A stretch of 64,000 nucleotides of DNA from Arcobacter porcinus (GTDB taxonomy: Bacteria; Campylobacterota; Campylobacteria; Campylobacterales; Arcobacteraceae). Within the stretch, counting starts at the first letter, position 1, and each line of letters begins with the position of its first letter. Below are positions 1 to 64,000 of this stretch, piece after piece. The position numbers were made by a program, and so were the translations under genes. Where the stretch lies: positions 744,001-808,000 of the forward strand of contig NZ_CP036246.2 of the NCBI RefSeq assembly GCF_004299785.2, read 5' to 3'. The notes under the pieces were generated by a model. The model was not told the origin of the DNA. It saw only the letters and a list, made by a program, of their open reading frames with translations, and ran no database searches.

Positions 1-1299
1 AGTGTTGCTATTTGGCACTCAAAAGTTACACCAAAAAAAAGAGCTAATATCTTAGAAAGCTTACAAAAAGGAGAGATAAAACTAATTGCAGGTGCAAGAT
101 CTGCTCTTTTTTTACCTTTTAAAGATTTGGGATTAATTGTTGTAGATGAAGAGCATGATGACTCTTATAAAAGTGATAATACTCCTAGATATAGTGCAAA
201 AGATTTAGCTATATTTATAGCAAAAAAGTTTGATATTAGGCTTATTTTAGGAAGTGCAACACCATCTATAAATAGTTTTGATAAAATTCCATATATAACT
301 TTAAATAAAACTTTTTATGAAACAAAAAAAGATTATATATATGAAAATTCAAGTTTAAAAATATCTTCAAATTCACTTGAAAAAATATCAAAAAATCTTG
401 AAAACAAAAATCAAGTTATAGTTTTTTTGCCTACAAGAGCAAATTTTAAGCATCAGATTTGTTCAGATTGTGGAAAAAGTGTTGAGTGCCCATTTTGTAG
501 TGTTTCTATGAGTTTACATAGAAATGATTTGGCTTTAAAGTGCCATTATTGTGGTTTCGCTCAAAAAATACCTGAAACTTGCCCATCTTGTAGTAGTGGA
601 ATTATAAAAAATCATAGAGTTGGAACTGCTGAGATTGAAGAGTTATTAAAAGAGTATTTTCCTAATAATATTATAAAAAGATTTGATAAAGATAGTATAA
701 AAACAGAGAGTGCTTTGAAAAAAACTCTTGAAGAGTTTAATAAAAACAAAATTGATATTTTGGTTGGAACTCAAATGCTTTCAAAAGGGCATGATTATCA
801 CAATGTTAAACTAGCAGTTGTTTTAGGAATAGATAGTTTATTAAATATGAACTCATATAAAGCAAGGGAGAATGCCTTAAGCCTTCTTATTCAAATCTCT
901 GGAAGAAGTGGAAGAAATGGTTTTGGAGAAGTTATAATTGAGACAAAAAATGAGGAGTTTTTTAAATATTATTTAGAAAAAAGTAACTATTTGGAATTTT
1001 TAAAAGATGAACTAGAGTTTAGAAAAGAGCTTTATCCACCTTTTGTAAAACTAGCACGTGTTGTTTTTGCTCATAAAAATGGAATAAAAGTTCAAGAAGA
1101 ACTAAAATCTTATATTGAAATATTTAAAACAATAAATGAGCTTGAAATTGTAGGTTTTGGAGAGTGTGGAGTTTTTAGGATTGCAAATAAGTATAGATAT
1201 GAAATAGTATTAAGATCTAAAAATACAAAAGCACTATTAAATGCACTTCATACCATAAATAGCCCAAATGCTACTATTGATATGGATACTATTTATTAA
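1..1299 (+). CDS. priA: Primosomal protein N' (PriA helicase), 5' end outside window
   Basis: PriA is a 3'-5' DNA helicase that restarts stalled replication forks and loads the replicative helicase. The frame is open from base 1, so the start lies upstream; 432 codons of the C-terminal part are visible. The helicase motif II DEEHD (about residue 47 of the visible part) and motif III GSATPS are present. They are followed by the PriA zinc-binding block of paired CxxC motifs (CSDC, CPFC, CHYC, CPSC), and then by motifs V/VI with VGTQMLSKGHDY and QISGRSGR. The ATP-binding Walker A motif must lie in the missing part. A ribosome site for the next gene follows within 40 nt, so the two may be co-transcribed. 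Confidence 0.95.
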   Translation, partial: SVAIWHSKVTPKKRANILESLQKGEIKLIAGARSALFLPFKDLGLIVVDEEHDDSYKSDNTPRYSAKDLAIFIAKKFDIRLILGSATPSINSFDKIPYITLNKTFYETKKDYIYENSSLKISSNSLEKISKNLENKNQVIVFLPTRANFKHQICSDCGKSVECPFCSVSMSLHRNDLALKCHYCGFAQKIPETCPSCSSGIIKNHRVGTAEIEELLKEYFPNNIIKRFDKDSIKTESALKKTLEEFNKNKIDILVGTQMLSKGHDYHNVKLAVVLGIDSLLNMNSYKARENALSLLIQISGRSGRNGFGEVIIETKNEEFFKYYLEKSNYLEFLKDELEFRKELYPPFVKLARVVFAHKNGIKVQEELKSYIEIFKTINELEIVGFGECGVFRIANKYRYEIVLRSKNTKALLNALHTINSPNATIDMDTIY

Positions 1300-1335
1300 A
1301 AATTATGTACAATCTTGAAATTAAAAGGAGATAAA

Positions 1336-2028
1336 ATGATTAACACAAAAGAGGACTTTGATAATCTTGTAGATAGTATAAAAAAAGAGAAATGGTATAG
1401 AAAACCTTTAGCTTTTGGAATTGCAAGAATAACTAGAGGAGTTTTAAATCCTAATCTTACTTTAGATGCTACATTTTCTCATATAAATTGGGATGAAAAT
1501 GAGAAGAGTGCAGCAATTTTTTTAGCAGCATTAAAGCAAAATGGACAAAATGTTGATTGTTTTCAAAGTGAGGGGATTTATGCTATCACAGATGGTTTTT
1601 TGGGTTATTGTATAGAAGCATATAAGCCATTTTATGAAGAAAAAGAGAAGCATAAAAATCTTCAAGTAGTTTCAACTTTAGCATCTTTACCAATAAATAG
1701 TGGACTTGAAGCAGAAGATTTTAGAGTTGTATTTATATTTGAAGATGATAAACCAAAAAGTGTAGAGAGTATTTATTTAAAACTTTATGCAAAACATAGT
1801 AAAAGTATTCAAAATTTAAATCTAGAAAATATTGATGAACTACTTACAAATTGTGCTTGGATAGATGGAACTCCAATGGAGCTTGAACTTTTAAGAGAAA
1901 ATGAAATTATGCTAAAGATTGCAAATAAATTTCCACAAATTGAGTATATAGGAAAATATGCAAAAGTTTTAAGACATATAATTCCAAATGAAGATAAGAG
2001 TATTTGTGAAAAAGAGTTATTAAAGTAG
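1336..2028 (+). CDS. DapD N-terminal-domain-only protein (truncated tetrahydrodipicolinate N-succinyltransferase paralog)
   Basis: The 230-aa product starts at the ATG behind AAAAGGAG; an in-frame start 21 nt upstream has no such site. The sequence, including YRKPLAFGIARITRG near residue 23 and later VESIYLKLY, CAWIDGTPMELELLREN and HIIPNEDK, matches from memory the N-terminal half of epsilonproteobacterial DapD. DapD succinylates tetrahydrodipicolinate in lysine and diaminopimelate synthesis. Family members are near 390 aa, and their C-terminal left-handed beta-helix carries the CoA and substrate sites. That half is absent here: the protein stops cleanly and no hexapeptide repeats follow in the next 100 nt. 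It is therefore unlikely to be a complete enzyme. It could be a regulatory or paralogous N domain, or a truncated gene. Confidence 0.65.
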   Translation: MINTKEDFDNLVDSIKKEKWYRKPLAFGIARITRGVLNPNLTLDATFSHINWDENEKSAAIFLAALKQNGQNVDCFQSEGIYAITDGFLGYCIEAYKPFYEEKEKHKNLQVVSTLASLPINSGLEAEDFRVVFIFEDDKPKSVESIYLKLYAKHSKSIQNLNLENIDELLTNCAWIDGTPMELELLRENEIMLKIANKFPQIEYIGKYAKVLRHIIPNEDKSICEKELLK

Positions 2029-2131
2029 TATTTTCTACTTTAATATACTTAACTTTAAATAGTTTATGAAAATATAACTCTTAATATAATATACTTTTGC
2101 CCTAAAATTTTAAAAAAACTAAAGAGAAACA

Positions 2132-3898
2132 ATGATAGAACTAATAAATATACAAAAAACTTATCCAACACAAACTTTGTATCAAGACTTGAATTTAAGA
2201 TTAAACAAAGGCGATAAAGTAGGGCTTGTAGGAAGAAATGGTACAGGAAAATCAACACTTTTTAAACTAATTTTGGGAGAAGAACAAGCTGATAGTGGAG
2301 AGATAGCAACACCAAAAAATTATAAAATTGGTGCATTGAAACAGTATTTTGATTTCACAGAAAAAACACTTTTAGATGAAACTGCTTTAGCTTTGAGTGA
2401 AGATGATAAATATAATATTTATAAAGCAGAGAAGATATTATTTGGACTTGGATTTAGTGAAGATGATTTACAAAAAGAGCCAAAATCTTTTTCAGGTGGT
2501 TATCAAATAAGAATTAACCTTGCAAAACTTCTTCTAACAGAGCCAAATATGTTGCTTCTTGATGAGCCTACAAACTACCTTGATATTCTTTCAATAAGAT
2601 GGCTTAGAGAGTTTTTAAAATCTTTTGATGGAGAAGTTATACTTATCACTCACGATAGAGATTTTATGAATAGTGTTTGTACACATACAATGGGAATTAT
2701 TAGAAAAGATGCATTTATAATTGCTGGAAGTACAGATAAGTTTTTTGAGCAATTAGCTTCAAATGAAGAGCACTATGAAAAACAAAAAATTGCTCAAGAA
2801 AAAAAGATAAAAGATCTTGAAGAGTTTATTGCAAAGAATAAAGCAAGAGCAGCAACTGCAAATTTAGCTCAATCAAAAGTTAAAATTTTGGAAAAAATGG
2901 AAATTATGGATGATTTAGTTTTTGAAAAAGATTTAAAATTTGATTTCAACTATAAAGATACAAGTGCAAAATATCTGCTTGAGGTAAAAGATGTAAGTTT
3001 TGGATATGAAAAAGATAATTTGCTATTTAAAGATATAACTTTTGCATTAAGCAAAGGAGAAACACTTGGAATTATAGGAAAAAATGGAAAAGGAAAATCA
3101 ACACTTTTAAATGTAATTGCAGAAGAGTTAAAAACATTAAGTGGAAATATAAGTTTTCATCCAAGTACAGTTTTTGGGCATTTTGGACAAACAAATATAA
3201 ATCATCTAAATCAAAATAATACAATTATTGAAGAGATTCAAAGTGTAAATAATAAAATTCCAGAGTCTGTTATTAGAAATATTTGTGGAATTATGATGTT
3301 TAGTGGAGATAATGCAAAGAAAAAAATCTCACTTTTATCAGGTGGAGAGAAATCAAGAGTAATGCTTGGAAAAATTATTGCAAAAGATGTAAATCTTCTT
3401 TTCCTTGATGAACCTACAAACCACCTAGATATTGAATCAATAGAAGCACTTACAAATGCTATAAAAGAGTTTTCTGGTTCAAGTATCATTGTAACTCACA
3501 GTGAAGAGCTTTTAAGAGCTGTTTGTGATAGATTGATTGTATTTACAAATGATGGAGCAGATTATTTTAATGGAACTTATGATGAGTTTTTAGAAAAAAT
3601 AGGTTGGGGCGATGATATTGATGATAAAAAACCTACAAAAACTGATAGTAAAAGTAAAGAGACTAAAGATAAACCAAAAATAAATAAAAAAGAGAGCAAA
3701 AGATTAAGAGCTGAATTAGTGGCTAAAAAGAGTCAAGATTTAAAACCTTTAAAAACACAAATTGAAGAGCTAGAAAAAGAGGCTTCAACTCTGTTTGGAG
3801 TAGATAAGACTAAAGTTGAAAACTCTATTTTGGAGATTATGCAAAAAATAGAAAGTATAAATCAAGAGTTTGAAGAGAAAATGAGTGAGCTCTCTTAA
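2132..3898 (+). CDS. ABC-F family ATPase (Uup/EttA-like), ribosome-associated
   Basis: The 588-aa soluble protein has two ABC ATPase domains and no membrane segments, the ABC-F layout. Domain 1 has Walker A GRNGTGKST (about residues 34-42), signature FSGGYQ and Walker B LLLDEPTNYLD. Domain 2 has Walker A GKNGKGKST (about residue 319), signature LSGGEKS and LFLDEPTNHLD. A charged inter-domain linker lies near residues 210-260, and a Lys/Glu-rich coiled-coil tail occupies the last 90 residues, as in Uup. ABC-F proteins bind the ribosomal E site and regulate or rescue translation; Uup-like members have also been linked to DNA-repair phenotypes. The gene stands alone, about 100 nt downstream of the DapD-like gene. 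Assignment to a subfamily beyond ABC-F is tentative. Confidence 0.9.
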   Translation: MIELINIQKTYPTQTLYQDLNLRLNKGDKVGLVGRNGTGKSTLFKLILGEEQADSGEIATPKNYKIGALKQYFDFTEKTLLDETALALSEDDKYNIYKAEKILFGLGFSEDDLQKEPKSFSGGYQIRINLAKLLLTEPNMLLLDEPTNYLDILSIRWLREFLKSFDGEVILITHDRDFMNSVCTHTMGIIRKDAFIIAGSTDKFFEQLASNEEHYEKQKIAQEKKIKDLEEFIAKNKARAATANLAQSKVKILEKMEIMDDLVFEKDLKFDFNYKDTSAKYLLEVKDVSFGYEKDNLLFKDITFALSKGETLGIIGKNGKGKSTLLNVIAEELKTLSGNISFHPSTVFGHFGQTNINHLNQNNTIIEEIQSVNNKIPESVIRNICGIMMFSGDNAKKKISLLSGGEKSRVMLGKIIAKDVNLLFLDEPTNHLDIESIEALTNAIKEFSGSSIIVTHSEELLRAVCDRLIVFTNDGADYFNGTYDEFLEKIGWGDDIDDKKPTKTDSKSKETKDKPKINKKESKRLRAELVAKKSQDLKPLKTQIEELEKEASTLFGVDKTKVENSILEIMQKIESINQEFEEKMSELS

Positions 3899-3914
3899 GC
3901 TTGAAAGCTATAAA

Positions 3915-4991
3915 TTAGTTTAAATTAAGACTAAAATTATAGCTCATACCTTCATTCTCTTTTGATTCAATAAATAGTTCTTTATTAAAAATATTAAGTA
4001 AATTTATTGTTTCAATTATAATTTTATTTTCACTATTTAAAGCAATAACATCATCTATATTTCCTACTTCAAAACCATTATTAGATATTTTTACTTCTAA
4101 AATGTCTTTTTTCAAATTAAAAAATATTTGAATCTGTTTTTGTGTTTTACCTTTTTTAATATCTTTTTTTATAGTATCTAAACAAGATTGTTCTATAAGA
4201 TTAAATATAATATTTTCAACAATCGAAGATTCAATAGTAATCTCTTTATTTGTTTCAATATTTAAATCATAATCAAGAGATATTTTATATCTATTATCTA
4301 AATAATAGTAAGTATCTGCTCTTTTATTTAATACTTCTAAGAGTTTTTCAATATTTTTAAAAATAGGTTTAGAGTTTGAAGAGTTCTCTTCTACATAATT
4401 TAAAATCTCTTCATCAAACCTTAAAAGTTGCTCATATAAAAGAGCATAAGAGTTTATAGTATCAAATATTAAAGAGCTATTTATAAGCTCTTCAGGAGTA
4501 TATTTATCTAAATTTTTATTTAAGCTTGAAGTGTCAAAAATATTTAGATAGAACTCAAGATTATTTAATCTATTTTTTAAATCAATAGTTTCTTGAATTG
4601 AACTTATAATTTCATCAATTTTTTTATGAGGAACTTTTATATCAGAAAGATGTGATGATAAATCATTTAATAAAATTTTATCATCTATGAAAAACTCATT
4701 TAGTTTTAAACTATCAAAAAGATTTAGATTTGATAGAATAGATTTAAACTCATTAAAACAAACTATATTTGAGTCAAAAAAGATTTTTCTTAATTCAGAA
4801 ATATCTGTTTGAATCTTTTGGTTGTATTGATTAAATAGATCTCTATTTAATCTAGATTTTCCACCAGCTTCATTTGAAAAAATATTATCAATATTAAATA
4901 AAAATGTAAAATTATTTTTTAATCTCATGATAATATCTAAAGAATTTACTATTTTATTATCTACTAGCTCTTTAAAGTTAATATTTTCCAA
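3915..4991 (-). CDS. Unknown protein with a weak histidine-kinase-type ATPase C-terminus, last gene of pilus locus
   Basis: I do not recognise this 358-aa protein as a named family. It has no signal peptide or clear membrane segment. The N-terminal two thirds look helical and are rich in Leu, Asn and Asp. The C-terminal 110 residues resemble a GHKL ATPase fold: an N-box-like ENIIFNLIEQSC near residue 260, a G1-like LEVKISNNGFEV, and a final GMSYNFSLNL. No phospho-acceptor histidine box is obvious, so it could be a degenerate sensor or a CheA/anti-sigma-like ATPase. It starts 8 nt after the SH3-domain protein of the pilus locus, so it is probably the last gene of that operon and might regulate it. 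Confidence 0.5.
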   Translation of the reverse strand: MENINFKELVDNKIVNSLDIIMRLKNNFTFLFNIDNIFSNEAGGKSRLNRDLFNQYNQKIQTDISELRKIFFDSNIVCFNEFKSILSNLNLFDSLKLNEFFIDDKILLNDLSSHLSDIKVPHKKIDEIISSIQETIDLKNRLNNLEFYLNIFDTSSLNKNLDKYTPEELINSSLIFDTINSYALLYEQLLRFDEEILNYVEENSSNSKPIFKNIEKLLEVLNKRADTYYYLDNRYKISLDYDLNIETNKEITIESSIVENIIFNLIEQSCLDTIKKDIKKGKTQKQIQIFFNLKKDILEVKISNNGFEVGNIDDVIALNSENKIIIETINLLNIFNKELFIESKENEGMSYNFSLNLN

Positions 4992-4999
4992 TTTTATTC

Positions 5000-6037
5000 C
5001 TATTTACATTTTGTTGCTACAAGATTACCATTTAAATTTTGTATCCAATTATTTTGTCCTTTAACTTTTACCACTCTTTTGCTATCTTTATAATAAATAG
5101 TATCAAGGTTTACCCAAGGTTTCTTTTCAAATGATACTTTTACAATATCGCCTTCTTCTAATATTTTAAGGACTTTAGATTTTAAATTTGAGCTAGATCT
5201 TACATTTAATCTATTTTTATTTACTTTATAGCATTTTACACTCTCTGTTTTAGCTATGTTTTGAGACTTTTTCTCTACAATTTTCTTTATAGGCGTTTTT
5301 TCTTCACTGTTTTTTGATTCTTCTATCTCTTTCTCTTTTGCTACTGATACTACTTTCTTAATCTCTTTTTCTCCAGTTATCTGAAAATATCTAGGATGAT
5401 TTTTATCTATTTTTTCAAGATTACTTAAAGTTATTCCGTAGTTACTTAAATAAACTGTATAACCAACACTTTTATCTAAATCTTTAAATAGCTCAACACT
5501 TTTTGTTCTTGTATTTATATTTACTATTTTGTGACCTAAAATTTTATCTCCTAAAATATATCTTCCTTCTATATTTCCACTTAATTCAGTTGATGGTTTA
5601 GCTCTTGAAGTTTCATCATCTAAAAGTAAAACAACATAAGATGTATCATTGAAGTTGTACATACCTTTAATTTTTAGGTCTTTTAGTTTTTTTGTTCTTG
5701 TAAAATCAGTTGTAATTCTAGCAAGTTCATTTTGATGATTAAAAAGATTCTTTTCTTGTTCTTCTTTAGTTATAAATATACCTTGAGCATTTGTATTCTT
5801 CTGTTTATTTAAGCCATCTTTTTCATTTTGCTCTTTTGTTTTACTTAATTGATCTTCTAAATACTCTTTTTCTAAACCTGTAACTGCCATATAAAAATCT
5901 TTTGATTGTTTATCAAGCATATCAAGTTTATCAATCTCTTCTTGTTTATTTTGAGTACTATCTTCTTGTATAGTATCATTTGCAAAAATATTTACTACAA
6001 AAAGTAGTAAAAAAGCTAATATTTTAAATCTTTTCAT
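5000..6037 (-). CDS. Exported GspC/PilP-like protein with C-terminal bacterial SH3 domain
   Basis: The 345-aa protein has a Sec signal peptide (MKRF, a hydrophobic stretch to about residue 18, ending NIFAND). Residues about 105-215 contain GRYILGDKILGHKIVNI, KSVELFKDL and YTVYLSNYGI. This resembles the homology region of GspC/PilP, which in type II secretion and type IV pilus machines links the inner-membrane platform to the secretin. A low-complexity Lys/Glu linker follows. The last 80 residues form an SH3b-like domain (NRLNVRSSSNLKSKVLKIL and VKVKGQNNWIQ), usually a peptidoglycan- or peptide-binding module. It lies between an RCC1-like protein and an ATPase-like protein, on the same strand as the rest of the machine. 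The GspC/PilP link is an inference from position and weak similarity. Confidence 0.55.
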   Translation of the reverse strand: MKRFKILAFLLLFVVNIFANDTIQEDSTQNKQEEIDKLDMLDKQSKDFYMAVTGLEKEYLEDQLSKTKEQNEKDGLNKQKNTNAQGIFITKEEQEKNLFNHQNELARITTDFTRTKKLKDLKIKGMYNFNDTSYVVLLLDDETSRAKPSTELSGNIEGRYILGDKILGHKIVNINTRTKSVELFKDLDKSVGYTVYLSNYGITLSNLEKIDKNHPRYFQITGEKEIKKVVSVAKEKEIEESKNSEEKTPIKKIVEKKSQNIAKTESVKCYKVNKNRLNVRSSSNLKSKVLKILEEGDIVKVSFEKKPWVNLDTIYYKDSKRVVKVKGQNNWIQNLNGNLVATKCK

Positions 6038-6063
6038 TTCTATTTTTTCCTCTTCCTATTGAT

Positions 6064-8373
6064 TTATTTAAATTCGTATTCATAGTTAAAACCTCCAATA
6101 TATGTTGGGTATTTCATAAAGAATGCATCATTATGCATAGTACCATAATCAGCACCTTTTACACTATCTACCCACTCTCCTGAAGATATAGCAGTAAGAT
6201 AATCACTAGCTCCTTCAAGAACCAAGAAATCTTTATTTAAATCATATAAATTTGTATTAAAAACTGGAATCATATAAGTATTTCCCCAACTAGTACTTCC
6301 ACTTGAGTTCCTATAATAAGCTTGAACTCCCCAACAATACATCTGATGATTTACATCAATTCCACAAATACCATTCTCTTCTTGAATAACTTTAACTTGT
6401 ACCCATTTTATTTTCTTTATTGATTCATTGAAAATTTTATCATTTTTATGATTTGTATTAAAAAAGATATCTCCTTTTAACTCATTGTGTTCATTTACCC
6501 AAACTACACCTGAGCTAAAACTTGATGGATTGTTTAGATCATTTATTGTTTTTGCAATGTCTGCTGAAATTATTCTATTATCTTTTTTTGGATCGTACTT
6601 TCTTATAGGATTTGAATCATTATAAGATTTTATTTTCTCTTTTATTGATTCTATCTCTATTTTATCACTTATATTATTTCCTTGTTTTATTTTATAAAAA
6701 TCACCATTTACATCTTGAGCAATAAAGGCATCTACTCCACCTTTTAGTGATACAAATTTTGGAATATTATTCATATTTGAATTTCCACTTACAACTTTTT
6801 GTGCAGAACAGAAATTATAAGTTATACCATTTAAAACTCTATTACAAGTACTACTACTTACGCCTTCTGCACCCCAGATATAAATATCTCCATTCATATC
6901 TAAAGCACCAATTCTTCTAAATCCAATAGTTAAAATATAAGTTATATCACTTATATTTGAAAGATTATCAATAGAAGAGTAATTAGTAAAATGGTTACTA
7001 AAAATCCCATTTCCTGCAAATCCACTTGAAGGTGAACCCCACCTATAAACTCTTCCATCTTCACTTAAAAAATGCCATATTTGATTGTTTGCAAAAACTT
7101 TTTTTAATCTTTTACTCTCTGTGCTTCCATCAAAATGATTACTTCTGTAAAGTAACTCTCCTTTTCTATTGATTCCATCTAAATCGTTGTACCAAGAGCT
7201 ACTACTTCCTCCTGTTGTTCCATTACAATATAGTTCACCTTTTGTGCTAATTCCACAAGCTCCATGATAAACAGAGATAAAGAAGTCTATAAATTTTGGT
7301 CTTTTTGGTGAGTTAAAATAGTTTTGTGCATAATATTTATCATTTTCATTTGAACTTGCATCATTTACATTTTTATACAATTTAGCTCTTAAAGGCATAA
7401 TAGCATTTATTACAGGTTCTGAACCATTTTTTACTTTTCCTGTAAAGTTTTTCTTACCTTCTATTCCTGTAATTGCTTTACCATTGTTTCCCCAAGCATA
7501 TATATCTCCATTTACTAGCATCCCACCAGCTCTTCTATAAAACTGTATTACAGTTTTTCCCACATTTACTTTATCAGGATTTACTCTTACAAAGTTATTT
7601 GGACCAATAGCTATTGACTCTTTTACTGTTCTACACTCTGTTTTATTTACATCTCCATAAACACAATCAAAAACAGAAACTCCAAGAGTCATAAACTCTG
7701 AAGGAATTTTTAAATCTTTTACCTCTTTTGTTATTTGTAAGTTATCATCTTGGAAGCTAATTCCTGAAGCAAAAGTTATTCCAAAAAGAGGGCTATATGA
7801 ATATTTAGATTTTCCATCACTTCCAAAATATTCAAGAGTTGTATTATTTAAAAGATTGTTATTTATTTTTTTGTTTTTTTCATCTTCTTTATTTAATTTA
7901 ACTTTAAATTTATTTAATTCTCTGTTTTTATCATATTTAACTACTTTTGAAGAGTTATTTAAAATAAAACTCTCTATATTGTTCAGTTTTATATTTATAT
8001 TACTTTTTGTATCTAATGGAGCCAAAGTATGGTTTCTATTTTTATTTGAGTAATAGTTAAGAATCATACTATTTAAAATAGTCTCATTTTTTGGTTTAAA
8101 AGATATTATCTCTCCTTTTTCAAAGTCTATATTCATTTTTATTCCAAAAGGGTTTATAAAATCAAAACCATCTACTAAATACTCTTTTAAATCTTCAATT
8201 TTTGAAGCTTTTTTAGCTTCTACTACAAGATATTTTCTATAAGCAATAGCTAATTGCTCCTCTTTTTGAATAAGTTTCTCTATTTTTTTCTCATTTAATG
8301 TTTCAATACTACTGTTTGCAAACAAGTTTAAAGATATTATTAAAATAAAAATAGATATTTTTTTCAAAATCAT
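6064..8373 (-). CDS. Exported RCC1-repeat-like protein, candidate pilus tip or secreted adhesin
   Basis: The 769-aa protein has a Sec signal peptide ending in NLFANSS. An N-terminal alpha-helical segment with an EEQLAIAYRKYL pattern follows, and it is shared with four other proteins of the locus. The rest holds RCC1-type beta-propeller blades, recognisable by a hydrophobic-Gly-DGxxYxWG pattern: MLVNGDIYAWGNNG, GISTKGELYCNG, LSEDGRVYRWG, LDMNGDIYIWG, IDVNHQMYCWG. Several cysteines may form disulfides. The C-terminus, ending in KYPTYIGGFNYEYEFK, matches the end of the 932-aa protein encoded at 15300-18098, so the two are paralogs. It overlaps the upstream PilO-like gene by one base. I infer a surface or pilus-associated propeller; the ligand is unknown. 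Confidence 0.7.
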   Translation of the reverse strand: MILKKISIFILIISLNLFANSSIETLNEKKIEKLIQKEEQLAIAYRKYLVVEAKKASKIEDLKEYLVDGFDFINPFGIKMNIDFEKGEIISFKPKNETILNSMILNYYSNKNRNHTLAPLDTKSNINIKLNNIESFILNNSSKVVKYDKNRELNKFKVKLNKEDEKNKKINNNLLNNTTLEYFGSDGKSKYSYSPLFGITFASGISFQDDNLQITKEVKDLKIPSEFMTLGVSVFDCVYGDVNKTECRTVKESIAIGPNNFVRVNPDKVNVGKTVIQFYRRAGGMLVNGDIYAWGNNGKAITGIEGKKNFTGKVKNGSEPVINAIMPLRAKLYKNVNDASSNENDKYYAQNYFNSPKRPKFIDFFISVYHGACGISTKGELYCNGTTGGSSSSWYNDLDGINRKGELLYRSNHFDGSTESKRLKKVFANNQIWHFLSEDGRVYRWGSPSSGFAGNGIFSNHFTNYSSIDNLSNISDITYILTIGFRRIGALDMNGDIYIWGAEGVSSSTCNRVLNGITYNFCSAQKVVSGNSNMNNIPKFVSLKGGVDAFIAQDVNGDFYKIKQGNNISDKIEIESIKEKIKSYNDSNPIRKYDPKKDNRIISADIAKTINDLNNPSSFSSGVVWVNEHNELKGDIFFNTNHKNDKIFNESIKKIKWVQVKVIQEENGICGIDVNHQMYCWGVQAYYRNSSGSTSWGNTYMIPVFNTNLYDLNKDFLVLEGASDYLTAISSGEWVDSVKGADYGTMHNDAFFMKYPTYIGGFNYEYEFK

Positions 8374-8855
8374 TACCTCGCTTTTTGAATATAATCAACA
8401 AAATAAAGAGTATCAAAACCTTTTTTTCTTTGAACTTTACCTAAATATCCAAGAATTCTCTCTCCAGCTTGTATTCCCTCTTTTGAACTAGCATCCAAAT
8501 TTACTATTAACATAAATCTATCTACACAAAGCATTTTGCTATCAACTAAACTCAAAGTATAATCAGCCAAAGAGTAGTTTTTAAATACAGATTTTAGTTT
8601 TTTATCTAGCTCTTCTTTATTTAAGAACCTTGCTTTTAATTCAACTTTTTTATTATCAATATCTTTTATTTTATCTTTTATTTGGTCTGTTTGTATCTTT
8701 CTTATATCTAACTCTTTTAATAATTCATTTTTTTCTTGCATAGATTGATAATATTCATAAGCAGAATATGATAAAAAAATAAATGAATAAAAAATTAATA
8801 CAATAAGAGAAACTTTTGTAATCTTTTTTACTTTTTTTCTACTAAAACTAATCAT
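8373..8855 (-). CDS. PilO/GspM-like inner-membrane assembly protein
   Basis: The 160-aa protein has a short basic cytoplasmic tail, a single membrane segment (about residues 16-34) and a charged coiled coil (about 40-75). A small periplasmic alpha/beta domain (about 85-160) follows. This is the bitopic layout of PilO, PilN and GspM, the platform proteins that dimerise through a ferredoxin-like periplasmic domain. It overlaps the upstream PilM/GspL-like gene by 4 nt and the downstream RCC1-like gene by 1 nt, so translation is probably coupled. No catalytic motif is visible. The assignment rests on size, topology and neighbours. Confidence 0.6.
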   Translation of the reverse strand: MISFSRKKVKKITKVSLIVLIFYSFIFLSYSAYEYYQSMQEKNELLKELDIRKIQTDQIKDKIKDIDNKKVELKARFLNKEELDKKLKSVFKNYSLADYTLSLVDSKMLCVDRFMLIVNLDASSKEGIQAGERILGYLGKVQRKKGFDTLYFVDYIQKAR

Positions 8856-9601
8856 TTTATATCTTCTTTATTTGAAATACATTGAATTAAATCATCATAC
8901 TCTTTTTGAGCACTATTTAATGCCTTGTCTTGTCTAGCTATAAATCTACTTTCAAAGTCCAACTCTTGTTTTATAGGGTCTAAACTAGGATGTGTTAGAT
9001 ATTCATTTTTTAAATCACTAAGTCCAAAGAACATACCATAAAAAATAGCAAAAGCTAAAATAGACAAAATAGAGATTTTTGAATAGAAACTATTTGTTGT
9101 GTCAAGTTCATTTAGATTTTCTGATAAATCTTTTGAATCTCCAAGCTTAAAACATATAATCTCTTTTATATCATTTTTTATATTTTCTTGAAGTAATACT
9201 TCAATGGCAGCTCTAAATTTTGAATCAATAATATAGTTTATTTTATTGATTTTTCCACCACTGCTTAACATTGTTATATGATTTGTCATAAGAATTGACT
9301 TTATAATATCATCTGTAATAAAGTTTAAGTTCAACTTTACACTATAAATTGTTTTGTGATTAAACAATAATACAAACTCTTCATCTGCAATATATATTAA
9401 AAACTCATTTTCATCTAAATACTCTTTTGATAATAAGTTTAAAGAGTAATAGTCATAAACACTATTTTTTGGAACATAGACTTCATGTTTTCTAAAAGAG
9501 TTATAAGTAAATAGTTTTTTTGAGTTTTCAAGCTCATTATCTAAATAGAATTGTTCACTCTCTTCTTGTGAAGAAAAATCAGTTATTGCTAGTCGTACCA
9601 T
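8852..9601 (-). CDS. GspL/PilM-N-like assembly platform protein
   Basis: The 249-aa protein has a cytoplasmic domain (about residues 1-175), one membrane helix (about 178-196, SILAFAIFYGMFFGL) and a periplasmic tail predicted to be coiled coil. This is the topology of GspL or of a PilM-PilN fusion, which recruits the assembly ATPase to the inner membrane. The cytoplasmic part carries no actin-like motifs that I can recognise, so homology is weak. It overlaps the GspE-type ATPase gene by 13 nt, which fits the known GspE-GspL interaction. The next gene encodes the PilO-like partner. Confidence 0.55.
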   Translation of the reverse strand: MVRLAITDFSSQEESEQFYLDNELENSKKLFTYNSFRKHEVYVPKNSVYDYYSLNLLSKEYLDENEFLIYIADEEFVLLFNHKTIYSVKLNLNFITDDIIKSILMTNHITMLSSGGKINKINYIIDSKFRAAIEVLLQENIKNDIKEIICFKLGDSKDLSENLNELDTTNSFYSKISILSILAFAIFYGMFFGLSDLKNEYLTHPSLDPIKQELDFESRFIARQDKALNSAQKEYDDLIQCISNKEDIK

Positions 9602-11271
9602 ACTTCTTCTCCTCTTATAATAGCTTGTGCATCTTCATATGTTATAAAACCAGCATTGTATTGAGACATTGTTGCTTTTTCTACTGTCATATATTCAGCA
9701 GGATTTTCAAAATCTCCACCTGAACCAATTTTAAATCTTACAACTTCAGCTATTGGAACTCGGCCTTTAAATCCACTATTTGCACAGTGTTCACAACCAA
9801 CTTTTTTATTTCCACCTTTTCCATCAGGAACGCAACAACTAGTACAAAGTTTTCTAACTAATCTTTGAGAAACTATTCCTCTTAAGTTATCTACAACATC
9901 TCCTTCATTTATTCCAAGTGAACTTGTCATCCTTGAAACGGTTGCAGGAGCAGAGTTTGTATGCATTGTAGAAAATACAAGTTGCCCTAAGTTTGAAGCA
10001 TTTACAAGTTGTGCAGCTGTTTGTGGCTCTCTTGTTTCTCCAATTAATATGATATTTGAATCTTGTCTTAAAATATCAACAACAGCTTCAGGATAACCAT
10101 ACTTAAACTCTTCACTAGCAGTTGAGAATTCAGATAAATCAATTTGGAAGAATGATTCATCAACATATTCAACAGGATCTTCAATAGTAACAACATATTG
10201 TTGCTGTTTTGCAAGTTTTTGAAGTAGGGCATACATTAAGTGAGTTTTTCCACTTCCAACTTGACCTGTTATTAGTATCATTCCATTTGCATACTTTGTA
10301 AGATTATTTAAAATATCAATTGTGTCTTTAGGATAATTTAATCCACCTAAATCGTGTGAAACAACACCTTTACCACCAATCATCCTCATAACCAAAGAGA
10401 AGTTTTGTTTTGAGTTTATTAAACCAATTCTAAACTTAATAGGCTTTTTTGCATACTCATAACTAATAACACCATTAATAGATTCAAAATCTGAATCTTC
10501 TTGATCTGCCATTGTTACAAGTCTTCTTTTTAAAGTTTTAGCAATAGGAATTGGCATAGAACCCATATCAACTTTTATACCATCAATTCTAAACCATAAA
10601 AAAGCACTTCTTGATGTTTTTTGAATGTGAATATCACTAGCTCCAAGTAAAATAGCTTGTCCCATTAGTTTTTCAAAATATTTATCAATCTCTTCATCAC
10701 TTTCTGTATCAGCTTTTTGATGAAATATAATCTCTCTATCTTCACCAAAAATAGCAGATAAAACACCTTCTCCAAGAACAATGATTTTTGTAAAGTAGAA
10801 TTTACTTAAAACTTCAAAATCTAAATTTACAACATCTCTTATTCCAATAACTTTATTTTTGTTTTTTATATCTTCAAGAGTAATCATATACATAGATGAA
10901 CAAAGTTCTTGTTTTTTATCATCTAAAAAACCAGTTGTATCAACATAGTGTTTTTGTAACTCTTTATAGCTATCAAAATATTCATAACCCATGTTTTTTA
11001 CAAAGTTTGCATATTTCTCTTCATTTACAATTAAATCAGAAAAACCACCTTTTAAATTGTATTTATCTTTAATCATATTTTCAATTATTGATTGAAGGTT
11101 AACTTGACTATTTTCATCTTTATTTAAAAGGTTTTCAACTTTTTCTTTATTTCTTTTAATAAAATCTTCTAGATTAAACTCTTTGAACTTTTTGAAATCA
11201 AATATCTTTTTTAAAGAGCTAAACTTTGTTTTTTTTATATTATATTTTCTTAATGAGAATTTTTTTAACAT
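9589..11271 (-). CDS. GspE/PilB-family secretion or pilus assembly ATPase
   Basis: The 560-aa product is the hexameric cytoplasmic motor of a type II secretion / type IV pilus machine. It has Walker A GQVGSGKTH (about residue 335), the Asp box TIEDPVEYVDESFF, Walker B IILIGETREPQTA and the His box LVFSTMHTNSA. A tetracysteine zinc motif (CTSC then CEHC, about residues 475-500) is typical of GspE and PilB but absent from PilT retraction ATPases. The N-terminal 150 residues are Lys-rich and divergent from the usual N1/N2 domains. The gene lies 11 nt after the disrupted GspF gene. No separate PilT-like retraction ATPase is seen in the window. Confidence 0.93.
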   Translation of the reverse strand: MLKKFSLRKYNIKKTKFSSLKKIFDFKKFKEFNLEDFIKRNKEKVENLLNKDENSQVNLQSIIENMIKDKYNLKGGFSDLIVNEEKYANFVKNMGYEYFDSYKELQKHYVDTTGFLDDKKQELCSSMYMITLEDIKNKNKVIGIRDVVNLDFEVLSKFYFTKIIVLGEGVLSAIFGEDREIIFHQKADTESDEEIDKYFEKLMGQAILLGASDIHIQKTSRSAFLWFRIDGIKVDMGSMPIPIAKTLKRRLVTMADQEDSDFESINGVISYEYAKKPIKFRIGLINSKQNFSLVMRMIGGKGVVSHDLGGLNYPKDTIDILNNLTKYANGMILITGQVGSGKTHLMYALLQKLAKQQQYVVTIEDPVEYVDESFFQIDLSEFSTASEEFKYGYPEAVVDILRQDSNIILIGETREPQTAAQLVNASNLGQLVFSTMHTNSAPATVSRMTSSLGINEGDVVDNLRGIVSQRLVRKLCTSCCVPDGKGGNKKVGCEHCANSGFKGRVPIAEVVRFKIGSGGDFENPAEYMTVEKATMSQYNAGFITYEDAQAIIRGEEVWYD

Positions 11272-12115
11272 TTTTCCTCTCTTTATTGATATAGTGTTTT
11301 AAATGTAAATGTACTAATAACTAAATTTATAATATCAGAACCAATTACAACAGTTACAAGCATAGCAATTAACCAAAAAATAAATTTCCACTGTAAAACA
11401 ACATACTCAATATTTTTATCAAACATAGTATCACAAGTTAAATATAGTGCTTTTGTAAGCTCTGGGAAATTTGATTTACTAAGTTCTGCTAATTTTATTT
11501 CAGCAGTTATTAATGGTGGAAAATTATATTTTTCAAACATTACATATAATTTTTTGTTTTTTTCAATCATAATACTTAAGCTTTTGAAAAATGGTCTAAG
11601 ACCTAATTTAAAATACTCATTTGCCAAAATTGCAGATGTTTTATGAAAAGATATACCAGCACTTAGCATTCCGTTCAATATTCTAAACATATATCTTCCA
11701 TCACTATAAGCTTGAGTTTTAAATATTTTATAGATCCAAGATGGCTTATATTTTTCACTATACATATAGAAAATAAAGATAAAAAGTGTAATTATTATAG
11801 AAACAGTTAATCCACCATAAGCAAATGGATATGTAAAATAGTTAGGAATTCCTAAAAATTGCTCTACATCAGGGTTTAGTTTTTTAAGATAAATTATATC
11901 TTTTTCTAAATACTCCATATATAAAATCAAACTATAAAATGAACCAATAACAATACTCAAAGGAATAAATATAGGATTTATCATTTTTGCTATTAGGTTT
12001 GGGTTACCTTTTGTAAAAGATAAAACAAGTTTTAAACCTTCAACTGTACTTGTACTATTTGCAACAATACTATATTGGAATGTATTTAGAAATTTATGTT
12101 TAAATAATACCTCTT

Positions 12116-13426
12116 GGTAGTGTTCAATATTCTGTGTCATCATCAGATAAGTCCTAAAATTCTATCATAAATTTAAACTATCATCAAGCCGTCCTTCAAA
12201 GTGGATGGCTAGTTGAGACAAAGTTAAACTCCAATTTCTAATTGGCATTGTCCATTTTTCTTGAGCATTTTTTATACCCATAAATAGTAGTTTTAGTAAG
12301 CTATCATCATTTGGAAAAGCCCCCTTAGTCTTAGTTAAAGTTCTAAATTGTCTATGTACTGATTCAATAATATTTGTAGTATAAATTACTCTTCTTATAT
12401 CTTCAGGATATTGGAAATAAACTGTTAAATTTTCCCATTTATTTCTCCAGGATTGAAATACTATAGGGTATTTTTTACCCCATTTTTCTTCAAGTTTATC
12501 AAGTTCATATAATGCTTCATCTTTTGTAAAAGCTTGATATACAGATTTTAACTCTTGTGCAAATTGTTTTTGGTTTATAGATCCAACATATTTAATTGAA
12601 TTCCTAATTTGATGAACTATACAAAGTTGTACTTCGGTATTTGGAAATACAGAATTTATAGCTTCTGGAAATCCTTTTAAACCATCAACAGAAGCAATAA
12701 GAATATCTTTAACACCTCTATTTTGTAAATCAGTTAAAACTTGTAACCAGAACTTTGCTCCTTCACTTTCATTCAAGTAAAGTCCTAATACCTCTTTTTT
12801 ACCATCAACTCTAACTCCTAAAACTGTATAAAAAGCTTTAGCGATATATTTCCCATCTTCTTTTACTTTATAATGAATTGCATCAAGAAACACAAATGGA
12901 TATACTGATTCTAGAGGTCTTGTTTTCCAATCATTAAGCATTGGTATTATTTTATCTGTTACAGCACTTATTGTAGCTTTTGAGAAGCCTACACAATAAA
13001 AATCCTCTATATGTTTTGCTATTTGTGAATAGCTATTACCTAGTGCAAACAAAGATAATATTTTATCTTCAATTTCACTTGTCATGGTTGTTTGATTTTT
13101 CTTTACAATTTCTGGTTCAAAGTTACCATTTCTATCTCTTGGAACATCTAGTTCGAATGTTCCATGATCACTTTTCATAGTCTTTGAGCTATATCCATTT
13201 TTTCTATTATTACTCAAATCTTGAGCAAGATGTGAATCTATCTCAGCTGCAAGTGCAGCTTCTGTTAATTGTTTGATTAAAGAGCCTAGAGCACCATTTG
13301 CTCCACCGATACTTTTACCAGCTTTTATATCTTTAGCAAATTGCTCTACATCTATTTCTATTTTCATCTTTGTGTCCTTTGGTATTTTTTATTTTACCTA
13401 ATTGACACAAAATTATGAACGGTCCC
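12116..13426. mobile_element. IS256-family insertion sequence, 1311 bp
   Basis: The boundaries are set by imperfect terminal inverted repeats. The left end starts GGTAGTGTTCA and the reversed right end starts GGGACCGTTCA; 18 of the first 24 positions match, including a shared TGTGTCA. Both sides carry the 8-bp direct repeat TACCTCTT (12108-12115 and 13427-13434), the target duplication size typical of IS256. It contains one transposase gene oriented with the host operon. The unmutated duplication and exact frame restoration of the host gene indicate a recent insertion. Confidence 0.93.
12165..13367 (-). CDS. IS256-family transposase (mutator type)
   Basis: The 400-aa DDE transposase has the family's usual length. 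It shows the first catalytic Asp in FVFLDAIHYKV (about residue 168), the second in ILIASVDGLKGFPEA (about residue 234) with the adjacent CIVHQIRNS, and the Glu in TTNIIESVHRQFR (about residue 340). The N-terminal domain carries the usual AEIDSHL and KTMKSDHG-like patterns. The start is the ATG that follows AAAGGACACAAAG. All catalytic residues are present, so the element may be active. It lies inside the GspF-like gene. Confidence 0.95.
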   Translation of the reverse strand: MKIEIDVEQFAKDIKAGKSIGGANGALGSLIKQLTEAALAAEIDSHLAQDLSNNRKNGYSSKTMKSDHGTFELDVPRDRNGNFEPEIVKKNQTTMTSEIEDKILSLFALGNSYSQIAKHIEDFYCVGFSKATISAVTDKIIPMLNDWKTRPLESVYPFVFLDAIHYKVKEDGKYIAKAFYTVLGVRVDGKKEVLGLYLNESEGAKFWLQVLTDLQNRGVKDILIASVDGLKGFPEAINSVFPNTEVQLCIVHQIRNSIKYVGSINQKQFAQELKSVYQAFTKDEALYELDKLEEKWGKKYPIVFQSWRNKWENLTVYFQYPEDIRRVIYTTNIIESVHRQFRTLTKTKGAFPNDDSLLKLLFMGIKNAQEKWTMPIRNWSLTLSQLAIHFEGRLDDSLNL

Positions 13427-13623
13427 TACCTCTTCAAGTCTTTGTTTACCACTTTCAAGATCTTTAATGGCTGCAAGAAGTCTTTTTTTAAATCTAGTTT
13501 TTTTTGTGATTTGGTCACTATATAAAACTAAAGCTCTTCTTGTATTTGAACCAGTTTCAAGTTTTGTTACAAGATAATCTAGTAAAAACATCTCATATGG
13601 ATCTTTAAATAGTGTCATTTTTC

Positions 13624-15291
13624 TTAAAATCCTTTAATTTCTCTTAGAGTTACAACATAAACAATTTCTCTTCTTACATAAGATTTAGAATCGCTACCAC
13701 CAACTGCAAAACCATCTATTGGTATAATTCCTTGATACTCTTTTGCATCATCATGAACAATAATAGAACCAACTATTGAAGTCTCTCCCAGTCTAATCTC
13801 TTTTGATACATTATAACCTTGGTCATTATATTTTGGAAGTTGAATTGTACTTCCATCAATAGTCTTTTCATTAAGAGCAAGAAGCTTTTTAATACTTGGG
13901 TTTATATTTAAAAATATTTTATCTCTTGATATTTTTGCAAGAGCTGTTATACTTGTACCTTCTTTGATTGTATTAACTGTAACATCAGAAGTTCTCTCTT
14001 TTGTATCAGCATCTCTTGTTACTTCAATTTTTTCTACATAATCAGTGTTTTCTGTAATTGCTTGAACTGTTGGAAGATTGTTTTTAAGAACTAGCATATT
14101 TTTACTATAATTTAAAACTCTTCCTATGTTATTATTTGATTGAGCTAAAATATCAAGAGTTCTTGTAAGGCTCTCTGTTCCAAAAGAGATATCACTTGTT
14201 TGTCCAGGAACTAAATTTCCTATATTAGTCGTAGTTGTTGTTCCACCTGAGATATTTGTTATATTTGCACCTAAAATACCAAATTTTCTATCTTTATTTA
14301 ATATTAATTCTATTCTTTCAAACTCAATAGTTGCTTCTTTTGCAAAACTTGCCTCATAAGCTTTTGCAAGAGTTCTTACAGCACTTTCAATATTTTTTGT
14401 AGATTTTAAAAATAGTAGTCCACTTGCTTTATCTATATGATAAGTTGAGATTTTGTCATTTGATATTATGTTTTTTAGCATTTTATCAAGCTCTTCATAA
14501 AGAATTATTTGTGATTTATTCTCAATTTTACTCTCACCTGTACTTTCTTGATTTGATGTTTGGCTAGATGAACTCATATCAAGAAGTGGGATATTTAGCT
14601 CAATTACAACATCTTTATATCTACTTATATTTATAGACTCTTTTTCATAATCTATTTCAACATAAACATCTTTTGCACTTGCAAGTTGATTTAGAGCATC
14701 TTTTAATATATTTGATTTAATTGTAATAATACTATTTTGAAAATCATTTCTATTTTCAATATATGAACCAATATTAACTTGATAAGAAGTTACTTTTGTG
14801 ATTAATTTAAGAAGTTCTTCAACACTTAATTGACCATCAAGATTAAATTTTTTATTATTTATTGATAGTTTCTTTCTTTCACTTGTACTTAATATTGTTA
14901 CTAAGTTTAAAGATGAACTCTTTTCCAAAACTAATGTTTTGTCTAAAACAGCATTTAAATAGTTGTTTAAATCATTGAAGTTTTTAATCTTTAATCTACT
15001 TTTTGGGATTAAAATATCACTAGATTTTAGAAAATATATCTTTCCATCAATATTCTCTAACTCTTTTAGGACATCACTTAAAGATTTATCTTCTAAAATA
15101 GATACATATTTTTGTTTTACAGTTTTTGTATCAACCAATGATTCAGAATAAGACTCTTTTATCTTAGAATAATCATCTTTGTTTAGTGCCTCTTTTTGCT
15201 TATCTATCATTTCATTGTGATAACTCTTAGGAGTACAACCTTGAAATAGTAAAAAAGATAGACCAATTGATATTAGGATATTTTTTTTCAT
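13624..15291 (-). CDS. Outer-membrane lipoprotein secretin (PilN/MshL/GspD-like)
   Basis: The 555-aa protein starts with a lipoprotein signal peptide with lipobox LFQGC (Cys at about residue 19). It has N-domain-like alpha/beta repeats (about residues 60-230), a Ser/Gln linker, and a C-terminal secretin beta-domain (about 300-555). The C-terminal domain contains glycine/threonine-rich gate strands (NITNISGGTTTTTNIGN), VGSIIVHDD and the final REIVYVVTLREIKGF. Secretins multimerise into the outer-membrane pore for pili or type II substrates. A lipid-anchored secretin of this size is typical of type IVb pili and MSHA-like systems. It ends 6 nt before the GspF start and begins 8 nt after the 932-aa RCC1-like gene. 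Confidence 0.85.
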   Translation of the reverse strand: MKKNILISIGLSFLLFQGCTPKSYHNEMIDKQKEALNKDDYSKIKESYSESLVDTKTVKQKYVSILEDKSLSDVLKELENIDGKIYFLKSSDILIPKSRLKIKNFNDLNNYLNAVLDKTLVLEKSSSLNLVTILSTSERKKLSINNKKFNLDGQLSVEELLKLITKVTSYQVNIGSYIENRNDFQNSIITIKSNILKDALNQLASAKDVYVEIDYEKESINISRYKDVVIELNIPLLDMSSSSQTSNQESTGESKIENKSQIILYEELDKMLKNIISNDKISTYHIDKASGLLFLKSTKNIESAVRTLAKAYEASFAKEATIEFERIELILNKDRKFGILGANITNISGGTTTTTNIGNLVPGQTSDISFGTESLTRTLDILAQSNNNIGRVLNYSKNMLVLKNNLPTVQAITENTDYVEKIEVTRDADTKERTSDVTVNTIKEGTSITALAKISRDKIFLNINPSIKKLLALNEKTIDGSTIQLPKYNDQGYNVSKEIRLGETSIVGSIIVHDDAKEYQGIIPIDGFAVGGSDSKSYVRREIVYVVTLREIKGF

Positions 15292-15299
15292 TTTTTTCC

Positions 15300-18098
15300 T
15301 TATTTAAATTTAAATGGATAGTCGAAACTATTTATATATGTTGGATATTGTAAAAACAAGCTTCCATCCTTGTTGAATTTGTCAAAAGCCATTTGGCTTT
15401 TAAACTCTTCTTTTGGAGTTACAAATAATCTATTAACAGATGAAAACTCATTTATATCATAAAGCCCTGTATTAATTATTGGTAAACTTCTTCCAGTGTT
15501 TCCCCAACAATACATCTGATCCAATCCTTTTACACCTGTAATTGTACATAAAAAAGGATAAGATGAATCATTTTCATAAGAAAACTCAATAGAAGCTATA
15601 CCAAAACCTTGAATATTTGAATTTTGATTCAATAAAGCTCCAAAACCTAATTTTAGAACTCCATTTTCATCAAATTTTGAATCTATACTAAAAATATGCT
15701 CTTTTAAATTCATAGTATTACTACTATCATAAGAGATTTTTTTCTCTGAAGAGCTATTGTTAAATTTTATATTCTTTACTAAATTATCATTTATGTAGAT
15801 ATTAAAATCACTACTATTCCAAGTTCCAAGTTCATATACTTTTATACTTATATTTACTCTACTATTTTTTGCATTTGAAAAAGTGTAAGATTTACTTAAA
15901 CTTTGAGTTCCATCAAAAGTAGAGATATTTAGATTTGTATTATTATGATTTTTCCCAAAAATTCCTAAAAATGGAGAAACAATTACTCTAGAATCTAATT
16001 TTCCATCATGCAAATAACCGCTCCATCCATTTAAATTTTTCTCAAAAACCTCTTTTTCTACTTTTGAGAAAACATTTGGACTAAAATAACTAAGGTTTTT
16101 AAACCAAGCATAAAATTTATTCCCAACAGCAATAGAAGGAGTATTTAAACTAGCTAAAGAGTCATCAAAGATTTTTTTATCATTTCCAGTACAAGAGCTT
16201 CCATTTTGATTTTTACAAGAAAGAGCCATTGAATCACTCTCTTTTGATATTAAAACTCCCTCATTGTTTACATAAGCTATTTTCCAACTATTTCCCACTT
16301 TATAAACAGTTGCTGAAGTCATTTTCTCATCATCTTTTGTTGGAATTAATATTAAATCATTATCTTCATTTAAGTAGTAGAATCTTCCTTTATTATCACG
16401 AAGTACAAAAGTCTCTGATTGAGCTAAAAGATAGTTTTCAGATAGTTTTATTGAGCTTGATATTTTAGTTGGTTTTGTAAAATTCCCTTTGAAAGTTTCT
16501 CCCCATATATAAAAATTATCACTATCATCAATAGCAGCAAAAACTCTTTTATCTCTTGTTGAAGCTATTGATACAAACTCTATTTTTTCTAGTTCACTAC
16601 CAGTATCATTTACTTTTGATTTCTTACTATAAAGATTAAAATCATCACTTCCTATTCCTAAAATACCATTTGTATTTTTTCCTATTGTATATAAATCACC
16701 TTTATCACTTAAAAGTAAAATTGCATCTTCAACCATTGCAATATCTTTTATAAATATTGCATCATTAGTTTTGATTAAATCATTTTTATTTTTGTCAAAT
16801 TCTAAATTTTTTCTAAGAATTGATTTTGCTGTTGGCTCATTTTCAATTAAAAACTCATTTGAATTAATATCTCCATTACAATAAAGATTTCCAGCAGATT
16901 TTACTAGTTTTTTATCTTTTTCATTTGTATCTTGCTTCTGTTTTTGTATATTTCCACAAATTTCATCTTCAAGTTCATCTTCATTTAAAGTAAAGTTTGA
17001 TTCAAATATAGGAGATATTCCACAAACCATCTTACTATTCATAGCCATTTTCTCAAATTTTACTCTATATGGAGAGTTGTACCATTTTTTATCTTTTATT
17101 TTTATATCTGATAAATTTTCTAAATCAGATTTAAGCATTACTGGAATATTTATAAAATCAGGATTTATAGACTTATCTAACTGACCATGATTCTCTATTC
17201 CAGCTTTTTTATAACTATTATCTCCCCAACAAAATATATCTCCATTTGCTAACATACATCCGCCATCTTTTCTTATAGCTAAATCTTTTGACTCTGGAAT
17301 ATAGTTTAAAATTCTCTCTTCAAGACACATATCACTATTTTTCTTATCATTTCTTCTATTTATATTGCTCCAACCATCATTATCAATACCAAAAAAATAT
17401 TCTCCCCATAAACCATCTTTTGTATATAACTTATCTCCAACCTCTGCTTTTAAAAAATCTCTTTGTTTTGCATCTTCAAGATATATAGGATATTTTTGAT
17501 AAACAGTAATAGATCTATTTAAATTATTGCAATATTTATATATTAGTTCATTATTTACTACTTGCCAAAAATAACCATTGCTTTTACATTCAGATGTTTT
17601 TTGGATTTTTTCACCTTTTAAATATAGTTCCATAATATCTTTTTGAAGATTATTATATTTTATAAAAGTTCCTTTGTTCATCTCTTCTTCACTATTATCC
17701 AAAGGAGCTTGAGTATTTACTCTATAGTTTTGATCTATATAAAAATTGTAAGCAAATCTATTTTTTTCATTGTACTTAGAATCATCATTTATCATAGCTT
17801 TTATTACAAATCTTCCATTTTTCAAATATTCAATTTGTAAATTTTTATTTGTGATAGGATTTTTAAATATTTCAAAACTATTTCCTAAAAGCTTTTTAAA
17901 CTCTTCATCTTCATAATTTAATTTAAAATCACTTGTAATTGGTGGTTTAAGATTTTCTAAAATATATCTATTTATAGCTAATGCCAATCTCTCTTCTTTT
18001 GTGATTAAAATTTTAACATCATTTATAATTGACTCTTTTGAGCTATTTGCTAGTAAAGATGATATGAAAATTATTGAAATAAAAATATATTTAAACAT
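15300..18098 (-). CDS. Large exported RCC1-repeat-like protein (paralog of the 769-aa protein)
   Basis: The 932-aa protein has a signal peptide ending SLLANSS and then the shared helical motif KEERLALAINRYIL (about residues 36-49). RCC1-like blades are scattered through it: LANGDIFCWGDNS, LSDKGDLYTIGKN, IDDSDNFYIWGE and QMYCWGNTGRS. A jelly-roll-like insert lies near residues 720-860 (TFDGTQSLSKSYTFSN and similar). The C-terminus, ending in YPTYINSFDYPFKFK, mirrors the 769-aa paralog. Many paired cysteines suggest disulfide bonding in the periplasm or outside the cell. It overlaps the upstream 250-aa gene by one base. The probable role is a pilus-tip or secreted adhesin of this locus. Confidence 0.7.
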   Translation of the reverse strand: MFKYIFISIIFISSLLANSSKESIINDVKILITKEERLALAINRYILENLKPPITSDFKLNYEDEEFKKLLGNSFEIFKNPITNKNLQIEYLKNGRFVIKAMINDDSKYNEKNRFAYNFYIDQNYRVNTQAPLDNSEEEMNKGTFIKYNNLQKDIMELYLKGEKIQKTSECKSNGYFWQVVNNELIYKYCNNLNRSITVYQKYPIYLEDAKQRDFLKAEVGDKLYTKDGLWGEYFFGIDNDGWSNINRRNDKKNSDMCLEERILNYIPESKDLAIRKDGGCMLANGDIFCWGDNSYKKAGIENHGQLDKSINPDFINIPVMLKSDLENLSDIKIKDKKWYNSPYRVKFEKMAMNSKMVCGISPIFESNFTLNEDELEDEICGNIQKQKQDTNEKDKKLVKSAGNLYCNGDINSNEFLIENEPTAKSILRKNLEFDKNKNDLIKTNDAIFIKDIAMVEDAILLLSDKGDLYTIGKNTNGILGIGSDDFNLYSKKSKVNDTGSELEKIEFVSIASTRDKRVFAAIDDSDNFYIWGETFKGNFTKPTKISSSIKLSENYLLAQSETFVLRDNKGRFYYLNEDNDLILIPTKDDEKMTSATVYKVGNSWKIAYVNNEGVLISKESDSMALSCKNQNGSSCTGNDKKIFDDSLASLNTPSIAVGNKFYAWFKNLSYFSPNVFSKVEKEVFEKNLNGWSGYLHDGKLDSRVIVSPFLGIFGKNHNNTNLNISTFDGTQSLSKSYTFSNAKNSRVNISIKVYELGTWNSSDFNIYINDNLVKNIKFNNSSSEKKISYDSSNTMNLKEHIFSIDSKFDENGVLKLGFGALLNQNSNIQGFGIASIEFSYENDSSYPFLCTITGVKGLDQMYCWGNTGRSLPIINTGLYDINEFSSVNRLFVTPKEEFKSQMAFDKFNKDGSLFLQYPTYINSFDYPFKFK

Positions 18099-18850
18099 TA
18101 TTCAACTCCATAAATACCATTATCAAGTTTAATATATTTTCTACTATCAGAGAAAATAATTGTACCAATATTTAATTTATCAAACTCCATCTCTATATAT
18201 ATTGGATCATTCTCTTTTAATGGTGGGTTATTTATTTTTTTACTTATATAGATATTTCCTTTTTCTAAATCTTTTATATTATAGATAATATAAGCATCAG
18301 TTGCTGTATATTTTCTAATTGTTTTTATATTGTCTTTTGGATTTACACAATATTTATCTGTTTTACAATCAGCATATTTATCTACTTTTATTATCTCATA
18401 CCCAGAGCTTAATATTTTAAATAAATTTTGTGCTTCTTGAGATTTTAAAACTATTTGAACATATTTTAATTTTCCATTTTCTTCTAAAACAGAAGTTCTA
18501 TCTCTATATAAATCTCTTTTATAATATAGTTTTAAGTACTCATTTGAAAATTTATTTTCATCTAAAGAGCTATTTAATCTTGCATTAGCATCATAAAAAG
18601 ATAAGCTTTTACCAAAGATATTTTTTCTTGAGAAGTTACTACCTAAATAGTAATTATCGCTATTTTCTATATCCTCTTTCAGTAAATCTTCCATAGTAGG
18701 AAGTTTATACTCATTTAAGATATATTCTTCATAGTTTTTAGCAATCTCCTCTTCTCTTTCTATTATATTTGAAAGAGCCAGAATAGTTTTGTTATCTATC
18801 GCAAATAGATTAGAACTTAGTATGAAAATAAGAAAAATAAAATATCTCAA
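18098..18850 (-). CDS. Small exported protein of the pilus locus, shared N-terminal module
   Basis: The 250-aa protein has a Sec signal peptide (MRYFIFLIFILSSNLFAID). A helix containing REEEIAKNYEEYILNEYKLP (about residues 32-51) follows and is related to the start of the two RCC1-like proteins. I do not recognise the rest, a compact Lys/Tyr-rich domain with two cysteines (CKTDKYC). It lacks propeller repeats. Its position directly before the 932-aa gene, with a one-base overlap, suggests a chaperone, a minor pilin-like partner, or a shorter member of the same exported family. Confidence 0.6.
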   Translation of the reverse strand: MRYFIFLIFILSSNLFAIDNKTILALSNIIEREEEIAKNYEEYILNEYKLPTMEDLLKEDIENSDNYYLGSNFSRKNIFGKSLSFYDANARLNSSLDENKFSNEYLKLYYKRDLYRDRTSVLEENGKLKYVQIVLKSQEAQNLFKILSSGYEIIKVDKYADCKTDKYCVNPKDNIKTIRKYTATDAYIIYNIKDLEKGNIYISKKINNPPLKENDPIYIEMEFDKLNIGTIIFSDSRKYIKLDNGIYGVE

Positions 18851-18852
18851 AA

Positions 18853-19593
18853 CTACTCCTCATTTGTAAGGTTTACAAATTTCTTATCTTTTGCACCTTC
18901 ATCGCCAACTTTTATAAATTTTATTCCATCTTTATCAAAAAAATGAGTTCCATTTGCAAAGAAGTTTAAAATAGCCTCATCTTCATCTATCTTATCTACA
19001 ATAATTGGACCTTTTTCATAAGAACTTAGATTAAATGCTAGTAGAAATTCACTTGGTTTTTTTTCTGAGCTATTATCTTCAAATAAACTATCATATTTTT
19101 TTATATCTACATAAATACTATTTTCAAAAGTACAAATATCTATTTTTGATGAAAAACTGCTTGGACAAGCTAATATCTCATCTTTGTTTTTATAAATCAT
19201 CAATGTATATAAAAGTTTTGCTAAAGAGTTCTCAAGGTTAAAATATACTTTATCATCGTTAAAATAGCTTCTTTTCCTAAAAGTATTACTTTTATAAAGT
19301 TCTTCTAAAAAAGGATCATCTTTTAAATCTTTATCTAAACTATTAGAAAAATATAGCTCTTTTTTATTTAGCCCAGAAATATTTATAGATGAAGGTATCA
19401 AACCACTATTTTTTATATAATTTGCATCTACAATTTTGAAGTTTTGTAAAATGTTATTTTCAAAAGCATTTATAAATCTCTCTTCAACTTCAATAATATT
19501 TTTAACTTCTTTTCCCTTTCTTTGTATATCATCAAAACTATTGCTATATAAAAGAGTTGAAAATAAAATAAAAATATAAATGTTTTTTATCAT
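18853..19593 (-). CDS. Small exported protein of the pilus locus, shared N-terminal module
   Basis: The 246-aa protein has a signal peptide (MIKNIYIFILFSTLLYSNS) and the shared helix with EVEERFINAFENNILQNF (about residues 37-54). The phrase KKELYFSNSLDKDL about 40 residues later has a counterpart in the 250-aa protein. The remainder is acidic and not recognisable. It overlaps the preceding 240-aa gene by 4 nt and ends 2 nt before the next gene, so all are coupled in one operon. Function is unknown; an exported accessory of the pilus or secretion machine is likely. Confidence 0.6.
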   Translation of the reverse strand: MIKNIYIFILFSTLLYSNSFDDIQRKGKEVKNIIEVEERFINAFENNILQNFKIVDANYIKNSGLIPSSINISGLNKKELYFSNSLDKDLKDDPFLEELYKSNTFRKRSYFNDDKVYFNLENSLAKLLYTLMIYKNKDEILACPSSFSSKIDICTFENSIYVDIKKYDSLFEDNSSEKKPSEFLLAFNLSSYEKGPIIVDKIDEDEAILNFFANGTHFFDKDGIKFIKVGDEGAKDKKFVNLTNEE

Positions 19594-20312
19594 AAATTCT
19601 CCTCTAATACTTTATAAACTCTTGCTTCATAACCACTTGAATAAGAGTTTAAACTATCTTTTAATAGTAATATAAAATCATCTTTTAAAGCTTGTTTTTC
19701 ACTCTCTTTAGATTTTTCATAATTTGGAATAAAATCTACTACTTTGTTGTTTTTAAAATCATTAATAGTTGCTTTTATATCATTATTATTTATCTCTTTT
19801 GAACTATTCATAATATCTTTCATAATTAAAGAGTATAAAAAAGTTCTTGCATTTTGAATAGCTTTTTCATAGTCTTTTTGAATATCATAATTACTTGTTG
19901 CCTCTTTACCAAGAGTTATTTTATAATTTTCTCCATCTGATATAAACTCCTCTTTTGATATTTTTGCTTTAAGAGCAAATATTTTTAATCTCTCTTCTTT
20001 GCTTATATCTATATTTACATCTTCATCTATAAAACTACTATTTGAAATATTTTTATCATCACTTCTACTTAAAAGCATAGATTTTTCATAGTTTCCATTT
20101 GGTAAGAAAGTTATAATATCTTCTCTTTTTATATCATTTATATCTTCAATATTGTAAGTTTTTATATATTGTTCTTTTGCTTTGCTTACTATTTCATAGT
20201 TTTCTTGAATATGTCTTATCTCTCTTGAAGTATTTAGTGCATGGTATAAGCTTGATATAGTAAAAATTGTTGCTATTATAAATGCTGATTTTATAAAGAT
20301 ATTACTAAACAA
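19590..20312 (-). CDS. Membrane-anchored protein of the pilus locus (minor-pilin-like)
   Basis: The 240-aa protein has an N-terminal membrane helix (about residues 9-27, AFIIATIFTISSLYHAL) with no obvious signal cleavage site. A long amphipathic helix with ENYEIVSKAKEQYIKTYNI follows. The hydrophobic start continuing into a helix that projects from the membrane resembles a pilin alpha-1 segment. The helix also echoes the EExxAxxYxxYI pattern of the exported proteins downstream. The rest is unrecognised. It is the first gene after the pilin hairpin, about 97 nt from the pilin stop. Confidence 0.55.
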   Translation of the reverse strand: MFSNIFIKSAFIIATIFTISSLYHALNTSREIRHIQENYEIVSKAKEQYIKTYNIEDINDIKREDIITFLPNGNYEKSMLLSRSDDKNISNSSFIDEDVNIDISKEERLKIFALKAKISKEEFISDGENYKITLGKEATSNYDIQKDYEKAIQNARTFLYSLIMKDIMNSSKEINNNDIKATINDFKNNKVVDFIPNYEKSKESEKQALKDDFILLLKDSLNSYSSGYEARVYKVLEENL

Positions 20313-20377
20313 AGCTACTCCCTATATTTTGGTAAAAGCAAAATAAAACTCTAAGACTAAAGCTTTACTTTGATTTT

Positions 20378-20409
20378 AATATTTAAAGGGGGAAAACCCT
20401 TTAAATATT
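20378..20409. terminator. Perfect 13-bp stem-loop after the pilin gene
   Basis: AATATTTAAAGGG and CCCTTTAAATATT form a perfect 13-bp inverted repeat with a 6-nt loop. It overlaps the first base of the pilin stop region. On the transcribed minus strand it is followed by AAAATC rather than a U-run, so it may be an attenuator or an mRNA-stabilising hairpin rather than a complete terminator. Either would let pilin be made in excess of the downstream machine genes. Confidence 0.7.
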
Positions 20410-21116
20410 TATTTTACAACTTCACTAGAAGCAAAATCATAGAAGTAAATTATAAACTTACCATCTTTATCTGAACCATTTGTTGCAGCTGTATATCCAG
20501 GAATCTTATCTGCTGTAGCTTTTCCTAAGTCTGTATCTAAACCAGTTGTAACTGTCCCAGCTGTTGGAGTAGTTGCATTTCTATCTATATAAGCTATTCC
20601 TTTAAGGTCATTTGCAATTTGAGATTCTAAAAATCCTGCTGTATCTTTTAAAGTGCTTCCATCAAAATTTAAATCAACAAAAATTCCTGGAACTTTATCT
20701 TTTTTTGCTACTAATGCTAATACCATTCCACCTTTATCTGTATTACTACCACCAAAAGAGATAGCATTATAAATATTTTCTTTAGCCATATTAGTTGGAA
20801 TTGTTAATGAATTACCAGATTCTTGTATCTTATTTAATTGATTGTTTACTTGCTCTGCAAAATAACTTTCTGAAGCTAAACCACTTAAAGTATTAAAAGT
20901 CAATTCACCTTTTGCAGGATCAGTATTTGGATTTGTTTCAACTATTTTTTTATCTCTAGCTGCAAACTGTAATCCACTTTTAATGTTTTGTATCTCAGTA
21001 ATAACACTCGTTTTTTGAGCAACACCTGTAATTTTATCTCCAGTTCCACCAAATGTTTGGAACATATAAATCATAGCTCCAACAACAATAATAATCATAG
21101 CTATCAATTGTGGCAT
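20409..21116 (-). CDS. Major pilin candidate (type IVb-like)
   Basis: The 235-aa protein begins MPQLIAMIIIVVGAMIYMFQTFGG, a hydrophobic helix right at the N-terminus. It continues into a soluble helix and a Gly/Thr/Asn-rich globular domain of moderate hydrophobicity. This is the shape of a type IV pilin, although the usual Gly-Phe-Thr-Leu-Glu cleavage motif is not present in classical form, so processing is uncertain. The gene has a strong ribosome site (GAGGGG), its own upstream A/T-rich region with TATAAT boxes, and a strong hairpin after the stop. All three fit an abundant structural subunit. No prepilin peptidase gene is visible in the window. Confidence 0.65.
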   Translation of the reverse strand: MPQLIAMIIIVVGAMIYMFQTFGGTGDKITGVAQKTSVITEIQNIKSGLQFAARDKKIVETNPNTDPAKGELTFNTLSGLASESYFAEQVNNQLNKIQESGNSLTIPTNMAKENIYNAISFGGSNTDKGGMVLALVAKKDKVPGIFVDLNFDGSTLKDTAGFLESQIANDLKGIAYIDRNATTPTAGTVTTGLDTDLGKATADKIPGYTAATNGSDKDGKFIIYFYDFASSEVVK

Positions 21117-21138
21117 AATAAACCCCTCATAATTTTAA

Positions 21139-21171
21139 ATTATAGTTTTTAAACTATTTGGAGAAATTATA
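21139..21171 (-). promoter_or_regulatory. Candidate promoter region of the pilin gene
   Basis: Two TATAAT sequences on the minus strand (21139-21144 and 21166-21171) lie 23-55 nt upstream of the pilin start, in a 122-bp A/T-rich gap. Neither has a consensus -35 box, which is common in Campylobacterota. Which one is used cannot be told from sequence. Confidence 0.45.
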
Positions 21172-21238
21172 AAGGATTTATTCTTAGATATTAATTAATT
21201 TAAATAATAAAAAAATTATTTTAAAAGAAATAAATAGA

Positions 21239-21901
21239 TTATTTATATACTATACAAGCGATTTTTCCGTCACTTTTTGAACCACCTAAAATTAAGTTAA
21301 AATTTGTATTTATAGAAGTGTAATCTCCAAAAAAGTCTCCAAAAAGCTCATTTTGGCATATCTCTTTATATCTATTTTCTGTAAAAGCAGATTTATTTAA
21401 AAGTGTTTTATCCAAACTAAAATCTACAATAATTTTATAACCAGTTCCTGAAGAAGCAGTGATATCTAAACCTTGTCTGCTTTTATCTCCTGCAACAATA
21501 GGAAGTAGTTGATATTTTATCTCTTTTTGATTTGGTAAAATCAGAATTGTTGTAGTGTATTTATCTATTTCAGTTTTATTCTCTTCTTGAAAAGCTTTTA
21601 AGATATTTGCTTTTATATCTTTTTCAACACTTCCATAAGAAACTCCACTGCTTGAAATAATATTTGCATTATTACCAATAGCTGTTATATTTGCTGGTAA
21701 ATTATCGTTTGCATAGAGTGTTGCAAAGTTTATTGTTGTAAAATCATTATATAAAGGTGTATAACTATCATTTATTACTTTAAAACTTTTTTCAGCTAAC
21801 TCTAGCTTTGTTAAAAATGAGCTATCGTCTGCATCATATTTTGTAAGAAAAATAATAATTGCTGCTGCAATAGCTATAAGTGATGATAAAATATATGCCA
21901 T
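21239..21901 (-). CDS. Pilin-like or minor pilin protein, first gene of the pilus locus
   Basis: The 220-aa protein starts with a hydrophobic helix (MAYILSSLIAIAAAIIIFLTK) directly at the N-terminus. A helical then mixed globular domain follows, with cysteines near the C-terminus (CQNELFG and KIACIVYK) that could form the D-region disulfide typical of pilins. The layout is like the neighbouring major pilin candidate but the sequence differs. It starts 14 nt after the LptB gene end, so the pilus locus may be partly co-transcribed with the housekeeping genes upstream. A 122-nt gap separates it from the major pilin gene. Confidence 0.6.
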   Translation of the reverse strand: MAYILSSLIAIAAAIIIFLTKYDADDSSFLTKLELAEKSFKVINDSYTPLYNDFTTINFATLYANDNLPANITAIGNNANIISSSGVSYGSVEKDIKANILKAFQEENKTEIDKYTTTILILPNQKEIKYQLLPIVAGDKSRQGLDITASSGTGYKIIVDFSLDKTLLNKSAFTENRYKEICQNELFGDFFGDYTSINTNFNLILGGSKSDGKIACIVYK

Positions 21902-21915
21902 GGTTTATCCTTTTA

Positions 21916-22641
21916 TTAACTAAATTTAAAATCTTCACCTAAATAGTGTTCTTTTACTCTTTGATCATTTTTAATCTCTTCAGAAGTTCCACTTGCAAGT
22001 AGAGCACCGCTTTTCATAACATAAGCTCTATCACAAATCTGCAGAGTTTCTCTTACATTGTGGTCTGTTATTAAAACTCCAATATTAAAAGAAGTTAACT
22101 CTTTTACTAAATCTTGAATATCTTTTACAGCTATTGGATCAACTCCTGCAAATGGTTCATCTAGTAAAAGAAATTTTGGATTTGAAACTAAAGCTCTTGC
22201 TATTTCAGTTCTTCTTCTCTCTCCACCTGATAAAGAAACACCTTTTCTTTGTCTAATTGGTTCAATATTTAAAAGTTGTAAAAGCTCTTCCACTCTTTTT
22301 TCTTGAGTCTCTTTATCTTTATAAGCAATTTCAGCTGCTAATAAAAGATTATCTTCAACACTTAACTCTTTGAAAATTGATGATTCTTGAGGTAAATAAC
22401 CAATTCCTTTTAATGCTCTTTTATGTAAAGGAAGAGCTGTTATATCTTCATTATCAAAAAAAACATTTCCACTACTTGGTTTTACAAGACCACAAACTGT
22501 ATAAAAAGTTGTTGTTTTTCCAGCACCATTTGGTCCTAAAAGACCAACAATTTCGCCTGTATTTACTTCAAGACTTATTCCGTGTAGTATTTGTGTTTTT
22601 TTAATATTTTTTTTAATATTCTCTATTCTTAGATTATTCAT
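21916..22641 (-). CDS. lptB: LPS export ABC transporter ATP-binding protein LptB
   Basis: LptB is the cytoplasmic ATPase of the LptB2FGC complex that extracts lipopolysaccharide from the inner membrane. The 241-aa protein has Walker A GPNGAGKTT (about residues 37-45), Q-loop LPQESSIF, signature LSGGERRRTEIAR, Walker B LLLDEPFAGVDP and switch His ITDHNVRET. The chosen start overlaps the tsaE stop by 8 nt (ATGAATAA); a start 36 nt upstream would lie deeper inside tsaE. Length and sequence are typical of the family. Confidence 0.93.
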   Translation of the reverse strand: MNNLRIENIKKNIKKTQILHGISLEVNTGEIVGLLGPNGAGKTTTFYTVCGLVKPSSGNVFFDNEDITALPLHKRALKGIGYLPQESSIFKELSVEDNLLLAAEIAYKDKETQEKRVEELLQLLNIEPIRQRKGVSLSGGERRRTEIARALVSNPKFLLLDEPFAGVDPIAVKDIQDLVKELTSFNIGVLITDHNVRETLQICDRAYVMKSGALLASGTSEEIKNDQRVKEHYLGEDFKFS

Positions 22642-23053
22642 AAATTTTATACAACCTTTTATTATCTTTTTTCTCAATCTCTATTTTTAAAAATGAAAAT
22701 CCATAATCACTTAAAATATTTTCTAAACTTTCATCTGCCCACTCTATAAAATGTAAACCATCTTTTTCAAACTCTTCAAGCATTCCTAAAGCTATAAAAT
22801 CTTGTAAAGTTTTATTATATAAATCATAGTGAAAAATATTATCAGAATAAACTACTTGAAGTGAAAAAGTAGGAGAGTTTACATAGTCTTCTATATCTAA
22901 AGATTTTACAAAATTTCTTACAAGTGTTGTTTTCCCACTTGCTAAATCACCTTTTAAAAGGATAATTTTATCTTGATTTTCTAGAATAGATTTTAGATAA
23001 TCTATTAAATCTATTATTTCATCTTCTTTTAGTAAAAACTCTTTTATTTTCAA
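22634..23053 (-). CDS. tsaE: tRNA N6-adenosine threonylcarbamoyltransferase complex ATPase TsaE
   Basis: The 139-aa protein has P-loop GDLASGKTTLVR (about residues 36-47), the SPTFSLQVVY motif, HYDLYN and FIEWADES, the order found in TsaE (YjeE). TsaE drives turnover of the TsaB-TsaD complex making t6A at position 37 of ANN-decoding tRNAs. Length is normal. It overlaps trpD by 4 nt (ATGA) and lptB by 8 nt, so the three are probably one operon. Confidence 0.92.
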   Translation of the reverse strand: MKIKEFLLKEDEIIDLIDYLKSILENQDKIILLKGDLASGKTTLVRNFVKSLDIEDYVNSPTFSLQVVYSDNIFHYDLYNKTLQDFIALGMLEEFEKDGLHFIEWADESLENILSDYGFSFLKIEIEKKDNKRLYKIYE

Positions 23054-24036
23054 GAGTTTAACCTTTTTGAAAATGATATTATCTCTTCTAGTTTTTTCTT
23101 AGATTTACCACTAAAAATTGCATCTCTTGCTATTTCTATACCCTCTTTGATATCTCTTGCTTTCTCATCAACAAAAAGTGCGGCAGCAGCATTTAATAAA
23201 ACAATATCAAGCTTAGCTCCAAGCTCTTTTCCTTCTAAAATATTTCTTGTAATTAGAGCATTCTCTTTTGGACCTTCTCCTACAATATCATCTTTTGAAG
23301 CTAATTTTAAACCATAATTTTCAGGATTTATCTCAAACTCATTTAGCTTCCCATTATTTAAAGTACTTGCATAAGTAATATCAGATATTGAAATCTCATC
23401 CATACCATCTTTTGAAGCTACAACCATTGCTCTTTTACAATCAAGCATATCAAGAGCAGTTGCAATTTTATTTATAAACTCTTTACTATATACGCCTAAT
23501 ACTATTTTTTCAACTCCAGCTGGACTACAAAGTGGACCAATAATATTCATAATTGTTCTATGATCAATAGTTTTTCTAACAGGAGTTATATATTTCATAG
23601 CTGGATGGTGATTTGCTGCAAACATAAAAGCAAAACCAGTATCTTTCAACATTTTTGCACTATCTTCTAAACTAATATTTAAATTTATACCTAAAGCTTC
23701 AAGCATATCAGCACTTCCACTTTTACTTGTAACACTTCTATTTCCATGTTTTGCTACGTAGCACCCAGCAGAAGCTAAAAGAATTGAAACTGTTGTTGAT
23801 ATATTAAAACTATAACTTTTATCTCCACCTGTTCCAACAATATCAATAGATTTCTTTCTTAACTCTTCATCTATTGGAAGTGGAATCACATAATCTCTCA
23901 TAGAACTTGCAGCTCCTGCAAATTCGGAAGCAGTTTCACCTCGGTTATATAACTCTAAAAAATATTCTCTTATTTGATCTGCTTCTAATCTATTCTGAAA
24001 AATCTCATCAAATTTTGCTTTTGTTTCTAAAAACAT
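23050..24036 (-). CDS. trpD: Anthranilate phosphoribosyltransferase
   Basis: TrpD transfers a phosphoribosyl group to anthranilate in tryptophan synthesis. The 328-aa protein shows the PRPP site DIVGTGGDKSYSFNIST (about residues 64-80), KHGNRSVTSKSGSADMLEALG (about residues 96-116), the NHHPAMK anthranilate region and IIGPLCSPA. Family length is about 330-340 aa. It stands apart from other trp genes, with a 1-nt gap to the S4-domain gene upstream. It overlaps tsaE downstream. Confidence 0.95.
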   Translation of the reverse strand: MFLETKAKFDEIFQNRLEADQIREYFLELYNRGETASEFAGAASSMRDYVIPLPIDEELRKKSIDIVGTGGDKSYSFNISTTVSILLASAGCYVAKHGNRSVTSKSGSADMLEALGINLNISLEDSAKMLKDTGFAFMFAANHHPAMKYITPVRKTIDHRTIMNIIGPLCSPAGVEKIVLGVYSKEFINKIATALDMLDCKRAMVVASKDGMDEISISDITYASTLNNGKLNEFEINPENYGLKLASKDDIVGEGPKENALITRNILEGKELGAKLDIVLLNAAAALFVDEKARDIKEGIEIARDAIFSGKSKKKLEEIISFSKRLNS

Positions 24037-24037
24037 A

Positions 24038-24286
24038 CTAATTTATCCTTTGTACATATTCATCTATTTTTGATTTTGGTGTTGATTTTGTTGTTGGAAT
24101 TTGTAAAATCTTGAATTTCTCACTACTTTCAAGATATTTTATCTCTATAATATCTCCAACTTTTACCTCTTTAGCTTTTTTTACTGCAATATTATTTAAA
24201 AAAACAACTTTGTGTTCCAGCATATCTTCAGCTATTGCTCTTCTTTTTGTGATATTTACACTATTTAAAAATTTATCTATTCTCAT
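24038..24286 (-). CDS. S4-domain RNA-binding protein
   Basis: The 82-aa protein carries an S4 RNA-binding fold: MRIDKFLNSVNITKRRAIAEDMLEHKVVFLN, then KKAKEVKVGDIIEI. This small type binds rRNA or stalled 50S-nascent chain complexes, as in Hsp15/RqcP-like proteins. The ATG at 24286 is preferred over a TTG six bases upstream. It sits just before trpD and diverges from argG. Confidence 0.85.
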   Translation of the reverse strand: MRIDKFLNSVNITKRRAIAEDMLEHKVVFLNNIAVKKAKEVKVGDIIEIKYLESSEKFKILQIPTTKSTPKSKIDEYVQRIN

Positions 24287-24386
24287 AAGCAAGATTATAA
24301 CAAAATAAAATTAAATTTGTTTAAATGGTTTTATAGCAAAACTTTGGTATTATCCCCACCAATATTTACCAAAATTAGGAAAGATT

Positions 24387-25622
24387 ATGAGCAAAAAAGA
24401 TATAAAAAAAGTAGTTCTTGCATATAGTGGTGGACTTGATACATCTATTATTTTAAAATGGCTTCAAGATGAATATAGTGCTGAAGTTATTACATTTACA
24501 GCTGATTTAGGACAAGGTGAAGAGGTTGAACCAGCTAGAAAAAAAGCGATAGCTTGTGGAATAAAACCTGAAAATGTATATATTTTAGATTTAAAAGAGG
24601 AGTTTGTAAAAGATTATGTATTCCCAATGTTTAGAGCAAATGCTATTTACGAAGGTGAATATCTTTTAGGAACATCAATTGCAAGACCATTAATTGCAAA
24701 AAAACTTGTTGAAATTGCAAATGAAAAAGGTGCACAAGCTGTATCTCACGGAGCAACAGGAAAAGGAAATGACCAAGTAAGATTTGAACTTGGAGCTTTA
24801 GCTTTAAATCCAGATTTAAAAGTTATTGCACCTTGGAGAGAGTGGGAATTAAATTCAAGAGAGAGTTTACTTGAATATGCTAAAAAAAATGGAATAGAAA
24901 TTTCTCAAAAGCATGTTGATGAAAATGGAAATCCAAAAATTAGCCCATATTCAATGGATGCAAACCTTTTACATATATCTTATGAAGGATTACATTTAGA
25001 AAATCCTGCAAATGAGCCAGAAGAATCAATGTGGCTTTGGACAACAAGTCCTGAAAATGCTCCAGATAAAGCAGAATATATTGAAATAGAGTATAAAAAT
25101 GGAGATCCAATTGCATTAAATGGTAAAAAATTGTCTCCAGCAAATCTGCTTTTAGCTTTAAATGAGCTTGGAAATAAACATGGTATTGGAAGAGTAGATA
25201 TTGTTGAAAATAGATATGTTGGTATGAAGGCACGAGGTTGTTATGAAACTCCAGGTGGAACAATTATGTTAAAAGCTCACAGAGCTATTGAATCATTAAC
25301 TTTAGATAGAGAAGCATCTCATTTAAAAGATGAATTAATGCCAAAATATGCAAAACTTATATATCAAGGATATTGGTTCAGTCCAGAAAGAGAGATGCTA
25401 CAAGCAGCTATTGATGCAACACAAAAAAATGTAGAAGGTAAAGTAAAATTAAAACTTTACAAAGGAAATATAATGGTTGTAGGAAGAGAATCTAGCAAAT
25501 CATTATATGATGATGCTTATTCTACATTTGAAAAAGATGAAGTATATAATCAAAAAGATGCAGAAGGATTTATTAGATTAAATGCTTTAAGACTTGTTAT
25601 TGCAGGTAAAAAACAAAAATAA
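24387..25622 (+). CDS. argG: Argininosuccinate synthase
   Basis: ArgG joins citrulline and aspartate with ATP in arginine synthesis. The 411-aa protein has the N-type ATP pyrophosphatase motif [10 protein letters not shown] (about residues 13-22). Also present are [36 protein letters not shown] and [14 protein letters not shown] near residue 280. Length is typical. The gene is preceded by TTAGGAAAG and followed by a 9-bp hairpin, so it is probably a single-gene transcript. Confidence 0.97.
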
Positions 25623-25640
25623 AACTACATAAAAATGCAT

Positions 25641-25662
25641 ATTCTAGGATTTTTCCTAGAAT
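25641..25662 (+). terminator. Hairpin after argG
   Basis: ATTCTAGGA and TCCTAGAAT form a perfect 9-bp stem with a TTTT loop, 18 nt after the argG stop. There is no long U-run after it, so it may be a weak terminator or a 3'-end stabiliser. Confidence 0.6.
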
Positions 25663-25734
25663 TGCAACTTATTTGCTACTTACTTTTATTAAAATCATCT
25701 CTTAAAATTTGTTAATAACAAAAAAGGAGAAGAT

Positions 25735-26241
25735 ATGATATTAAATTATAAAGAGTTTTATCCAGAGATTCATACAAAAGCTTGGATTGCACCAAGTGCT
25801 GATGTAATAGGAAAAGTTAAGCTTGCAGAAGATGTTTCTGTATGGTTTGGCTGTGTAATTAGAGCAGATGTAAATGAAGTTATAATTGGTAAAAATTCAA
25901 ATATTCAAGATTTATCATGTATTCACACAGATAAAGATTCTAAAACAATTATTGGAGAAAATGTTACTGTAGGGCATAAAGTTATACTTCATGGGTGTAA
26001 AATAGAGGATAATTGCTTAATAGGAATGGGAGCAACTATTTTAGATAATGCAGTTATAGGAGAGGGAAGTATTGTTGGAGCGAATTCACTTGTAACTTAT
26101 GGGAAAGTTTTTCCACCTAAAAGTTTAATAATGGGAAGTCCTGCTAAAGTTGTGAGAGAATTAAGTGATGATGAAGTAAAAGGTCTTAAAGAACACGCTT
26201 TGCATTATGTCGAATATAAAAACGACTATAAATATATATAA
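25735..26241 (+). CDS. Gamma-carbonic-anhydrase-like hexapeptide-repeat protein (YrdA/PaaY family)
   Basis: The 168-aa protein has left-handed beta-helix hexapeptide repeats from about residue 18 to 135 (for example ADVIGKVKLAEDVSVWFGC, KVILHGCKIEDNCLIGMGA). The conserved metal-ligand histidines of gamma-class anhydrases appear in IHTD and VGHKVILHGC, spaced as expected. The C-terminal helix ends in DYKYI. Family members are trimers; carbonic anhydrase activity is shown for some and not for others. Ribosome site AAAAAGGAG precedes the ATG. It stands between argG and the tRNA-Leu. Confidence 0.88.
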   Translation: MILNYKEFYPEIHTKAWIAPSADVIGKVKLAEDVSVWFGCVIRADVNEVIIGKNSNIQDLSCIHTDKDSKTIIGENVTVGHKVILHGCKIEDNCLIGMGATILDNAVIGEGSIVGANSLVTYGKVFPPKSLIMGSPAKVVRELSDDEVKGLKEHALHYVEYKNDYKYI

Positions 26242-26263
26242 ATAAGCTTTAAGAAAAAATAGA

Positions 26264-26269
26264 TATAAT
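26264..26269 (+). promoter_or_regulatory. -10 box upstream of the tRNA-Leu fragment
   Basis: A TATAAT lies 22 nt before the truncated tRNA copy and 70 nt before the intact tRNA-Leu. This suggests that the original promoter served the now-broken copy and may still drive the intact one. Confidence 0.55.
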
Positions 26270-26290
26270 CACAATCTTAATTTTCTTAAA

Positions 26291-26328
26291 GCAGATGTGG
26301 TGGAACGGTAGACACGCTATCTTGAGGT
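26291..26328 (+). pseudogene. Truncated tRNA-Leu 5' fragment
   Basis: 38 nt match the 5' half of a tRNA-Leu, from the acceptor strand GCAGATG through the D-arm to the anticodon loop TTGAGGT. It then breaks off into AATAAATAAT and is followed 10 nt later by a complete tRNA-Leu. The anticodon 5' stem differs from that of the intact tRNA (CTATC against TACGC), so it comes from a different or diverged copy. Confidence 0.8.
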
Positions 26329-26338
26329 AATAAATAAT

Positions 26339-26423
26339 GCAGATATGGTGGAATTGGTAGACACGTACGCTTGAGGTGCGTATGGAGCGATCTGTGGGGG
26401 TTCGAGTCCCCCTATCTGCACCA
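26339..26423 (+). tRNA. tRNA-Leu (anticodon GAG)
   Basis: 85 nt including an encoded CCA. The acceptor stem GCAGATA/TATCTGC pairs fully, with discriminator A. The anticodon stem is TACGC/GCGTA with loop TTGAGGT, giving anticodon GAG. A class II variable arm follows, and the T-arm GGGGGTTCGAGTCCCCC is intact. The long variable arm fits leucine. The tRNA marks the boundary between housekeeping genes and the accessory region. Confidence 0.95.
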
Positions 26424-26839
26424 AAAAAAGAGTGGCTTTTTGTGATATTTTTACCATATTGACAACAAAATGGTAACTTTATTTTCTCACTTTTTTCTCA
26501 CTTTTCGTGAAAAAACTATATAAACTTAATCAAAACTTAATTAAAATTCCAAATATACTATAAAATGGGCTTTGTAATAGTGTCAAACTGAGAAAATAAT
26601 CTAATTTATCTATTAAAAAGACTATATAAATATTTACCTGTGATATGCAGTTAGTTTGGCAAGTTTAGCAGTTTGGCAGATAAAATACAATAAGTAAAAA
26701 AATTACCAAGTAACAACTGGTATAAATGATAATTTATAAAAGAACTAATATCCCAGTTGTTTGCTCATTTTTTAAATAAATTTAAAAAATCGAGCTCCTC
26801 TTTTCTTCAAGAACTTACAAATTTCTATATATTTTTACT
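26424..26839. other. Non-coding stretch between tRNA-Leu and the first IS element
   Basis: No open frame of useful length is visible. It holds a T-rich/A-rich hairpin just after the tRNA (around TTCTCACTTTTCGTGAAAAA, 26494-26515) that could end the tRNA transcript. The rest is A/T-rich sequence with no repeat that I can see of the tRNA 3' end. Confidence 0.5.
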
Positions 26840-28340
26840 TATAGAGCCACTTGCAGATTATAAAAAACAACCCGTAATTTAAGCTGATTTAAATTTTGAA
26901 AAGTTGAATCAAACTTCAGATAAGTTATAATTTTTTACTACAAAAATTTAACAGAAGAGCGATTCAACTTATGGAAATTATTCTACCAAAAATATCTTCA
27001 AGTCTATCTAAAATGTGGACTAAGGTTTTAAATCTTGAAAATTCACTTTTTCCTTCTTTGAAAAGAGAGCTTCAATTAGAAGATTTGTCAAATAAAGAGC
27101 AAAAGCTTATTAAGATATTAGACTTTGCTGCGATTGAAAAAAATATCACTGTCGTATCTATTACAAACACTCCAAAGCATAGAGAAGAGATTGCACGAGC
27201 ATTTATTGCAAAGAGTGTTTACAATATCCAAACAACCAGAGACCTTATCGATAGACTTCATAGTGATAGAACGCTGAGGATCTTGTGTGGGTGGAGATAT
27301 AAAAACGATATTCCAAGTGAGTCTAAATTTAGTAGAGTATTTAAAGAGTTAAGTGCTCTTAAAATTGCACAAAAGACGCATGAGCAGTTTGTGAAGGAGT
27401 ATCTAAGGGATACACTCTTTTTTTATAATGCAAGTGATGCAACAAAAATACCACTGAGAGAAAAACCTGTAAAAGTTGAAAAAGAAAAGTTTAAACCAAA
27501 AAGAAGAGGACGACCTAAAAAAGGTGAAACAAGAGAGCCTAAAACACCCAGTATCTTGCAGCAACAAGAAGATATGAAAACCACAAAGCAGATGCTATCT
27601 TTGGTATCAACGCAGTGTGGAGTTGGAAGAAAACAGAATTCCAAAGGCAACTTTGAAACATGGATAGGAGGGAAACTCCATATCAGTGTAGTAGATGGAG
27701 ATATCCCTATTACTGCTATTTATTCAGGGGCAAATGTTCATGATAGCTCAGTAGCACTTCCTCTTATAAACGAGACAAGCAAAAAAGTATCATATCTTTA
27801 TGACTTACAAGATGCAGGATACGACAGCAATATTATCAGAGATTTTTCCAAAAAACTAAATCATAGACCGCTTATTGATATCAATCCGAAGAACTCCAAA
27901 GAGTTAAAAGGAAAAATTCAACTTATAAAAGATGAAAAAAAGAAATTTGAAATTCTAAACCTTACTCAAAGTTTAGATACCCATCACTATAACCAAAGAA
28001 GTATGGTTGAGCGTGTAAATAAATACCTCAAAGAAGACTTTGGATGCAGTAATATTTATTATAAAGGAGCTACAAAAGTAGCTTCTGTTTTAGCATTTGG
28101 TATTTTATCAGTTTGTATTCATCAGAGTTTGAAAATGGTAACATAACTTTTAGCTAAAAACACTAAAAATTAGCCATTTTTAAAACTCAACCATCAAGCA
28201 CGCACCCAATAATAGTTTTTTATCTAAAATTGACCCATAAAGCGGTAAAATGATTAAAAGTTTAAAAGATCTGCTTGATAAGTTTAGTAGGTTTACAAAT
28301 TCACTAGTTTATGATGGTGGAATTTGCAAGCGGCTCTATA
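26840..28340. mobile_element. IS5/IS1182-like insertion sequence, about 1.5 kb
   Basis: Terminal inverted repeats are visible: the left end reads TATAGAGCCACTTGCAGATT and the reversed right end TATAGAGCCGCTTGCAAATT, with 18 of 20 matching. One transposase gene fills the left and middle; about 190 nt of non-coding sequence lies before the right end. I cannot define a target duplication with confidence; a TA or TATA overlap is possible because the ends are themselves T/A-rich. Confidence 0.85.
26971..28146 (+). CDS. DDE transposase with DUF772-type N-terminus (IS5/IS1182 group)
   Basis: The 391-aa protein has the N-terminal DUF772-like block HSDRTLRILCGWRYKNDIPS (about residues 97-116). A basic linker follows (KPKRRGRPKKGE). 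Catalytic residues are visible as D in SVVDGDIPI, D in LQDAGYDSN, and E in SMVERVNKYLKEDFG (about residue 347). The frame is intact, so the element may be active. The gene lies inside a pair of 20-bp terminal repeats. Confidence 0.9.
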   Translation: MEIILPKISSSLSKMWTKVLNLENSLFPSLKRELQLEDLSNKEQKLIKILDFAAIEKNITVVSITNTPKHREEIARAFIAKSVYNIQTTRDLIDRLHSDRTLRILCGWRYKNDIPSESKFSRVFKELSALKIAQKTHEQFVKEYLRDTLFFYNASDATKIPLREKPVKVEKEKFKPKRRGRPKKGETREPKTPSILQQQEDMKTTKQMLSLVSTQCGVGRKQNSKGNFETWIGGKLHISVVDGDIPITAIYSGANVHDSSVALPLINETSKKVSYLYDLQDAGYDSNIIRDFSKKLNHRPLIDINPKNSKELKGKIQLIKDEKKKFEILNLTQSLDTHHYNQRSMVERVNKYLKEDFGCSNIYYKGATKVASVLAFGILSVCIHQSLKMVT

Positions 28341-28471
28341 GATATAATTTTACTAATTAAAAGTGATCATATCATTAAATCAAGATAATTGATAATACGA
28401 GTTTATTGCGAGAGTAAGTCTTTGTGTATTATCTCTTTAAAACTCCATAAATAAAAAACTCTTAATAATCT

Positions 28472-28572
28472 AAACATTGAAATTAAAAATAACTCAAACA
28501 CTCAAAAAGAGAGAAATAATGAACCAAAAATATAAAAATAAGTTTCCATTTAATATTTCAGGCATAGTATAA
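28472..28572 (+). pseudogene. Shortened, broken second copy of the 145-aa/110-aa gene junction
   Basis: The sequence from 28472 resembles 29988-30125: ATTGAAGTTAAAAATAACTC-like bases, then a deletion of about 60 nt, then the start of the 110-aa gene (MNQKYKN). Here the frame runs MNQKYKNKFPFNISGIV and stops at 28572 after 17 codons. This is a remnant of another copy of the three-gene operon found at 29139-30422. Confidence 0.75.
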
Positions 28573-28579
28573 AGGGACA

Positions 28580-28692
28580 ATGCTTTTCTGAGCAACAAGT
28601 TTTAGACAACAAAATATCCTCCGAAATTAATTGGAAACTAATTTAAAAATATATTATTTAAAGATTAGTTTGCTAAGAAATTAGCAAGATTT
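28580..28692 (-). repeat. Left copy of a diverged inverted repeat (partner at 38049-38150)
   Basis: Read on the minus strand, this stretch matches the plus strand at 38049-38150 at roughly 80 percent by eye. It includes TTGCTAA-TTTC-TTAGCAA (a hairpin) and AAATTAGTTTCCA, and GGAGGAT-TTTGTTG. It begins at the stop codon of a small membrane protein gene in both places. Confidence 0.75.
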
Positions 28693-28791
28693 TTTATTGT
28701 TTTGTTTCTTTTTGATTTTATCTAAACAGATAGCTAATATTAATAGCAATATCATAGGCAAAAATAGTCCTAATGCTGAGCTTAATAACAT
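28681..28791 (-). CDS. 36-aa single-span membrane protein
   Basis: The short frame has a good ribosome site (AGGAGAAATA then ATG). The product is MLLSSALGLFLPMILLLI..., one membrane helix followed by a basic tail (KIKKKQNNKKSC). It is a clear relative of the 37-aa protein encoded at 37944-38057: the same length, start, helix position, Lys-rich tail and final Ser-Cys. Function is unknown. Small helical proteins of this kind are seen as toxins, holin-like proteins or membrane subunits, but nothing here decides which. Confidence 0.6.
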   Translation of the reverse strand: MLLSSALGLFLPMILLLILAICLDKIKKKQNNKKSC

Positions 28792-29138
28792 TATTTCTCC
28801 TTTTTAAATATAATAAGAAATACCTACTTGTATTATACTATATATTACAATAAACCAAATTATTTTTTCATTTGATACTAAAATATCAGATTCAGCCAAC
28901 ATCTGATTTAATCTTAATACGTTTACAAAAACAACTGCAAGTTACTAAAGGAAAAATATAAAATCATCTTGATGCCCTCATCATAATGCAGCATATTAAT
29001 ATCAAATATTTACTAAATATTCTACAGATAAGAACTTTTATTTTTTTCTTACTTTATTGCTAAATTTTTATCTTTGATATGTATTCATAAATTTTGAAAA
29101 TTATGAATATATATAATATTTATTATTAAGGAGCAAAT
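28792..29138. other. Intergenic regulatory region between divergent small genes
   Basis: There is no gene. It holds a hairpin with ATCAGAT/ATCTGAT arms (28885-28907). Near the downstream gene is a perfect 9-bp inverted repeat, TATTCATAA/TTATGAATA (29082-29109), just upstream of a TATAAT box. Otherwise it is A/T-rich and featureless. Confidence 0.55.
29082..29117 (+). promoter_or_regulatory. Promoter with overlapping operator-like palindrome
   Basis: The 9-bp perfect inverted repeat (arms 29082-29090 and 29101-29109) ends 2 nt before the -10 box TATAAT (29112-29117). It therefore occupies the -35 position, where a bound repressor would block transcription of the three-gene operon starting at 29139. 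Confidence 0.5.
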
Positions 29139-29669
29139 ATGTACAAAATGAAAGATTTAAAAGTTGATGAAATTAGAGCAGCATCATTTGAATTAATAAC
29201 TAAAATTTCTGTAGAACGACGAAAACAATTGATTAGGTGGTTTGCACGTCAAAACTTAGATTTCCAATTTCTCGTATTTGAAAAGCAAACTAACTACTTC
29301 TTTAAATTAAAAAATGAAGGAATTGATAAAAAAATACTATCTTTTTCCTCCTTCATTCTGGCTATTCAAGAGCTTTACAATAATGAGCAAATCTTAAAAT
29401 CTAAAAATAAGAGTCAAAGTCTTGATGTATTGGGAAATCTATCAAAAGTTGAAAAAATTAAATTGAGAAAAGAAAAAGTACAACCAAAACTTCAACTTCT
29501 TTTAAATCTTCACTCAGTGATAGAAAATTTATATATAGAGGGATTAAGTTCAAGAAAAATTCAAGAATATCTTTTTGCTAAACATAAGAGAAGTGTATCT
29601 CATACTTTAATTTCAAAATATATCTCAAAATATATTTTAAATTCAAATAATCAAGTAGGAGATAAATAA
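29139..29669 (+). CDS. Unknown 176-aa protein with C-terminal helix-turn-helix
   Basis: I do not recognise the family. The N-terminal part is helical and basic. Residues about 133-165 (EGLSSRKIQEYLFAKHKRSVSHTLISKYI) look like a helix-turn-helix of the kind used by replication, partition or repressor proteins of plasmids and integrated elements. It is the first of three overlapping genes (1-nt overlap with the next) behind an operator-like palindrome, so autoregulation is possible. The ribosome site is AAGGAGC. Confidence 0.5.
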   Translation: MYKMKDLKVDEIRAASFELITKISVERRKQLIRWFARQNLDFQFLVFEKQTNYFFKLKNEGIDKKILSFSSFILAIQELYNNEQILKSKNKSQSLDVLGNLSKVEKIKLRKEKVQPKLQLLLNLHSVIENLYIEGLSSRKIQEYLFAKHKRSVSHTLISKYISKYILNSNNQVGDK

Positions 29670-30106
29670 TGATAGATATGAATTTAATTAATAATATGCT
29701 GATGTTAGTTTCACTATTTATTGGATCACTTTTGGGTGGATTTATATATTTTTTTATACAAAAAATCTTTTTGATTGGATTAAAGTCATATATAAACAAA
29801 GCTGCAAAAAACTTTGAAGAAGCCTTAGAACAGTCACAAATTTCTGCTTTTTTAAAGCTAAAAGCGATTCAAAAAGACCATAATGAGGCATTTGAAGAAA
29901 TATTTGATTTTATTCGTGAAATTGATTCTTCACTTTTAAATTTAAATAAAAATATTGATAACTTTAAATCAACTCTTAATAGTCTAAATATTGAAGTTAA
30001 AAATAACTCAAACACTAAAAAAGAGCTTGAATACGAAATTGTTAAATTGAAAAATATAATTAATAGATTGCAAAAAAAGGAGATAAATCATGAATCAAAA
30101 ATATAA
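29669..30106 (+). CDS. Unknown 145-aa membrane protein with coiled coil
   Basis: The protein has one N-terminal hydrophobic region (about residues 8-36) containing a glycine-rich helix (IGSLLGGFIYFFI). A long coiled coil (about 40-145) rich in Leu, Asn and Lys fills the rest. No family is recognised. Start and stop overlap both neighbours (TAATG at the 5' side, 17 nt at the 3' side), indicating translational coupling. The tail of this gene is also present in the broken copy at 28472. Confidence 0.55.
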   Translation: MIDMNLINNMLMLVSLFIGSLLGGFIYFFIQKIFLIGLKSYINKAAKNFEEALEQSQISAFLKLKAIQKDHNEAFEEIFDFIREIDSSLLNLNKNIDNFKSTLNSLNIEVKNNSNTKKELEYEIVKLKNIINRLQKKEINHESKI

Positions 30107-30422
30107 AAATCATTTTCCTTTCATTGTTTATGAAAAAATGTTTATTGATAAAACTGGAAGTGAGTTAGATAATGAAGAGTTAGAATATCTATTAAACTTC
30201 TGTAATCAATGTAATTATCTAAACTCATCTAAAGAGCTATATAGCTACTCAATGCTTCTATTAAAAAGATTTTATCCAGTTTTTTTAGTGAGAATAATTA
30301 TTGAGTTAAAAACAAAAAAAATATTAAAAATAACAGATGCTCCAGAGTCTTTGAAGAAACTTTATAAAGAGATTGCAGATATTGTTATAGTGTCTTCTAT
30401 GCCTAATTCAAGAAGAGATTAA
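30090..30422 (+). CDS. Unknown 110-aa protein
   Basis: This small soluble-looking, helical protein (LDNEELEYLLNFCNQCNYLN near residue 25) belongs to no family that I recognise. It is the third gene of the overlapping set, preceded by AAAGGAG inside the previous gene. A second, broken copy of its first codons lies at 28519. A hairpin 50-75 nt downstream probably ends the transcript. Confidence 0.5.
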   Translation: MNQKYKNHFPFIVYEKMFIDKTGSELDNEELEYLLNFCNQCNYLNSSKELYSYSMLLLKRFYPVFLVRIIIELKTKKILKITDAPESLKKLYKEIADIVIVSSMPNSRRD

Positions 30423-30470
30423 ATAAAAATGGTAAAGAAAATATTTAATTTCTTCAGCAAATTTTAAAAT

Positions 30471-30497
30471 ATAGAATAGCCTTTAGGACTATTCTAT
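30471..30497. terminator. Hairpin between convergent genes
   Basis: ATAGAATAG and CTATTCTAT form a perfect 9-bp stem with a 9-nt loop, placed between the three-gene operon and the oppositely oriented small genes. It could serve both strands. Confidence 0.6.
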
Positions 30498-30510
30498 ACT
30501 GTGTTATTTT

Positions 30511-30603
30511 TTATTTTGAAGGAGGGTTGTTTCCTCTTCTTCCTCCTGATGGATTTCCTGTTGTACTTGGACCATTTGGTGGTCTAACTCCTGATTTTGC
30601 CAT
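30511..30603 (-). CDS. 30-aa Pro/Gly/Arg-rich micro-protein
   Basis: This short frame has a good ribosome site (AAGGAATTAAA then ATG). The product is unusually rich in Pro, Gly, Ser and Arg (MAKSGVRPPNGPSTTGNPSG and GGRRGNNPPSK). It directly follows the HicA-like toxin gene. G/C-rich codons make it stand out from the A/T-rich surroundings. Function is unknown; it could be a small nucleic-acid-binding or antitoxin-like partner. Confidence 0.5.
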   Translation of the reverse strand: MAKSGVRPPNGPSTTGNPSGGRRGNNPPSK

Positions 30604-30619
30604 TTTAATTCCTTTTTAT

Positions 30620-30850
30620 TTAACTAATTGAGTTAATAAACTCAGCCTTTGAAATACCAATATCTTTTAGTATTCCACTTAGTAAACCAATCTTTACAGC
30701 TTTCTTTTTATATACAGGAACAATTAGAGTTTTTTTAGTATTATGAGTATAAACTCTATGATTTCCTCTATTTTGTCTTTCAAGTCTATAACCTAATGAT
30801 GTGATAAACTTAATTAATTCTCTTCCTGTAATATTTGTAAAAGAAGCCAT
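30620..30850 (-). CDS. HicA-like mRNA interferase toxin (YcfA family)
   Basis: The 76-aa protein has the HicA dsRBD-like fold signature: TGRELIKFITSLGYRLERQ, the catalytic GNHRVYTH (His at about residue 31), then TLIVPVYKKKAVKIGLLSGILKDIGIS. HicA cleaves mRNA when not bound by HicB. The usual HicB gene does not follow. Instead the gene is flanked by two micro-proteins, overlapping the upstream 43-aa frame by one base. Either the antitoxin is absent or one of these small proteins replaces it. Confidence 0.8.
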   Translation of the reverse strand: MASFTNITGRELIKFITSLGYRLERQNRGNHRVYTHNTKKTLIVPVYKKKAVKIGLLSGILKDIGISKAEFINSIS

Positions 30851-30981
30851 TACTTATCTTTTTTATTCCCACCAAACTTAGGGTCTTGTAGGTTGAGTTG
30901 TCTACTTCTATTATCAAGCATCTTTTGATAAGCTTCGGTAGTTGGATTTTTTTGATTTGTTTTATGGTCTTTGTTAGACAT
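30850..30981 (-). CDS. 43-aa hydrophilic micro-protein upstream of hicA-like gene
   Basis: The frame has a strong ribosome site (AAAGGAGAAG, ATG at 30981) and overlaps the HicA-like start by one base (TAATG), so the two are coupled. The product is hydrophilic (QKMLDNRSRQLNLQDPKFGG) and does not resemble HicB. It may be an unusual antitoxin or a leader peptide. Confidence 0.55.
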   Translation of the reverse strand: MSNKDHKTNQKNPTTEAYQKMLDNRSRQLNLQDPKFGGNKKDK

Positions 30982-33080
30982 AATCTTCTCCTTTTTTTTA
31001 TGTGATTTATAACCACTTTTAGAAGATTACAAGAAAATTGATTTTTTAGTTGGGTGTTAACTCGTACATGAAGATTAATTATAAAAATTAATTGGAAACC
31101 CAAGTGATTCTGGACTTTTAAATTCAGGTAATCCAATTTTTGCAAAGTAGTTATTATATTTATTAAATAGCTTAGTATTATGAGTTTTATAAGCACAATA
31201 AGCAGATAATTTTATAAACATTATGGTTTTATCAATCTTTTTTTGATTTTTAATATATTTTTCATAATGTTCATCAGAATAAATTAAACTTTCATCGAAC
31301 TCTTTAGCTTTCAAATGGAAGAATGCTTTAATCATTAAATATTCATTTTCTTTTGCTTCATACATATTAGAATTTAGTAACATTTGTTTATAAATATTAC
31401 ATAGGTGTTTTGTTTCCTGATATTTATTGGCATTTTCAGCTATAAAAATATTTGTATACAAAGTAAGATAAGAAGAGATAGAGATTTGTTTACTATCTTC
31501 ATTATTAGCTATTTTAGACATTTGCAATGTAATTGTTTTTGCTAATTCATAGTCATAATTTACATTACTTTGAAATAGATTAAAAAGACATTCAAAACTT
31601 TCTTCATTTTTTATATTTTCTAATTTTTCACTTCTTGACATATTTTGATATATTTTTAATTTGTAGTCAATATCATCGAATTTTTTATGAAAATATTCTA
31701 GATGTTTGTTAATTTCTAATATGCAATTTTCAATACGTTCATCTTTGTTTTGTCCAAATAAAATAAACTTACTTTGATATATATCTTCTAGTTCAGTAAT
31801 ATTGTAGTTAGGATTTGAAAACTCTACAGTTATGTCACTATATAAAGTTTCAATTATCTTTTCAAATGAGGAATTGAATACTCCAAGATATTCATATTCA
31901 TAACCAAATATATCTTTCTCTTCATTATATATTTCTGCATGAGATGTTCTTTCAATTTGTCTATTATAAATGAATTGATAATGATGTACTAATTGCAATA
32001 GTTTATTATCTTCAATATCTGCTACATTATTAAAATTAAAATACTTTATTAATCTTTTATATAAATCTTGAATTGAGCGACCTATAAAGAAAATTTTTAT
32101 GAGTTTATCGCAACTTGGAATAGCCCATCTTTCTTTTATAAGGGTTATAAAATTGAATTTTTCTTTTTTTGTAATCTTTTCGTTTGAAACAAATATTTTA
32201 TCAAGCAATGAATGCTGAGGAATCTCATATTTTAGTTTTTCAATTGAAATCTTTTTTTGATTAGTTATAAACTTAACTTTCGCACGTTAAGTTGATTAAA
32301 ATTGTAGCTAAATCTCCCTAAAATATTACTGCTATAGGTAATAATATTATCCTTGTTGACATAAAAATAATTTAGTTGTTTTTCTATGATATTTTTCTAT
32401 TTTGAACTCTCAATAAAGCCCTTAAATAGGAACTTTTAGATATAATATCTATTATATTAAAGGGTAAGAATGCAGATAGAATCTAAGATAATCGGTATCA
32501 TAAACGACAAACTAAAGAATCCAATTTATGAAACATTGCGACTATTAAATATGAAAACGATTTTAACAAAGAGCAATTTTTCTAAAAAAGAGGGAGTTGC
32601 TGTTCATATGGTTGTATTACACTTTGTATATATGCTAGTTATGAATAAAAAAATATCAACTTTTATGGATCAGAGTAATGATAGCTTTAAAAAAGATGTC
32701 TATTACAGACTACTTGCTAATGCTCACTACAACTGGAGAAAACTATTATCACTTAGTTCTTTAAAGATTTTATCACTGCTTCATAAAGTACAAGATGCAA
32801 AGCTAGTAAGAGTTCTTATACTTGATGATACTGTTGAAGATAAAGTTGGTAAAAATATAGAGGGAAGTTGTGATAACCTTTGGAGCAATAAAGCAAAGAG
32901 AAAAATCAGAGGTGTAAATGTTGTATCACTAAACTATAGTGATGGTTATTCAAATTTTATGTTGGACTTTGCAATTGCTATGAATAATTATGCAAGGGTA
33001 AAGATAGAAGAGTGATCTGGCTACACTAAATAGGACATAGAAAATAACTATGTTAAAATTAGTGAAATCGGAGAATAAAA

Positions 33081-33374
33081 ATGAGAAAAAGTAATTACTC
33101 ACAAGAGTTTAGAGAATCAACAATAAAGTTTTGTATTGATAATAGTGATAGATCAATTTCAAGTATAGCAAGAGATTTAGGACTAAATAAAGGAACTTTA
33201 GCTTTATGGGTAAATGAGTACAAAGCTAAAAATAATTTACTACCTGTAAATGATTTAAAAAATGAGACTCTAGAGCAAGAGAATAAAAGACTAAAAAAAG
33301 AACTTGCAATTTTAAAACAAGAAAAAGAGATATTAAAAAAGGCAGCAGCATACTTTGCAAAAGAAACTCTGTAA
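33081..33374 (+). CDS. IS3-family OrfA (helix-turn-helix)
   Basis: The 97-aa protein has an N-terminal helix-turn-helix ([23 protein letters not shown], about residues 26-48) and a leucine-zipper tail ([22 protein letters not shown]). It binds the IS ends and regulates transposition. A slippery A6G run near its end allows readthrough into OrfB. Confidence 0.93.
33335..33341 (+). other. Programmed -1 frameshift site of the IS3 element
   Basis: AAAAAAG lies near the end of orfA. Slipping back one base here opens a frame ([17 protein letters not shown]...) that runs without a stop into the orfB frame and yields the OrfAB transposase. This is the standard IS3 expression strategy. Confidence 0.75.
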
Positions 33375-33421
33375 AGTATGCATGGATAAAAGAACACTCA
33401 AAGAGTTTTAATGTACAACTT

Positions 33422-34249
33422 ATGTGTAAACTATTTAAAGTTAGTAGAAGTTGTTACTACAACTGGATTGACAAAGGTTGTATTGTAAATAAAATTGATA
33501 AAGAGCTAAATGAACTTGTAAAAAACATTTTTGAACAAGCAAGAGCAACTTATGGAACAAGAAGATTGAAAGAGGTTTTAAAACAAAGATATGGTCTTAT
33601 AGTTTCAAGAAGGAAACTTCAAAGAACTCTGAAATATTTAAATCTAAAAGTAAAAATGAAACGAAGATTTAAAGTAATTACAACAACATCAAATCATACT
33701 CTACCAATTGCACCAAATCATCTAAATAGAGATTTTTATAGCTCACAAATAGATAAAGTTTATGTTGGAGACATTACATATATTCCAACAAATGAGGGAT
33801 GGTTATATTTGGCTGTTGTAATCGATATTTACTCAAGAAAAGTTGTTGGATGGTCTATGAATTATAGTTTAAAAACTTCACTTGTTAATGATGCACTATT
33901 AATGGCATTAAAAAGAAGAAATCCTTCTAAAGGACTAATTTATCATACTGATAGAGGAAGTCAGTATGCCTCTTATGAACATAAAAATCTTTTAGAAAAA
34001 TATGGGATAGTTCAAAGTATGAGTAGAAAAGGAGATTGCTGGGATAATGCAGTTGCAGAGAGTTTTTTTCATTCTCTAAAAACTGAATTAATTCATCATG
34101 AGAAATTTATATCAAGAAAACAAGCAAGTGAAAAAATATTTGAATATATAGAGATTTTTTACAATAGACAAAGATTACATTCATCAAATGGATATATGTC
34201 ACCAACAGAATTTGAAGATAAAATGTTACGTTTAGAAATGGTTAGTTAA
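33422..34249 (+). CDS. IS3-family OrfB (integrase-core transposase domain)
   Basis: The 275-aa protein has an HTH_21-like N-terminus ([19 protein letters not shown]). The rve DDE core shows Asp in [10 protein letters not shown] (about residue 117), Asp in [12 protein letters not shown] (about residue 180) and Glu in [15 protein letters not shown] (about residue 216). All three catalytic residues are present. The active product is probably the OrfAB fusion made by frameshifting. Confidence 0.95.
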
Positions 34250-36039
34250 ATTAATCTTTTTTTGTCCTATAAAGTGTTGACAGATCAGAGTTTACAAATA
34301 TTATTGATCATCGAACCAATGCACATAAGCGAAGATTGGAAAGCTTAAAAGGGAAATCACAAATTGCTATAGAGATGATTAAAAGAGCAGTAGCTAGTGG
34401 TATATATGCAGATTATCTGCTTGTGGATAGTTGGTATTCTAAACCTGTGTTTATAGAAACAATGAATGAGCTAGGATTGCAAGTTATTTCAAGAATGGTA
34501 AACAATGATAGAATCTGGAACTTCACAGGGGAGAAAAAAACTCTTGATGGTATCTATAACAAGTTTAAAAAGCTTAAAACTATTAAGATGGGTCAATATG
34601 GCAAAAAGATAAAGTTTGAATACTTCGGGGTCATAGTTGAACATAAAAAAGCAGGAAAATTAAAAATTGTTTTTATAAAAACCAAAGAGAATCTCATCCC
34701 TATTGTATCTACAAACTTAGACTTGAGTGATGAAGAAATTATCGATATTTACAAACGACGATGGGATATAGAACAAGGGTATAAAGAACTTCGTGAACAC
34801 TTTGGGTTTGGTAAAGAAGAAAATCGAATTTATGAAGCACTTATTGCTCGCATAACACTCTCATTTTTTACATACAATGTTGTTAGCTATATAAATCGTA
34901 TCAGTAATGAACCAAAAACTATTGGTGGATTGTTTAAAGATCTAGAATGTGAACTTCACACTTTGGCAATTGCTATGCAAGCATTTTTAGCTATTTTAGA
35001 TGAGATTGCAAAAATTGAAGAAGTTGTCAATAGAAATGAGGATTTTACAGCAATAATCGATCTATTAAGAGATGTGACTGGAAAACTACTTGGTTTTAGG
35101 TGCGAAAGTTAAGTTATAAATTCAATCGCATTTTGAAATCTTTGATTTATTTTGTCTTTTTTATTAGGAATAAAAACCCCTTGATAGTTTAATTCGATAG
35201 AACAGTATTCTTTAATACTCTTTCTATCTGGTAAGGTTCCTTTTCCCCATTGCTTAACCGTGTTTTTTGATTCAATTGATCTAGATTCATTTTTGTTTTT
35301 TTCATCTAACTCAATACATAGTTTATCTAAGCTCTTTCCATATAAATCTATCCACCAATTCATTAAATATTCCATTGGTAATTTAAGTTTATTATATTCT
35401 GTGACATCAGGTAGGTACCAAAATTTACCACCTGATAAATTTTTATCAATTCTAGACTCATAATCAATATCTAAAGTAGCAAAGCGTATAGCTAAATATG
35501 GAATCACTAATCTTTTTAATATTATCCAGTTTAATTTTTTATCACTATGTGATGATGAATAAGGAAATAGCTTTGCGTATAAATTATTATATAAAAATAG
35601 TAAATCTGTAAAAATATTAACTAACTCACTGTTTTTATCATCAATACTTAATTTTTCAAATATTAAATTGATATGTTCTGCGTATTTATCAAAACTTTCT
35701 TCATTTGTAAAAAATCTATTTTTTTCAGAGGACTGCTTTAATTTTATTTCTTTCATATCAAAATCAAGCAATTGCATTATTTTAATCAATATTTCTTCTA
35801 TATTTAACATTTATTCTCTTTTTTTAATTCAAAATATATAGAAAAGATTATATCAAATGACTCCATAACTAACTTATTATTAAAAAATTACAGTTTATTT
35901 AGTTTTCATATATTAAACTCATATTTGTAACAATTTATCTTTTATTTCTTTCTTAATGTAATCAAATCATATAGAACTAAAGATAATATGAGCCAATTAT
36001 AGTTGTCTTTAAAGCTTAGTAATATAAACTTACTAAACT

Positions 36040-36258
36040 TTATAAAACTTCCTTCGAATCTAATATCATCTTCTTAATTGCATCATACTTTTTAGCTTTC
36101 TCATAATGTTCTATAAATGGTCCTACCCATTTTGGAACTTGTATATCATGAAATCCCCAATTATTTAGTGTAGAGTAGGGTACATGAGTTATCTCTGAAA
36201 ACTCTTTTTGTGTAAGATTAATATCCTTTAATCTTTTACAAAACTCTTCTTTTGTCAT
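36040..36258 (-). CDS. Small helix-turn-helix repressor, divergent from the membrane-protein operon
   Basis: The 72-aa protein contains a helix-turn-helix (LTQKEFSEITHVPYSTLNNWGF, about residues 14-35), of the kind found in phage and mobile-element regulators. It is transcribed away from the small membrane protein operon. The 140-bp gap between them holds a consensus promoter and TATCTA-type inverted repeats. It probably controls that operon. Confidence 0.7.
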   Translation of the reverse strand: MTKEEFCKRLKDINLTQKEFSEITHVPYSTLNNWGFHDIQVPKWVGPFIEHYEKAKKYDAIKKMILDSKEVL

Positions 36259-36328
36259 AAATTATCCTATTTATTATCTAATATAGTTTTAATTGTATCA
36301 TAAATTTATCTATTATAGGTTATATTTC

Positions 36329-36357
36329 TTGACATATTATCCTTAATAGAATATAAT
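36329..36357 (+). promoter_or_regulatory. Perfect consensus sigma-70 promoter
   Basis: TTGACA (36329-36334), a 17-bp spacer and TATAAT (36352-36357). Both hexamers match the bacterial consensus exactly, which is unusual in this phylum, where -35 boxes are usually absent. It is about 42 nt upstream of the first small membrane protein gene. Confidence 0.8.
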
Positions 36358-36368
36358 ATATAAAATAA

Positions 36369-36383
36369 TATCTATTTTAGATA
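36369..36383 (+). promoter_or_regulatory. Operator-like palindrome at the transcription start
   Basis: TATCTA-TTT-TAGATA is a perfect 15-nt palindrome about 12 nt after the -10 box. Related half-sites (TATCTAATA near 36275 and TATCTATTATAGG near 36308) lie between the two divergent genes. They are plausible binding sites for the 72-aa repressor. Confidence 0.55.
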
Positions 36384-36398
36384 ATACAAGGAGACAAA

Positions 36399-36680
36399 AT
36401 GGAAACAGAAATTAATTGTAATGAAGAGAAAAAACTATTCTTCTCATATATGTGGACCTTTGCATTTGGTATATTATTTTTACTATTAACATGGTGGCTA
36501 TACTATGATAATGAATTAGATAAGAAAAATATTGTAGAAGTTTTTAAAAATAATCAAGAGCTTATTTGTAATAACACTATTGCCTCAAAAGAGCTAGGTT
36601 ATAAATTTGATAAAAAAAGAACTCATCAAATAACTAATGGTGTAAATATATTTACAATCTATAAATGTCAAATTAAATAA
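36399..36680 (+). CDS. 93-aa single-span membrane protein (first gene of small-protein operon)
   Basis: The protein has a cytoplasmic start, one membrane helix (about residues 15-36) and a C-terminal domain with cysteines (NQELICNN and IYKCQIK at the end). The C-terminal part resembles the 94-aa protein two genes downstream (NKELICT ... VTKCEIKD), so the pair are distant paralogs with two conserved cysteines, probably disulfide-bonded outside the membrane. The ribosome site is AAGGAGAC. Function is not recognised. Confidence 0.6.
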   Translation: METEINCNEEKKLFFSYMWTFAFGILFLLLTWWLYYDNELDKKNIVEVFKNNQELICNNTIASKELGYKFDKKRTHQITNGVNIFTIYKCQIK

Positions 36681-36704
36681 ATTTAAAGATAAGGGGAAAT
36701 AATT

Positions 36705-36980
36705 ATGTGTAATTTTTATAAAAATATAAATAAAAAAATTAGTAACTTTGGTGAGTTTCTTATGATAGTGTCAACATTTGTATTAGTAGCTTCATTTATA
36801 TTCTCTATTTTTTATGCAATATTTTTTAATAATGAAGATAAATATATTGATGTAAATAATGTTAGTGCATATATAGCAGTTTGGGCTGTATTATTAGCTG
36901 TTGGAGTAAAAATAGTTGATAGAAGCCCTAATAGCTTCTTAAAATCAAATATTGATGATATATCCAAGAAAGAAGAATAA
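36705..36980 (+). CDS. 91-aa two-span membrane protein
   Basis: Two hydrophobic helices (about residues 18-42 and 54-72) are separated by an acidic loop (NNEDKYIDVNN); the C-terminus is charged. The ribosome site is AAGGGGAAA. It is the second gene of the small-protein operon, 2 nt before the next start. No family is recognised. Confidence 0.6.
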   Translation: MCNFYKNINKKISNFGEFLMIVSTFVLVASFIFSIFYAIFFNNEDKYIDVNNVSAYIAVWAVLLAVGVKIVDRSPNSFLKSNIDDISKKEE

Positions 36981-36982
36981 CC

Positions 36983-37267
36983 ATGAATGAAAAGAGATTA
37001 AAGAAGTATGAATATCTATCAAGTAAAATAAAAACACAATTTTTTAATGTATTAATTACATTTTTATTTCCATTTATAGCTTTATATTTTCATCTAAATG
37101 AAAGAGCTAACTTAATAAATGAGTTTAATAACAATAAAGAGCTTATTTGTACTATTAAACCTTTAAAAATAGATGTATCTAAAGCTGATGCTTGGATTGT
37201 AGATAATAATAGCTTTATTAAAGGCTCAACTATAATACCAGTTACAAAATGTGAAATAAAGGATTAA
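36983..37267 (+). CDS. 94-aa single-span membrane protein, paralog of the 93-aa protein
   Basis: One helix (about residues 22-39) is followed by a domain with NNNKELICTIKPL and the final VTKCEIKD. The two cysteines and surrounding residues match the 93-aa protein. It is two bases from both neighbouring genes. Function is unknown. Confidence 0.6.
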   Translation: MNEKRLKKYEYLSSKIKTQFFNVLITFLFPFIALYFHLNERANLINEFNNNKELICTIKPLKIDVSKADAWIVDNNSFIKGSTIIPVTKCEIKD

Positions 37268-37269
37268 AG

Positions 37270-37542
37270 ATGCTACCAATAAATAGTTTAGATAAATTTT
37301 TATTTATCTGTTTATATAACTTTGCAAATAGAAGTAATACATATATTTTTACAATATTTTTATATATTGCAGTTGGTGTTTACTTTGGAATAAATGATGG
37401 CCAAATAGCTATAATGTTTGTACTCTCTTTTATGATGTTAGTACTTTTAGCTCTTAGTATAAATGATAAATTTAGACAAGAGTTTAAAAGATATAAACAG
37501 TATCAAAAAATTAAAAGAATAAGATCATATAAAGGAAGATAA
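37270..37542 (+). CDS. 90-aa two-span membrane protein
   Basis: Two adjacent hydrophobic helices (about residues 24-40 and 46-64) are followed by a basic tail rich in Lys and Arg (RYKQYQKIKRIRSYKGR). It sits 2 nt after the previous gene and 1 nt before the next. No family is recognised. Confidence 0.55.
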   Translation: MLPINSLDKFLFICLYNFANRSNTYIFTIFLYIAVGVYFGINDGQIAIMFVLSFMMLVLLALSINDKFRQEFKRYKQYQKIKRIRSYKGR

Positions 37543-37543
37543 A

Positions 37544-37660
37544 ATGGAATTTCCAATTAATCCAGGTTCAATTTTAATGACAGTTATTGTATTAATAGGT
37601 ATATTATTGCTTATCGGTAAATATTTTTATGAAAAAGATTTAAAGGATAAAAATGATTAA
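37544..37660 (+). CDS. 38-aa single-span membrane protein
   Basis: A short frame directly after the 90-aa gene, with ribosome site AAGGAAG. The product has one helix (about residues 9-26, SILMTVIVLIGILLLIG) and a charged tail (KYFYEKDLKDKND). It overlaps the next start by 8 nt, which supports real translation. Confidence 0.55.
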   Translation: MEFPINPGSILMTVIVLIGILLLIGKYFYEKDLKDKND

Positions 37661-37799
37661 TGAAACACAAGGGCTAATAGCACTAGCAACATTTACAGCT
37701 ATTGTAGCTTTATTTCCAATATTAATAAATATCTTTATGAAAGCTCCAAAGAAAAAAAAGAAACATGATAGATCTTTAAAAAATAATTTAAAATCATAA
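37653..37799 (+). CDS. 48-aa single-span membrane protein
   Basis: The product has one helix (about residues 7-28, LIALATFTAIVALFPILINI) and a very basic tail (KAPKKKKKHDR). The start lies inside the end of the 38-aa gene (ATGATTAA), with AAAGGAT upstream. It is the last gene of the contiguous run. Confidence 0.55.
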   Translation: MINETQGLIALATFTAIVALFPILINIFMKAPKKKKKHDRSLKNNLKS

Positions 37800-37943
37800 A
37801 GAGCATAAATATATTATTAAAATTATTAACTGTTGCTGAGATACGATAGTATTAAATACTGAAACTATCTGGTTTTTAGGAATTTATGGTATAATAATAG
37901 TGAGTATCTTTTGGATATTTCAGAAAAAACTTAAGGAGAAAAG

Positions 37944-38057
37944 ATGATAAGTTCAGGAATAGCATTATTTGTGCCTCCAATTCTAGCTTTAGCAGGAATA
38001 ATTTATTTAAGTTTTAAAGACAAAAAAATAAAGAAAAAACATAAAGAATCTTGCTAA
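37944..38057 (+). CDS. 37-aa single-span membrane protein, paralog of the 36-aa protein at 28681
   Basis: The product is MISSGIALFVPPILALAGIIYL then a Lys-rich tail ending ESC. It has a good ribosome site (TTAAGGAGAAAAG) and a TATAAT box about 44 nt upstream. Sequence, length, ending and downstream repeat match the 36-aa protein at 28681-28791. A hairpin starts at its stop codon. Confidence 0.6.
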   Translation: MISSGIALFVPPILALAGIIYLSFKDKKIKKKHKESC

Positions 38058-38150
38058 ATTCTTAGCAAACTAATCACAATAATTTATTGTTTAAATTAGT
38101 TTCCAGTTAATTCTGGAGGATTTTTTGTTGCCAAAAATATGTTTCTCATT
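38049..38150 (+). repeat. Right copy of a diverged inverted repeat (partner at 28580-28692)
   Basis: It begins at the stop of the 37-aa gene with hairpin TTGCTAA-ATTC-TTAGCAA (38051-38068). It continues with AAATTAGTTTCCA and TCTGGAGGATTTTTTGTTG. It is inverted and about 9.4 kb away from the left copy. Confidence 0.75.
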
Positions 38151-38207
38151 AAGAGCTAACCCACTTGGGATAAAATAGACTAACCCTACTAGGATTAGTC
38201 TATTTAA

Positions 38208-38393
38208 TTAAAAGAAATTATTTATAAATCTTTTTACCCTATAATCCTCTTTTTTAAAGTTTATAAATGCAACTACAGTTGCTACAACTAATAGAGCAAA
38301 AAGAGTGTTTTTTATTCCTTCTAAATATATAGCTAATATAATAATCATAGTAATATTTATAAATGCTAATATTCTTAAAAAGTTAATTTTCAT
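38208..38393 (-). CDS. 61-aa two-span membrane protein (paralog A, beside integrase)
   Basis: Two hydrophobic helices (about residues 6-24 and 30-46) and a conserved C-terminus, KKEDYRVKRFINNFF. It closely resembles the 61-aa protein at 40147-40332, which ends KQDDGRVKIFIDKFF, with the same length and layout. The pair lies on either side of the recombinase gene and on the opposite strand. Function is unknown. Confidence 0.6.
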   Translation of the reverse strand: MKINFLRILAFINITMIIILAIYLEGIKNTLFALLVVATVVAFINFKKEDYRVKRFINNFF

Positions 38394-39020
38394 TGTTTAT
38401 CCTTTGTGTTAATTTTAGATATTGAATTATACATGTGATATTTGATTTTGGCAAGCTTAATAAAGCTATTTATCATAAGTGAATTTATAAAAAACAATAA
38501 AACCTGCATCACCAAACCAAAAATATCTGTAAACTAAACTGTAAACTCTTGTAAATTTGATTGTAAAATCATAGTTTGAATATATTGTAAATTATTTCTT
38601 TAAAAGCTTTAAATAGTAATACTTTGAGATAGTTTTATAAAAATAAGGAAACAGTGGCAAATAAATTTGCTTCTATAAAATATAAACTAATAGTATCTAC
38701 ACTTTACAAAATATCATCTATAATTTCATCATAATTTTCTTATTAAAAATTAACTTGTTTTTATAACAAGCATTGAGTTGGAACAATGAACTAAAGCCAA
38801 GTTAGATATTTAAAGTTTACTAGAATCTTTAATAACTAGACTAACTAAAAACTATGAAGCATATTTTGTTATATGTAAAGTTCTCAGTCTTTATAAAACT
38901 GTTTAGCTACTTATTTGTTTAAGTAGTAAGAGAGAAAAGCTCTTTTGAAGTGATATTAGCAACTGTATTGTAAAAGCTAATCTTGATATTTGATGTTTTT
39001 GCAAGTAAAAATAAAAATAG
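38394..39020. other. 627-bp gap upstream of the integrase, with phased TGTAAA repeats
   Basis: No credible gene is present. Five TGTAAA copies at 38528, 38540, 38550, 38562 and 38586 are spaced 12, 10, 12 and 24 bases apart, close to whole turns of DNA; single copies recur near 38875 and 38967. A hairpin-like AACTTGTTTTTATAACAAG lies near 38752. Such arrays occur as protein-binding sites in integration or replication regions. Confidence 0.5.
38528..38591 (+). repeat. Helically phased TGTAAA direct repeats
   Basis: Five copies of TGTAAA in 64 bp, with spacings of 12, 10, 12 and 24 nt. They could be arm-type sites for the integrase, excisionase sites or replication iterons. In A/T-rich DNA the motif can arise by chance, but regular spacing makes that less likely. 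Confidence 0.45.
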
Positions 39021-40037
39021 ATGGACTTAACACAAACCTATGATTTAGAGATAGGAAAACAAACAAAAAAACCAAATTATGAATACCTTTTAAAAAGGAT
39101 AAATAAAATGAGAGGAAGTGTATATTACCAAAGTGCAGAATTAACAAAAGTAATATTTTTTGAAGGTGCAAAAAAACATAATAGAGTTGATCCTAATCAT
39201 ATTCACTATAACTGTGTAAGTTCTTTTAATACTATGAAAACATATAGAAATATATGGAATAACTTCTTTAACTATCTATTAGAACACTTTAAACTAAAAA
39301 ACTGTGAACTAATAAATGAAGATCATATAAAAGCATATATTGAATATAAAGTGGAGTATTATCCCTCAAAGCAATACCTGGAAAAAATAACATCTGCTTT
39401 AGGTAAACTAGAGTTTGCACTTAATCGTTACTCAAAACTAAAATATGAAACTAATCCAATAACTTATGATTTTAATATTAGACAATATCTACTATCTAAT
39501 GCAAAAGATTTAAATCTTGTTGCAAATAATTATAATAATAGAGTCTATTTAAACCCACAACTAATAATTGATAATTTACAAAACCCTAATCATCAAATAG
39601 CTGCTTTAATTCAACTTGAAGGTGGAGCTAGAGCTGAAGGTGTAACACTAATTAAAGAAGAACAACTAAAAGGTATTAAAGTTGATAATATTACAAATAA
39701 TAGTGTTGGTGTAATTGAGACTAAAGAGAAAGGTGGAAAAGTAGGGGATGTACTAATATCTACTAAAACTTATCAAATATTAGAAAACTATTTCATAAAT
39801 AATCAAACAAATATATTTAAAATCAAATACCAAGATTATGTAAATGATATAAAATCTACTTGTATAAAACTAAATCAAACACATCAAGGAACTCATGGAT
39901 TTAGATGGACATTTGCTCAAAATAGAGTAAGAGAGTATCAAAAATATGGTTATAGCTATGAACAAGCACTACAAGGTGTTAGTTGGGAGATGAAACACTT
40001 TAGGGCTAGTATAACTGAGCATTATTTGGGTGGGTGA
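39021..40037 (+). CDS. Tyrosine recombinase (phage/island integrase)
   Basis: The 338-aa protein has an N-terminal SAM-like DNA-binding region (about residues 65-150) and a C-terminal catalytic domain. Catalytic candidates are Arg in GGARAEGVTLIKEEQL (about residue 205), Lys in ETKEKGGKVGDV, the H-x-x-R box THGFRWTFAQNR (about residue 294), and His plus the nucleophile Tyr in MKHFRASITEHYLGG at the end. Such enzymes integrate and excise islands or prophages. It may have mobilised part of the accessory region, although no matching att pair is visible to me. A hairpin follows the stop. Confidence 0.88.
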   Translation: MDLTQTYDLEIGKQTKKPNYEYLLKRINKMRGSVYYQSAELTKVIFFEGAKKHNRVDPNHIHYNCVSSFNTMKTYRNIWNNFFNYLLEHFKLKNCELINEDHIKAYIEYKVEYYPSKQYLEKITSALGKLEFALNRYSKLKYETNPITYDFNIRQYLLSNAKDLNLVANNYNNRVYLNPQLIIDNLQNPNHQIAALIQLEGGARAEGVTLIKEEQLKGIKVDNITNNSVGVIETKEKGGKVGDVLISTKTYQILENYFINNQTNIFKIKYQDYVNDIKSTCIKLNQTHQGTHGFRWTFAQNRVREYQKYGYSYEQALQGVSWEMKHFRASITEHYLGG

Positions 40038-40053
40038 TTATAAAATATTACAT

Positions 40054-40110
40054 TTCTGAAAAACAGCATTGTTTGAGTTAAAACCCAATTTTCAATGTTC
40101 CTTTTCAGAA
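40054..40110 (+). terminator. Interrupted stem-loop after the integrase
   Basis: The outer arms TTCTGAAAA (40054-40062) and TTTTCAGAA (40102-40110) pair perfectly over 9 bp, and inner CATTG/CAATG arms pair again. It is the likely end of the integrase transcript, or a palindromic recombination-related site. Confidence 0.5.
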
Positions 40111-40146
40111 TTTGAATAGAAATTATATACCTAAAAAGCTTAAAAT

Positions 40147-40332
40147 TTAAAAAAATTTATCAATAAATATTTTAACTCTTCCATCATCTTGTTTCCATTC
40201 TAAAAATGTCATAAACATACCACAAAATAAAAGAAATAAAGCACTATCTCTTGTACCTTCAAAATTCAAAAAAAATAAAATTGAAGCTGGAATAATTGTA
40301 AAAATATAAATTCTTAAATAGTTTTTGTTCAA
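40147..40332 (-). CDS. 61-aa two-span membrane protein (paralog B, beside integrase)
   Basis: It has the same length and layout as the 61-aa protein at 38208-38393: two helices, the FEGTRDSALFLLFCG loop and helix, and the conserved end DDGRVKIFIDKFF. It lies between the integrase and the end of the defence operon, with no convincing ribosome site. Function is unknown. Confidence 0.55.
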   Translation of the reverse strand: MNKNYLRIYIFTIIPASILFFLNFEGTRDSALFLLFCGMFMTFLEWKQDDGRVKIFIDKFF

Positions 40333-40435
40333 AAATAGTCCTTAATTAAAATATATGAATTATATAAAACATTTGGCTAAAGAATAGATGAATATTGATT
40401 TCCTCTAAGCAAAATAGAAAATATCAAAAATATAC

Positions 40436-40459
40436 TTATGGACAAAAAACTATCCATAA
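40436..40459 (-). terminator. Hairpin after the defence operon
   Basis: TTATGGA and TCCATAA arms (7 bp) around a 10-nt loop, about 46 nt past the last stop codon of the operon. On the minus strand it is followed by a T-rich stretch (AAGTATATTTTTG), as in an intrinsic terminator. Confidence 0.55.
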
Positions 40460-40505
40460 ACTTATATCAAATTTTAAAATATTAAACTTAATAATTTATC
40501 GCTAA

Positions 40506-42596
40506 CTATAAGAAAATACTTTTAAAACCATACGAAGTTACTAATAAACTTTTTTTAGCTCTTGTAGCAGCAACAAAAATTAATGATTTCTCTTTTTGTA
40601 AGTTTTCACTATTAATTAAATCTTCATCAGATTTTTTAATACTTTCAAGTGGAACAATGCCTTGATTCATACTTGCAATTATTACATGATCAAAATCTAG
40701 CCCTTTTACTCTATGCATAGTTGCTATTCTTAAATTATTATTTGTTAAATCATCTTTAAAATTTCTAGAAATCTTTATTGTATTAATATCTATTTTTGAA
40801 AAATAATCGCTATAAAAATCTACTAATTTTTGAGTTCTTACTACTAAACATATTTTTGAATCGTTATCACTATTTTTTATACTATTTATATAATTTTGAA
40901 TATATTTTATTTCATCTTCAAAAGTTTCAAAGTTTTTTACTTCAGGTTTTGGTCCATTATATAGAGATTTATAATCACGATTTGAGTCTATACTATCATC
41001 TAAATCATCAATATTTTCATCATTCAACAAAGAAACTGCCCATTTTCTTATTTCATCAGTAGTTCTATAATTTAGCTTTAGTTTTTTACTTCTTCCTCTA
41101 ACATTAATTCCACATTGTGATAAAACTACTTTATGCCCATAAATTCTTTGATGTGCATCTCCTACTATAAATAAATCATTTTTATTTTCATCAACAAGTT
41201 CTCTTAAAAGTTTAAATGCTCTCATTCCAAAATCTTGAGCCTCATCAACTACTATTGCACTATATTTTTGGAAACTTGAAGAGCTATTAATTGTATTAAT
41301 CACATCATTTATTGCATCATCTAACTCTTTGTAGTTTTTAATACTTAACAAATATCTATACTCTTCAAAAATTTCCCAAACAAGTTTTCTTTGGCTTCTA
41401 TTTAATCTTGTACCTCTTCCAACTCTTGAAGCTTTTATATACTCTTCAAGAGTATTTATACCAAAAGGTTGAATTATCCTACTCCACTCCTCTTTAAAAA
41501 AAGAGTCTGCTAAATCTAGTGAACTATTTTTTAATACCAAAGCTTTTTCCCATAACTCATCTGTTTTTTCACTATAAACAATTTCATTTTTATATCCTTG
41601 TTTTGATAAAAAATTATGAACCCAAGAATCAAAATTTATAACTTCAATATTTTTCATAGTTTGCTCATCACAAATTTTCTTAAGATTTTCAAATATATCT
41701 AAGCTTAAATTTTTTGTAAATGTTGTAAATAAAATCTTTTTGTTTTCAAAAAAAGATAACTGTTTTGCTAAATATTTTGCTCTATGCATTGCTACAACAG
41801 TTTTTCCAGTTCCTGCTCCACCTAAAACCTTAACTGAACCATTAAAATTACTTTCCACAAGTTTTCTTTGGCTTGGATGTAAAAATACTCTCCATTTTTC
41901 TAATGGTGCATTAAGCATTTGCATTAAATCTTCATCATTTTCTACAATATAAAATCTTCTTTTTGAATTTTCGTTCTCTAGGGCAGCTGTAAAATCTGTA
42001 TTATCAACCAAAGCTGGTTTTTTACCATATACATACTCATAAACTTCTTCTATATTATCTCCAGCTAAAAGATAAAAAAGAGATTCATAAACTTCTTCTG
42101 GTAGATATTGTCTAAAATTATCTAATTGTGTTTCATTATCTATTAATTTAATATATTCTAATAAATTTTCATCTACACCCAAACTTTTAAGTTCTTTATC
42201 GCTAAATTTAGAGAAAAACTGCTTCTCGTTGTTTGTTTTTTCAGACAATTCAACAGAACTCTCAACACTTACTTGAGTTTCTATAATTTGTAAACTTCCC
42301 GTTTCTGAGTTAATACTACAAGTGTGTTTTTCTGCCCATTTATAAGCTTCATCGTGATTATCCACCCAAAGCAAAATATATACATCTCCACTAGTTGGAC
42401 TTAGTACTATACATCTATAAGCTTGATCTACTCTTATTGAGTACATATTATTTGAAAAATGTAGTTTTTCATAGTTTAAACCAGATGATTTTGGATCATT
42501 TTTAAACTTTTCTACTAGCTTAATTGTCTTATTTAACTGAGCTTTAGGCAATTTTGATAAAGCTGTGAAAAAATCTGAAGATATTGCAATTTTCAT
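40506..42596 (-). CDS. UvrD-type superfamily 1 helicase with N-terminal RelE-like domain
   Basis: The 696-aa protein is encoded by the last gene of the defence operon. Residues 1 to about 95 resemble a RelE/ParE toxin fold (LSKLPKAQLNKTIKLVEKF, then YSIRVDQAYRCIVL and DVYILLWVDNHDEAYKWA). The rest is an SF1 helicase: Walker A GGAGTGKT (about residue 250), VVDEAQDF (about 440), GDAHQRIYG, LNYRTTDEIR, TMHRVKGLDFDHVI and VAATRAKK. It starts by a one-base overlap (TAATG) with the stop of the 2050-aa gene. The helicase assignment is firm; whether the RelE part is an active nuclease is unknown. Confidence 0.88.
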   Translation of the reverse strand: MKIAISSDFFTALSKLPKAQLNKTIKLVEKFKNDPKSSGLNYEKLHFSNNMYSIRVDQAYRCIVLSPTSGDVYILLWVDNHDEAYKWAEKHTCSINSETGSLQIIETQVSVESSVELSEKTNNEKQFFSKFSDKELKSLGVDENLLEYIKLIDNETQLDNFRQYLPEEVYESLFYLLAGDNIEEVYEYVYGKKPALVDNTDFTAALENENSKRRFYIVENDEDLMQMLNAPLEKWRVFLHPSQRKLVESNFNGSVKVLGGAGTGKTVVAMHRAKYLAKQLSFFENKKILFTTFTKNLSLDIFENLKKICDEQTMKNIEVINFDSWVHNFLSKQGYKNEIVYSEKTDELWEKALVLKNSSLDLADSFFKEEWSRIIQPFGINTLEEYIKASRVGRGTRLNRSQRKLVWEIFEEYRYLLSIKNYKELDDAINDVINTINSSSSFQKYSAIVVDEAQDFGMRAFKLLRELVDENKNDLFIVGDAHQRIYGHKVVLSQCGINVRGRSKKLKLNYRTTDEIRKWAVSLLNDENIDDLDDSIDSNRDYKSLYNGPKPEVKNFETFEDEIKYIQNYINSIKNSDNDSKICLVVRTQKLVDFYSDYFSKIDINTIKISRNFKDDLTNNNLRIATMHRVKGLDFDHVIIASMNQGIVPLESIKKSDEDLINSENLQKEKSLIFVAATRAKKSLLVTSYGFKSIFL

Positions 42597-45500
42597 TATA
42601 CTACCCTTTTTAATAATTCATTTTTTAACTCTTCTAAGTTATTTAGTGTAAATATTTTTATTCCATCTAGTTTTAAATTGTTATCTTCTAAAATCAATGC
42701 CATATTATATTCACTCCATAAAAGTTCTGCTTCTGCAACTATTACACCCTGTTTATTTACCAAATCTTCTCCAACTGTTGGAAGTGGTATTTTACTATCT
42801 TTACTTAATTTTTTAACAAAATCTTTTACACTATTATCAATTACATCATTATATATAATTTCCCACTCTTTACTAAAATGTTCTTTAACACCTAAGTTCA
42901 TATCTATTTCATCATATAATTCATTTTCAAGTGCTTTTTTAGATATAAGAAGTGAGTTTTGATTAAATTGAAGTAGATTATATAATCTTAAAATACCTGC
43001 CCATAATGCAAAAGTGAAATCATCATTATCATTTATAAATATAATAAATACGATATTACTTAATTGATTTTTCATTAAGTCATCAGCTTTAGCAATAGAA
43101 ATCAATTTGCTACTATCTGTTTCTATTTTATGTCCAAAATAGTTTATTTCATCTGAAAAGTCATCTCTTAGGCTATTTGGTATTAAATCTATAAAGCTTT
43201 TTAATTCAATTTGAGCTTTTAAAAAGCCTGTTACAATTCCTGTTGCTAGATTATTAAACTCTCCATAATCACTACTTTTTAAAAGTTCTAATAGTAATTC
43301 AAAATTTGTTTTATCTTTATAATTTTTAAAATTAGGAAAAGATTTATTTACAACAATTAAATTTAAATCTTTATGTAATAAGAAATTCTCAAAACTATAA
43401 TTTGGTTTAGATTTATTAAACTCATTTACATCTTCCCAAGTTAGTGTCCAAACTATAAATTTACCACTTTTTGCTATTGCTAATCTTTGTGAACTATCAA
43501 TATCTACTCTTTTTTCATGATATGCAAAACCATCTGTAAATACTACAATAGGTTTTAAATTGCTATTTTTCGGGTAGAAAACAAAGTCTGCTTTTGAATA
43601 AACTGCAACATTGTCATCTTGAGTCAAACTAACTTGTTGAAGTAAATCGTATCTATATTTGTTATCAAACTCCACAATATAACCACTTCTACCTCTTAGC
43701 ATATCTTTTTTAAATGTTGTTGCAAGATTTTTAATTTTACTTAAAAATATCTCTTCAAGCATACTTTCACTAAGAGTGTCTTGGTTTATATCACTAACAC
43801 TATCAATTTTTTCTAATTTATTTTTATCTTTTAATATCATATCAATAATATTTTGAGCTTTATTTTTAGATATTAGTGGTCTATCAAAGTTATTTTTATA
43901 TGCAAACAGACACTTATAACATCCATCTTCACAATCACATTTTTTGATATTGCTATTTGCAAGTTCTAATACTTCAAATAGTGGATTTTTATCAATAATT
44001 AGTTGCTTTAAGTAACCAGTCCCACCTGGAACAGTATCATATAAAACTAAATATCTTTTAGAACTTTCATTTACATTATCTATTTCATCATAAATACCAA
44101 CTCTTAAATGTTCAACTGAACCTTTAAAATATAATTTTAATCCCATGTGAATTGAAGCTATTAAAGAGTGCATTTTTTCATCGTCAATCTCAAAACTTGT
44201 AATAGGTAAAAGTAATCTTATTGCTTCAGAATCAAACTCTCGATATAAATATAGTGATTCAAAATAGTTTTTAGCTTCTGTTTTATCATCAATTTTGCAA
44301 ATAAATGTATGATTATCTCCTTTAAATCCACTATCAGTAGGTTTTCCAAATTGTACTTTTCCACACTCTTTACAAATCACAAAACCAGCTCTTGGAACAG
44401 ATTTATTAGCAATTGATATATCATTTCCAACTAAAGTAGTTTCTCCAAAATTAATCTCTTTAAAGTTTACTTTACTAATAAACTCAAAGCCAAATAAACT
44501 ATCATCACTTTTTATAGCATAAGCATCTTCAATATTTTTTTTATCAAAATCAATAAGTAGCTGTTTTGTATAAAATTTTATATCTCTTGAATCGCTATCA
44601 TCTTTAATCCTGCTACTTTTGTCATTACTTGTTGCCATTACAGAGCTTAGTCGTAAAATAGATTTTTTTTGTCCTTCATCTGAAAATTGTTCACTTCCAC
44701 ATTTTGGACAAGCTGTTGGTTCATTTAATGTTATCTTTTCTGTGTGAGAACATTTATCACAAAATCTCCAAGTTTCTACTTCTGAAATAGTATTTGGGTC
44801 TATTTGGTCAATATTTACTTTTCTTCCACCTGCATAAAAACTATTACTTGGTGCAAACTCGCTAATAGCACTACTTCCAGCTCTTTCATACTCAAATGTA
44901 AAAATATCATATTTTTGTCCATTATTTGAAGCTATACTCTCTTTTCTTCTATAAATTACTGATTTTAATACTATTCCACTCTCTGGAAAAGCATAGTTTG
45001 GAAGTAACCCTTCATCTGCAAAAAATTCAAATGTCTGTTTTCTTTTAATATTTAGTGCTATTTTTCTTAAACCCTCATATTCACTTTTCATATTAGAGAG
45101 TTTTTCATCATAATCTTTATCTTTAGCCTCTGTTTTTTCAAACTTTTTAATACTTTTATTTAAAGAACTTATTTGATTTGATAGATTAATTTGTTCTTGA
45201 TTAATCTGTTCTAGCTTTTCAAAAATATTCATTACCAAACCACTTTGTTCATCATTACTTTTTGCAAATTCTATTAGTTTTTCTTTTGAAGTTTGAAGAA
45301 GTTTATTTCCAAAAAGAGCAAAAAAATCTTTTAGCAATATATCTGCATTATCATCAATAAATCTAAAAAGTGTATATGGAAATTTATCGGTATTAGCTTT
45401 TTTAATATTTGTTAATACTATATGCAATTTATATGGTAAATCACTTTGTTCAATTTTTTCATTACTAACCCATTTATCTATACAAAAAGCCAAAAACTGT

Positions 45501-48500
45501 CTTTGCAATATTGCAGAAGCATCAATAAAAACACCAGGAGCATCGATAGTTCCTTGCATCATTTCGTTTGGAGTATTGTAAAAATATAAATCATGGCTAG
45601 AAGCTGTTGCAATAGTTGCATTAAATGAGTTACCATCTGTTCTTCCAGCTCTTCCTATTCTTTGTAAATAATTTGCTCCATTTGGTGGAACAGAACATAA
45701 AACAACTGAACTTAAATCTCCAATATCAATACCCATCTCCAAAGTTGGTGTTGCACTTAAAAGATTTGTTTTCCAAGTCTCATTTTTCTTTCTTTTAATA
45801 AAATCTATCTCAACTTTTTCTCTATCGTTTCTAGCTAATAAACCTGTATGTTCTCGTGGTATAATTCTTTCAACATCTCCAAATTTATATAACTGTTTAT
45901 AGTAACTATCACTTGATATATTTTTTTTATAATTACCTCTACAATTCTTTCTCAAACATTGCATTTCTTCTGCTTTGCTTTCTTGTCTTTTTGCAATTGT
46001 AAGTTTATGTTTACAACTACTACACTCAAACTCACTTGCCCTATTTGTGATAAACAAATTTTCAGGATTTAGAACCCATACACTAGAGCCTTTTACATCT
46101 ATCTCAAGTAAAATTTTTGCATTTACAAGATACGATAATACAACTCTAAATATCTCATTTGTATCTGCCACTAATATACTATTTTCAACAAAATTTGATG
46201 CTACCCAATTATCACACCAACTATTTTTTGAGCTATTTGAAACTTTATCAAACTCTTTAAAAGAACCATTTGTTAGTAATACTGGATTTCGAGAATTGGG
46301 ACTAAACTTAGCCATATAAAACATTCTAGGTTTTAGCTTGTTTATTTGATATACTTCTCCTGCACTATTTATATATGGTTCTATATGAAAACTTTTAATT
46401 GCTCCACTATTTTTTAGATATATTAAAAACCCTAAAATAAATTTCTCCAAATTAGTTTTATCAAGAGTTCTTAAAATCTCAATATCATTTTGTAGTTTTG
46501 TTAAGAGTGGGTTTATAATTTTCTCATAATTATCTATATACATAACAGAAGCTCCACTTCTTTCTAGTGTTCTTCCTATATGTGATTTATAACCATATTC
46601 ACTGTGAATCATCCAATCAATTCTTTTGTCAATTAACTCTATCAATTCATTAGAGTTTTTAAGTTCATCAGTTTTAACTAAATTATCATACTCTCTTAAC
46701 CACTCCATATCTGGTGCGATTAGAGTTGAAACATATACTTTGTCATCTTTAAACTTATTTTTCCAATAGTTACTTACTATTTTTGGAAAATCATTTAAAG
46801 ATACAAAATCTTGATTGTGTTCATCTAATGCTTGTTGAATTGCACTTCTTATTGTAAATTGATAGCTTCTAGCTCCAAAAAAACCAGCTCTTTGTGCAGA
46901 ATCTTGAACACTATCAGAAAATGCTATTAATTTTTTATCATCATTATAAAAACTTGCGAAGTTTTGTCCTATCATAACACTTGTTAAACTAGCTGCTCTT
47001 GAACCTAAAATAGTTAAAGAATTTTTTGCATTACAAAAAGGGCAGTGATGATGACTTTTTCCATTTGTAGCAATATTATCAGACTCTAAAACTTTAATAC
47101 TTCCTATATTTTCATTATCTGTTTCAAATCCACTACTATTTATATAATATATATTTCCTTTAATATTTTTATTGTTTTGCTCAATTGGAAAGATAAATTT
47201 CACTCTTGGGTCATTACTAAAAAAAGCTTGATAAAACAGATCTAAATCATTTATAAGCTCTCCTGTACCACCACTCTTTTTAACACCACCCCAACCCATA
47301 GTATGACAATCTCTACAATGAAGTATTGGATAGTGTTTTATATCCTCTTTTGATTTTAAATCGTGGTCATAATTTAATTTTGGTTTTTCTTCTAAAGTAG
47401 CAACCATTCTTGCTAACTCTCTTAGCCATATTTGAACTTTTACAAACAAAAATGGTGGATAAGAAGAGCCTAATTTTTCATTTTTTGCCCACGATGTGAG
47501 AGCTAAAAGTGAATTTATCATAAAAATAAAAAACTTATCACTTGATTTTATAGGCATACTTCTAATAAATGCATCTATTAACTCTTGTCTTGATTTTATC
47601 TTTGCTTCTAAAGTTTTTATAAGTAGTTTAAAAACATAAAGGTTTTTTAACTCTTTTCCTAGTTCTACTTTAAAAATAGCGTCATTTACATCAATCTTTG
47701 TATCATCTTTGTTAAACCATAGTCTATATTGTGCTTCAATATATTCACTAATATTTTTATAGTTTGAATAATCTAAAACTTCTATATCATTTTGCGTAGG
47801 ATAAAAAATAATATCATCTTTATTGTTTTTAAAAAACTCATCTGTATCTATTCTATACTCTCTTACAATTGAATCATCATCAAACTCTTCATCAAATATA
47901 TCACTCGCAAAATTTCGTATAGGTTTTGTTGAATCTGCTCCTAAAGTTGCCGAAGTTCCTATACAAGCGATTGAAGATTTTTTTACTTTTAGTTTTGCTC
48001 TTACTCTTCTTAATAGTGAAGCTAAATCTGTTCCTTGAGCTCCATCAAATGTATGTATCTCATCAACTGCTATAAATTTTAAAATATCTGTACCAATATT
48101 GTGTTGCCAAATTTTTTGATCTCGTGGTCGCATAAGCATAAAATCTAGCATTTTATAGTTTGTCAAAAGTATATCGGGTGGATTGTCGCAAAGTATATGC
48201 TTGTCTGTTATTACATAATCTTCACTCATTGTTTTTTGTGCATTATCATCGCTACTACCTATATATAATCCTACTCTTATGCCATTTAAATTTTGAGTTT
48301 TTGATATAGTTTTAGCAAATCTTTTAGCCTGATCAGTTGCTAGTGCATTCATAGGATAGATAATAATAGCTTTTATACCTTTTTTATCTTTTGTTTTATA
48401 GCAGTGATTTAAAATAGGAAACATAAATGATTCAGTCTTACCAGAACCTGTCCCAGTTGCGACTAATGTAGATTTTGGATTTTCATCTCCTAATCTTAAA

Positions 48501-48748
48501 AATGCTAACTCTTGATGATAATATGGTTTAAAACTATCATCTAATATATCTGGAAATAAGTTATCTTCCTTTTCTCCATTTTTAAAAGGTAATGCAACAG
48601 AGATATAAGGACCTTTAAAAAGTTTGCCATCTTCTTCTACAAAATTATTCATCATATCAAAAAATAGTGGGCTAGAGCTTGGAAAAGTTGTTGTTAAAAA
48701 ATCTTTTACCCCTGTTATTACTTGACTAGCTAGTATTGATGGTATCAT
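42596..48748 (-). CDS. Giant DUF1998 helicase with C-terminal nuclease-like region (DruE- or DrmA/DrmB-like)
   Basis: The 2050-aa SF2 helicase has Walker A ATGTGSGKT (about residues 97-105), DEIH (about 225), GTSATLG (about 266), SATPTLEMGIDIG (about 1000) and QRIGRAGRTDG (about 1033). Several zinc-finger-like Cys clusters follow (HCRDC, CPFC, CSSC, CDKC with CPKC, CKEC). The DUF1998 signature CEDGCYKCLFAY is near residue 1610. Near residue 1725, ADFVFYP and VVFTDGFAYHE resemble a Vsr/DUF559-type nuclease core. DUF1998 helicases are hallmarks of Druantia (DruE, similar size) and of DISARM, where DrmA and DrmB are separate. It overlaps both neighbours by 1-4 nt. Confidence 0.82.
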   Translation of the reverse strand: MIPSILASQVITGVKDFLTTTFPSSSPLFFDMMNNFVEEDGKLFKGPYISVALPFKNGEKEDNLFPDILDDSFKPYYHQELAFLRLGDENPKSTLVATGTGSGKTESFMFPILNHCYKTKDKKGIKAIIIYPMNALATDQAKRFAKTISKTQNLNGIRVGLYIGSSDDNAQKTMSEDYVITDKHILCDNPPDILLTNYKMLDFMLMRPRDQKIWQHNIGTDILKFIAVDEIHTFDGAQGTDLASLLRRVRAKLKVKKSSIACIGTSATLGADSTKPIRNFASDIFDEEFDDDSIVREYRIDTDEFFKNNKDDIIFYPTQNDIEVLDYSNYKNISEYIEAQYRLWFNKDDTKIDVNDAIFKVELGKELKNLYVFKLLIKTLEAKIKSRQELIDAFIRSMPIKSSDKFFIFMINSLLALTSWAKNEKLGSSYPPFLFVKVQIWLRELARMVATLEEKPKLNYDHDLKSKEDIKHYPILHCRDCHTMGWGGVKKSGGTGELINDLDLFYQAFFSNDPRVKFIFPIEQNNKNIKGNIYYINSSGFETDNENIGSIKVLESDNIATNGKSHHHCPFCNAKNSLTILGSRAASLTSVMIGQNFASFYNDDKKLIAFSDSVQDSAQRAGFFGARSYQFTIRSAIQQALDEHNQDFVSLNDFPKIVSNYWKNKFKDDKVYVSTLIAPDMEWLREYDNLVKTDELKNSNELIELIDKRIDWMIHSEYGYKSHIGRTLERSGASVMYIDNYEKIINPLLTKLQNDIEILRTLDKTNLEKFILGFLIYLKNSGAIKSFHIEPYINSAGEVYQINKLKPRMFYMAKFSPNSRNPVLLTNGSFKEFDKVSNSSKNSWCDNWVASNFVENSILVADTNEIFRVVLSYLVNAKILLEIDVKGSSVWVLNPENLFITNRASEFECSSCKHKLTIAKRQESKAEEMQCLRKNCRGNYKKNISSDSYYKQLYKFGDVERIIPREHTGLLARNDREKVEIDFIKRKKNETWKTNLLSATPTLEMGIDIGDLSSVVLCSVPPNGANYLQRIGRAGRTDGNSFNATIATASSHDLYFYNTPNEMMQGTIDAPGVFIDASAILQRQFLAFCIDKWVSNEKIEQSDLPYKLHIVLTNIKKANTDKFPYTLFRFIDDNADILLKDFFALFGNKLLQTSKEKLIEFAKSNDEQSGLVMNIFEKLEQINQEQINLSNQISSLNKSIKKFEKTEAKDKDYDEKLSNMKSEYEGLRKIALNIKRKQTFEFFADEGLLPNYAFPESGIVLKSVIYRRKESIASNNGQKYDIFTFEYERAGSSAISEFAPSNSFYAGGRKVNIDQIDPNTISEVETWRFCDKCSHTEKITLNEPTACPKCGSEQFSDEGQKKSILRLSSVMATSNDKSSRIKDDSDSRDIKFYTKQLLIDFDKKNIEDAYAIKSDDSLFGFEFISKVNFKEINFGETTLVGNDISIANKSVPRAGFVICKECGKVQFGKPTDSGFKGDNHTFICKIDDKTEAKNYFESLYLYREFDSEAIRLLLPITSFEIDDEKMHSLIASIHMGLKLYFKGSVEHLRVGIYDEIDNVNESSKRYLVLYDTVPGGTGYLKQLIIDKNPLFEVLELANSNIKKCDCEDGCYKCLFAYKNNFDRPLISKNKAQNIIDMILKDKNKLEKIDSVSDINQDTLSESMLEEIFLSKIKNLATTFKKDMLRGRSGYIVEFDNKYRYDLLQQVSLTQDDNVAVYSKADFVFYPKNSNLKPIVVFTDGFAYHEKRVDIDSSQRLAIAKSGKFIVWTLTWEDVNEFNKSKPNYSFENFLLHKDLNLIVVNKSFPNFKNYKDKTNFELLLELLKSSDYGEFNNLATGIVTGFLKAQIELKSFIDLIPNSLRDDFSDEINYFGHKIETDSSKLISIAKADDLMKNQLSNIVFIIFINDNDDFTFALWAGILRLYNLLQFNQNSLLISKKALENELYDEIDMNLGVKEHFSKEWEIIYNDVIDNSVKDFVKKLSKDSKIPLPTVGEDLVNKQGVIVAEAELLWSEYNMALILEDNNLKLDGIKIFTLNNLEELKNELLKRVV

Positions 48749-50463
48749 TTATTTTCCTCATAGTAAGTGTTTTTTCCACTACTTATTTTAATAATTTTTC
48801 CATCTTTAGACATATTTCTTAATATTTCACGAGCTCTACTCTCTTTTACATTTAAAAGTGTTTCAATATCTTCTCTTCTTATCAAACCTTTTTCTTGAAT
48901 ATAATTTAAAACCAACTTTTCTGCTTCCGACGGTATTCCGACGGTTTCCGACGGTGTTGTACCGTCGGTATTTATAAAACTCTTATTTATATAATATTTC
49001 GTGCCTCTTCCAACTCCTTCAGAAATCAGCAATTTCTTATCTACAAGTTTTTTTAATATTTTTGATGTATCTGCTGAATGAATTGCACCAATATCAGATA
49101 ATCTAATATTTGAAACTTCATCATCAACTGTTGCTAAAATTAGTGCCAATCTTGAATCTTTATCAAGGTTTATATACTCTTTACCAAATCTATTTTCAAG
49201 TTCTTCTTGAATTTCCTTTGGAAAAAGTGAAATTGTAGGCATAAAAAGTGTTGTTGTTTCAAGGCTAGTATTCTCTTCAAGATATGGAAATTGCCAATGC
49301 TGTTCTTTCCAAGCTCTTAGCATTTTTGTAAAACCTGAACCTGCTTGTTCTCCCATACCAATATATTGGAACATTTTTTGTAAAGTTCTATTTCTACAAT
49401 CACTATGTCCACCTTTGAAAGCTTCCTCTTTTGATACTCTTAAAAGCCCTGAATTTCTAAAGCTAAAGCCTTTTGGATGTTTAACGATTAAAATACCAAT
49501 TCTTCCACTATAATTTGCATGTATCAAACTATTTATAAGAGCTTCTCTTATAGCTTCGTGAATATTTGACTCATCAACTCTTTGAAAAGAATCTTTTAGT
49601 TTAAAAGGTACTTTGAGTTCTGAACTTAGTTTTCTATAAACTTTTTGGCTAAATTCAAAAAGATTTCCACTCCAAGTACCATCTGTTGTAACTCTATCAA
49701 TCCATCTATCTTCAGCATTTTCAGTTTGTTCTTGATAATCAACCAAATAGTTTGGTACTCCATCAAGTATTGACCTAAATTTACCAAACATCAAAAGCCC
49801 AGCAAGAGTTAATCCCTCTTGATTTGTTTTTCTATCTTTTTTATAAGCCCCAATTTGAGTTAAAAACTCTTTATCATCAAGCTCTATCCAAGGATGATTT
49901 AATTTTGTGGATTTGTAAATATTTCTATATGAATTTAGACTATTACTATCTACATCTTCCATAGTAAAACCTTCTACGATAAAAGTATCATTTGACTCAT
50001 TTAGAGCATCGGCTAAAAGGTGTTTTACTATATCTTCATTTGCTTTTATATCTGAATCATGGTATCTAAGATATGTTCCAGTTAGTGGATTTTGTCCAAT
50101 ATAGATTGGTTTTAAAGTTCTAGCAACTCGTGGAATATGAAGCAAAATTAGTTTTTTATTTTCACACTCGATAAGTTCTAAATCAGATTCTTTTAATATA
50201 TTTTTATTTACTTTTTGGGGATTATTTATTGTTGTCCAAAAGTCTTTTTGGGCTTTATCTATATCTTTTATTCCCAAAAACTCCAAACTACCGTCTTTTA
50301 ACTCTTTTGCACCAAGAAGAATTTTTCCACCATCACTATTTGCCATAGAGCTATAACTCTCCCAAAGTTCTTTTGGTATCTCTCCATTTCCACTTTGTCC
50401 TTGAGCTGATTTTGCTTCAAATTGATAGTTTTCTCTAAGTTCTGATAGTTCTTCACAAGTCAT
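48745..50463 (-). CDS. AlbA_2/Schlafen-type ATP-binding protein with C-terminal winged helix
   Basis: The 572-aa protein has an N-terminal AlbA_2 (divergent Schlafen) domain: YQFEAKSA, then MANSDGGKILLGAKEL (about residues 36-51). A GHKL-like ATP-binding region follows (about 300-410, with NIHEAIREALINSLIHANY, FRNSGLLRV, GEQAGSGFTKML). Two helix-turn-helix segments occupy the C-terminus (SNIRLSDIGAIHSADTSKIL and RREDIETLLNVKESRAREIL). This AlbA_2-HATPase_c_4 form is common beside phage-defence loci. Before the last domain lies a GC-rich repeat (CCGACGGT). It overlaps both neighbours by ATGA. Confidence 0.85.
   Translation of the reverse strand: MTCEELSELRENYQFEAKSAQGQSGNGEIPKELWESYSSMANSDGGKILLGAKELKDGSLEFLGIKDIDKAQKDFWTTINNPQKVNKNILKESDLELIECENKKLILLHIPRVARTLKPIYIGQNPLTGTYLRYHDSDIKANEDIVKHLLADALNESNDTFIVEGFTMEDVDSNSLNSYRNIYKSTKLNHPWIELDDKEFLTQIGAYKKDRKTNQEGLTLAGLLMFGKFRSILDGVPNYLVDYQEQTENAEDRWIDRVTTDGTWSGNLFEFSQKVYRKLSSELKVPFKLKDSFQRVDESNIHEAIREALINSLIHANYSGRIGILIVKHPKGFSFRNSGLLRVSKEEAFKGGHSDCRNRTLQKMFQYIGMGEQAGSGFTKMLRAWKEQHWQFPYLEENTSLETTTLFMPTISLFPKEIQEELENRFGKEYINLDKDSRLALILATVDDEVSNIRLSDIGAIHSADTSKILKKLVDKKLLISEGVGRGTKYYINKSFINTDGTTPSETVGIPSEAEKLVLNYIQEKGLIRREDIETLLNVKESRAREILRNMSKDGKIIKISSGKNTYYEENK
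48930..48977 (-). repeat. GC-rich CCGACGGT micro-repeat inside the AlbA_2 protein gene
   Basis: CCGACGGT occurs three times at 10-12-nt spacing, and once more reversed (ACCGTCGGT), within about 48 bp. On the coding strand the frame gives the linker TTPSETVGIPSEAEK. The GC content is far above the surrounding sequence. Copy-number changes not in multiples of three would break the last domain. Confidence 0.7.
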
Positions 50464-52094
50464 AAATTATCCTCTATATTTGGTAAATATTCAAAAAATA
50501 CATTTTTAATTTCATCTTTTTCAATATTTTTGATAACAGTTGAAATGTAACGCTCTTTATGCATTCCAAATATTCCTGATACTTTCACAACTAATCCTTT
50601 GTTATCAATCAGACAAATAATTTTTGAAATATCATTTTCATTTTTTAGTGCATCTAAAGATGATATTGTTTCTGAAATAAGATTATCAACATCAATAGTA
50701 TTTATATAATCATCATATTTACTCTTAAAATCTTCATCATGTTTTGGTTTTGGGAATTTACTCAACAAATCAGAGGTTTTTTTATAAATTATATTTTGAA
50801 TTAATTTATCTAAATTTCCTTCAAATGTAGTAGATATAATATTTTGAATTTCACTTAAAATATCTTCTTTACTCTTGTCAAAATGAAGACCACCTATACT
50901 TAAAATACTATAAATCTCTGCAGCTATTTTTGGTAAACAAAATAAATTTTCAACCTCTAAAACATCTATAGTATATACACCTTTGTTGTTAAGTAATTCT
51001 ATTTCGTTTTCTGTTCTAAAATCTTTATCAATAATTCCTATAGGTTGAATATTATGAAGTGTCCACTCCTTTTTATAAGAGCTAACCATTTCTATTACAG
51101 CACTACAAGATTTTAGTGGTATGATTGTATATTTATCATAAAGTTTTGAATACAACTTATAATCCAAACTTCCTTTTTCACCTTCTATAAATAACACTGG
51201 TTTTCTTGAGCCCATAATTTCAAAATGTATCTGGTTAAACTCTTCATTGTTATCAAAATCTATCTCATCAAAATCCCAAGTTTCTTTACCATCAAAGCTT
51301 TTAATCCAAACTCTTTTACTACCAAATCTCTCTTTTGCAAAATCCAAATCATGTGTAATATAAAATATAGATATATCATCTCTTAATTTTTCCAATTCGT
51401 CCCATAAGGGATTTAAAATTGACTTATGTATATGTATTTCTGGTTCATCAACTATTAAAATAAAATTAGGTTCAACACTTAAAACTTGCCCGATTAGATA
51501 GATTATTACTCTTTCTCCATCGCTAAGCTCTGTTCCTATATAACTTTCTGATTCTTTTTTTACTAATATTTTTTGGTCAAAAAACTCTATTTGTCTATGT
51601 GGTAATAATTTATTCCATAAATCAATAAGTTTTTCAATATTTGATGATGGTTTAAAATCATTTGTAATTGTTGCACCAGTATTTTCAGAAACTTTTTTTG
51701 CTAATATTTCATTTCGTAAATTTTGTTCAGAATACAACATTGATAATAAATGGTTATAGTCATTTAATAATCCAGTTGTAAACTTTCCACTTTGCCACCT
51801 TTGATTTGATTTTGCTTGAGAAGTATATCTATCCAAATAATCTGGCTGTTGTCCTTGAAAATCACTACCATAATATAAAAATTTTTGAGATTTTTCAAAA
51901 GATTTTAAAGATATTTCTTGATTAAAAGACAAATTTCTTTGTGCAGAGATTCTATGTACTTCTTTAGGATTTTTATTTTCTATCCAAGCACCCAATCTAC
52001 TTTTCCCAGAGCCATTTGCCCCTATAAAAACTATTGTTTTTTCATATTCAATATTAACTAATTCACCATTTTTTAATAAATCTATTTTGTTCAT
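50460..52094 (-). CDS. AAA/ABC-type ATPase fused to a DUF4435 (TOPRIM-like) domain
   Basis: The 544-aa protein has an SMC-like ATPase N-terminus: Walker A GANGSGKSRLG (about residues 25-35), signature-like LSDGERVIIYL (about 190), Walker B FILIVDEPEIHIH (about 213) and YITHDLDFA. The C-terminal half, FIEGEKGSLDYKLYSKLY (about 303) then GIIDKDFRTENE and VLEVENLF, fits DUF4435, a TOPRIM-related domain. This is the ATPase plus DUF4435 pairing of PARIS (AriA and AriB), here in one chain, and resembles OLD nucleases. In DISARM such a protein is not a core part. It starts 19 nt after the preceding gene. Confidence 0.78.
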   Translation of the reverse strand: MNKIDLLKNGELVNIEYEKTIVFIGANGSGKSRLGAWIENKNPKEVHRISAQRNLSFNQEISLKSFEKSQKFLYYGSDFQGQQPDYLDRYTSQAKSNQRWQSGKFTTGLLNDYNHLLSMLYSEQNLRNEILAKKVSENTGATITNDFKPSSNIEKLIDLWNKLLPHRQIEFFDQKILVKKESESYIGTELSDGERVIIYLIGQVLSVEPNFILIVDEPEIHIHKSILNPLWDELEKLRDDISIFYITHDLDFAKERFGSKRVWIKSFDGKETWDFDEIDFDNNEEFNQIHFEIMGSRKPVLFIEGEKGSLDYKLYSKLYDKYTIIPLKSCSAVIEMVSSYKKEWTLHNIQPIGIIDKDFRTENEIELLNNKGVYTIDVLEVENLFCLPKIAAEIYSILSIGGLHFDKSKEDILSEIQNIISTTFEGNLDKLIQNIIYKKTSDLLSKFPKPKHDEDFKSKYDDYINTIDVDNLISETISSLDALKNENDISKIICLIDNKGLVVKVSGIFGMHKERYISTVIKNIEKDEIKNVFFEYLPNIEDNL

Positions 52095-52113
52095 CTATTT
52101 ACCTTTAAAATAA

Positions 52114-55100
52114 TTACTCATTAACAATTACTCCTAAATCAACTCCACCAACCTCTTTTAGATAACTTTCTGTAACCCCAATTAAAGTTTGGATAGTATC
52201 ATTAGTATTTTGTTTTGACAAACCAGGTTGAACAATAAATATCTCAAATTTCATAGGTTTTATATTTTTAGCAATTTTTAACAATCTCTCCAAATCTTCT
52301 TTTGAACCTTTTTCAATTCTACTTCTTTCATTACCATTTTTACTTTTGATTTCTCTTCTTAATAATCTTTCAAAAAATTCTACACCACTTTTATGTTTCC
52401 AAATAATTGATTTTTGTGCTTGTCCACAAACTTCATAAAAATCAGATACACGTTGTCCAACACTATCTCCATGTGCAAACTTTAGGTGATAAAATTGAAT
52501 TAATATTACATCATCTTTTTCTTTTATAGTAACTATGTCTGCTATTTCTCCTGAACCGTCATCATCATAAATAATATCAAAATCAAAAGTTTTCAATCTT
52601 TTAATAGTCACATATTGAATAGAATCAATTATTAACGGATTGACACCCTGAGACTCTTTTCCTATATCAACACCATTCCAATTCCAATCAATGAGTTTTT
52701 CAGCTGGATATGCTTGAATTAATTGTTTAAGTTCTACATACTTTATCCCTTGAAGAGAAGAACCATCAGCAAACCAAATCATTGGAGGATTATCTTTAAA
52801 ATATTCTACTAAAGAACATTTTTTATTGCCAATTTGTATATCAATATTTTCAGATGAAATTTTACTAAAATTAAATTTACCATATGTTTCTCCAGTCGTT
52901 GCATCAACTTTTTTAGCTATTGTTTGTTCAAAGCTTATTTCTTTATCAGGAGTTGTTAAAGAGAAAACTATTTTTCCTTTTTGCAGAGTATCAATTGATA
53001 AACTTAAATCTATCACATTTATTTTAGAGCCATCAATCTCTACATTTTTCTTATTATCTGAATATTCATAGTAACTTTCATCCCAATCTATCGATACCGC
53101 ATGTTTATTTGGAATACAATCCATATATTTGGGTATGAGAGTATCTTTTAGTATTTGATTAGGGTCTATGTTGGGATCTATCATTTTTGAACCTATCACA
53201 TCACACCATTTTACATAATCGTTTAAAGAACCTCTTGCATAGCTCCAAATTCTTCCTTTATAAGAGCAACCTAAAGATATTTTATTACCATCATCATAAC
53301 CTGATCCAAATACAAATGCTTTTTGAGATTTTGTTTGTGCAGTTTTAGATATTGCTTCTTCAATATCAGAACCTGTAAGCATCCTAAATCTTATATGTTT
53401 ATTCATCCACTCTTTTAAGCCCACATTTTGTAATGAAACTCTTAAGATATTATGAAAAATCTTAAAAACATTAAGTTCATTTAATATAATAGCCTCGTTA
53501 TTTAATATATAATTTGCAACCTCTTTATATAAGCTTGATTTATCTGAAGAATGTATATACAATAATTTATTACTATCATCATAATATAAAACCATTAAAT
53601 TCCATTGAAATTCATATATATCATGGTAATTTACCCAATCCATATTTTTCTTATCAGCATAAATAAATACTAAAGTATTTTTTGATTCATTTATATATTC
53701 AAACTTATACTGGAATTTATCATATCCTTTAAGTCCACTTTTATATTTTTTCAAATTAAATGAACTTGAATTGTTTTTATATACAACTGTACTCATTGCC
53801 ATGTTTATATTTTGAAAGGGTATTGTTGCTTCATCAATATTTGAAAAACCTTTTAGAAATTCATCTAACTCAATTTTTTCTTCAGTCTTTCCAGTACTTA
53901 ATTCTGATAATAACAAATTCCAATCAGAATCCATAGCATATAAAGAATCTAATTCTTCCTTTACTTTCACATCTGCTAAATTTGCAATAAATGTGGCATT
54001 ACCAAGCTTTTTATCAAAAGAAGTTCTAGTAAAACGACCTGCAAATTGTAAAGTAACTGGTAGGCTTTTTCTTATGTCATGAAATGCTGCAATTTTTAAC
54101 TGAGGTAAATCAAAACCTTCCCCTAGCATATCTACAGCTACTATTATTTTATGTTTAGAATTAACTATTGAATCCATAGTTTCTTTTTTATTTGGGATTG
54201 AAGAATGAATCAATACTGGGTTTAAGTCAGTATATTTTTCATATAACTTAAAAACTTCTTCAGCTCGTTTCTTATTTTCACATCTTGCCATTAGAATATG
54301 TTCATATCCTTGTGAAAAATCATCTCTTAATTGTTGTACAGCTTTTTCTGCAATTAAAATATCTCCCTTTTCAAGTTCATACTCTCTTATTGGAGAAAAA
54401 CTAATAGATTTAAAATAGCCTTGTTCTTGAGCTTTTTTTAATGGAAAATTAAAAATTATATCACCTTCTAATCTCTTTCCATCATTTCTAAATGGAGTTG
54501 CAGTAAACTGAAGAATAGTTTTTTCTTTAAAAAAATCTCTTATTCTTGACCAAGAACTAGCTTGGCTATGATGAGCCTCATCTATAAATAAATATTCATA
54601 CTCTTTAGCTATTGTTTCTAATTTATCTTTATCATAACTTGACAATAGGTTCATTGTCGTTACTGTTATATTGCAGTTTTTAATAAATTCTTCTAATTCA
54701 GCTAAAGAAGAAAAATTTTCATTTAAAATTCCAACTTTTGGATTTAGAGCTGAACTATTTATAATACCAAATTCTTTTAAAAGCCCCAGTGTATAAAATT
54801 TATTAAATATTTGAGTCCTCAATGCATCCGATGGTACAGTAATTAAAATTTTCTTACATTTATTTGCAATGAGAACTGAAAGCATTGTTTCTGTTTTTCC
54901 TGTACCTGTTGGCATTACAACTATTCCCATTTTTTTAGAAACTTTAAAATGACTCAATATAGAATATAGTGCAGCAATTTGTGGTTCTCTCAAACCTTTA
55001 ATATCTTGTTCTAAGTCCTCTTCTACAAAATTAAATTGTTTATCCCACGACTTAATAACACCTTCTGTAGTATGATTTGCTAATAAAGGATGCTTTATCC

Positions 55101-55368
55101 ATTTTATAAATCTAATATCTCCATTTGAAATATTTTCAGCAGTAGCTTTTTTATCTACTTTTAAAATATATTGATATTCTTTAGGAGCATTTACTTCATT
55201 ACGTAATAAACAATATTTATCTTCGCCTGATAAAACTATTGTATAACCATTATGAACCGTAACATTATCTACATTTATTTTCATAGTAGGAGCTAAAAGT
55301 TGCTGAACAATATTTTTGCACCCAGTTTTTTTATAACAATCTATTTCCAACTTAAGTAATTCAATCAT
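52114..55368 (-). CDS. SF2 helicase of SSL2/type III restriction type with long C-terminal extension
   Basis: The 1084-aa protein has Walker A PTGTGKT (about residues 153-159), DEAHHSQASSW (about 262), QFTATPFRNDGKR and a helicase C domain (DMLGEGFDLPQLKIAAF, QFAGRFTRT near 440). It resembles the helicase subunit of type III restriction enzymes and SSL2-like defence helicases. About 600 C-terminal residues are of unknown fold. They include a DIIYDDDGSGEIADIVTIKE region with charged residues (about 940-960) that might be a nuclease, but I cannot confirm a catalytic set. It overlaps the methylase gene by 8 nt. Confidence 0.82.
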   Translation of the reverse strand: MIELLKLEIDCYKKTGCKNIVQQLLAPTMKINVDNVTVHNGYTIVLSGEDKYCLLRNEVNAPKEYQYILKVDKKATAENISNGDIRFIKWIKHPLLANHTTEGVIKSWDKQFNFVEEDLEQDIKGLREPQIAALYSILSHFKVSKKMGIVVMPTGTGKTETMLSVLIANKCKKILITVPSDALRTQIFNKFYTLGLLKEFGIINSSALNPKVGILNENFSSLAELEEFIKNCNITVTTMNLLSSYDKDKLETIAKEYEYLFIDEAHHSQASSWSRIRDFFKEKTILQFTATPFRNDGKRLEGDIIFNFPLKKAQEQGYFKSISFSPIREYELEKGDILIAEKAVQQLRDDFSQGYEHILMARCENKKRAEEVFKLYEKYTDLNPVLIHSSIPNKKETMDSIVNSKHKIIVAVDMLGEGFDLPQLKIAAFHDIRKSLPVTLQFAGRFTRTSFDKKLGNATFIANLADVKVKEELDSLYAMDSDWNLLLSELSTGKTEEKIELDEFLKGFSNIDEATIPFQNINMAMSTVVYKNNSSSFNLKKYKSGLKGYDKFQYKFEYINESKNTLVFIYADKKNMDWVNYHDIYEFQWNLMVLYYDDSNKLLYIHSSDKSSLYKEVANYILNNEAIILNELNVFKIFHNILRVSLQNVGLKEWMNKHIRFRMLTGSDIEEAISKTAQTKSQKAFVFGSGYDDGNKISLGCSYKGRIWSYARGSLNDYVKWCDVIGSKMIDPNIDPNQILKDTLIPKYMDCIPNKHAVSIDWDESYYEYSDNKKNVEIDGSKINVIDLSLSIDTLQKGKIVFSLTTPDKEISFEQTIAKKVDATTGETYGKFNFSKISSENIDIQIGNKKCSLVEYFKDNPPMIWFADGSSLQGIKYVELKQLIQAYPAEKLIDWNWNGVDIGKESQGVNPLIIDSIQYVTIKRLKTFDFDIIYDDDGSGEIADIVTIKEKDDVILIQFYHLKFAHGDSVGQRVSDFYEVCGQAQKSIIWKHKSGVEFFERLLRREIKSKNGNERSRIEKGSKEDLERLLKIAKNIKPMKFEIFIVQPGLSKQNTNDTIQTLIGVTESYLKEVGGVDLGVIVNE

Positions 55369-58300
55369 TTAATACTCCTTGTTTTTCAAAACACTCCCAA
55401 GCTATCTCATAATCTTTCTCTCTATCACATTTTACAAAAGGGGCTTTATACACAATAGTTCTCTCAACAACTCCTGCTGGTGTAGTATCATCTAAAATTG
55501 TTCTATGAATTTCTCCCTCACTCATATCCATAATATCTTCCCAACCAAGTGGTTTTTCATCTACAATTTTGCCGTTTATTACTATTTTACAAGCTGTGCT
55601 ATTTTTATCTGCTTTTCGTGGAAGTCCCACTCCCACCAATCCTTTACTAACTGTAAAAACTATTCGCCCGTTTGCATCATAAAATGTTTCATTTTCATTT
55701 TGTTTAAGTACAGGAAACTGTATTCGATATATAGTTTTTAACTCTTGTAAACTCAAGCCCAACTCAATAGCCACAAGCACATCTATTTCTACAAGTGCTT
55801 GTCTTCTTTCATAATCACTTCTTAGAGCTACATCTCTTTGCCAATATGGTGTTAAGTTTTTAAAGAAATCTTGATTTAATCGTGAGTCATCTTTTTTGCT
55901 CCAGCTATCATCTCTAAAATCACCGCTATATTCTTCTTCCCAAAGTTCTTTATAATCCGTAGTTAATACTGATAGAATTATACATCTAATTAACATTTCT
56001 TTATTGAGATTAATAAGTGGAAAATTCTTAAAAATATTAAATCCAAAATTTGCCATTCCTGTGGTTTTAACATAAAAATCACTAATTATTGAAAAAGAAA
56101 ATGTTGATATAGATAATAAAATTTTATTTTCATTAAATTCAAAAGAGATTATAGATGATGTGTGACTGACTTTAGATGGATATATTGCAGAAATCAAAGT
56201 TCTTTCATTTGAACTATTAATCATTTTTCTATAAGCTAACCTATATGATGAATTTATTTGAAATTTTTTATTTGTTAAATAATTAGTTCTACCAATATAT
56301 CTTATATCTAAATTATCTAAGTCTAAAATATCATAATGTGAATTTTGTGTACATATATTCCTCGGAATTTTATAAAAAGGATTACCTACATACAAAAATG
56401 AGCCTTGTATGATTTTATTATTTATATTTGATAAAAAAGATGTTTTATTTATAATATTATTTAATAAAACATCTTTATTCTCATCCCAAAAAAATGTAAA
56501 ATTAAAATTATCCTTTTTTGAAATTATTTTATTTTTATATAAACCTATTTTTTCAATAACACTTAATAAACTATTGGTTTGTAAAGAAGGTAGTCTCGCC
56601 TGATTATATTCAATATTCTCATCATACAATACTGAAAATATTTTTAAAATATTTTTATCAATCTTAATTACTCTTTTAATGTTACCATTAATATTCCATT
56701 TTCCATTGATTTTTTGTTCTTCAATATTTTCTTTATTTATATCATTAAAGCAATTATCTATAGTTATAGGATGATACAAATTAGAAATATTATAAAAAAA
56801 TATTTCAGATATTTTATTTTTATAAATATTAATACTATATTTTATCTGATCATGAATATCTTCAAATAATAGAAGTTTGTTTACAAATTGCATATGATAC
56901 TTTAGGCGTAAATAAATATTACTTCTAAGCAAATTTCCTCTTGGATCCTCATAAATACCTTCAGGATGAAGTAAACCTGAAATACCATTATTATTTAAAA
57001 TATTAAATGATTTAATTATAAAGTTTTTATATAAATTTGTCGCACTACCTTCTAAAATCTTATAATTGGAGTTAGAATTTAAAAAATTTTGATAAGAACT
57101 TATAGAAATATATTCATCAATATAACTATTTATTAATTTAAAGGATTTTTCAAATGTTTCACTTCTTAAACTATTTAATCTACTTGCACTAAATTTTCGT
57201 ATATCAAAAAGTGGATTTGCCTCTCCCATAATTCCACCTTCATTCCACTCCACTTTTAACCACGGCGGATTTCCTAGCACCATATCAAATCCACCATTTT
57301 TTGCAAAAATATCTGCAAACTCTAGCTCCCAGTGTAAAAACTTTTGGTTTTGGCTTATCTCTTTTACTATTTGAAGTCTAGGACTATTTTGTATAAACTC
57401 TTCTACATCTAGCACTCCTAATTCGCTTAATTGTGTGGCTCTTATATCATCATCTATGGTAGGGCTAAAGAGAATTTTATCTAAGTTCATCATCATAGCA
57501 CTTTGTTTTTTTACCAATATTGCAATATCACTTAAAAACTCTTCTCTAGTTGGTAAATATTCTGCTTTGTCTATTGACCAAAACCATAGGCTACACCAGT
57601 AGTTCATAACTGTTTTAAGCCTTATATATGGGCTTGAACTTTTTATATTTTGTGTTAGTTTTTCTTGTTCAAAAACTCTATTTTTATAGCTTAAATCTGT
57701 TTGTTTAAACTGCTCTGCTTTTGGCTGACCCCAAACTTTGAGTGGGTCTGTTGTTTTTTTCTTCATATCGTTTATATGTCTTGTATGCTCTTGCCAAAGA
57801 TTGTCAATAGCTAGTGATAAATCAAGAAGAGTGTCTATCTCATCTTTTGTATATGGTTTTATAAACTCTTTTCTCCAGCTATTTATAATATCTATTTTCT
57901 CTTTTTTTAGCTCTTTTACTACTTTGTCTGTGTAGTTTGACATTCCCTCATCGCCTAGTAAAAAGTGATAAACTTCTTTTTCTTTTTCTCTTCCTGCATT
58001 TTTTGTATCGCTTATTGTATGTGGAAGTTTGTGTGGGAGTCTTTGAGTGTCTTCAAAAAGCGAAGCTGTATTTTGTGCTTGAGTTGTATCTCTTTTTTCT
58101 GTTTTCCATAGAGTTTTTGGGTTTAATCTTTTTGGTGAATCTTTGTACCACAACAAATCTTTTTTACTAGCACTTAGAGTTGAAATATCATATACTTCTC
58201 TTCTTGCACCTATTAGTGAGTTTCCATTTTCTAGCTGAAATCCAAACCAAGGAATAAATGTTTTTCGCACTTTATCCTCTTCCCAAGTAAACATAGCATT

Positions 58301-60193
58301 TAACCAAAGAGATATTTCTGCTAGTTCTACTGCTGTTGGGTTTAAATCTATACCATAGACATTGTTATCTGCTATGTACATTTTTACTCTTTGTAGCTCT
58401 TCTGTGTATTTGTCGTGTGAGATTTTAGTATTTGTTTCTATCTGTTTTTGGTGCAAATATGCGATACTTAGTTGATTTATAGCTTCATTTAAAAAGGCAG
58501 CACTTCCCATAGCTGGTTCACAAACTGTAAGTTTGAGTATTTCATCTGCACTTTTACCAATTTTTCCACTATCATCGATTTCTAATAGCTCTTTTAGAGC
58601 ATACTTTACAAGAGATTTTGTCAAAACTTCTGGTGTGTAGTATGAAGCTGATTTTTCTCTATCTCTTCCAGCTAGTCTATATATAAAAGTTCCTTCTTTG
58701 TATCTTTTTAAAGTTCCATTGCCATCAAAAACTCTTTCGCTTTGTGTATATTCGCTTAGTTGAGATTGTGTTACAAAATAGGCATTTTCTAGCTCTGTTG
58801 GGTTTGAGTCTTCTTTTTTTACTTCAAATAGCTCTTCTTTTGCTATAAATCCTTTGTAGCTTAGAAGTGCTTCATATACAGCACCTAGTTGGTTAATTCC
58901 TAAATTTGCATAAGATATTCTTCCTCTTTGATTTCTTCCTTTTTGTTCTTTGCTTAAAGATAAGCTTTGAATAATCTCTTGCCAAATATGGTTTCTTAAT
59001 TTTACTTCGTTTAAAAGTGGAGTTTTTTCGGGGTCAAAGAGATGAGATTTTAAAGGGGCAATAGAAAATGCTTTTTTTCTACCCGACCAAACAGTACCCT
59101 TATCTTCTGCCCCATTAAATATCATATCAAAATATAATCTTATACTCTCATCGAAAAAGTAGCCATTTTTATCACTGTCTGTAAGAAGTGGCATAAGCTC
59201 TAAATCTCTTAATGTTTCTAAAGAATATCCTTTGATAAAAGCTTGTGATTTAGATGGAATAAAGCCTAATTCTGGTCGTGATTCGATATAAAATAAAAAT
59301 AGAAGTCTATACATATATCTTAGAGATTCTCTTGTAAGGAAACTATCTAAATCTGCTTTATTTAAAATATCAATAGAGTTTTGTTTATAGTAAAAAATAG
59401 CTTCATTTCCTAAAAGTTCAACTGCATTTCTAAGTGAGTATTTTAAATCTTCTGTTACTCCAAAAGCATGTTTGTGAGAGTTCTCATCTAAAGTATCAAG
59501 TAGGCTTAAACCGTCGGTTGGAGCTATTGTTGAACTATGAAGAAGAACAGATATAGCTTTTAAAGTATCATCTTCTTTTCGCTCTATAATATCTTTTAAA
59601 TCAAATCTTAAATATCTTTTTTGAGCCCATTTTGCTCTTTCGATTAGAACTATTTGATAGGCATTTATAACTATTACCCATCTTGGTGGAAAGTTTTGTG
59701 TAAAAATATGAGAAGTTATTATCTCATCAAAGTTTAGTTCGCTATTATAAATATCTAGCTCTTTTAATTGCTCTTTTTTTAAAGTAGTTGTTAATATATC
59801 ACACTCATCTTCACAAAAACTCTCAAGTATATAAAGATATGGTAAGCCATCGTTTTTATTTATAGAAGAGATTAAAGGTAGAGAAAAATCATCTATTTGT
59901 ATGCTTTGTTCTTTGAACTCATACTCAAATATATCAAGAAAAGTTTTCATAAACTCTCTTTGGGCTTTTATTTTCTCTTCTATATTTATATTTGTTTTTC
60001 CTAAAATTTTTAAAAGTTCTAAATAGTTGTGTCCAATTCCTCTTAATCTTCTAAAGGGTGTTTTGTAGTTTTGGCTTTCATTCTCTTTCTCTTGCCAAAA
60101 AGATATTTGCTCATTTGTATCTTTTTGAAAAATCTCACTTAGATAGTGATTTGTATAAAACTCGTTTTCGTTTACTATTCCTATTAAATTCAT
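55361..60193 (-). CDS. Large N6-adenine DNA methyltransferase (Eco57I/DrmMI-like)
   Basis: The 1610-aa class I methylase has SAM motif I VCEPAMGSAAFLNEA (about residue 556). Next are VYGIDLNPTAVELAEISLWL (acidic loop, about 640) and the catalytic N6-adenine motif NPPW in MVLGNPPWLKVEW (about 973). The N-terminal 500 residues are unrecognised but contain a typical type IIG-like helical part. Residues about 1010-1400 are the probable target-recognition region and are richer in Asn, Ile and A/T than the flanks. Methylases of this size and layout are DISARM class 1 DrmMI or BREX PglX. It overlaps the helicase genes on both sides (4 and 8 nt), and no separate restriction subunit is visible. Confidence 0.87.
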   Translation of the reverse strand: MNLIGIVNENEFYTNHYLSEIFQKDTNEQISFWQEKENESQNYKTPFRRLRGIGHNYLELLKILGKTNINIEEKIKAQREFMKTFLDIFEYEFKEQSIQIDDFSLPLISSINKNDGLPYLYILESFCEDECDILTTTLKKEQLKELDIYNSELNFDEIITSHIFTQNFPPRWVIVINAYQIVLIERAKWAQKRYLRFDLKDIIERKEDDTLKAISVLLHSSTIAPTDGLSLLDTLDENSHKHAFGVTEDLKYSLRNAVELLGNEAIFYYKQNSIDILNKADLDSFLTRESLRYMYRLLFLFYIESRPELGFIPSKSQAFIKGYSLETLRDLELMPLLTDSDKNGYFFDESIRLYFDMIFNGAEDKGTVWSGRKKAFSIAPLKSHLFDPEKTPLLNEVKLRNHIWQEIIQSLSLSKEQKGRNQRGRISYANLGINQLGAVYEALLSYKGFIAKEELFEVKKEDSNPTELENAYFVTQSQLSEYTQSERVFDGNGTLKRYKEGTFIYRLAGRDREKSASYYTPEVLTKSLVKYALKELLEIDDSGKIGKSADEILKLTVCEPAMGSAAFLNEAINQLSIAYLHQKQIETNTKISHDKYTEELQRVKMYIADNNVYGIDLNPTAVELAEISLWLNAMFTWEEDKVRKTFIPWFGFQLENGNSLIGARREVYDISTLSASKKDLLWYKDSPKRLNPKTLWKTEKRDTTQAQNTASLFEDTQRLPHKLPHTISDTKNAGREKEKEVYHFLLGDEGMSNYTDKVVKELKKEKIDIINSWRKEFIKPYTKDEIDTLLDLSLAIDNLWQEHTRHINDMKKKTTDPLKVWGQPKAEQFKQTDLSYKNRVFEQEKLTQNIKSSSPYIRLKTVMNYWCSLWFWSIDKAEYLPTREEFLSDIAILVKKQSAMMMNLDKILFSPTIDDDIRATQLSELGVLDVEEFIQNSPRLQIVKEISQNQKFLHWELEFADIFAKNGGFDMVLGNPPWLKVEWNEGGIMGEANPLFDIRKFSASRLNSLRSETFEKSFKLINSYIDEYISISSYQNFLNSNSNYKILEGSATNLYKNFIIKSFNILNNNGISGLLHPEGIYEDPRGNLLRSNIYLRLKYHMQFVNKLLLFEDIHDQIKYSINIYKNKISEIFFYNISNLYHPITIDNCFNDINKENIEEQKINGKWNINGNIKRVIKIDKNILKIFSVLYDENIEYNQARLPSLQTNSLLSVIEKIGLYKNKIISKKDNFNFTFFWDENKDVLLNNIINKTSFLSNINNKIIQGSFLYVGNPFYKIPRNICTQNSHYDILDLDNLDIRYIGRTNYLTNKKFQINSSYRLAYRKMINSSNERTLISAIYPSKVSHTSSIISFEFNENKILLSISTFSFSIISDFYVKTTGMANFGFNIFKNFPLINLNKEMLIRCIILSVLTTDYKELWEEEYSGDFRDDSWSKKDDSRLNQDFFKNLTPYWQRDVALRSDYERRQALVEIDVLVAIELGLSLQELKTIYRIQFPVLKQNENETFYDANGRIVFTVSKGLVGVGLPRKADKNSTACKIVINGKIVDEKPLGWEDIMDMSEGEIHRTILDDTTPAGVVERTIVYKAPFVKCDREKDYEIAWECFEKQGVLND

Positions 60194-63006
60194 CTGTTAC
60201 CCTTAAGAACTGATACTATTTGAATAAATGGTTCTTTTTCAATCTCCATACTATCTTTTATCCAGTTATGATAATCTTTAAATATTTTTTCAATCTCTTT
60301 TTGTTTTTCAAGCCTTTTAGAATCTTGTCCTAAATCTAACTCTAGCTGCCCTAAATGTCTCTGTTTTAATAAATCTAAATCATCTAGCTTTTTTAAAATT
60401 TTTTCAGCCATAGAGTCATCATATTTATCTCTAATTGCGACTATATGCTCTTTTGCTTTTTCAATCACAAGGGCTAAACTATTTTTAATATCTGTAATAT
60501 CAAAATCAATTGCACTATTTGGGAATTTTTTACTATTTAGATTTGTAGTTTTTAAAACTTCTTCAAAACTTAAGATTGAGTCAAATTTATTATCTACTAG
60601 CCTAATTCCTATCCACTCATCAATAATTGGCTGTGCTTTTTTATTTGGTATTAATCCACTAATTATAAATATTAACTCATTTGAAGCTAGTGTATTTAGA
60701 GTTAAAACAGGGGCTTCTAGGGTATTGAAATTTGATAAAAGTTTGTCTTTTAGCCACTCTAAAAGTGGATGTTGCTCCCAAAGGTAGTGAATATTTGTCC
60801 AAGCTGATTCATTTTTTCGTGATTTTTTAATCTCTTCATTTATAGTTTTTAAATCATTTGTTAAGATAAAGTGCCATTTATCTGGTATTACTTCACTAGG
60901 AAGCATTTTAAATCTATATTTCAAATCATCAAGTTCACTTGCAAGAAGTTCTACTCTATCTTCTTCAAATTTTACTTCTAGTTTTTGTGAAGCTTGTAGA
61001 TATTTTAAAGCTTCTGTTGTATATTTTAAATCATCTTCAAATAGTGAAAGCGATGTTGCAAACTCTACTTTTTTTATATCTTCTTCTTTCTCTTTATTTG
61101 CTTCATTCAAAAAAGATAAAAAATCAAACTCTGAGTTTTCTAAGTTTTTATCTAGTTCTTTACTAAACTCTTGTGCATCTTTTCCACTTTCTATTGCATT
61201 TGCGACTATTTGCTCTTCTACTTTTTCATCATATACATTCATAAAAGCACTTGGATCTCCAATATTTTGTGCAGCTTGTTCATCTTTTTGAATAAGGATT
61301 TCTAAAATTCTATTATCGCCTTTAAATTTTTCATCATTTGATAATGTTTGCATATAGTAAATTTTTGGGTCTTTTTCTTGTCCATATCTATCTACTCTTC
61401 CGTTTCTTTGTTGAAATACCATTAAAGACCAAGGAATATCAAAATGTATTAATCTATGAGATAAATAGTGTAAGTTTATCCCTTCACTTGCAACATCTGT
61501 TGCTATTAAAAGTCTAATTTTAGAGTTTTCTTGCCCAAAATCTTCTACTATTTTATTTATCTCTATATCGCTCATATTTGAACCTGTCATAGAAACAATC
61601 TCATCATCTTTTAGGTTTAAATCATTTTTTAGTTGCTCTTTTAAAAACTCTAATGTTTTTATTCTCTCTGTAAAAACCACTATTCTATCATCAGTAGTTT
61701 TTTTCCATTTCATTTTGTTTTTTATTAAATTTACTAACTCTTGATATTTAGAAAAGTTGTTTTTATCTATTTGTTCTAATTTTTCTAGTAGTATTTCTAA
61801 GGTATCAATATCAGAGCTATAATCTTCTTCCAAAGTTTCTACTCTTTTTATCCTATTTTTTATTGATTCTATACAAGCTATTGGAGAAGAGAGAAGAGAT
61901 TTTATAAGAGTTGTTTTAAATAGCTCACTACCTTGTCTTTTTTTAGAATCAATAGTTTTAAAGCTAAGATTTGAGATAAAATGAAAAACTTCCTCTTCGT
62001 ATATTGAAGCATTTGATTTTATAGTAAATATTTGTCTAGTTTTAAACTCATCTTTTACTTGATTTGCAATATCTTTTTTAAATCTTCTAATTACTAGCCC
62101 TTTATCCTTAAAATCATCTACGGAGTAGTCATTTGGATTGGCAATAGCTGTCGGGTCTAACATATTTAGAAGTGATGCAAAACTTTTTGCACTTCCGTCG
62201 TGTGGTGTGGCTGAAAGCATTATAAGAGAATCACATCTGCTTGAGATTAGTTTGGCTAATTTTGATTTTTGTGAGCCACTATTTCTATCTGCAACATTGT
62301 GTGCTTCATCGATTATAATAATATCCCAATAAGCTTCTTCAATATATGAACGATATAAAGCCTCTTGTTTTAGTGTATCAATAGAAATAATTGATTTATC
62401 ATAATAAAAAAATGGATTCATATTTGCTGGAATTTTATTTCTAACTCTTTGAATACCTTGAGAATCAAGCCTTGTAAGTGGTATCGAAAATCTATTCCAA
62501 AACTCTTTTTGAAATTGTGTAAGCATACTTTTTACTGCTAAAACAAGTATTCTTTTTCCTTTTCCTCTTTTGATAAGTTCACTTACTAAAATACCTGCTT
62601 CTAAAGTTTTTCCAAGTCCTACTGCATCTGCCATAAGGATTCTTTGTCTTGCTTGATTTAGTGATTGTAAAGCTGGTTCAAACTGATAATTTACACTATC
62701 CATAGCTGCTTTATTTGCTCTATGAATTTTTGTATCTGTTGGAACTACATCTTTTAAAAGTGATTCCATATAAAGAAGAGATTTTGAATAGTTAGGAGAT
62801 TTGTCTATTATGAAATTTGTATTAGCTGGGTCAATTATTTCTATACCTTTTTCATAAGTAGTTAGAAATATTGCCTCTTTTCCTTTTATAAAATTTGAAA
62901 CACCATCACAAGTTAGCTCGTATTGGTCATCTGCTAGTATTTCAACTCTTCTTATTTTCCATTGTGTATCTCTTATTATTACTCTTTGTCCTGGTGCAAA
63001 TCTCAT
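60190..63006 (-). CDS. SNF2-family helicase (DrmD-like), first gene of the defence operon
   Basis: The 938-aa SF2/SNF2 protein has motif I ADAVGLGKT (about residues 126-134), motif II DEAHN (about 234), motif III LSATPHDG (about 268), and a helicase C domain with IATDVASEGINLHYL and QQRNGRVDRYGQ (about 530-545). These are SNF2/RapA-like motifs. A helical C-terminus completes the protein. In DISARM class 1 a SNF2 helicase, DrmD, is encoded beside the DrmMI methylase, the arrangement seen here. It is the promoter-proximal gene and overlaps the methylase start by 4 nt (ATGA). Confidence 0.88.
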   Translation of the reverse strand: MRFAPGQRVIIRDTQWKIRRVEILADDQYELTCDGVSNFIKGKEAIFLTTYEKGIEIIDPANTNFIIDKSPNYSKSLLYMESLLKDVVPTDTKIHRANKAAMDSVNYQFEPALQSLNQARQRILMADAVGLGKTLEAGILVSELIKRGKGKRILVLAVKSMLTQFQKEFWNRFSIPLTRLDSQGIQRVRNKIPANMNPFFYYDKSIISIDTLKQEALYRSYIEEAYWDIIIIDEAHNVADRNSGSQKSKLAKLISSRCDSLIMLSATPHDGSAKSFASLLNMLDPTAIANPNDYSVDDFKDKGLVIRRFKKDIANQVKDEFKTRQIFTIKSNASIYEEEVFHFISNLSFKTIDSKKRQGSELFKTTLIKSLLSSPIACIESIKNRIKRVETLEEDYSSDIDTLEILLEKLEQIDKNNFSKYQELVNLIKNKMKWKKTTDDRIVVFTERIKTLEFLKEQLKNDLNLKDDEIVSMTGSNMSDIEINKIVEDFGQENSKIRLLIATDVASEGINLHYLSHRLIHFDIPWSLMVFQQRNGRVDRYGQEKDPKIYYMQTLSNDEKFKGDNRILEILIQKDEQAAQNIGDPSAFMNVYDEKVEEQIVANAIESGKDAQEFSKELDKNLENSEFDFLSFLNEANKEKEEDIKKVEFATSLSLFEDDLKYTTEALKYLQASQKLEVKFEEDRVELLASELDDLKYRFKMLPSEVIPDKWHFILTNDLKTINEEIKKSRKNESAWTNIHYLWEQHPLLEWLKDKLLSNFNTLEAPVLTLNTLASNELIFIISGLIPNKKAQPIIDEWIGIRLVDNKFDSILSFEEVLKTTNLNSKKFPNSAIDFDITDIKNSLALVIEKAKEHIVAIRDKYDDSMAEKILKKLDDLDLLKQRHLGQLELDLGQDSKRLEKQKEIEKIFKDYHNWIKDSMEIEKEPFIQIVSVLKGNR

Positions 63007-63068
63007 ATTTAACTAGCTTTAATATCTATTAGAGCTTTCTCTCCCTATTTATAATTTTATTTAATATT

Positions 63069-63074
63069 ATTATA
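63069..63074 (-). promoter_or_regulatory. Candidate -10 box of the defence operon
   Basis: TATAAT on the minus strand about 63 nt upstream of the first start codon, in an A/T-rich gap. No consensus -35 is visible. The stretch also holds a purine-rich AGGGAGAG about 30 nt before the start. Confidence 0.45.
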
Positions 63075-63146
63075 CTGAATATTGTTTAAGGAAAAGGTGT
63101 AAGGAAAATTTGTAAAATATTAATATTCCAGATTATTTATATAAAA

Positions 63147-63965
63147 TTATTCAACTTTAACAATTGTAACCATATCAAAAAAATCAAGATTAAGAAATGT
63201 GCTTATATTTTTAATTATCTGCATAATATATTGATTAATTATCATAATATTATATTTTACTTCATCACCTTTTGCAAAATTTGGTGTCAAAAGACTATAT
63301 GAAGTAAAATGAAGCAAGGAACTTGTCATTTCATAATTTGATTCATACTCTTTATCTAAATTTACAAGTTTTGCTTTTTTTTCCAAGTTCTTTCATCCTT
63401 TAAAAGTTTGAAAACTTGAGTATGCTGAACTCTTTGAGCAAAATACCTTTTAAACCACTCTTCTTTAGCTAATTGCTTTTGTTTATTAAGTGATAATTTT
63501 TCAAGTTCTTTAAGTTTATCTTCATATTTTTTTAATAAATCTTTCTCTAACTTTATACTTAAATATTCAAAACCATAAATTTCAACTTGATTTATAAACA
63601 TAGGTATTTCTCTTTGCGATTCAGCTTTTAAAGATTGAAATAACTTCTCATTTTCTTCTGAACTCTTTTTAAAATTAGATTTATATTTCAGTTTATTCTG
63701 CTCACTTTCTTTTAAAATTATTTCATAGTATTCTTTCTTTACAAATTTTTATTTCATTTTTTAGTCTTTTGATTATTTGGTTAATTTTATTTTCTTGTTG
63801 TTTATAAATTGAGAAATAAATTTTTGCAAAATAATTCTCTTCTTGTATTAGTAGTTTTGAAACAATTAGTGTTTCTAATATATATCTTAATGTTGAAACA
63901 TGTTTATGTAAATCATTATTACTACTAGCTAGTTCATTAATTATTTGACTTAATTTATCAATCAT
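63147..63965 (-). pseudogene. Coiled-coil protein gene broken into three frames
   Basis: The frames 63965-63723 (MIDKLSQIIN...) and 63386-63147 (EKKAKLVNLDKEY...) are in the same phase. The middle segment (63725-63362, including MFINQVEIYGF) is in another phase. A shift near the first stop (63723) and one at an A8 run (63375-63382) link them into one protein of about 272 aa. The joined protein is helical, Lys/Glu/Leu-rich and coiled-coil-like. This could be a decayed gene, a switchable gene or two sequencing errors. Function is unknown. Confidence 0.6.
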
Positions 63966-64000
63966 TTTAATTGTTAAATTATATTTTATATTTGTTTCTT

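Follow-up and report, generated by a model that had tools for sequence, protein, structure and literature searches.

A predicted single-chain PARIS protein as one of several exchangeable defence modules in a putative ARMADA type II operon of Arcobacter porcinus

In Arcobacter porcinus, a gene for a fused PARIS protein (AriAB) lies within what, judged from its sequence, is an ARMADA type II operon, where it appears to be one of several interchangeable defence modules that occupy a slot between armB and armC. The stretch of DNA analysed here comprises 64,000 nucleotides and is referred to as the window; coordinates without a locus prefix are positions within it. Taking all the evidence into account, we consider it reasonably probable that the fused PARIS protein is an exchangeable slot module of ARMADA II, which is co-transcribed with the operon and would provide an abortive second line of defence. 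It is this arrangement, that is PARIS as one plug-in of an armB-armC socket, rather than the protein as such, which is the interesting part. In the available text of the literature searched, supplements aside, we found no description of an armB-armC socket for defence cargo with PARIS as a plug-in.

Results and discussion

A single-chain protein with predicted AriA-like and AriB-like halves

The AriAB gene (50460-52094, minus strand) is an uninterrupted open reading frame that starts with ATG and encodes a protein of 544 amino acids. The product matches the PADLOC AriAB profile over residues 10-541 (414.5 bits, E 1.8e-124), and Pfam DUF4435 covers residues 297-510 with 42.7 bits (cut-off 27). 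Towards the N-terminus, ABC_tran is matched by residues 14-218 (26.6 bits, cut-off 25) and AAA_21 by residues 22-249, the latter with 25.0 bits slightly below its cut-off of 27. Motifs and structural matches divide the chain into an AriA-like ABC ATPase half (residues 1-281; 51252-52094, minus strand) and an AriB-like DUF4435/TOPRIM half (residues 282-544; 50463-51251, minus strand). The former carries a Walker A motif (GANGSGKS, residues 25-32), the signature SDGER (residues 191-195), a Walker B motif (DEPE at 216) and H248, and the latter contains the TOPRIM motifs E304, D356/D358 and EVEN at 380. Alignments of 17 fused homologues (28-39% identity) and of a set of 12 revealed that the Walker A, signature, Walker B and TOPRIM residues are nearly all invariant, including E304, D311, D356, D358, E380 and E382 in the TOPRIM half. 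Together with the predicted fold, these features identify the product as a putative single-chain PARIS protein, composed of an AriA-type ABC ATPase sensor and an AriB-type DUF4435/TOPRIM nuclease, in agreement with the initial annotation, which had described a single-chain ATPase-DUF4435 protein. Since single-chain PARIS had already been described in 2022 (Rousset et al., PMC9122126), the protein itself is not new. It resembles that form in its single-chain design, motifs, AriAB profile match and the predicted fold of its C-terminal half, with AriA ranking first in a near tie for the N-terminal half, and is an ordinary protein for its family, but differs in being embedded in ARMADA and in its shorter sensor half (see below). 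A recent foreign origin of the gene, considered on the basis of composition, was rejected, as neither the GC content (0.254) nor codon usage stands out.

AlphaFold2 modelled the whole protein with a mean pLDDT of 79 and the C-terminal half alone with a mean pLDDT of 90. Foldseek searches with the full model returned GajA first, with retron ATPases and OLD next among the top matches (TM ~0.3); AriA and AriB were absent from the top 50 for this model, but a second look with VIA did list both. VIA ranked AriB first for the whole model (8ux9_A; Z 13.4, 223 residues, rmsd 8.6 Å), the two AriB entries reaching Z-scores of 13.4 and 12.2. For the C-terminal half alone, AriB scored Z 12.0 and 11.2 (8v46 and 8ux9), followed by the TOPRIM of OLD at 8.1 and by unrelated folds at ~6. 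The AriB matches extend over 213-223 residues with rmsd values of 7-9 Å. The N-terminal half matched AriA first (8v49 and 8v45, Z 10.3 and 10.2), but these matches are tied with retron/PtuA ATPases at 9.9-9.5. A straight offset of the VIA alignment (281 to 3) places the invariant residue E304 on E26 of AriB, and the E26A variant of AriB serves as the inactive TOPRIM control (PMC12409363). According to these models, the C-terminal half is predicted to adopt the AriB fold, beyond a generic TOPRIM.

The Foldseek ranking and the TOPRIM fold common to OLD could also be taken to mean that AriAB is an OLD-like DNA nuclease, i.e. an extra subunit of ARMADA that cuts phage DNA instead of tRNA. We regard this as very improbable: AriB is ahead of OLD by ~4 Z units, the DUF4435 and AriAB profiles match by far the best, and in the available text of the ARMADA preprint the E. 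coli system shown to work consists of ArmA-D only (PMC12458937). OLD and Gabija GajA share with AriAB the combination of ABC ATPase and TOPRIM in one chain, but AriAB clearly scores lower against them in profile and fold, has DUF4435 instead of an OLD-type TOPRIM and lacks a directly paired GajB-type partner. A plain OLD nuclease was likewise rejected (GajA profile 19.8 bits versus the AriAB score given above; Z 8.1 versus 12.0 for the TOPRIM half). The comparison with fused AriAB and OLD families, which the initial annotation had proposed, accordingly came out on the side of AriAB in scores, in fold and in the DUF4435/TOPRIM identity of the C-terminus.

The surrounding operon resembles ARMADA type II

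AriAB is embedded in a row of seven close-packed minus-strand genes reaching from 63006 to 40506, with successive gaps of -4, -8, +19, -4, -4 and -1 bases. No terminator-like sites were found on the minus strand between 48500 and 64000, and a promoter scan yielded as many promoter-like sites as in shuffled sequences. Given the gene overlaps or spacing of 19 bases and the absence of an intervening terminator, AriAB is probably co-transcribed with ARMADA.

Profile matches assign the four outer genes, all on the minus strand, as follows. ArmA (60190-63006) is a BrxHII/RapA/DrmD-like SNF2 helicase that is 48% identical to its counterpart in the E. coli plasmid locus. ArmB (55361-60193) is a PglX/type IIG-like N6-adenine methyltransferase with EPAMGSA at 559 and NPPW at 975, which matches the type IIG/PglX-like PADLOC profile PDLC03614 at 923 bits and whose gene is linked to armC in plasmids; the location of the PARIS protein inside a methylase operon, as initially annotated, is thereby borne out. 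ArmC (42596-48748) is a YprA/DruE-like helicase of 2050 amino acids with a DUF1998/MZB domain, and ArmD (40506-42596) is a GajB/UvrD-like helicase with a small RelE/ParE-like N-terminus that is weakly backed by profile (ParE_like, E 0.004, below cut-off). The four proteins share 30-48% identity with those of E. coli plasmid, cyanobacterial and alphaproteobacterial loci, which mostly have the same gene order.

A 2025 preprint, in its available text, defines ARMADA type II by a BrxHII-like ArmA, a PglX-like ArmB, a YprA-like ArmC and a RelE-GajB-like ArmD and describes a strict gene order (Bell et al., PMC12458937). The window has the same enzymes in the same order, and counterparts of the residues mutated in that study (ArmB N971, ArmA K136, ArmC K110, ArmD K266 and D454) lie within a few positions. 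On the grounds of identity and gene order, we assign the operon around AriAB to ARMADA type II with the order armA-armB-armC-armD kept. Unlike the published system, it has three additional genes that separate armB from armC; the available text of the preprint, supplements aside, mentions no PARIS and no slot of this kind. DISARM class I or Druantia was considered as the host operon, since the DrmD, DrmMI and DruE profiles match, but both the gene order and the presence of a RelE-UvrD gene point to ARMADA II.

Integrase-like genes flank the ARMADA region, namely a phage integrase at L072:3135-4277 and a weaker XerA-like match at 39021-40037, which suggests that the region is a genomic island. 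In addition, IS genes encoding an rve integrase and a DDE transposase are located at 33422-35112, downstream of the operon.

The armB-armC junction carries different cargo in different species

The cargo slot (48745-55368, minus strand) contains the gene for an SF2 helicase of 1084 amino acids (52114-55368, minus strand), AriAB and the gene for a Schlafen/AlbA_2 protein of 572 amino acids with HATPase_c_4 (48745-50463, minus strand). A search for ArmC in the phylum of the window identified ARMADA II loci in five genomes from three families, some of these loci being related to one another. In a second species of the genus (G314), the slot holds PsyrT, PsyrA and the AlbA_2 protein, which is 81% identical to that of the window. 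G144 carries a PD-Lambda-4/Avs4-like protein, PsyrT, PsyrA, AbiEi and AbiEii, and G491 carries the helicase (66% identical to that of the window), AbiEi and AbiEii. The slot of G474, the representative of the third family, encodes a TIR_2 protein, an OLD/AriA-like ATPase and a SoFic protein (L068:13837-17499, minus strand). That is, AriAB occurs in one of the five loci, and the slots of the other four are filled with other modules. The armC gene of G474 carries a stop or frameshift.

According to a gap table over 14 loci, the distance between armB and armC is 6.6 kb in the window and 3.8-9.0 kb across the five loci of the phylum, some of which, as noted, are mutually related; these are the loci in which a fully loaded slot is seen. 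The gap measures 17-25 bases in E. coli, Microvirga, Martelella, Gemmobacter and Aulosira and 212 bases in Pseudanabaena, whereas a single small gene occupies this position in Nostoc and Haematobacter; in Cylindrospermopsis, the order is C-D-A-B. The other junctions are tight, the armA-armB junction comprising at most 14 bases throughout, and big cargo is found at armB-armC only. In E. coli, the armB-armC junction was continuous in all 40 rows sampled across a ranking of 518 genomes, which represent related strains and few events. Direct adjacency of armB and armC, which is the usual layout and not a stated requirement, is absent from the window, but gene order is kept.

Comparison with G314 at the DNA level points to exchange of the slot content between species. 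The alignment shows ~80% identity across the core; homology is lost 24 bases short of the armB end (55384) and returns at 50463, at the ATG of the AlbA_2 gene or one base from it. A part of armB (55949-57119, minus strand) also lacks DNA homology to this sister species and, by inferred function, is probably a switched target-recognition region. As compared to G491, the cargo helicase with its 66% identity exceeds ArmA (63%), ArmB (57%), ArmC (48%) and ArmD (56%), as expected if cargo moves separately, although the margin over ArmA is small. As slot contents differ across loci and the boundaries of exchange are clean, we regard AriAB as exchangeable cargo and not as a fixed part of ARMADA.

The slot helicase has a conserved C-terminal DDxxGExAD...HxK pattern, which probably reflects a PD-(D/E)xK-like nuclease. 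On plasmids from several phyla, it occurs as a solitary gene, and it is possibly an uncharacterised single-gene defence helicase-nuclease. A conserved ResIII-AriAB pair was rejected, as the helicase stands alone on plasmids and occurs without AriAB in G491.

Passenger, guard or second line of defence

Elsewhere, in genomes as well as on plasmids, fused AriAB is mostly a lone gene with no adjoining modification system. For this reason, its site in the window may be a convenient landing place rather than a sign of cooperation: the armB-armC junction would simply tolerate insertions within an operon that is well expressed, and AriAB would work as if alone. The slot helicase, which likewise stands alone in, for example, Bernardetia, Klebsiella and Comamonas, and the free mixing of slot modules would agree with such a passenger. 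However, all fully loaded slots hold defence modules, mostly of the abortive/toxin type, and the other junctions are without cargo, whereas insertion at random would be expected to give more varied contents and positions. We therefore consider a mere passenger possible, but not probable.

In some loci, fused AriAB does adjoin restriction genes. In G011 and G161, 1 base separates it from a preceding type IIG gene, such compact two-gene units being located at L045:4967-10268 and L046:9236-14540; in G273 it lies within a type I locus, and in G347 its neighbour is an Mrr-type gene. The AriAB proteins of G011 and G161 are 70-71% identical to a fused AriAB on a Campylobacter plasmid. These neighbourhoods are consistent with a second-line role of AriAB, but are no proof of it.

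Some loci show further features of PARIS-like genes. A fused AriAB with a long N-terminal extension is located in a type I restriction locus, where it adjoins a RhuM-Fic protein (L048:7321-16259), and a Paraburkholderia plasmid carries tandem PARIS-like systems, a split ATPase and DUF4435 pair followed by a fused one (L056:5363-9638). Fused AriAB genes at L049:9023-10647 and L050:9201-10025 are broken by a frameshift or stop, which suggests frequent loss. Among viral contigs and phage records, no relatives of ArmC were found, and the relatives of AriAB were weak and confined to one Oenococcus phage.

The initial annotation suggested that AriAB is a built-in guard which fires upon attack on the modification system. 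A dedicated guard of this kind would watch ARMADA itself or inhibitors of ArmB, such as DNA mimics, and fire upon their appearance. Indeed, the anti-restriction protein Ocr triggers E. coli PARIS (PMC9122126) and binds PglX-type methylases (PMC11341690), and the phylum offers repeated cases of fused AriAB with adjacent restriction genes. However, AriAB is missing from four of the five ARMADA II loci of the phylum and hence is no conserved part of this system; it is also lacking at the apparently continuous armB-armC junction of E. coli (sampled rows, 518 genomes), and most fused homologues are lone genes. PARIS embedded in Salmonella BREX responds neither to Ocr nor to Gp5 (PMC11341690). Moreover, the sensor half of AriAB comprises ~280 residues as compared to 464 in the studied AriA. 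Walker A and signature are ~160 residues apart, profile positions 186-251 align to AriA 365-430, and ~175 residues of the solved AriA structure preceding the signature have no counterpart, so that sensing of Ocr is not transferable to AriAB. A dedicated guard thus appears unlikely. A weaker form of the idea, layered defence, is plausible, because fused AriAB adjoins restriction genes in other lineages and ARMADA is reported to be non-abortive (PMC12458937, available text).

In the account that we favour, with fused PARIS as an exchangeable module of ARMADA II, ARMADA would act first, directly and without killing the cell, as reported for the E. coli system, whose anti-phage activity is described as non-abortive in the available text of the preprint (PMC12458937). 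By analogy with the PARIS family, the fused protein would wait as an inactive ATPase-nuclease assembly, until recognition of a phage protein by its ATPase half would switch it on. Activated AriAB would then cut host tRNA, causing translation to stop, and would thereby end infections that get past ARMADA. On this analogy, an abortive second-line role appears likely; cleavage of tRNA would follow by extrapolation from one AriB with ~14-16% structural identity. With the slot swapping modules between species, the host would keep its direct first line and change its abortive second line.

A second line of defence was also proposed for PARIS within a PglX-methylase operon in Salmonella BREX (PMC11341690) and for PARIS-like back-up modules of BREX (PMC12839542). 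In these cases, PARIS is encoded by two genes and the host system is BREX, whereas the window has a fused protein within ARMADA.

Implications

Where PARIS occurs within methylation systems, it has been interpreted as guarding the methylase. One junction that takes PARIS, PsyrTA, AbiE, Fic/TIR/OLD-like and Avs-like modules rather suggests a swappable position for abortive back-up, not a specific guard. The window and G314 represent a matched natural pair with the same core and different cargo, which makes it directly testable whether nested abortive modules need their host system, and the armB-armC slot lends itself to searches for uncharacterised defence genes. As a more speculative and unlikely extension, armB-armC could be a dedicated socket for abortive back-up modules, in which failure or inhibition of ARMADA would license the resident module. 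If the junction were such a socket, one operon would couple a direct first line of defence to an exchangeable suicide second line.
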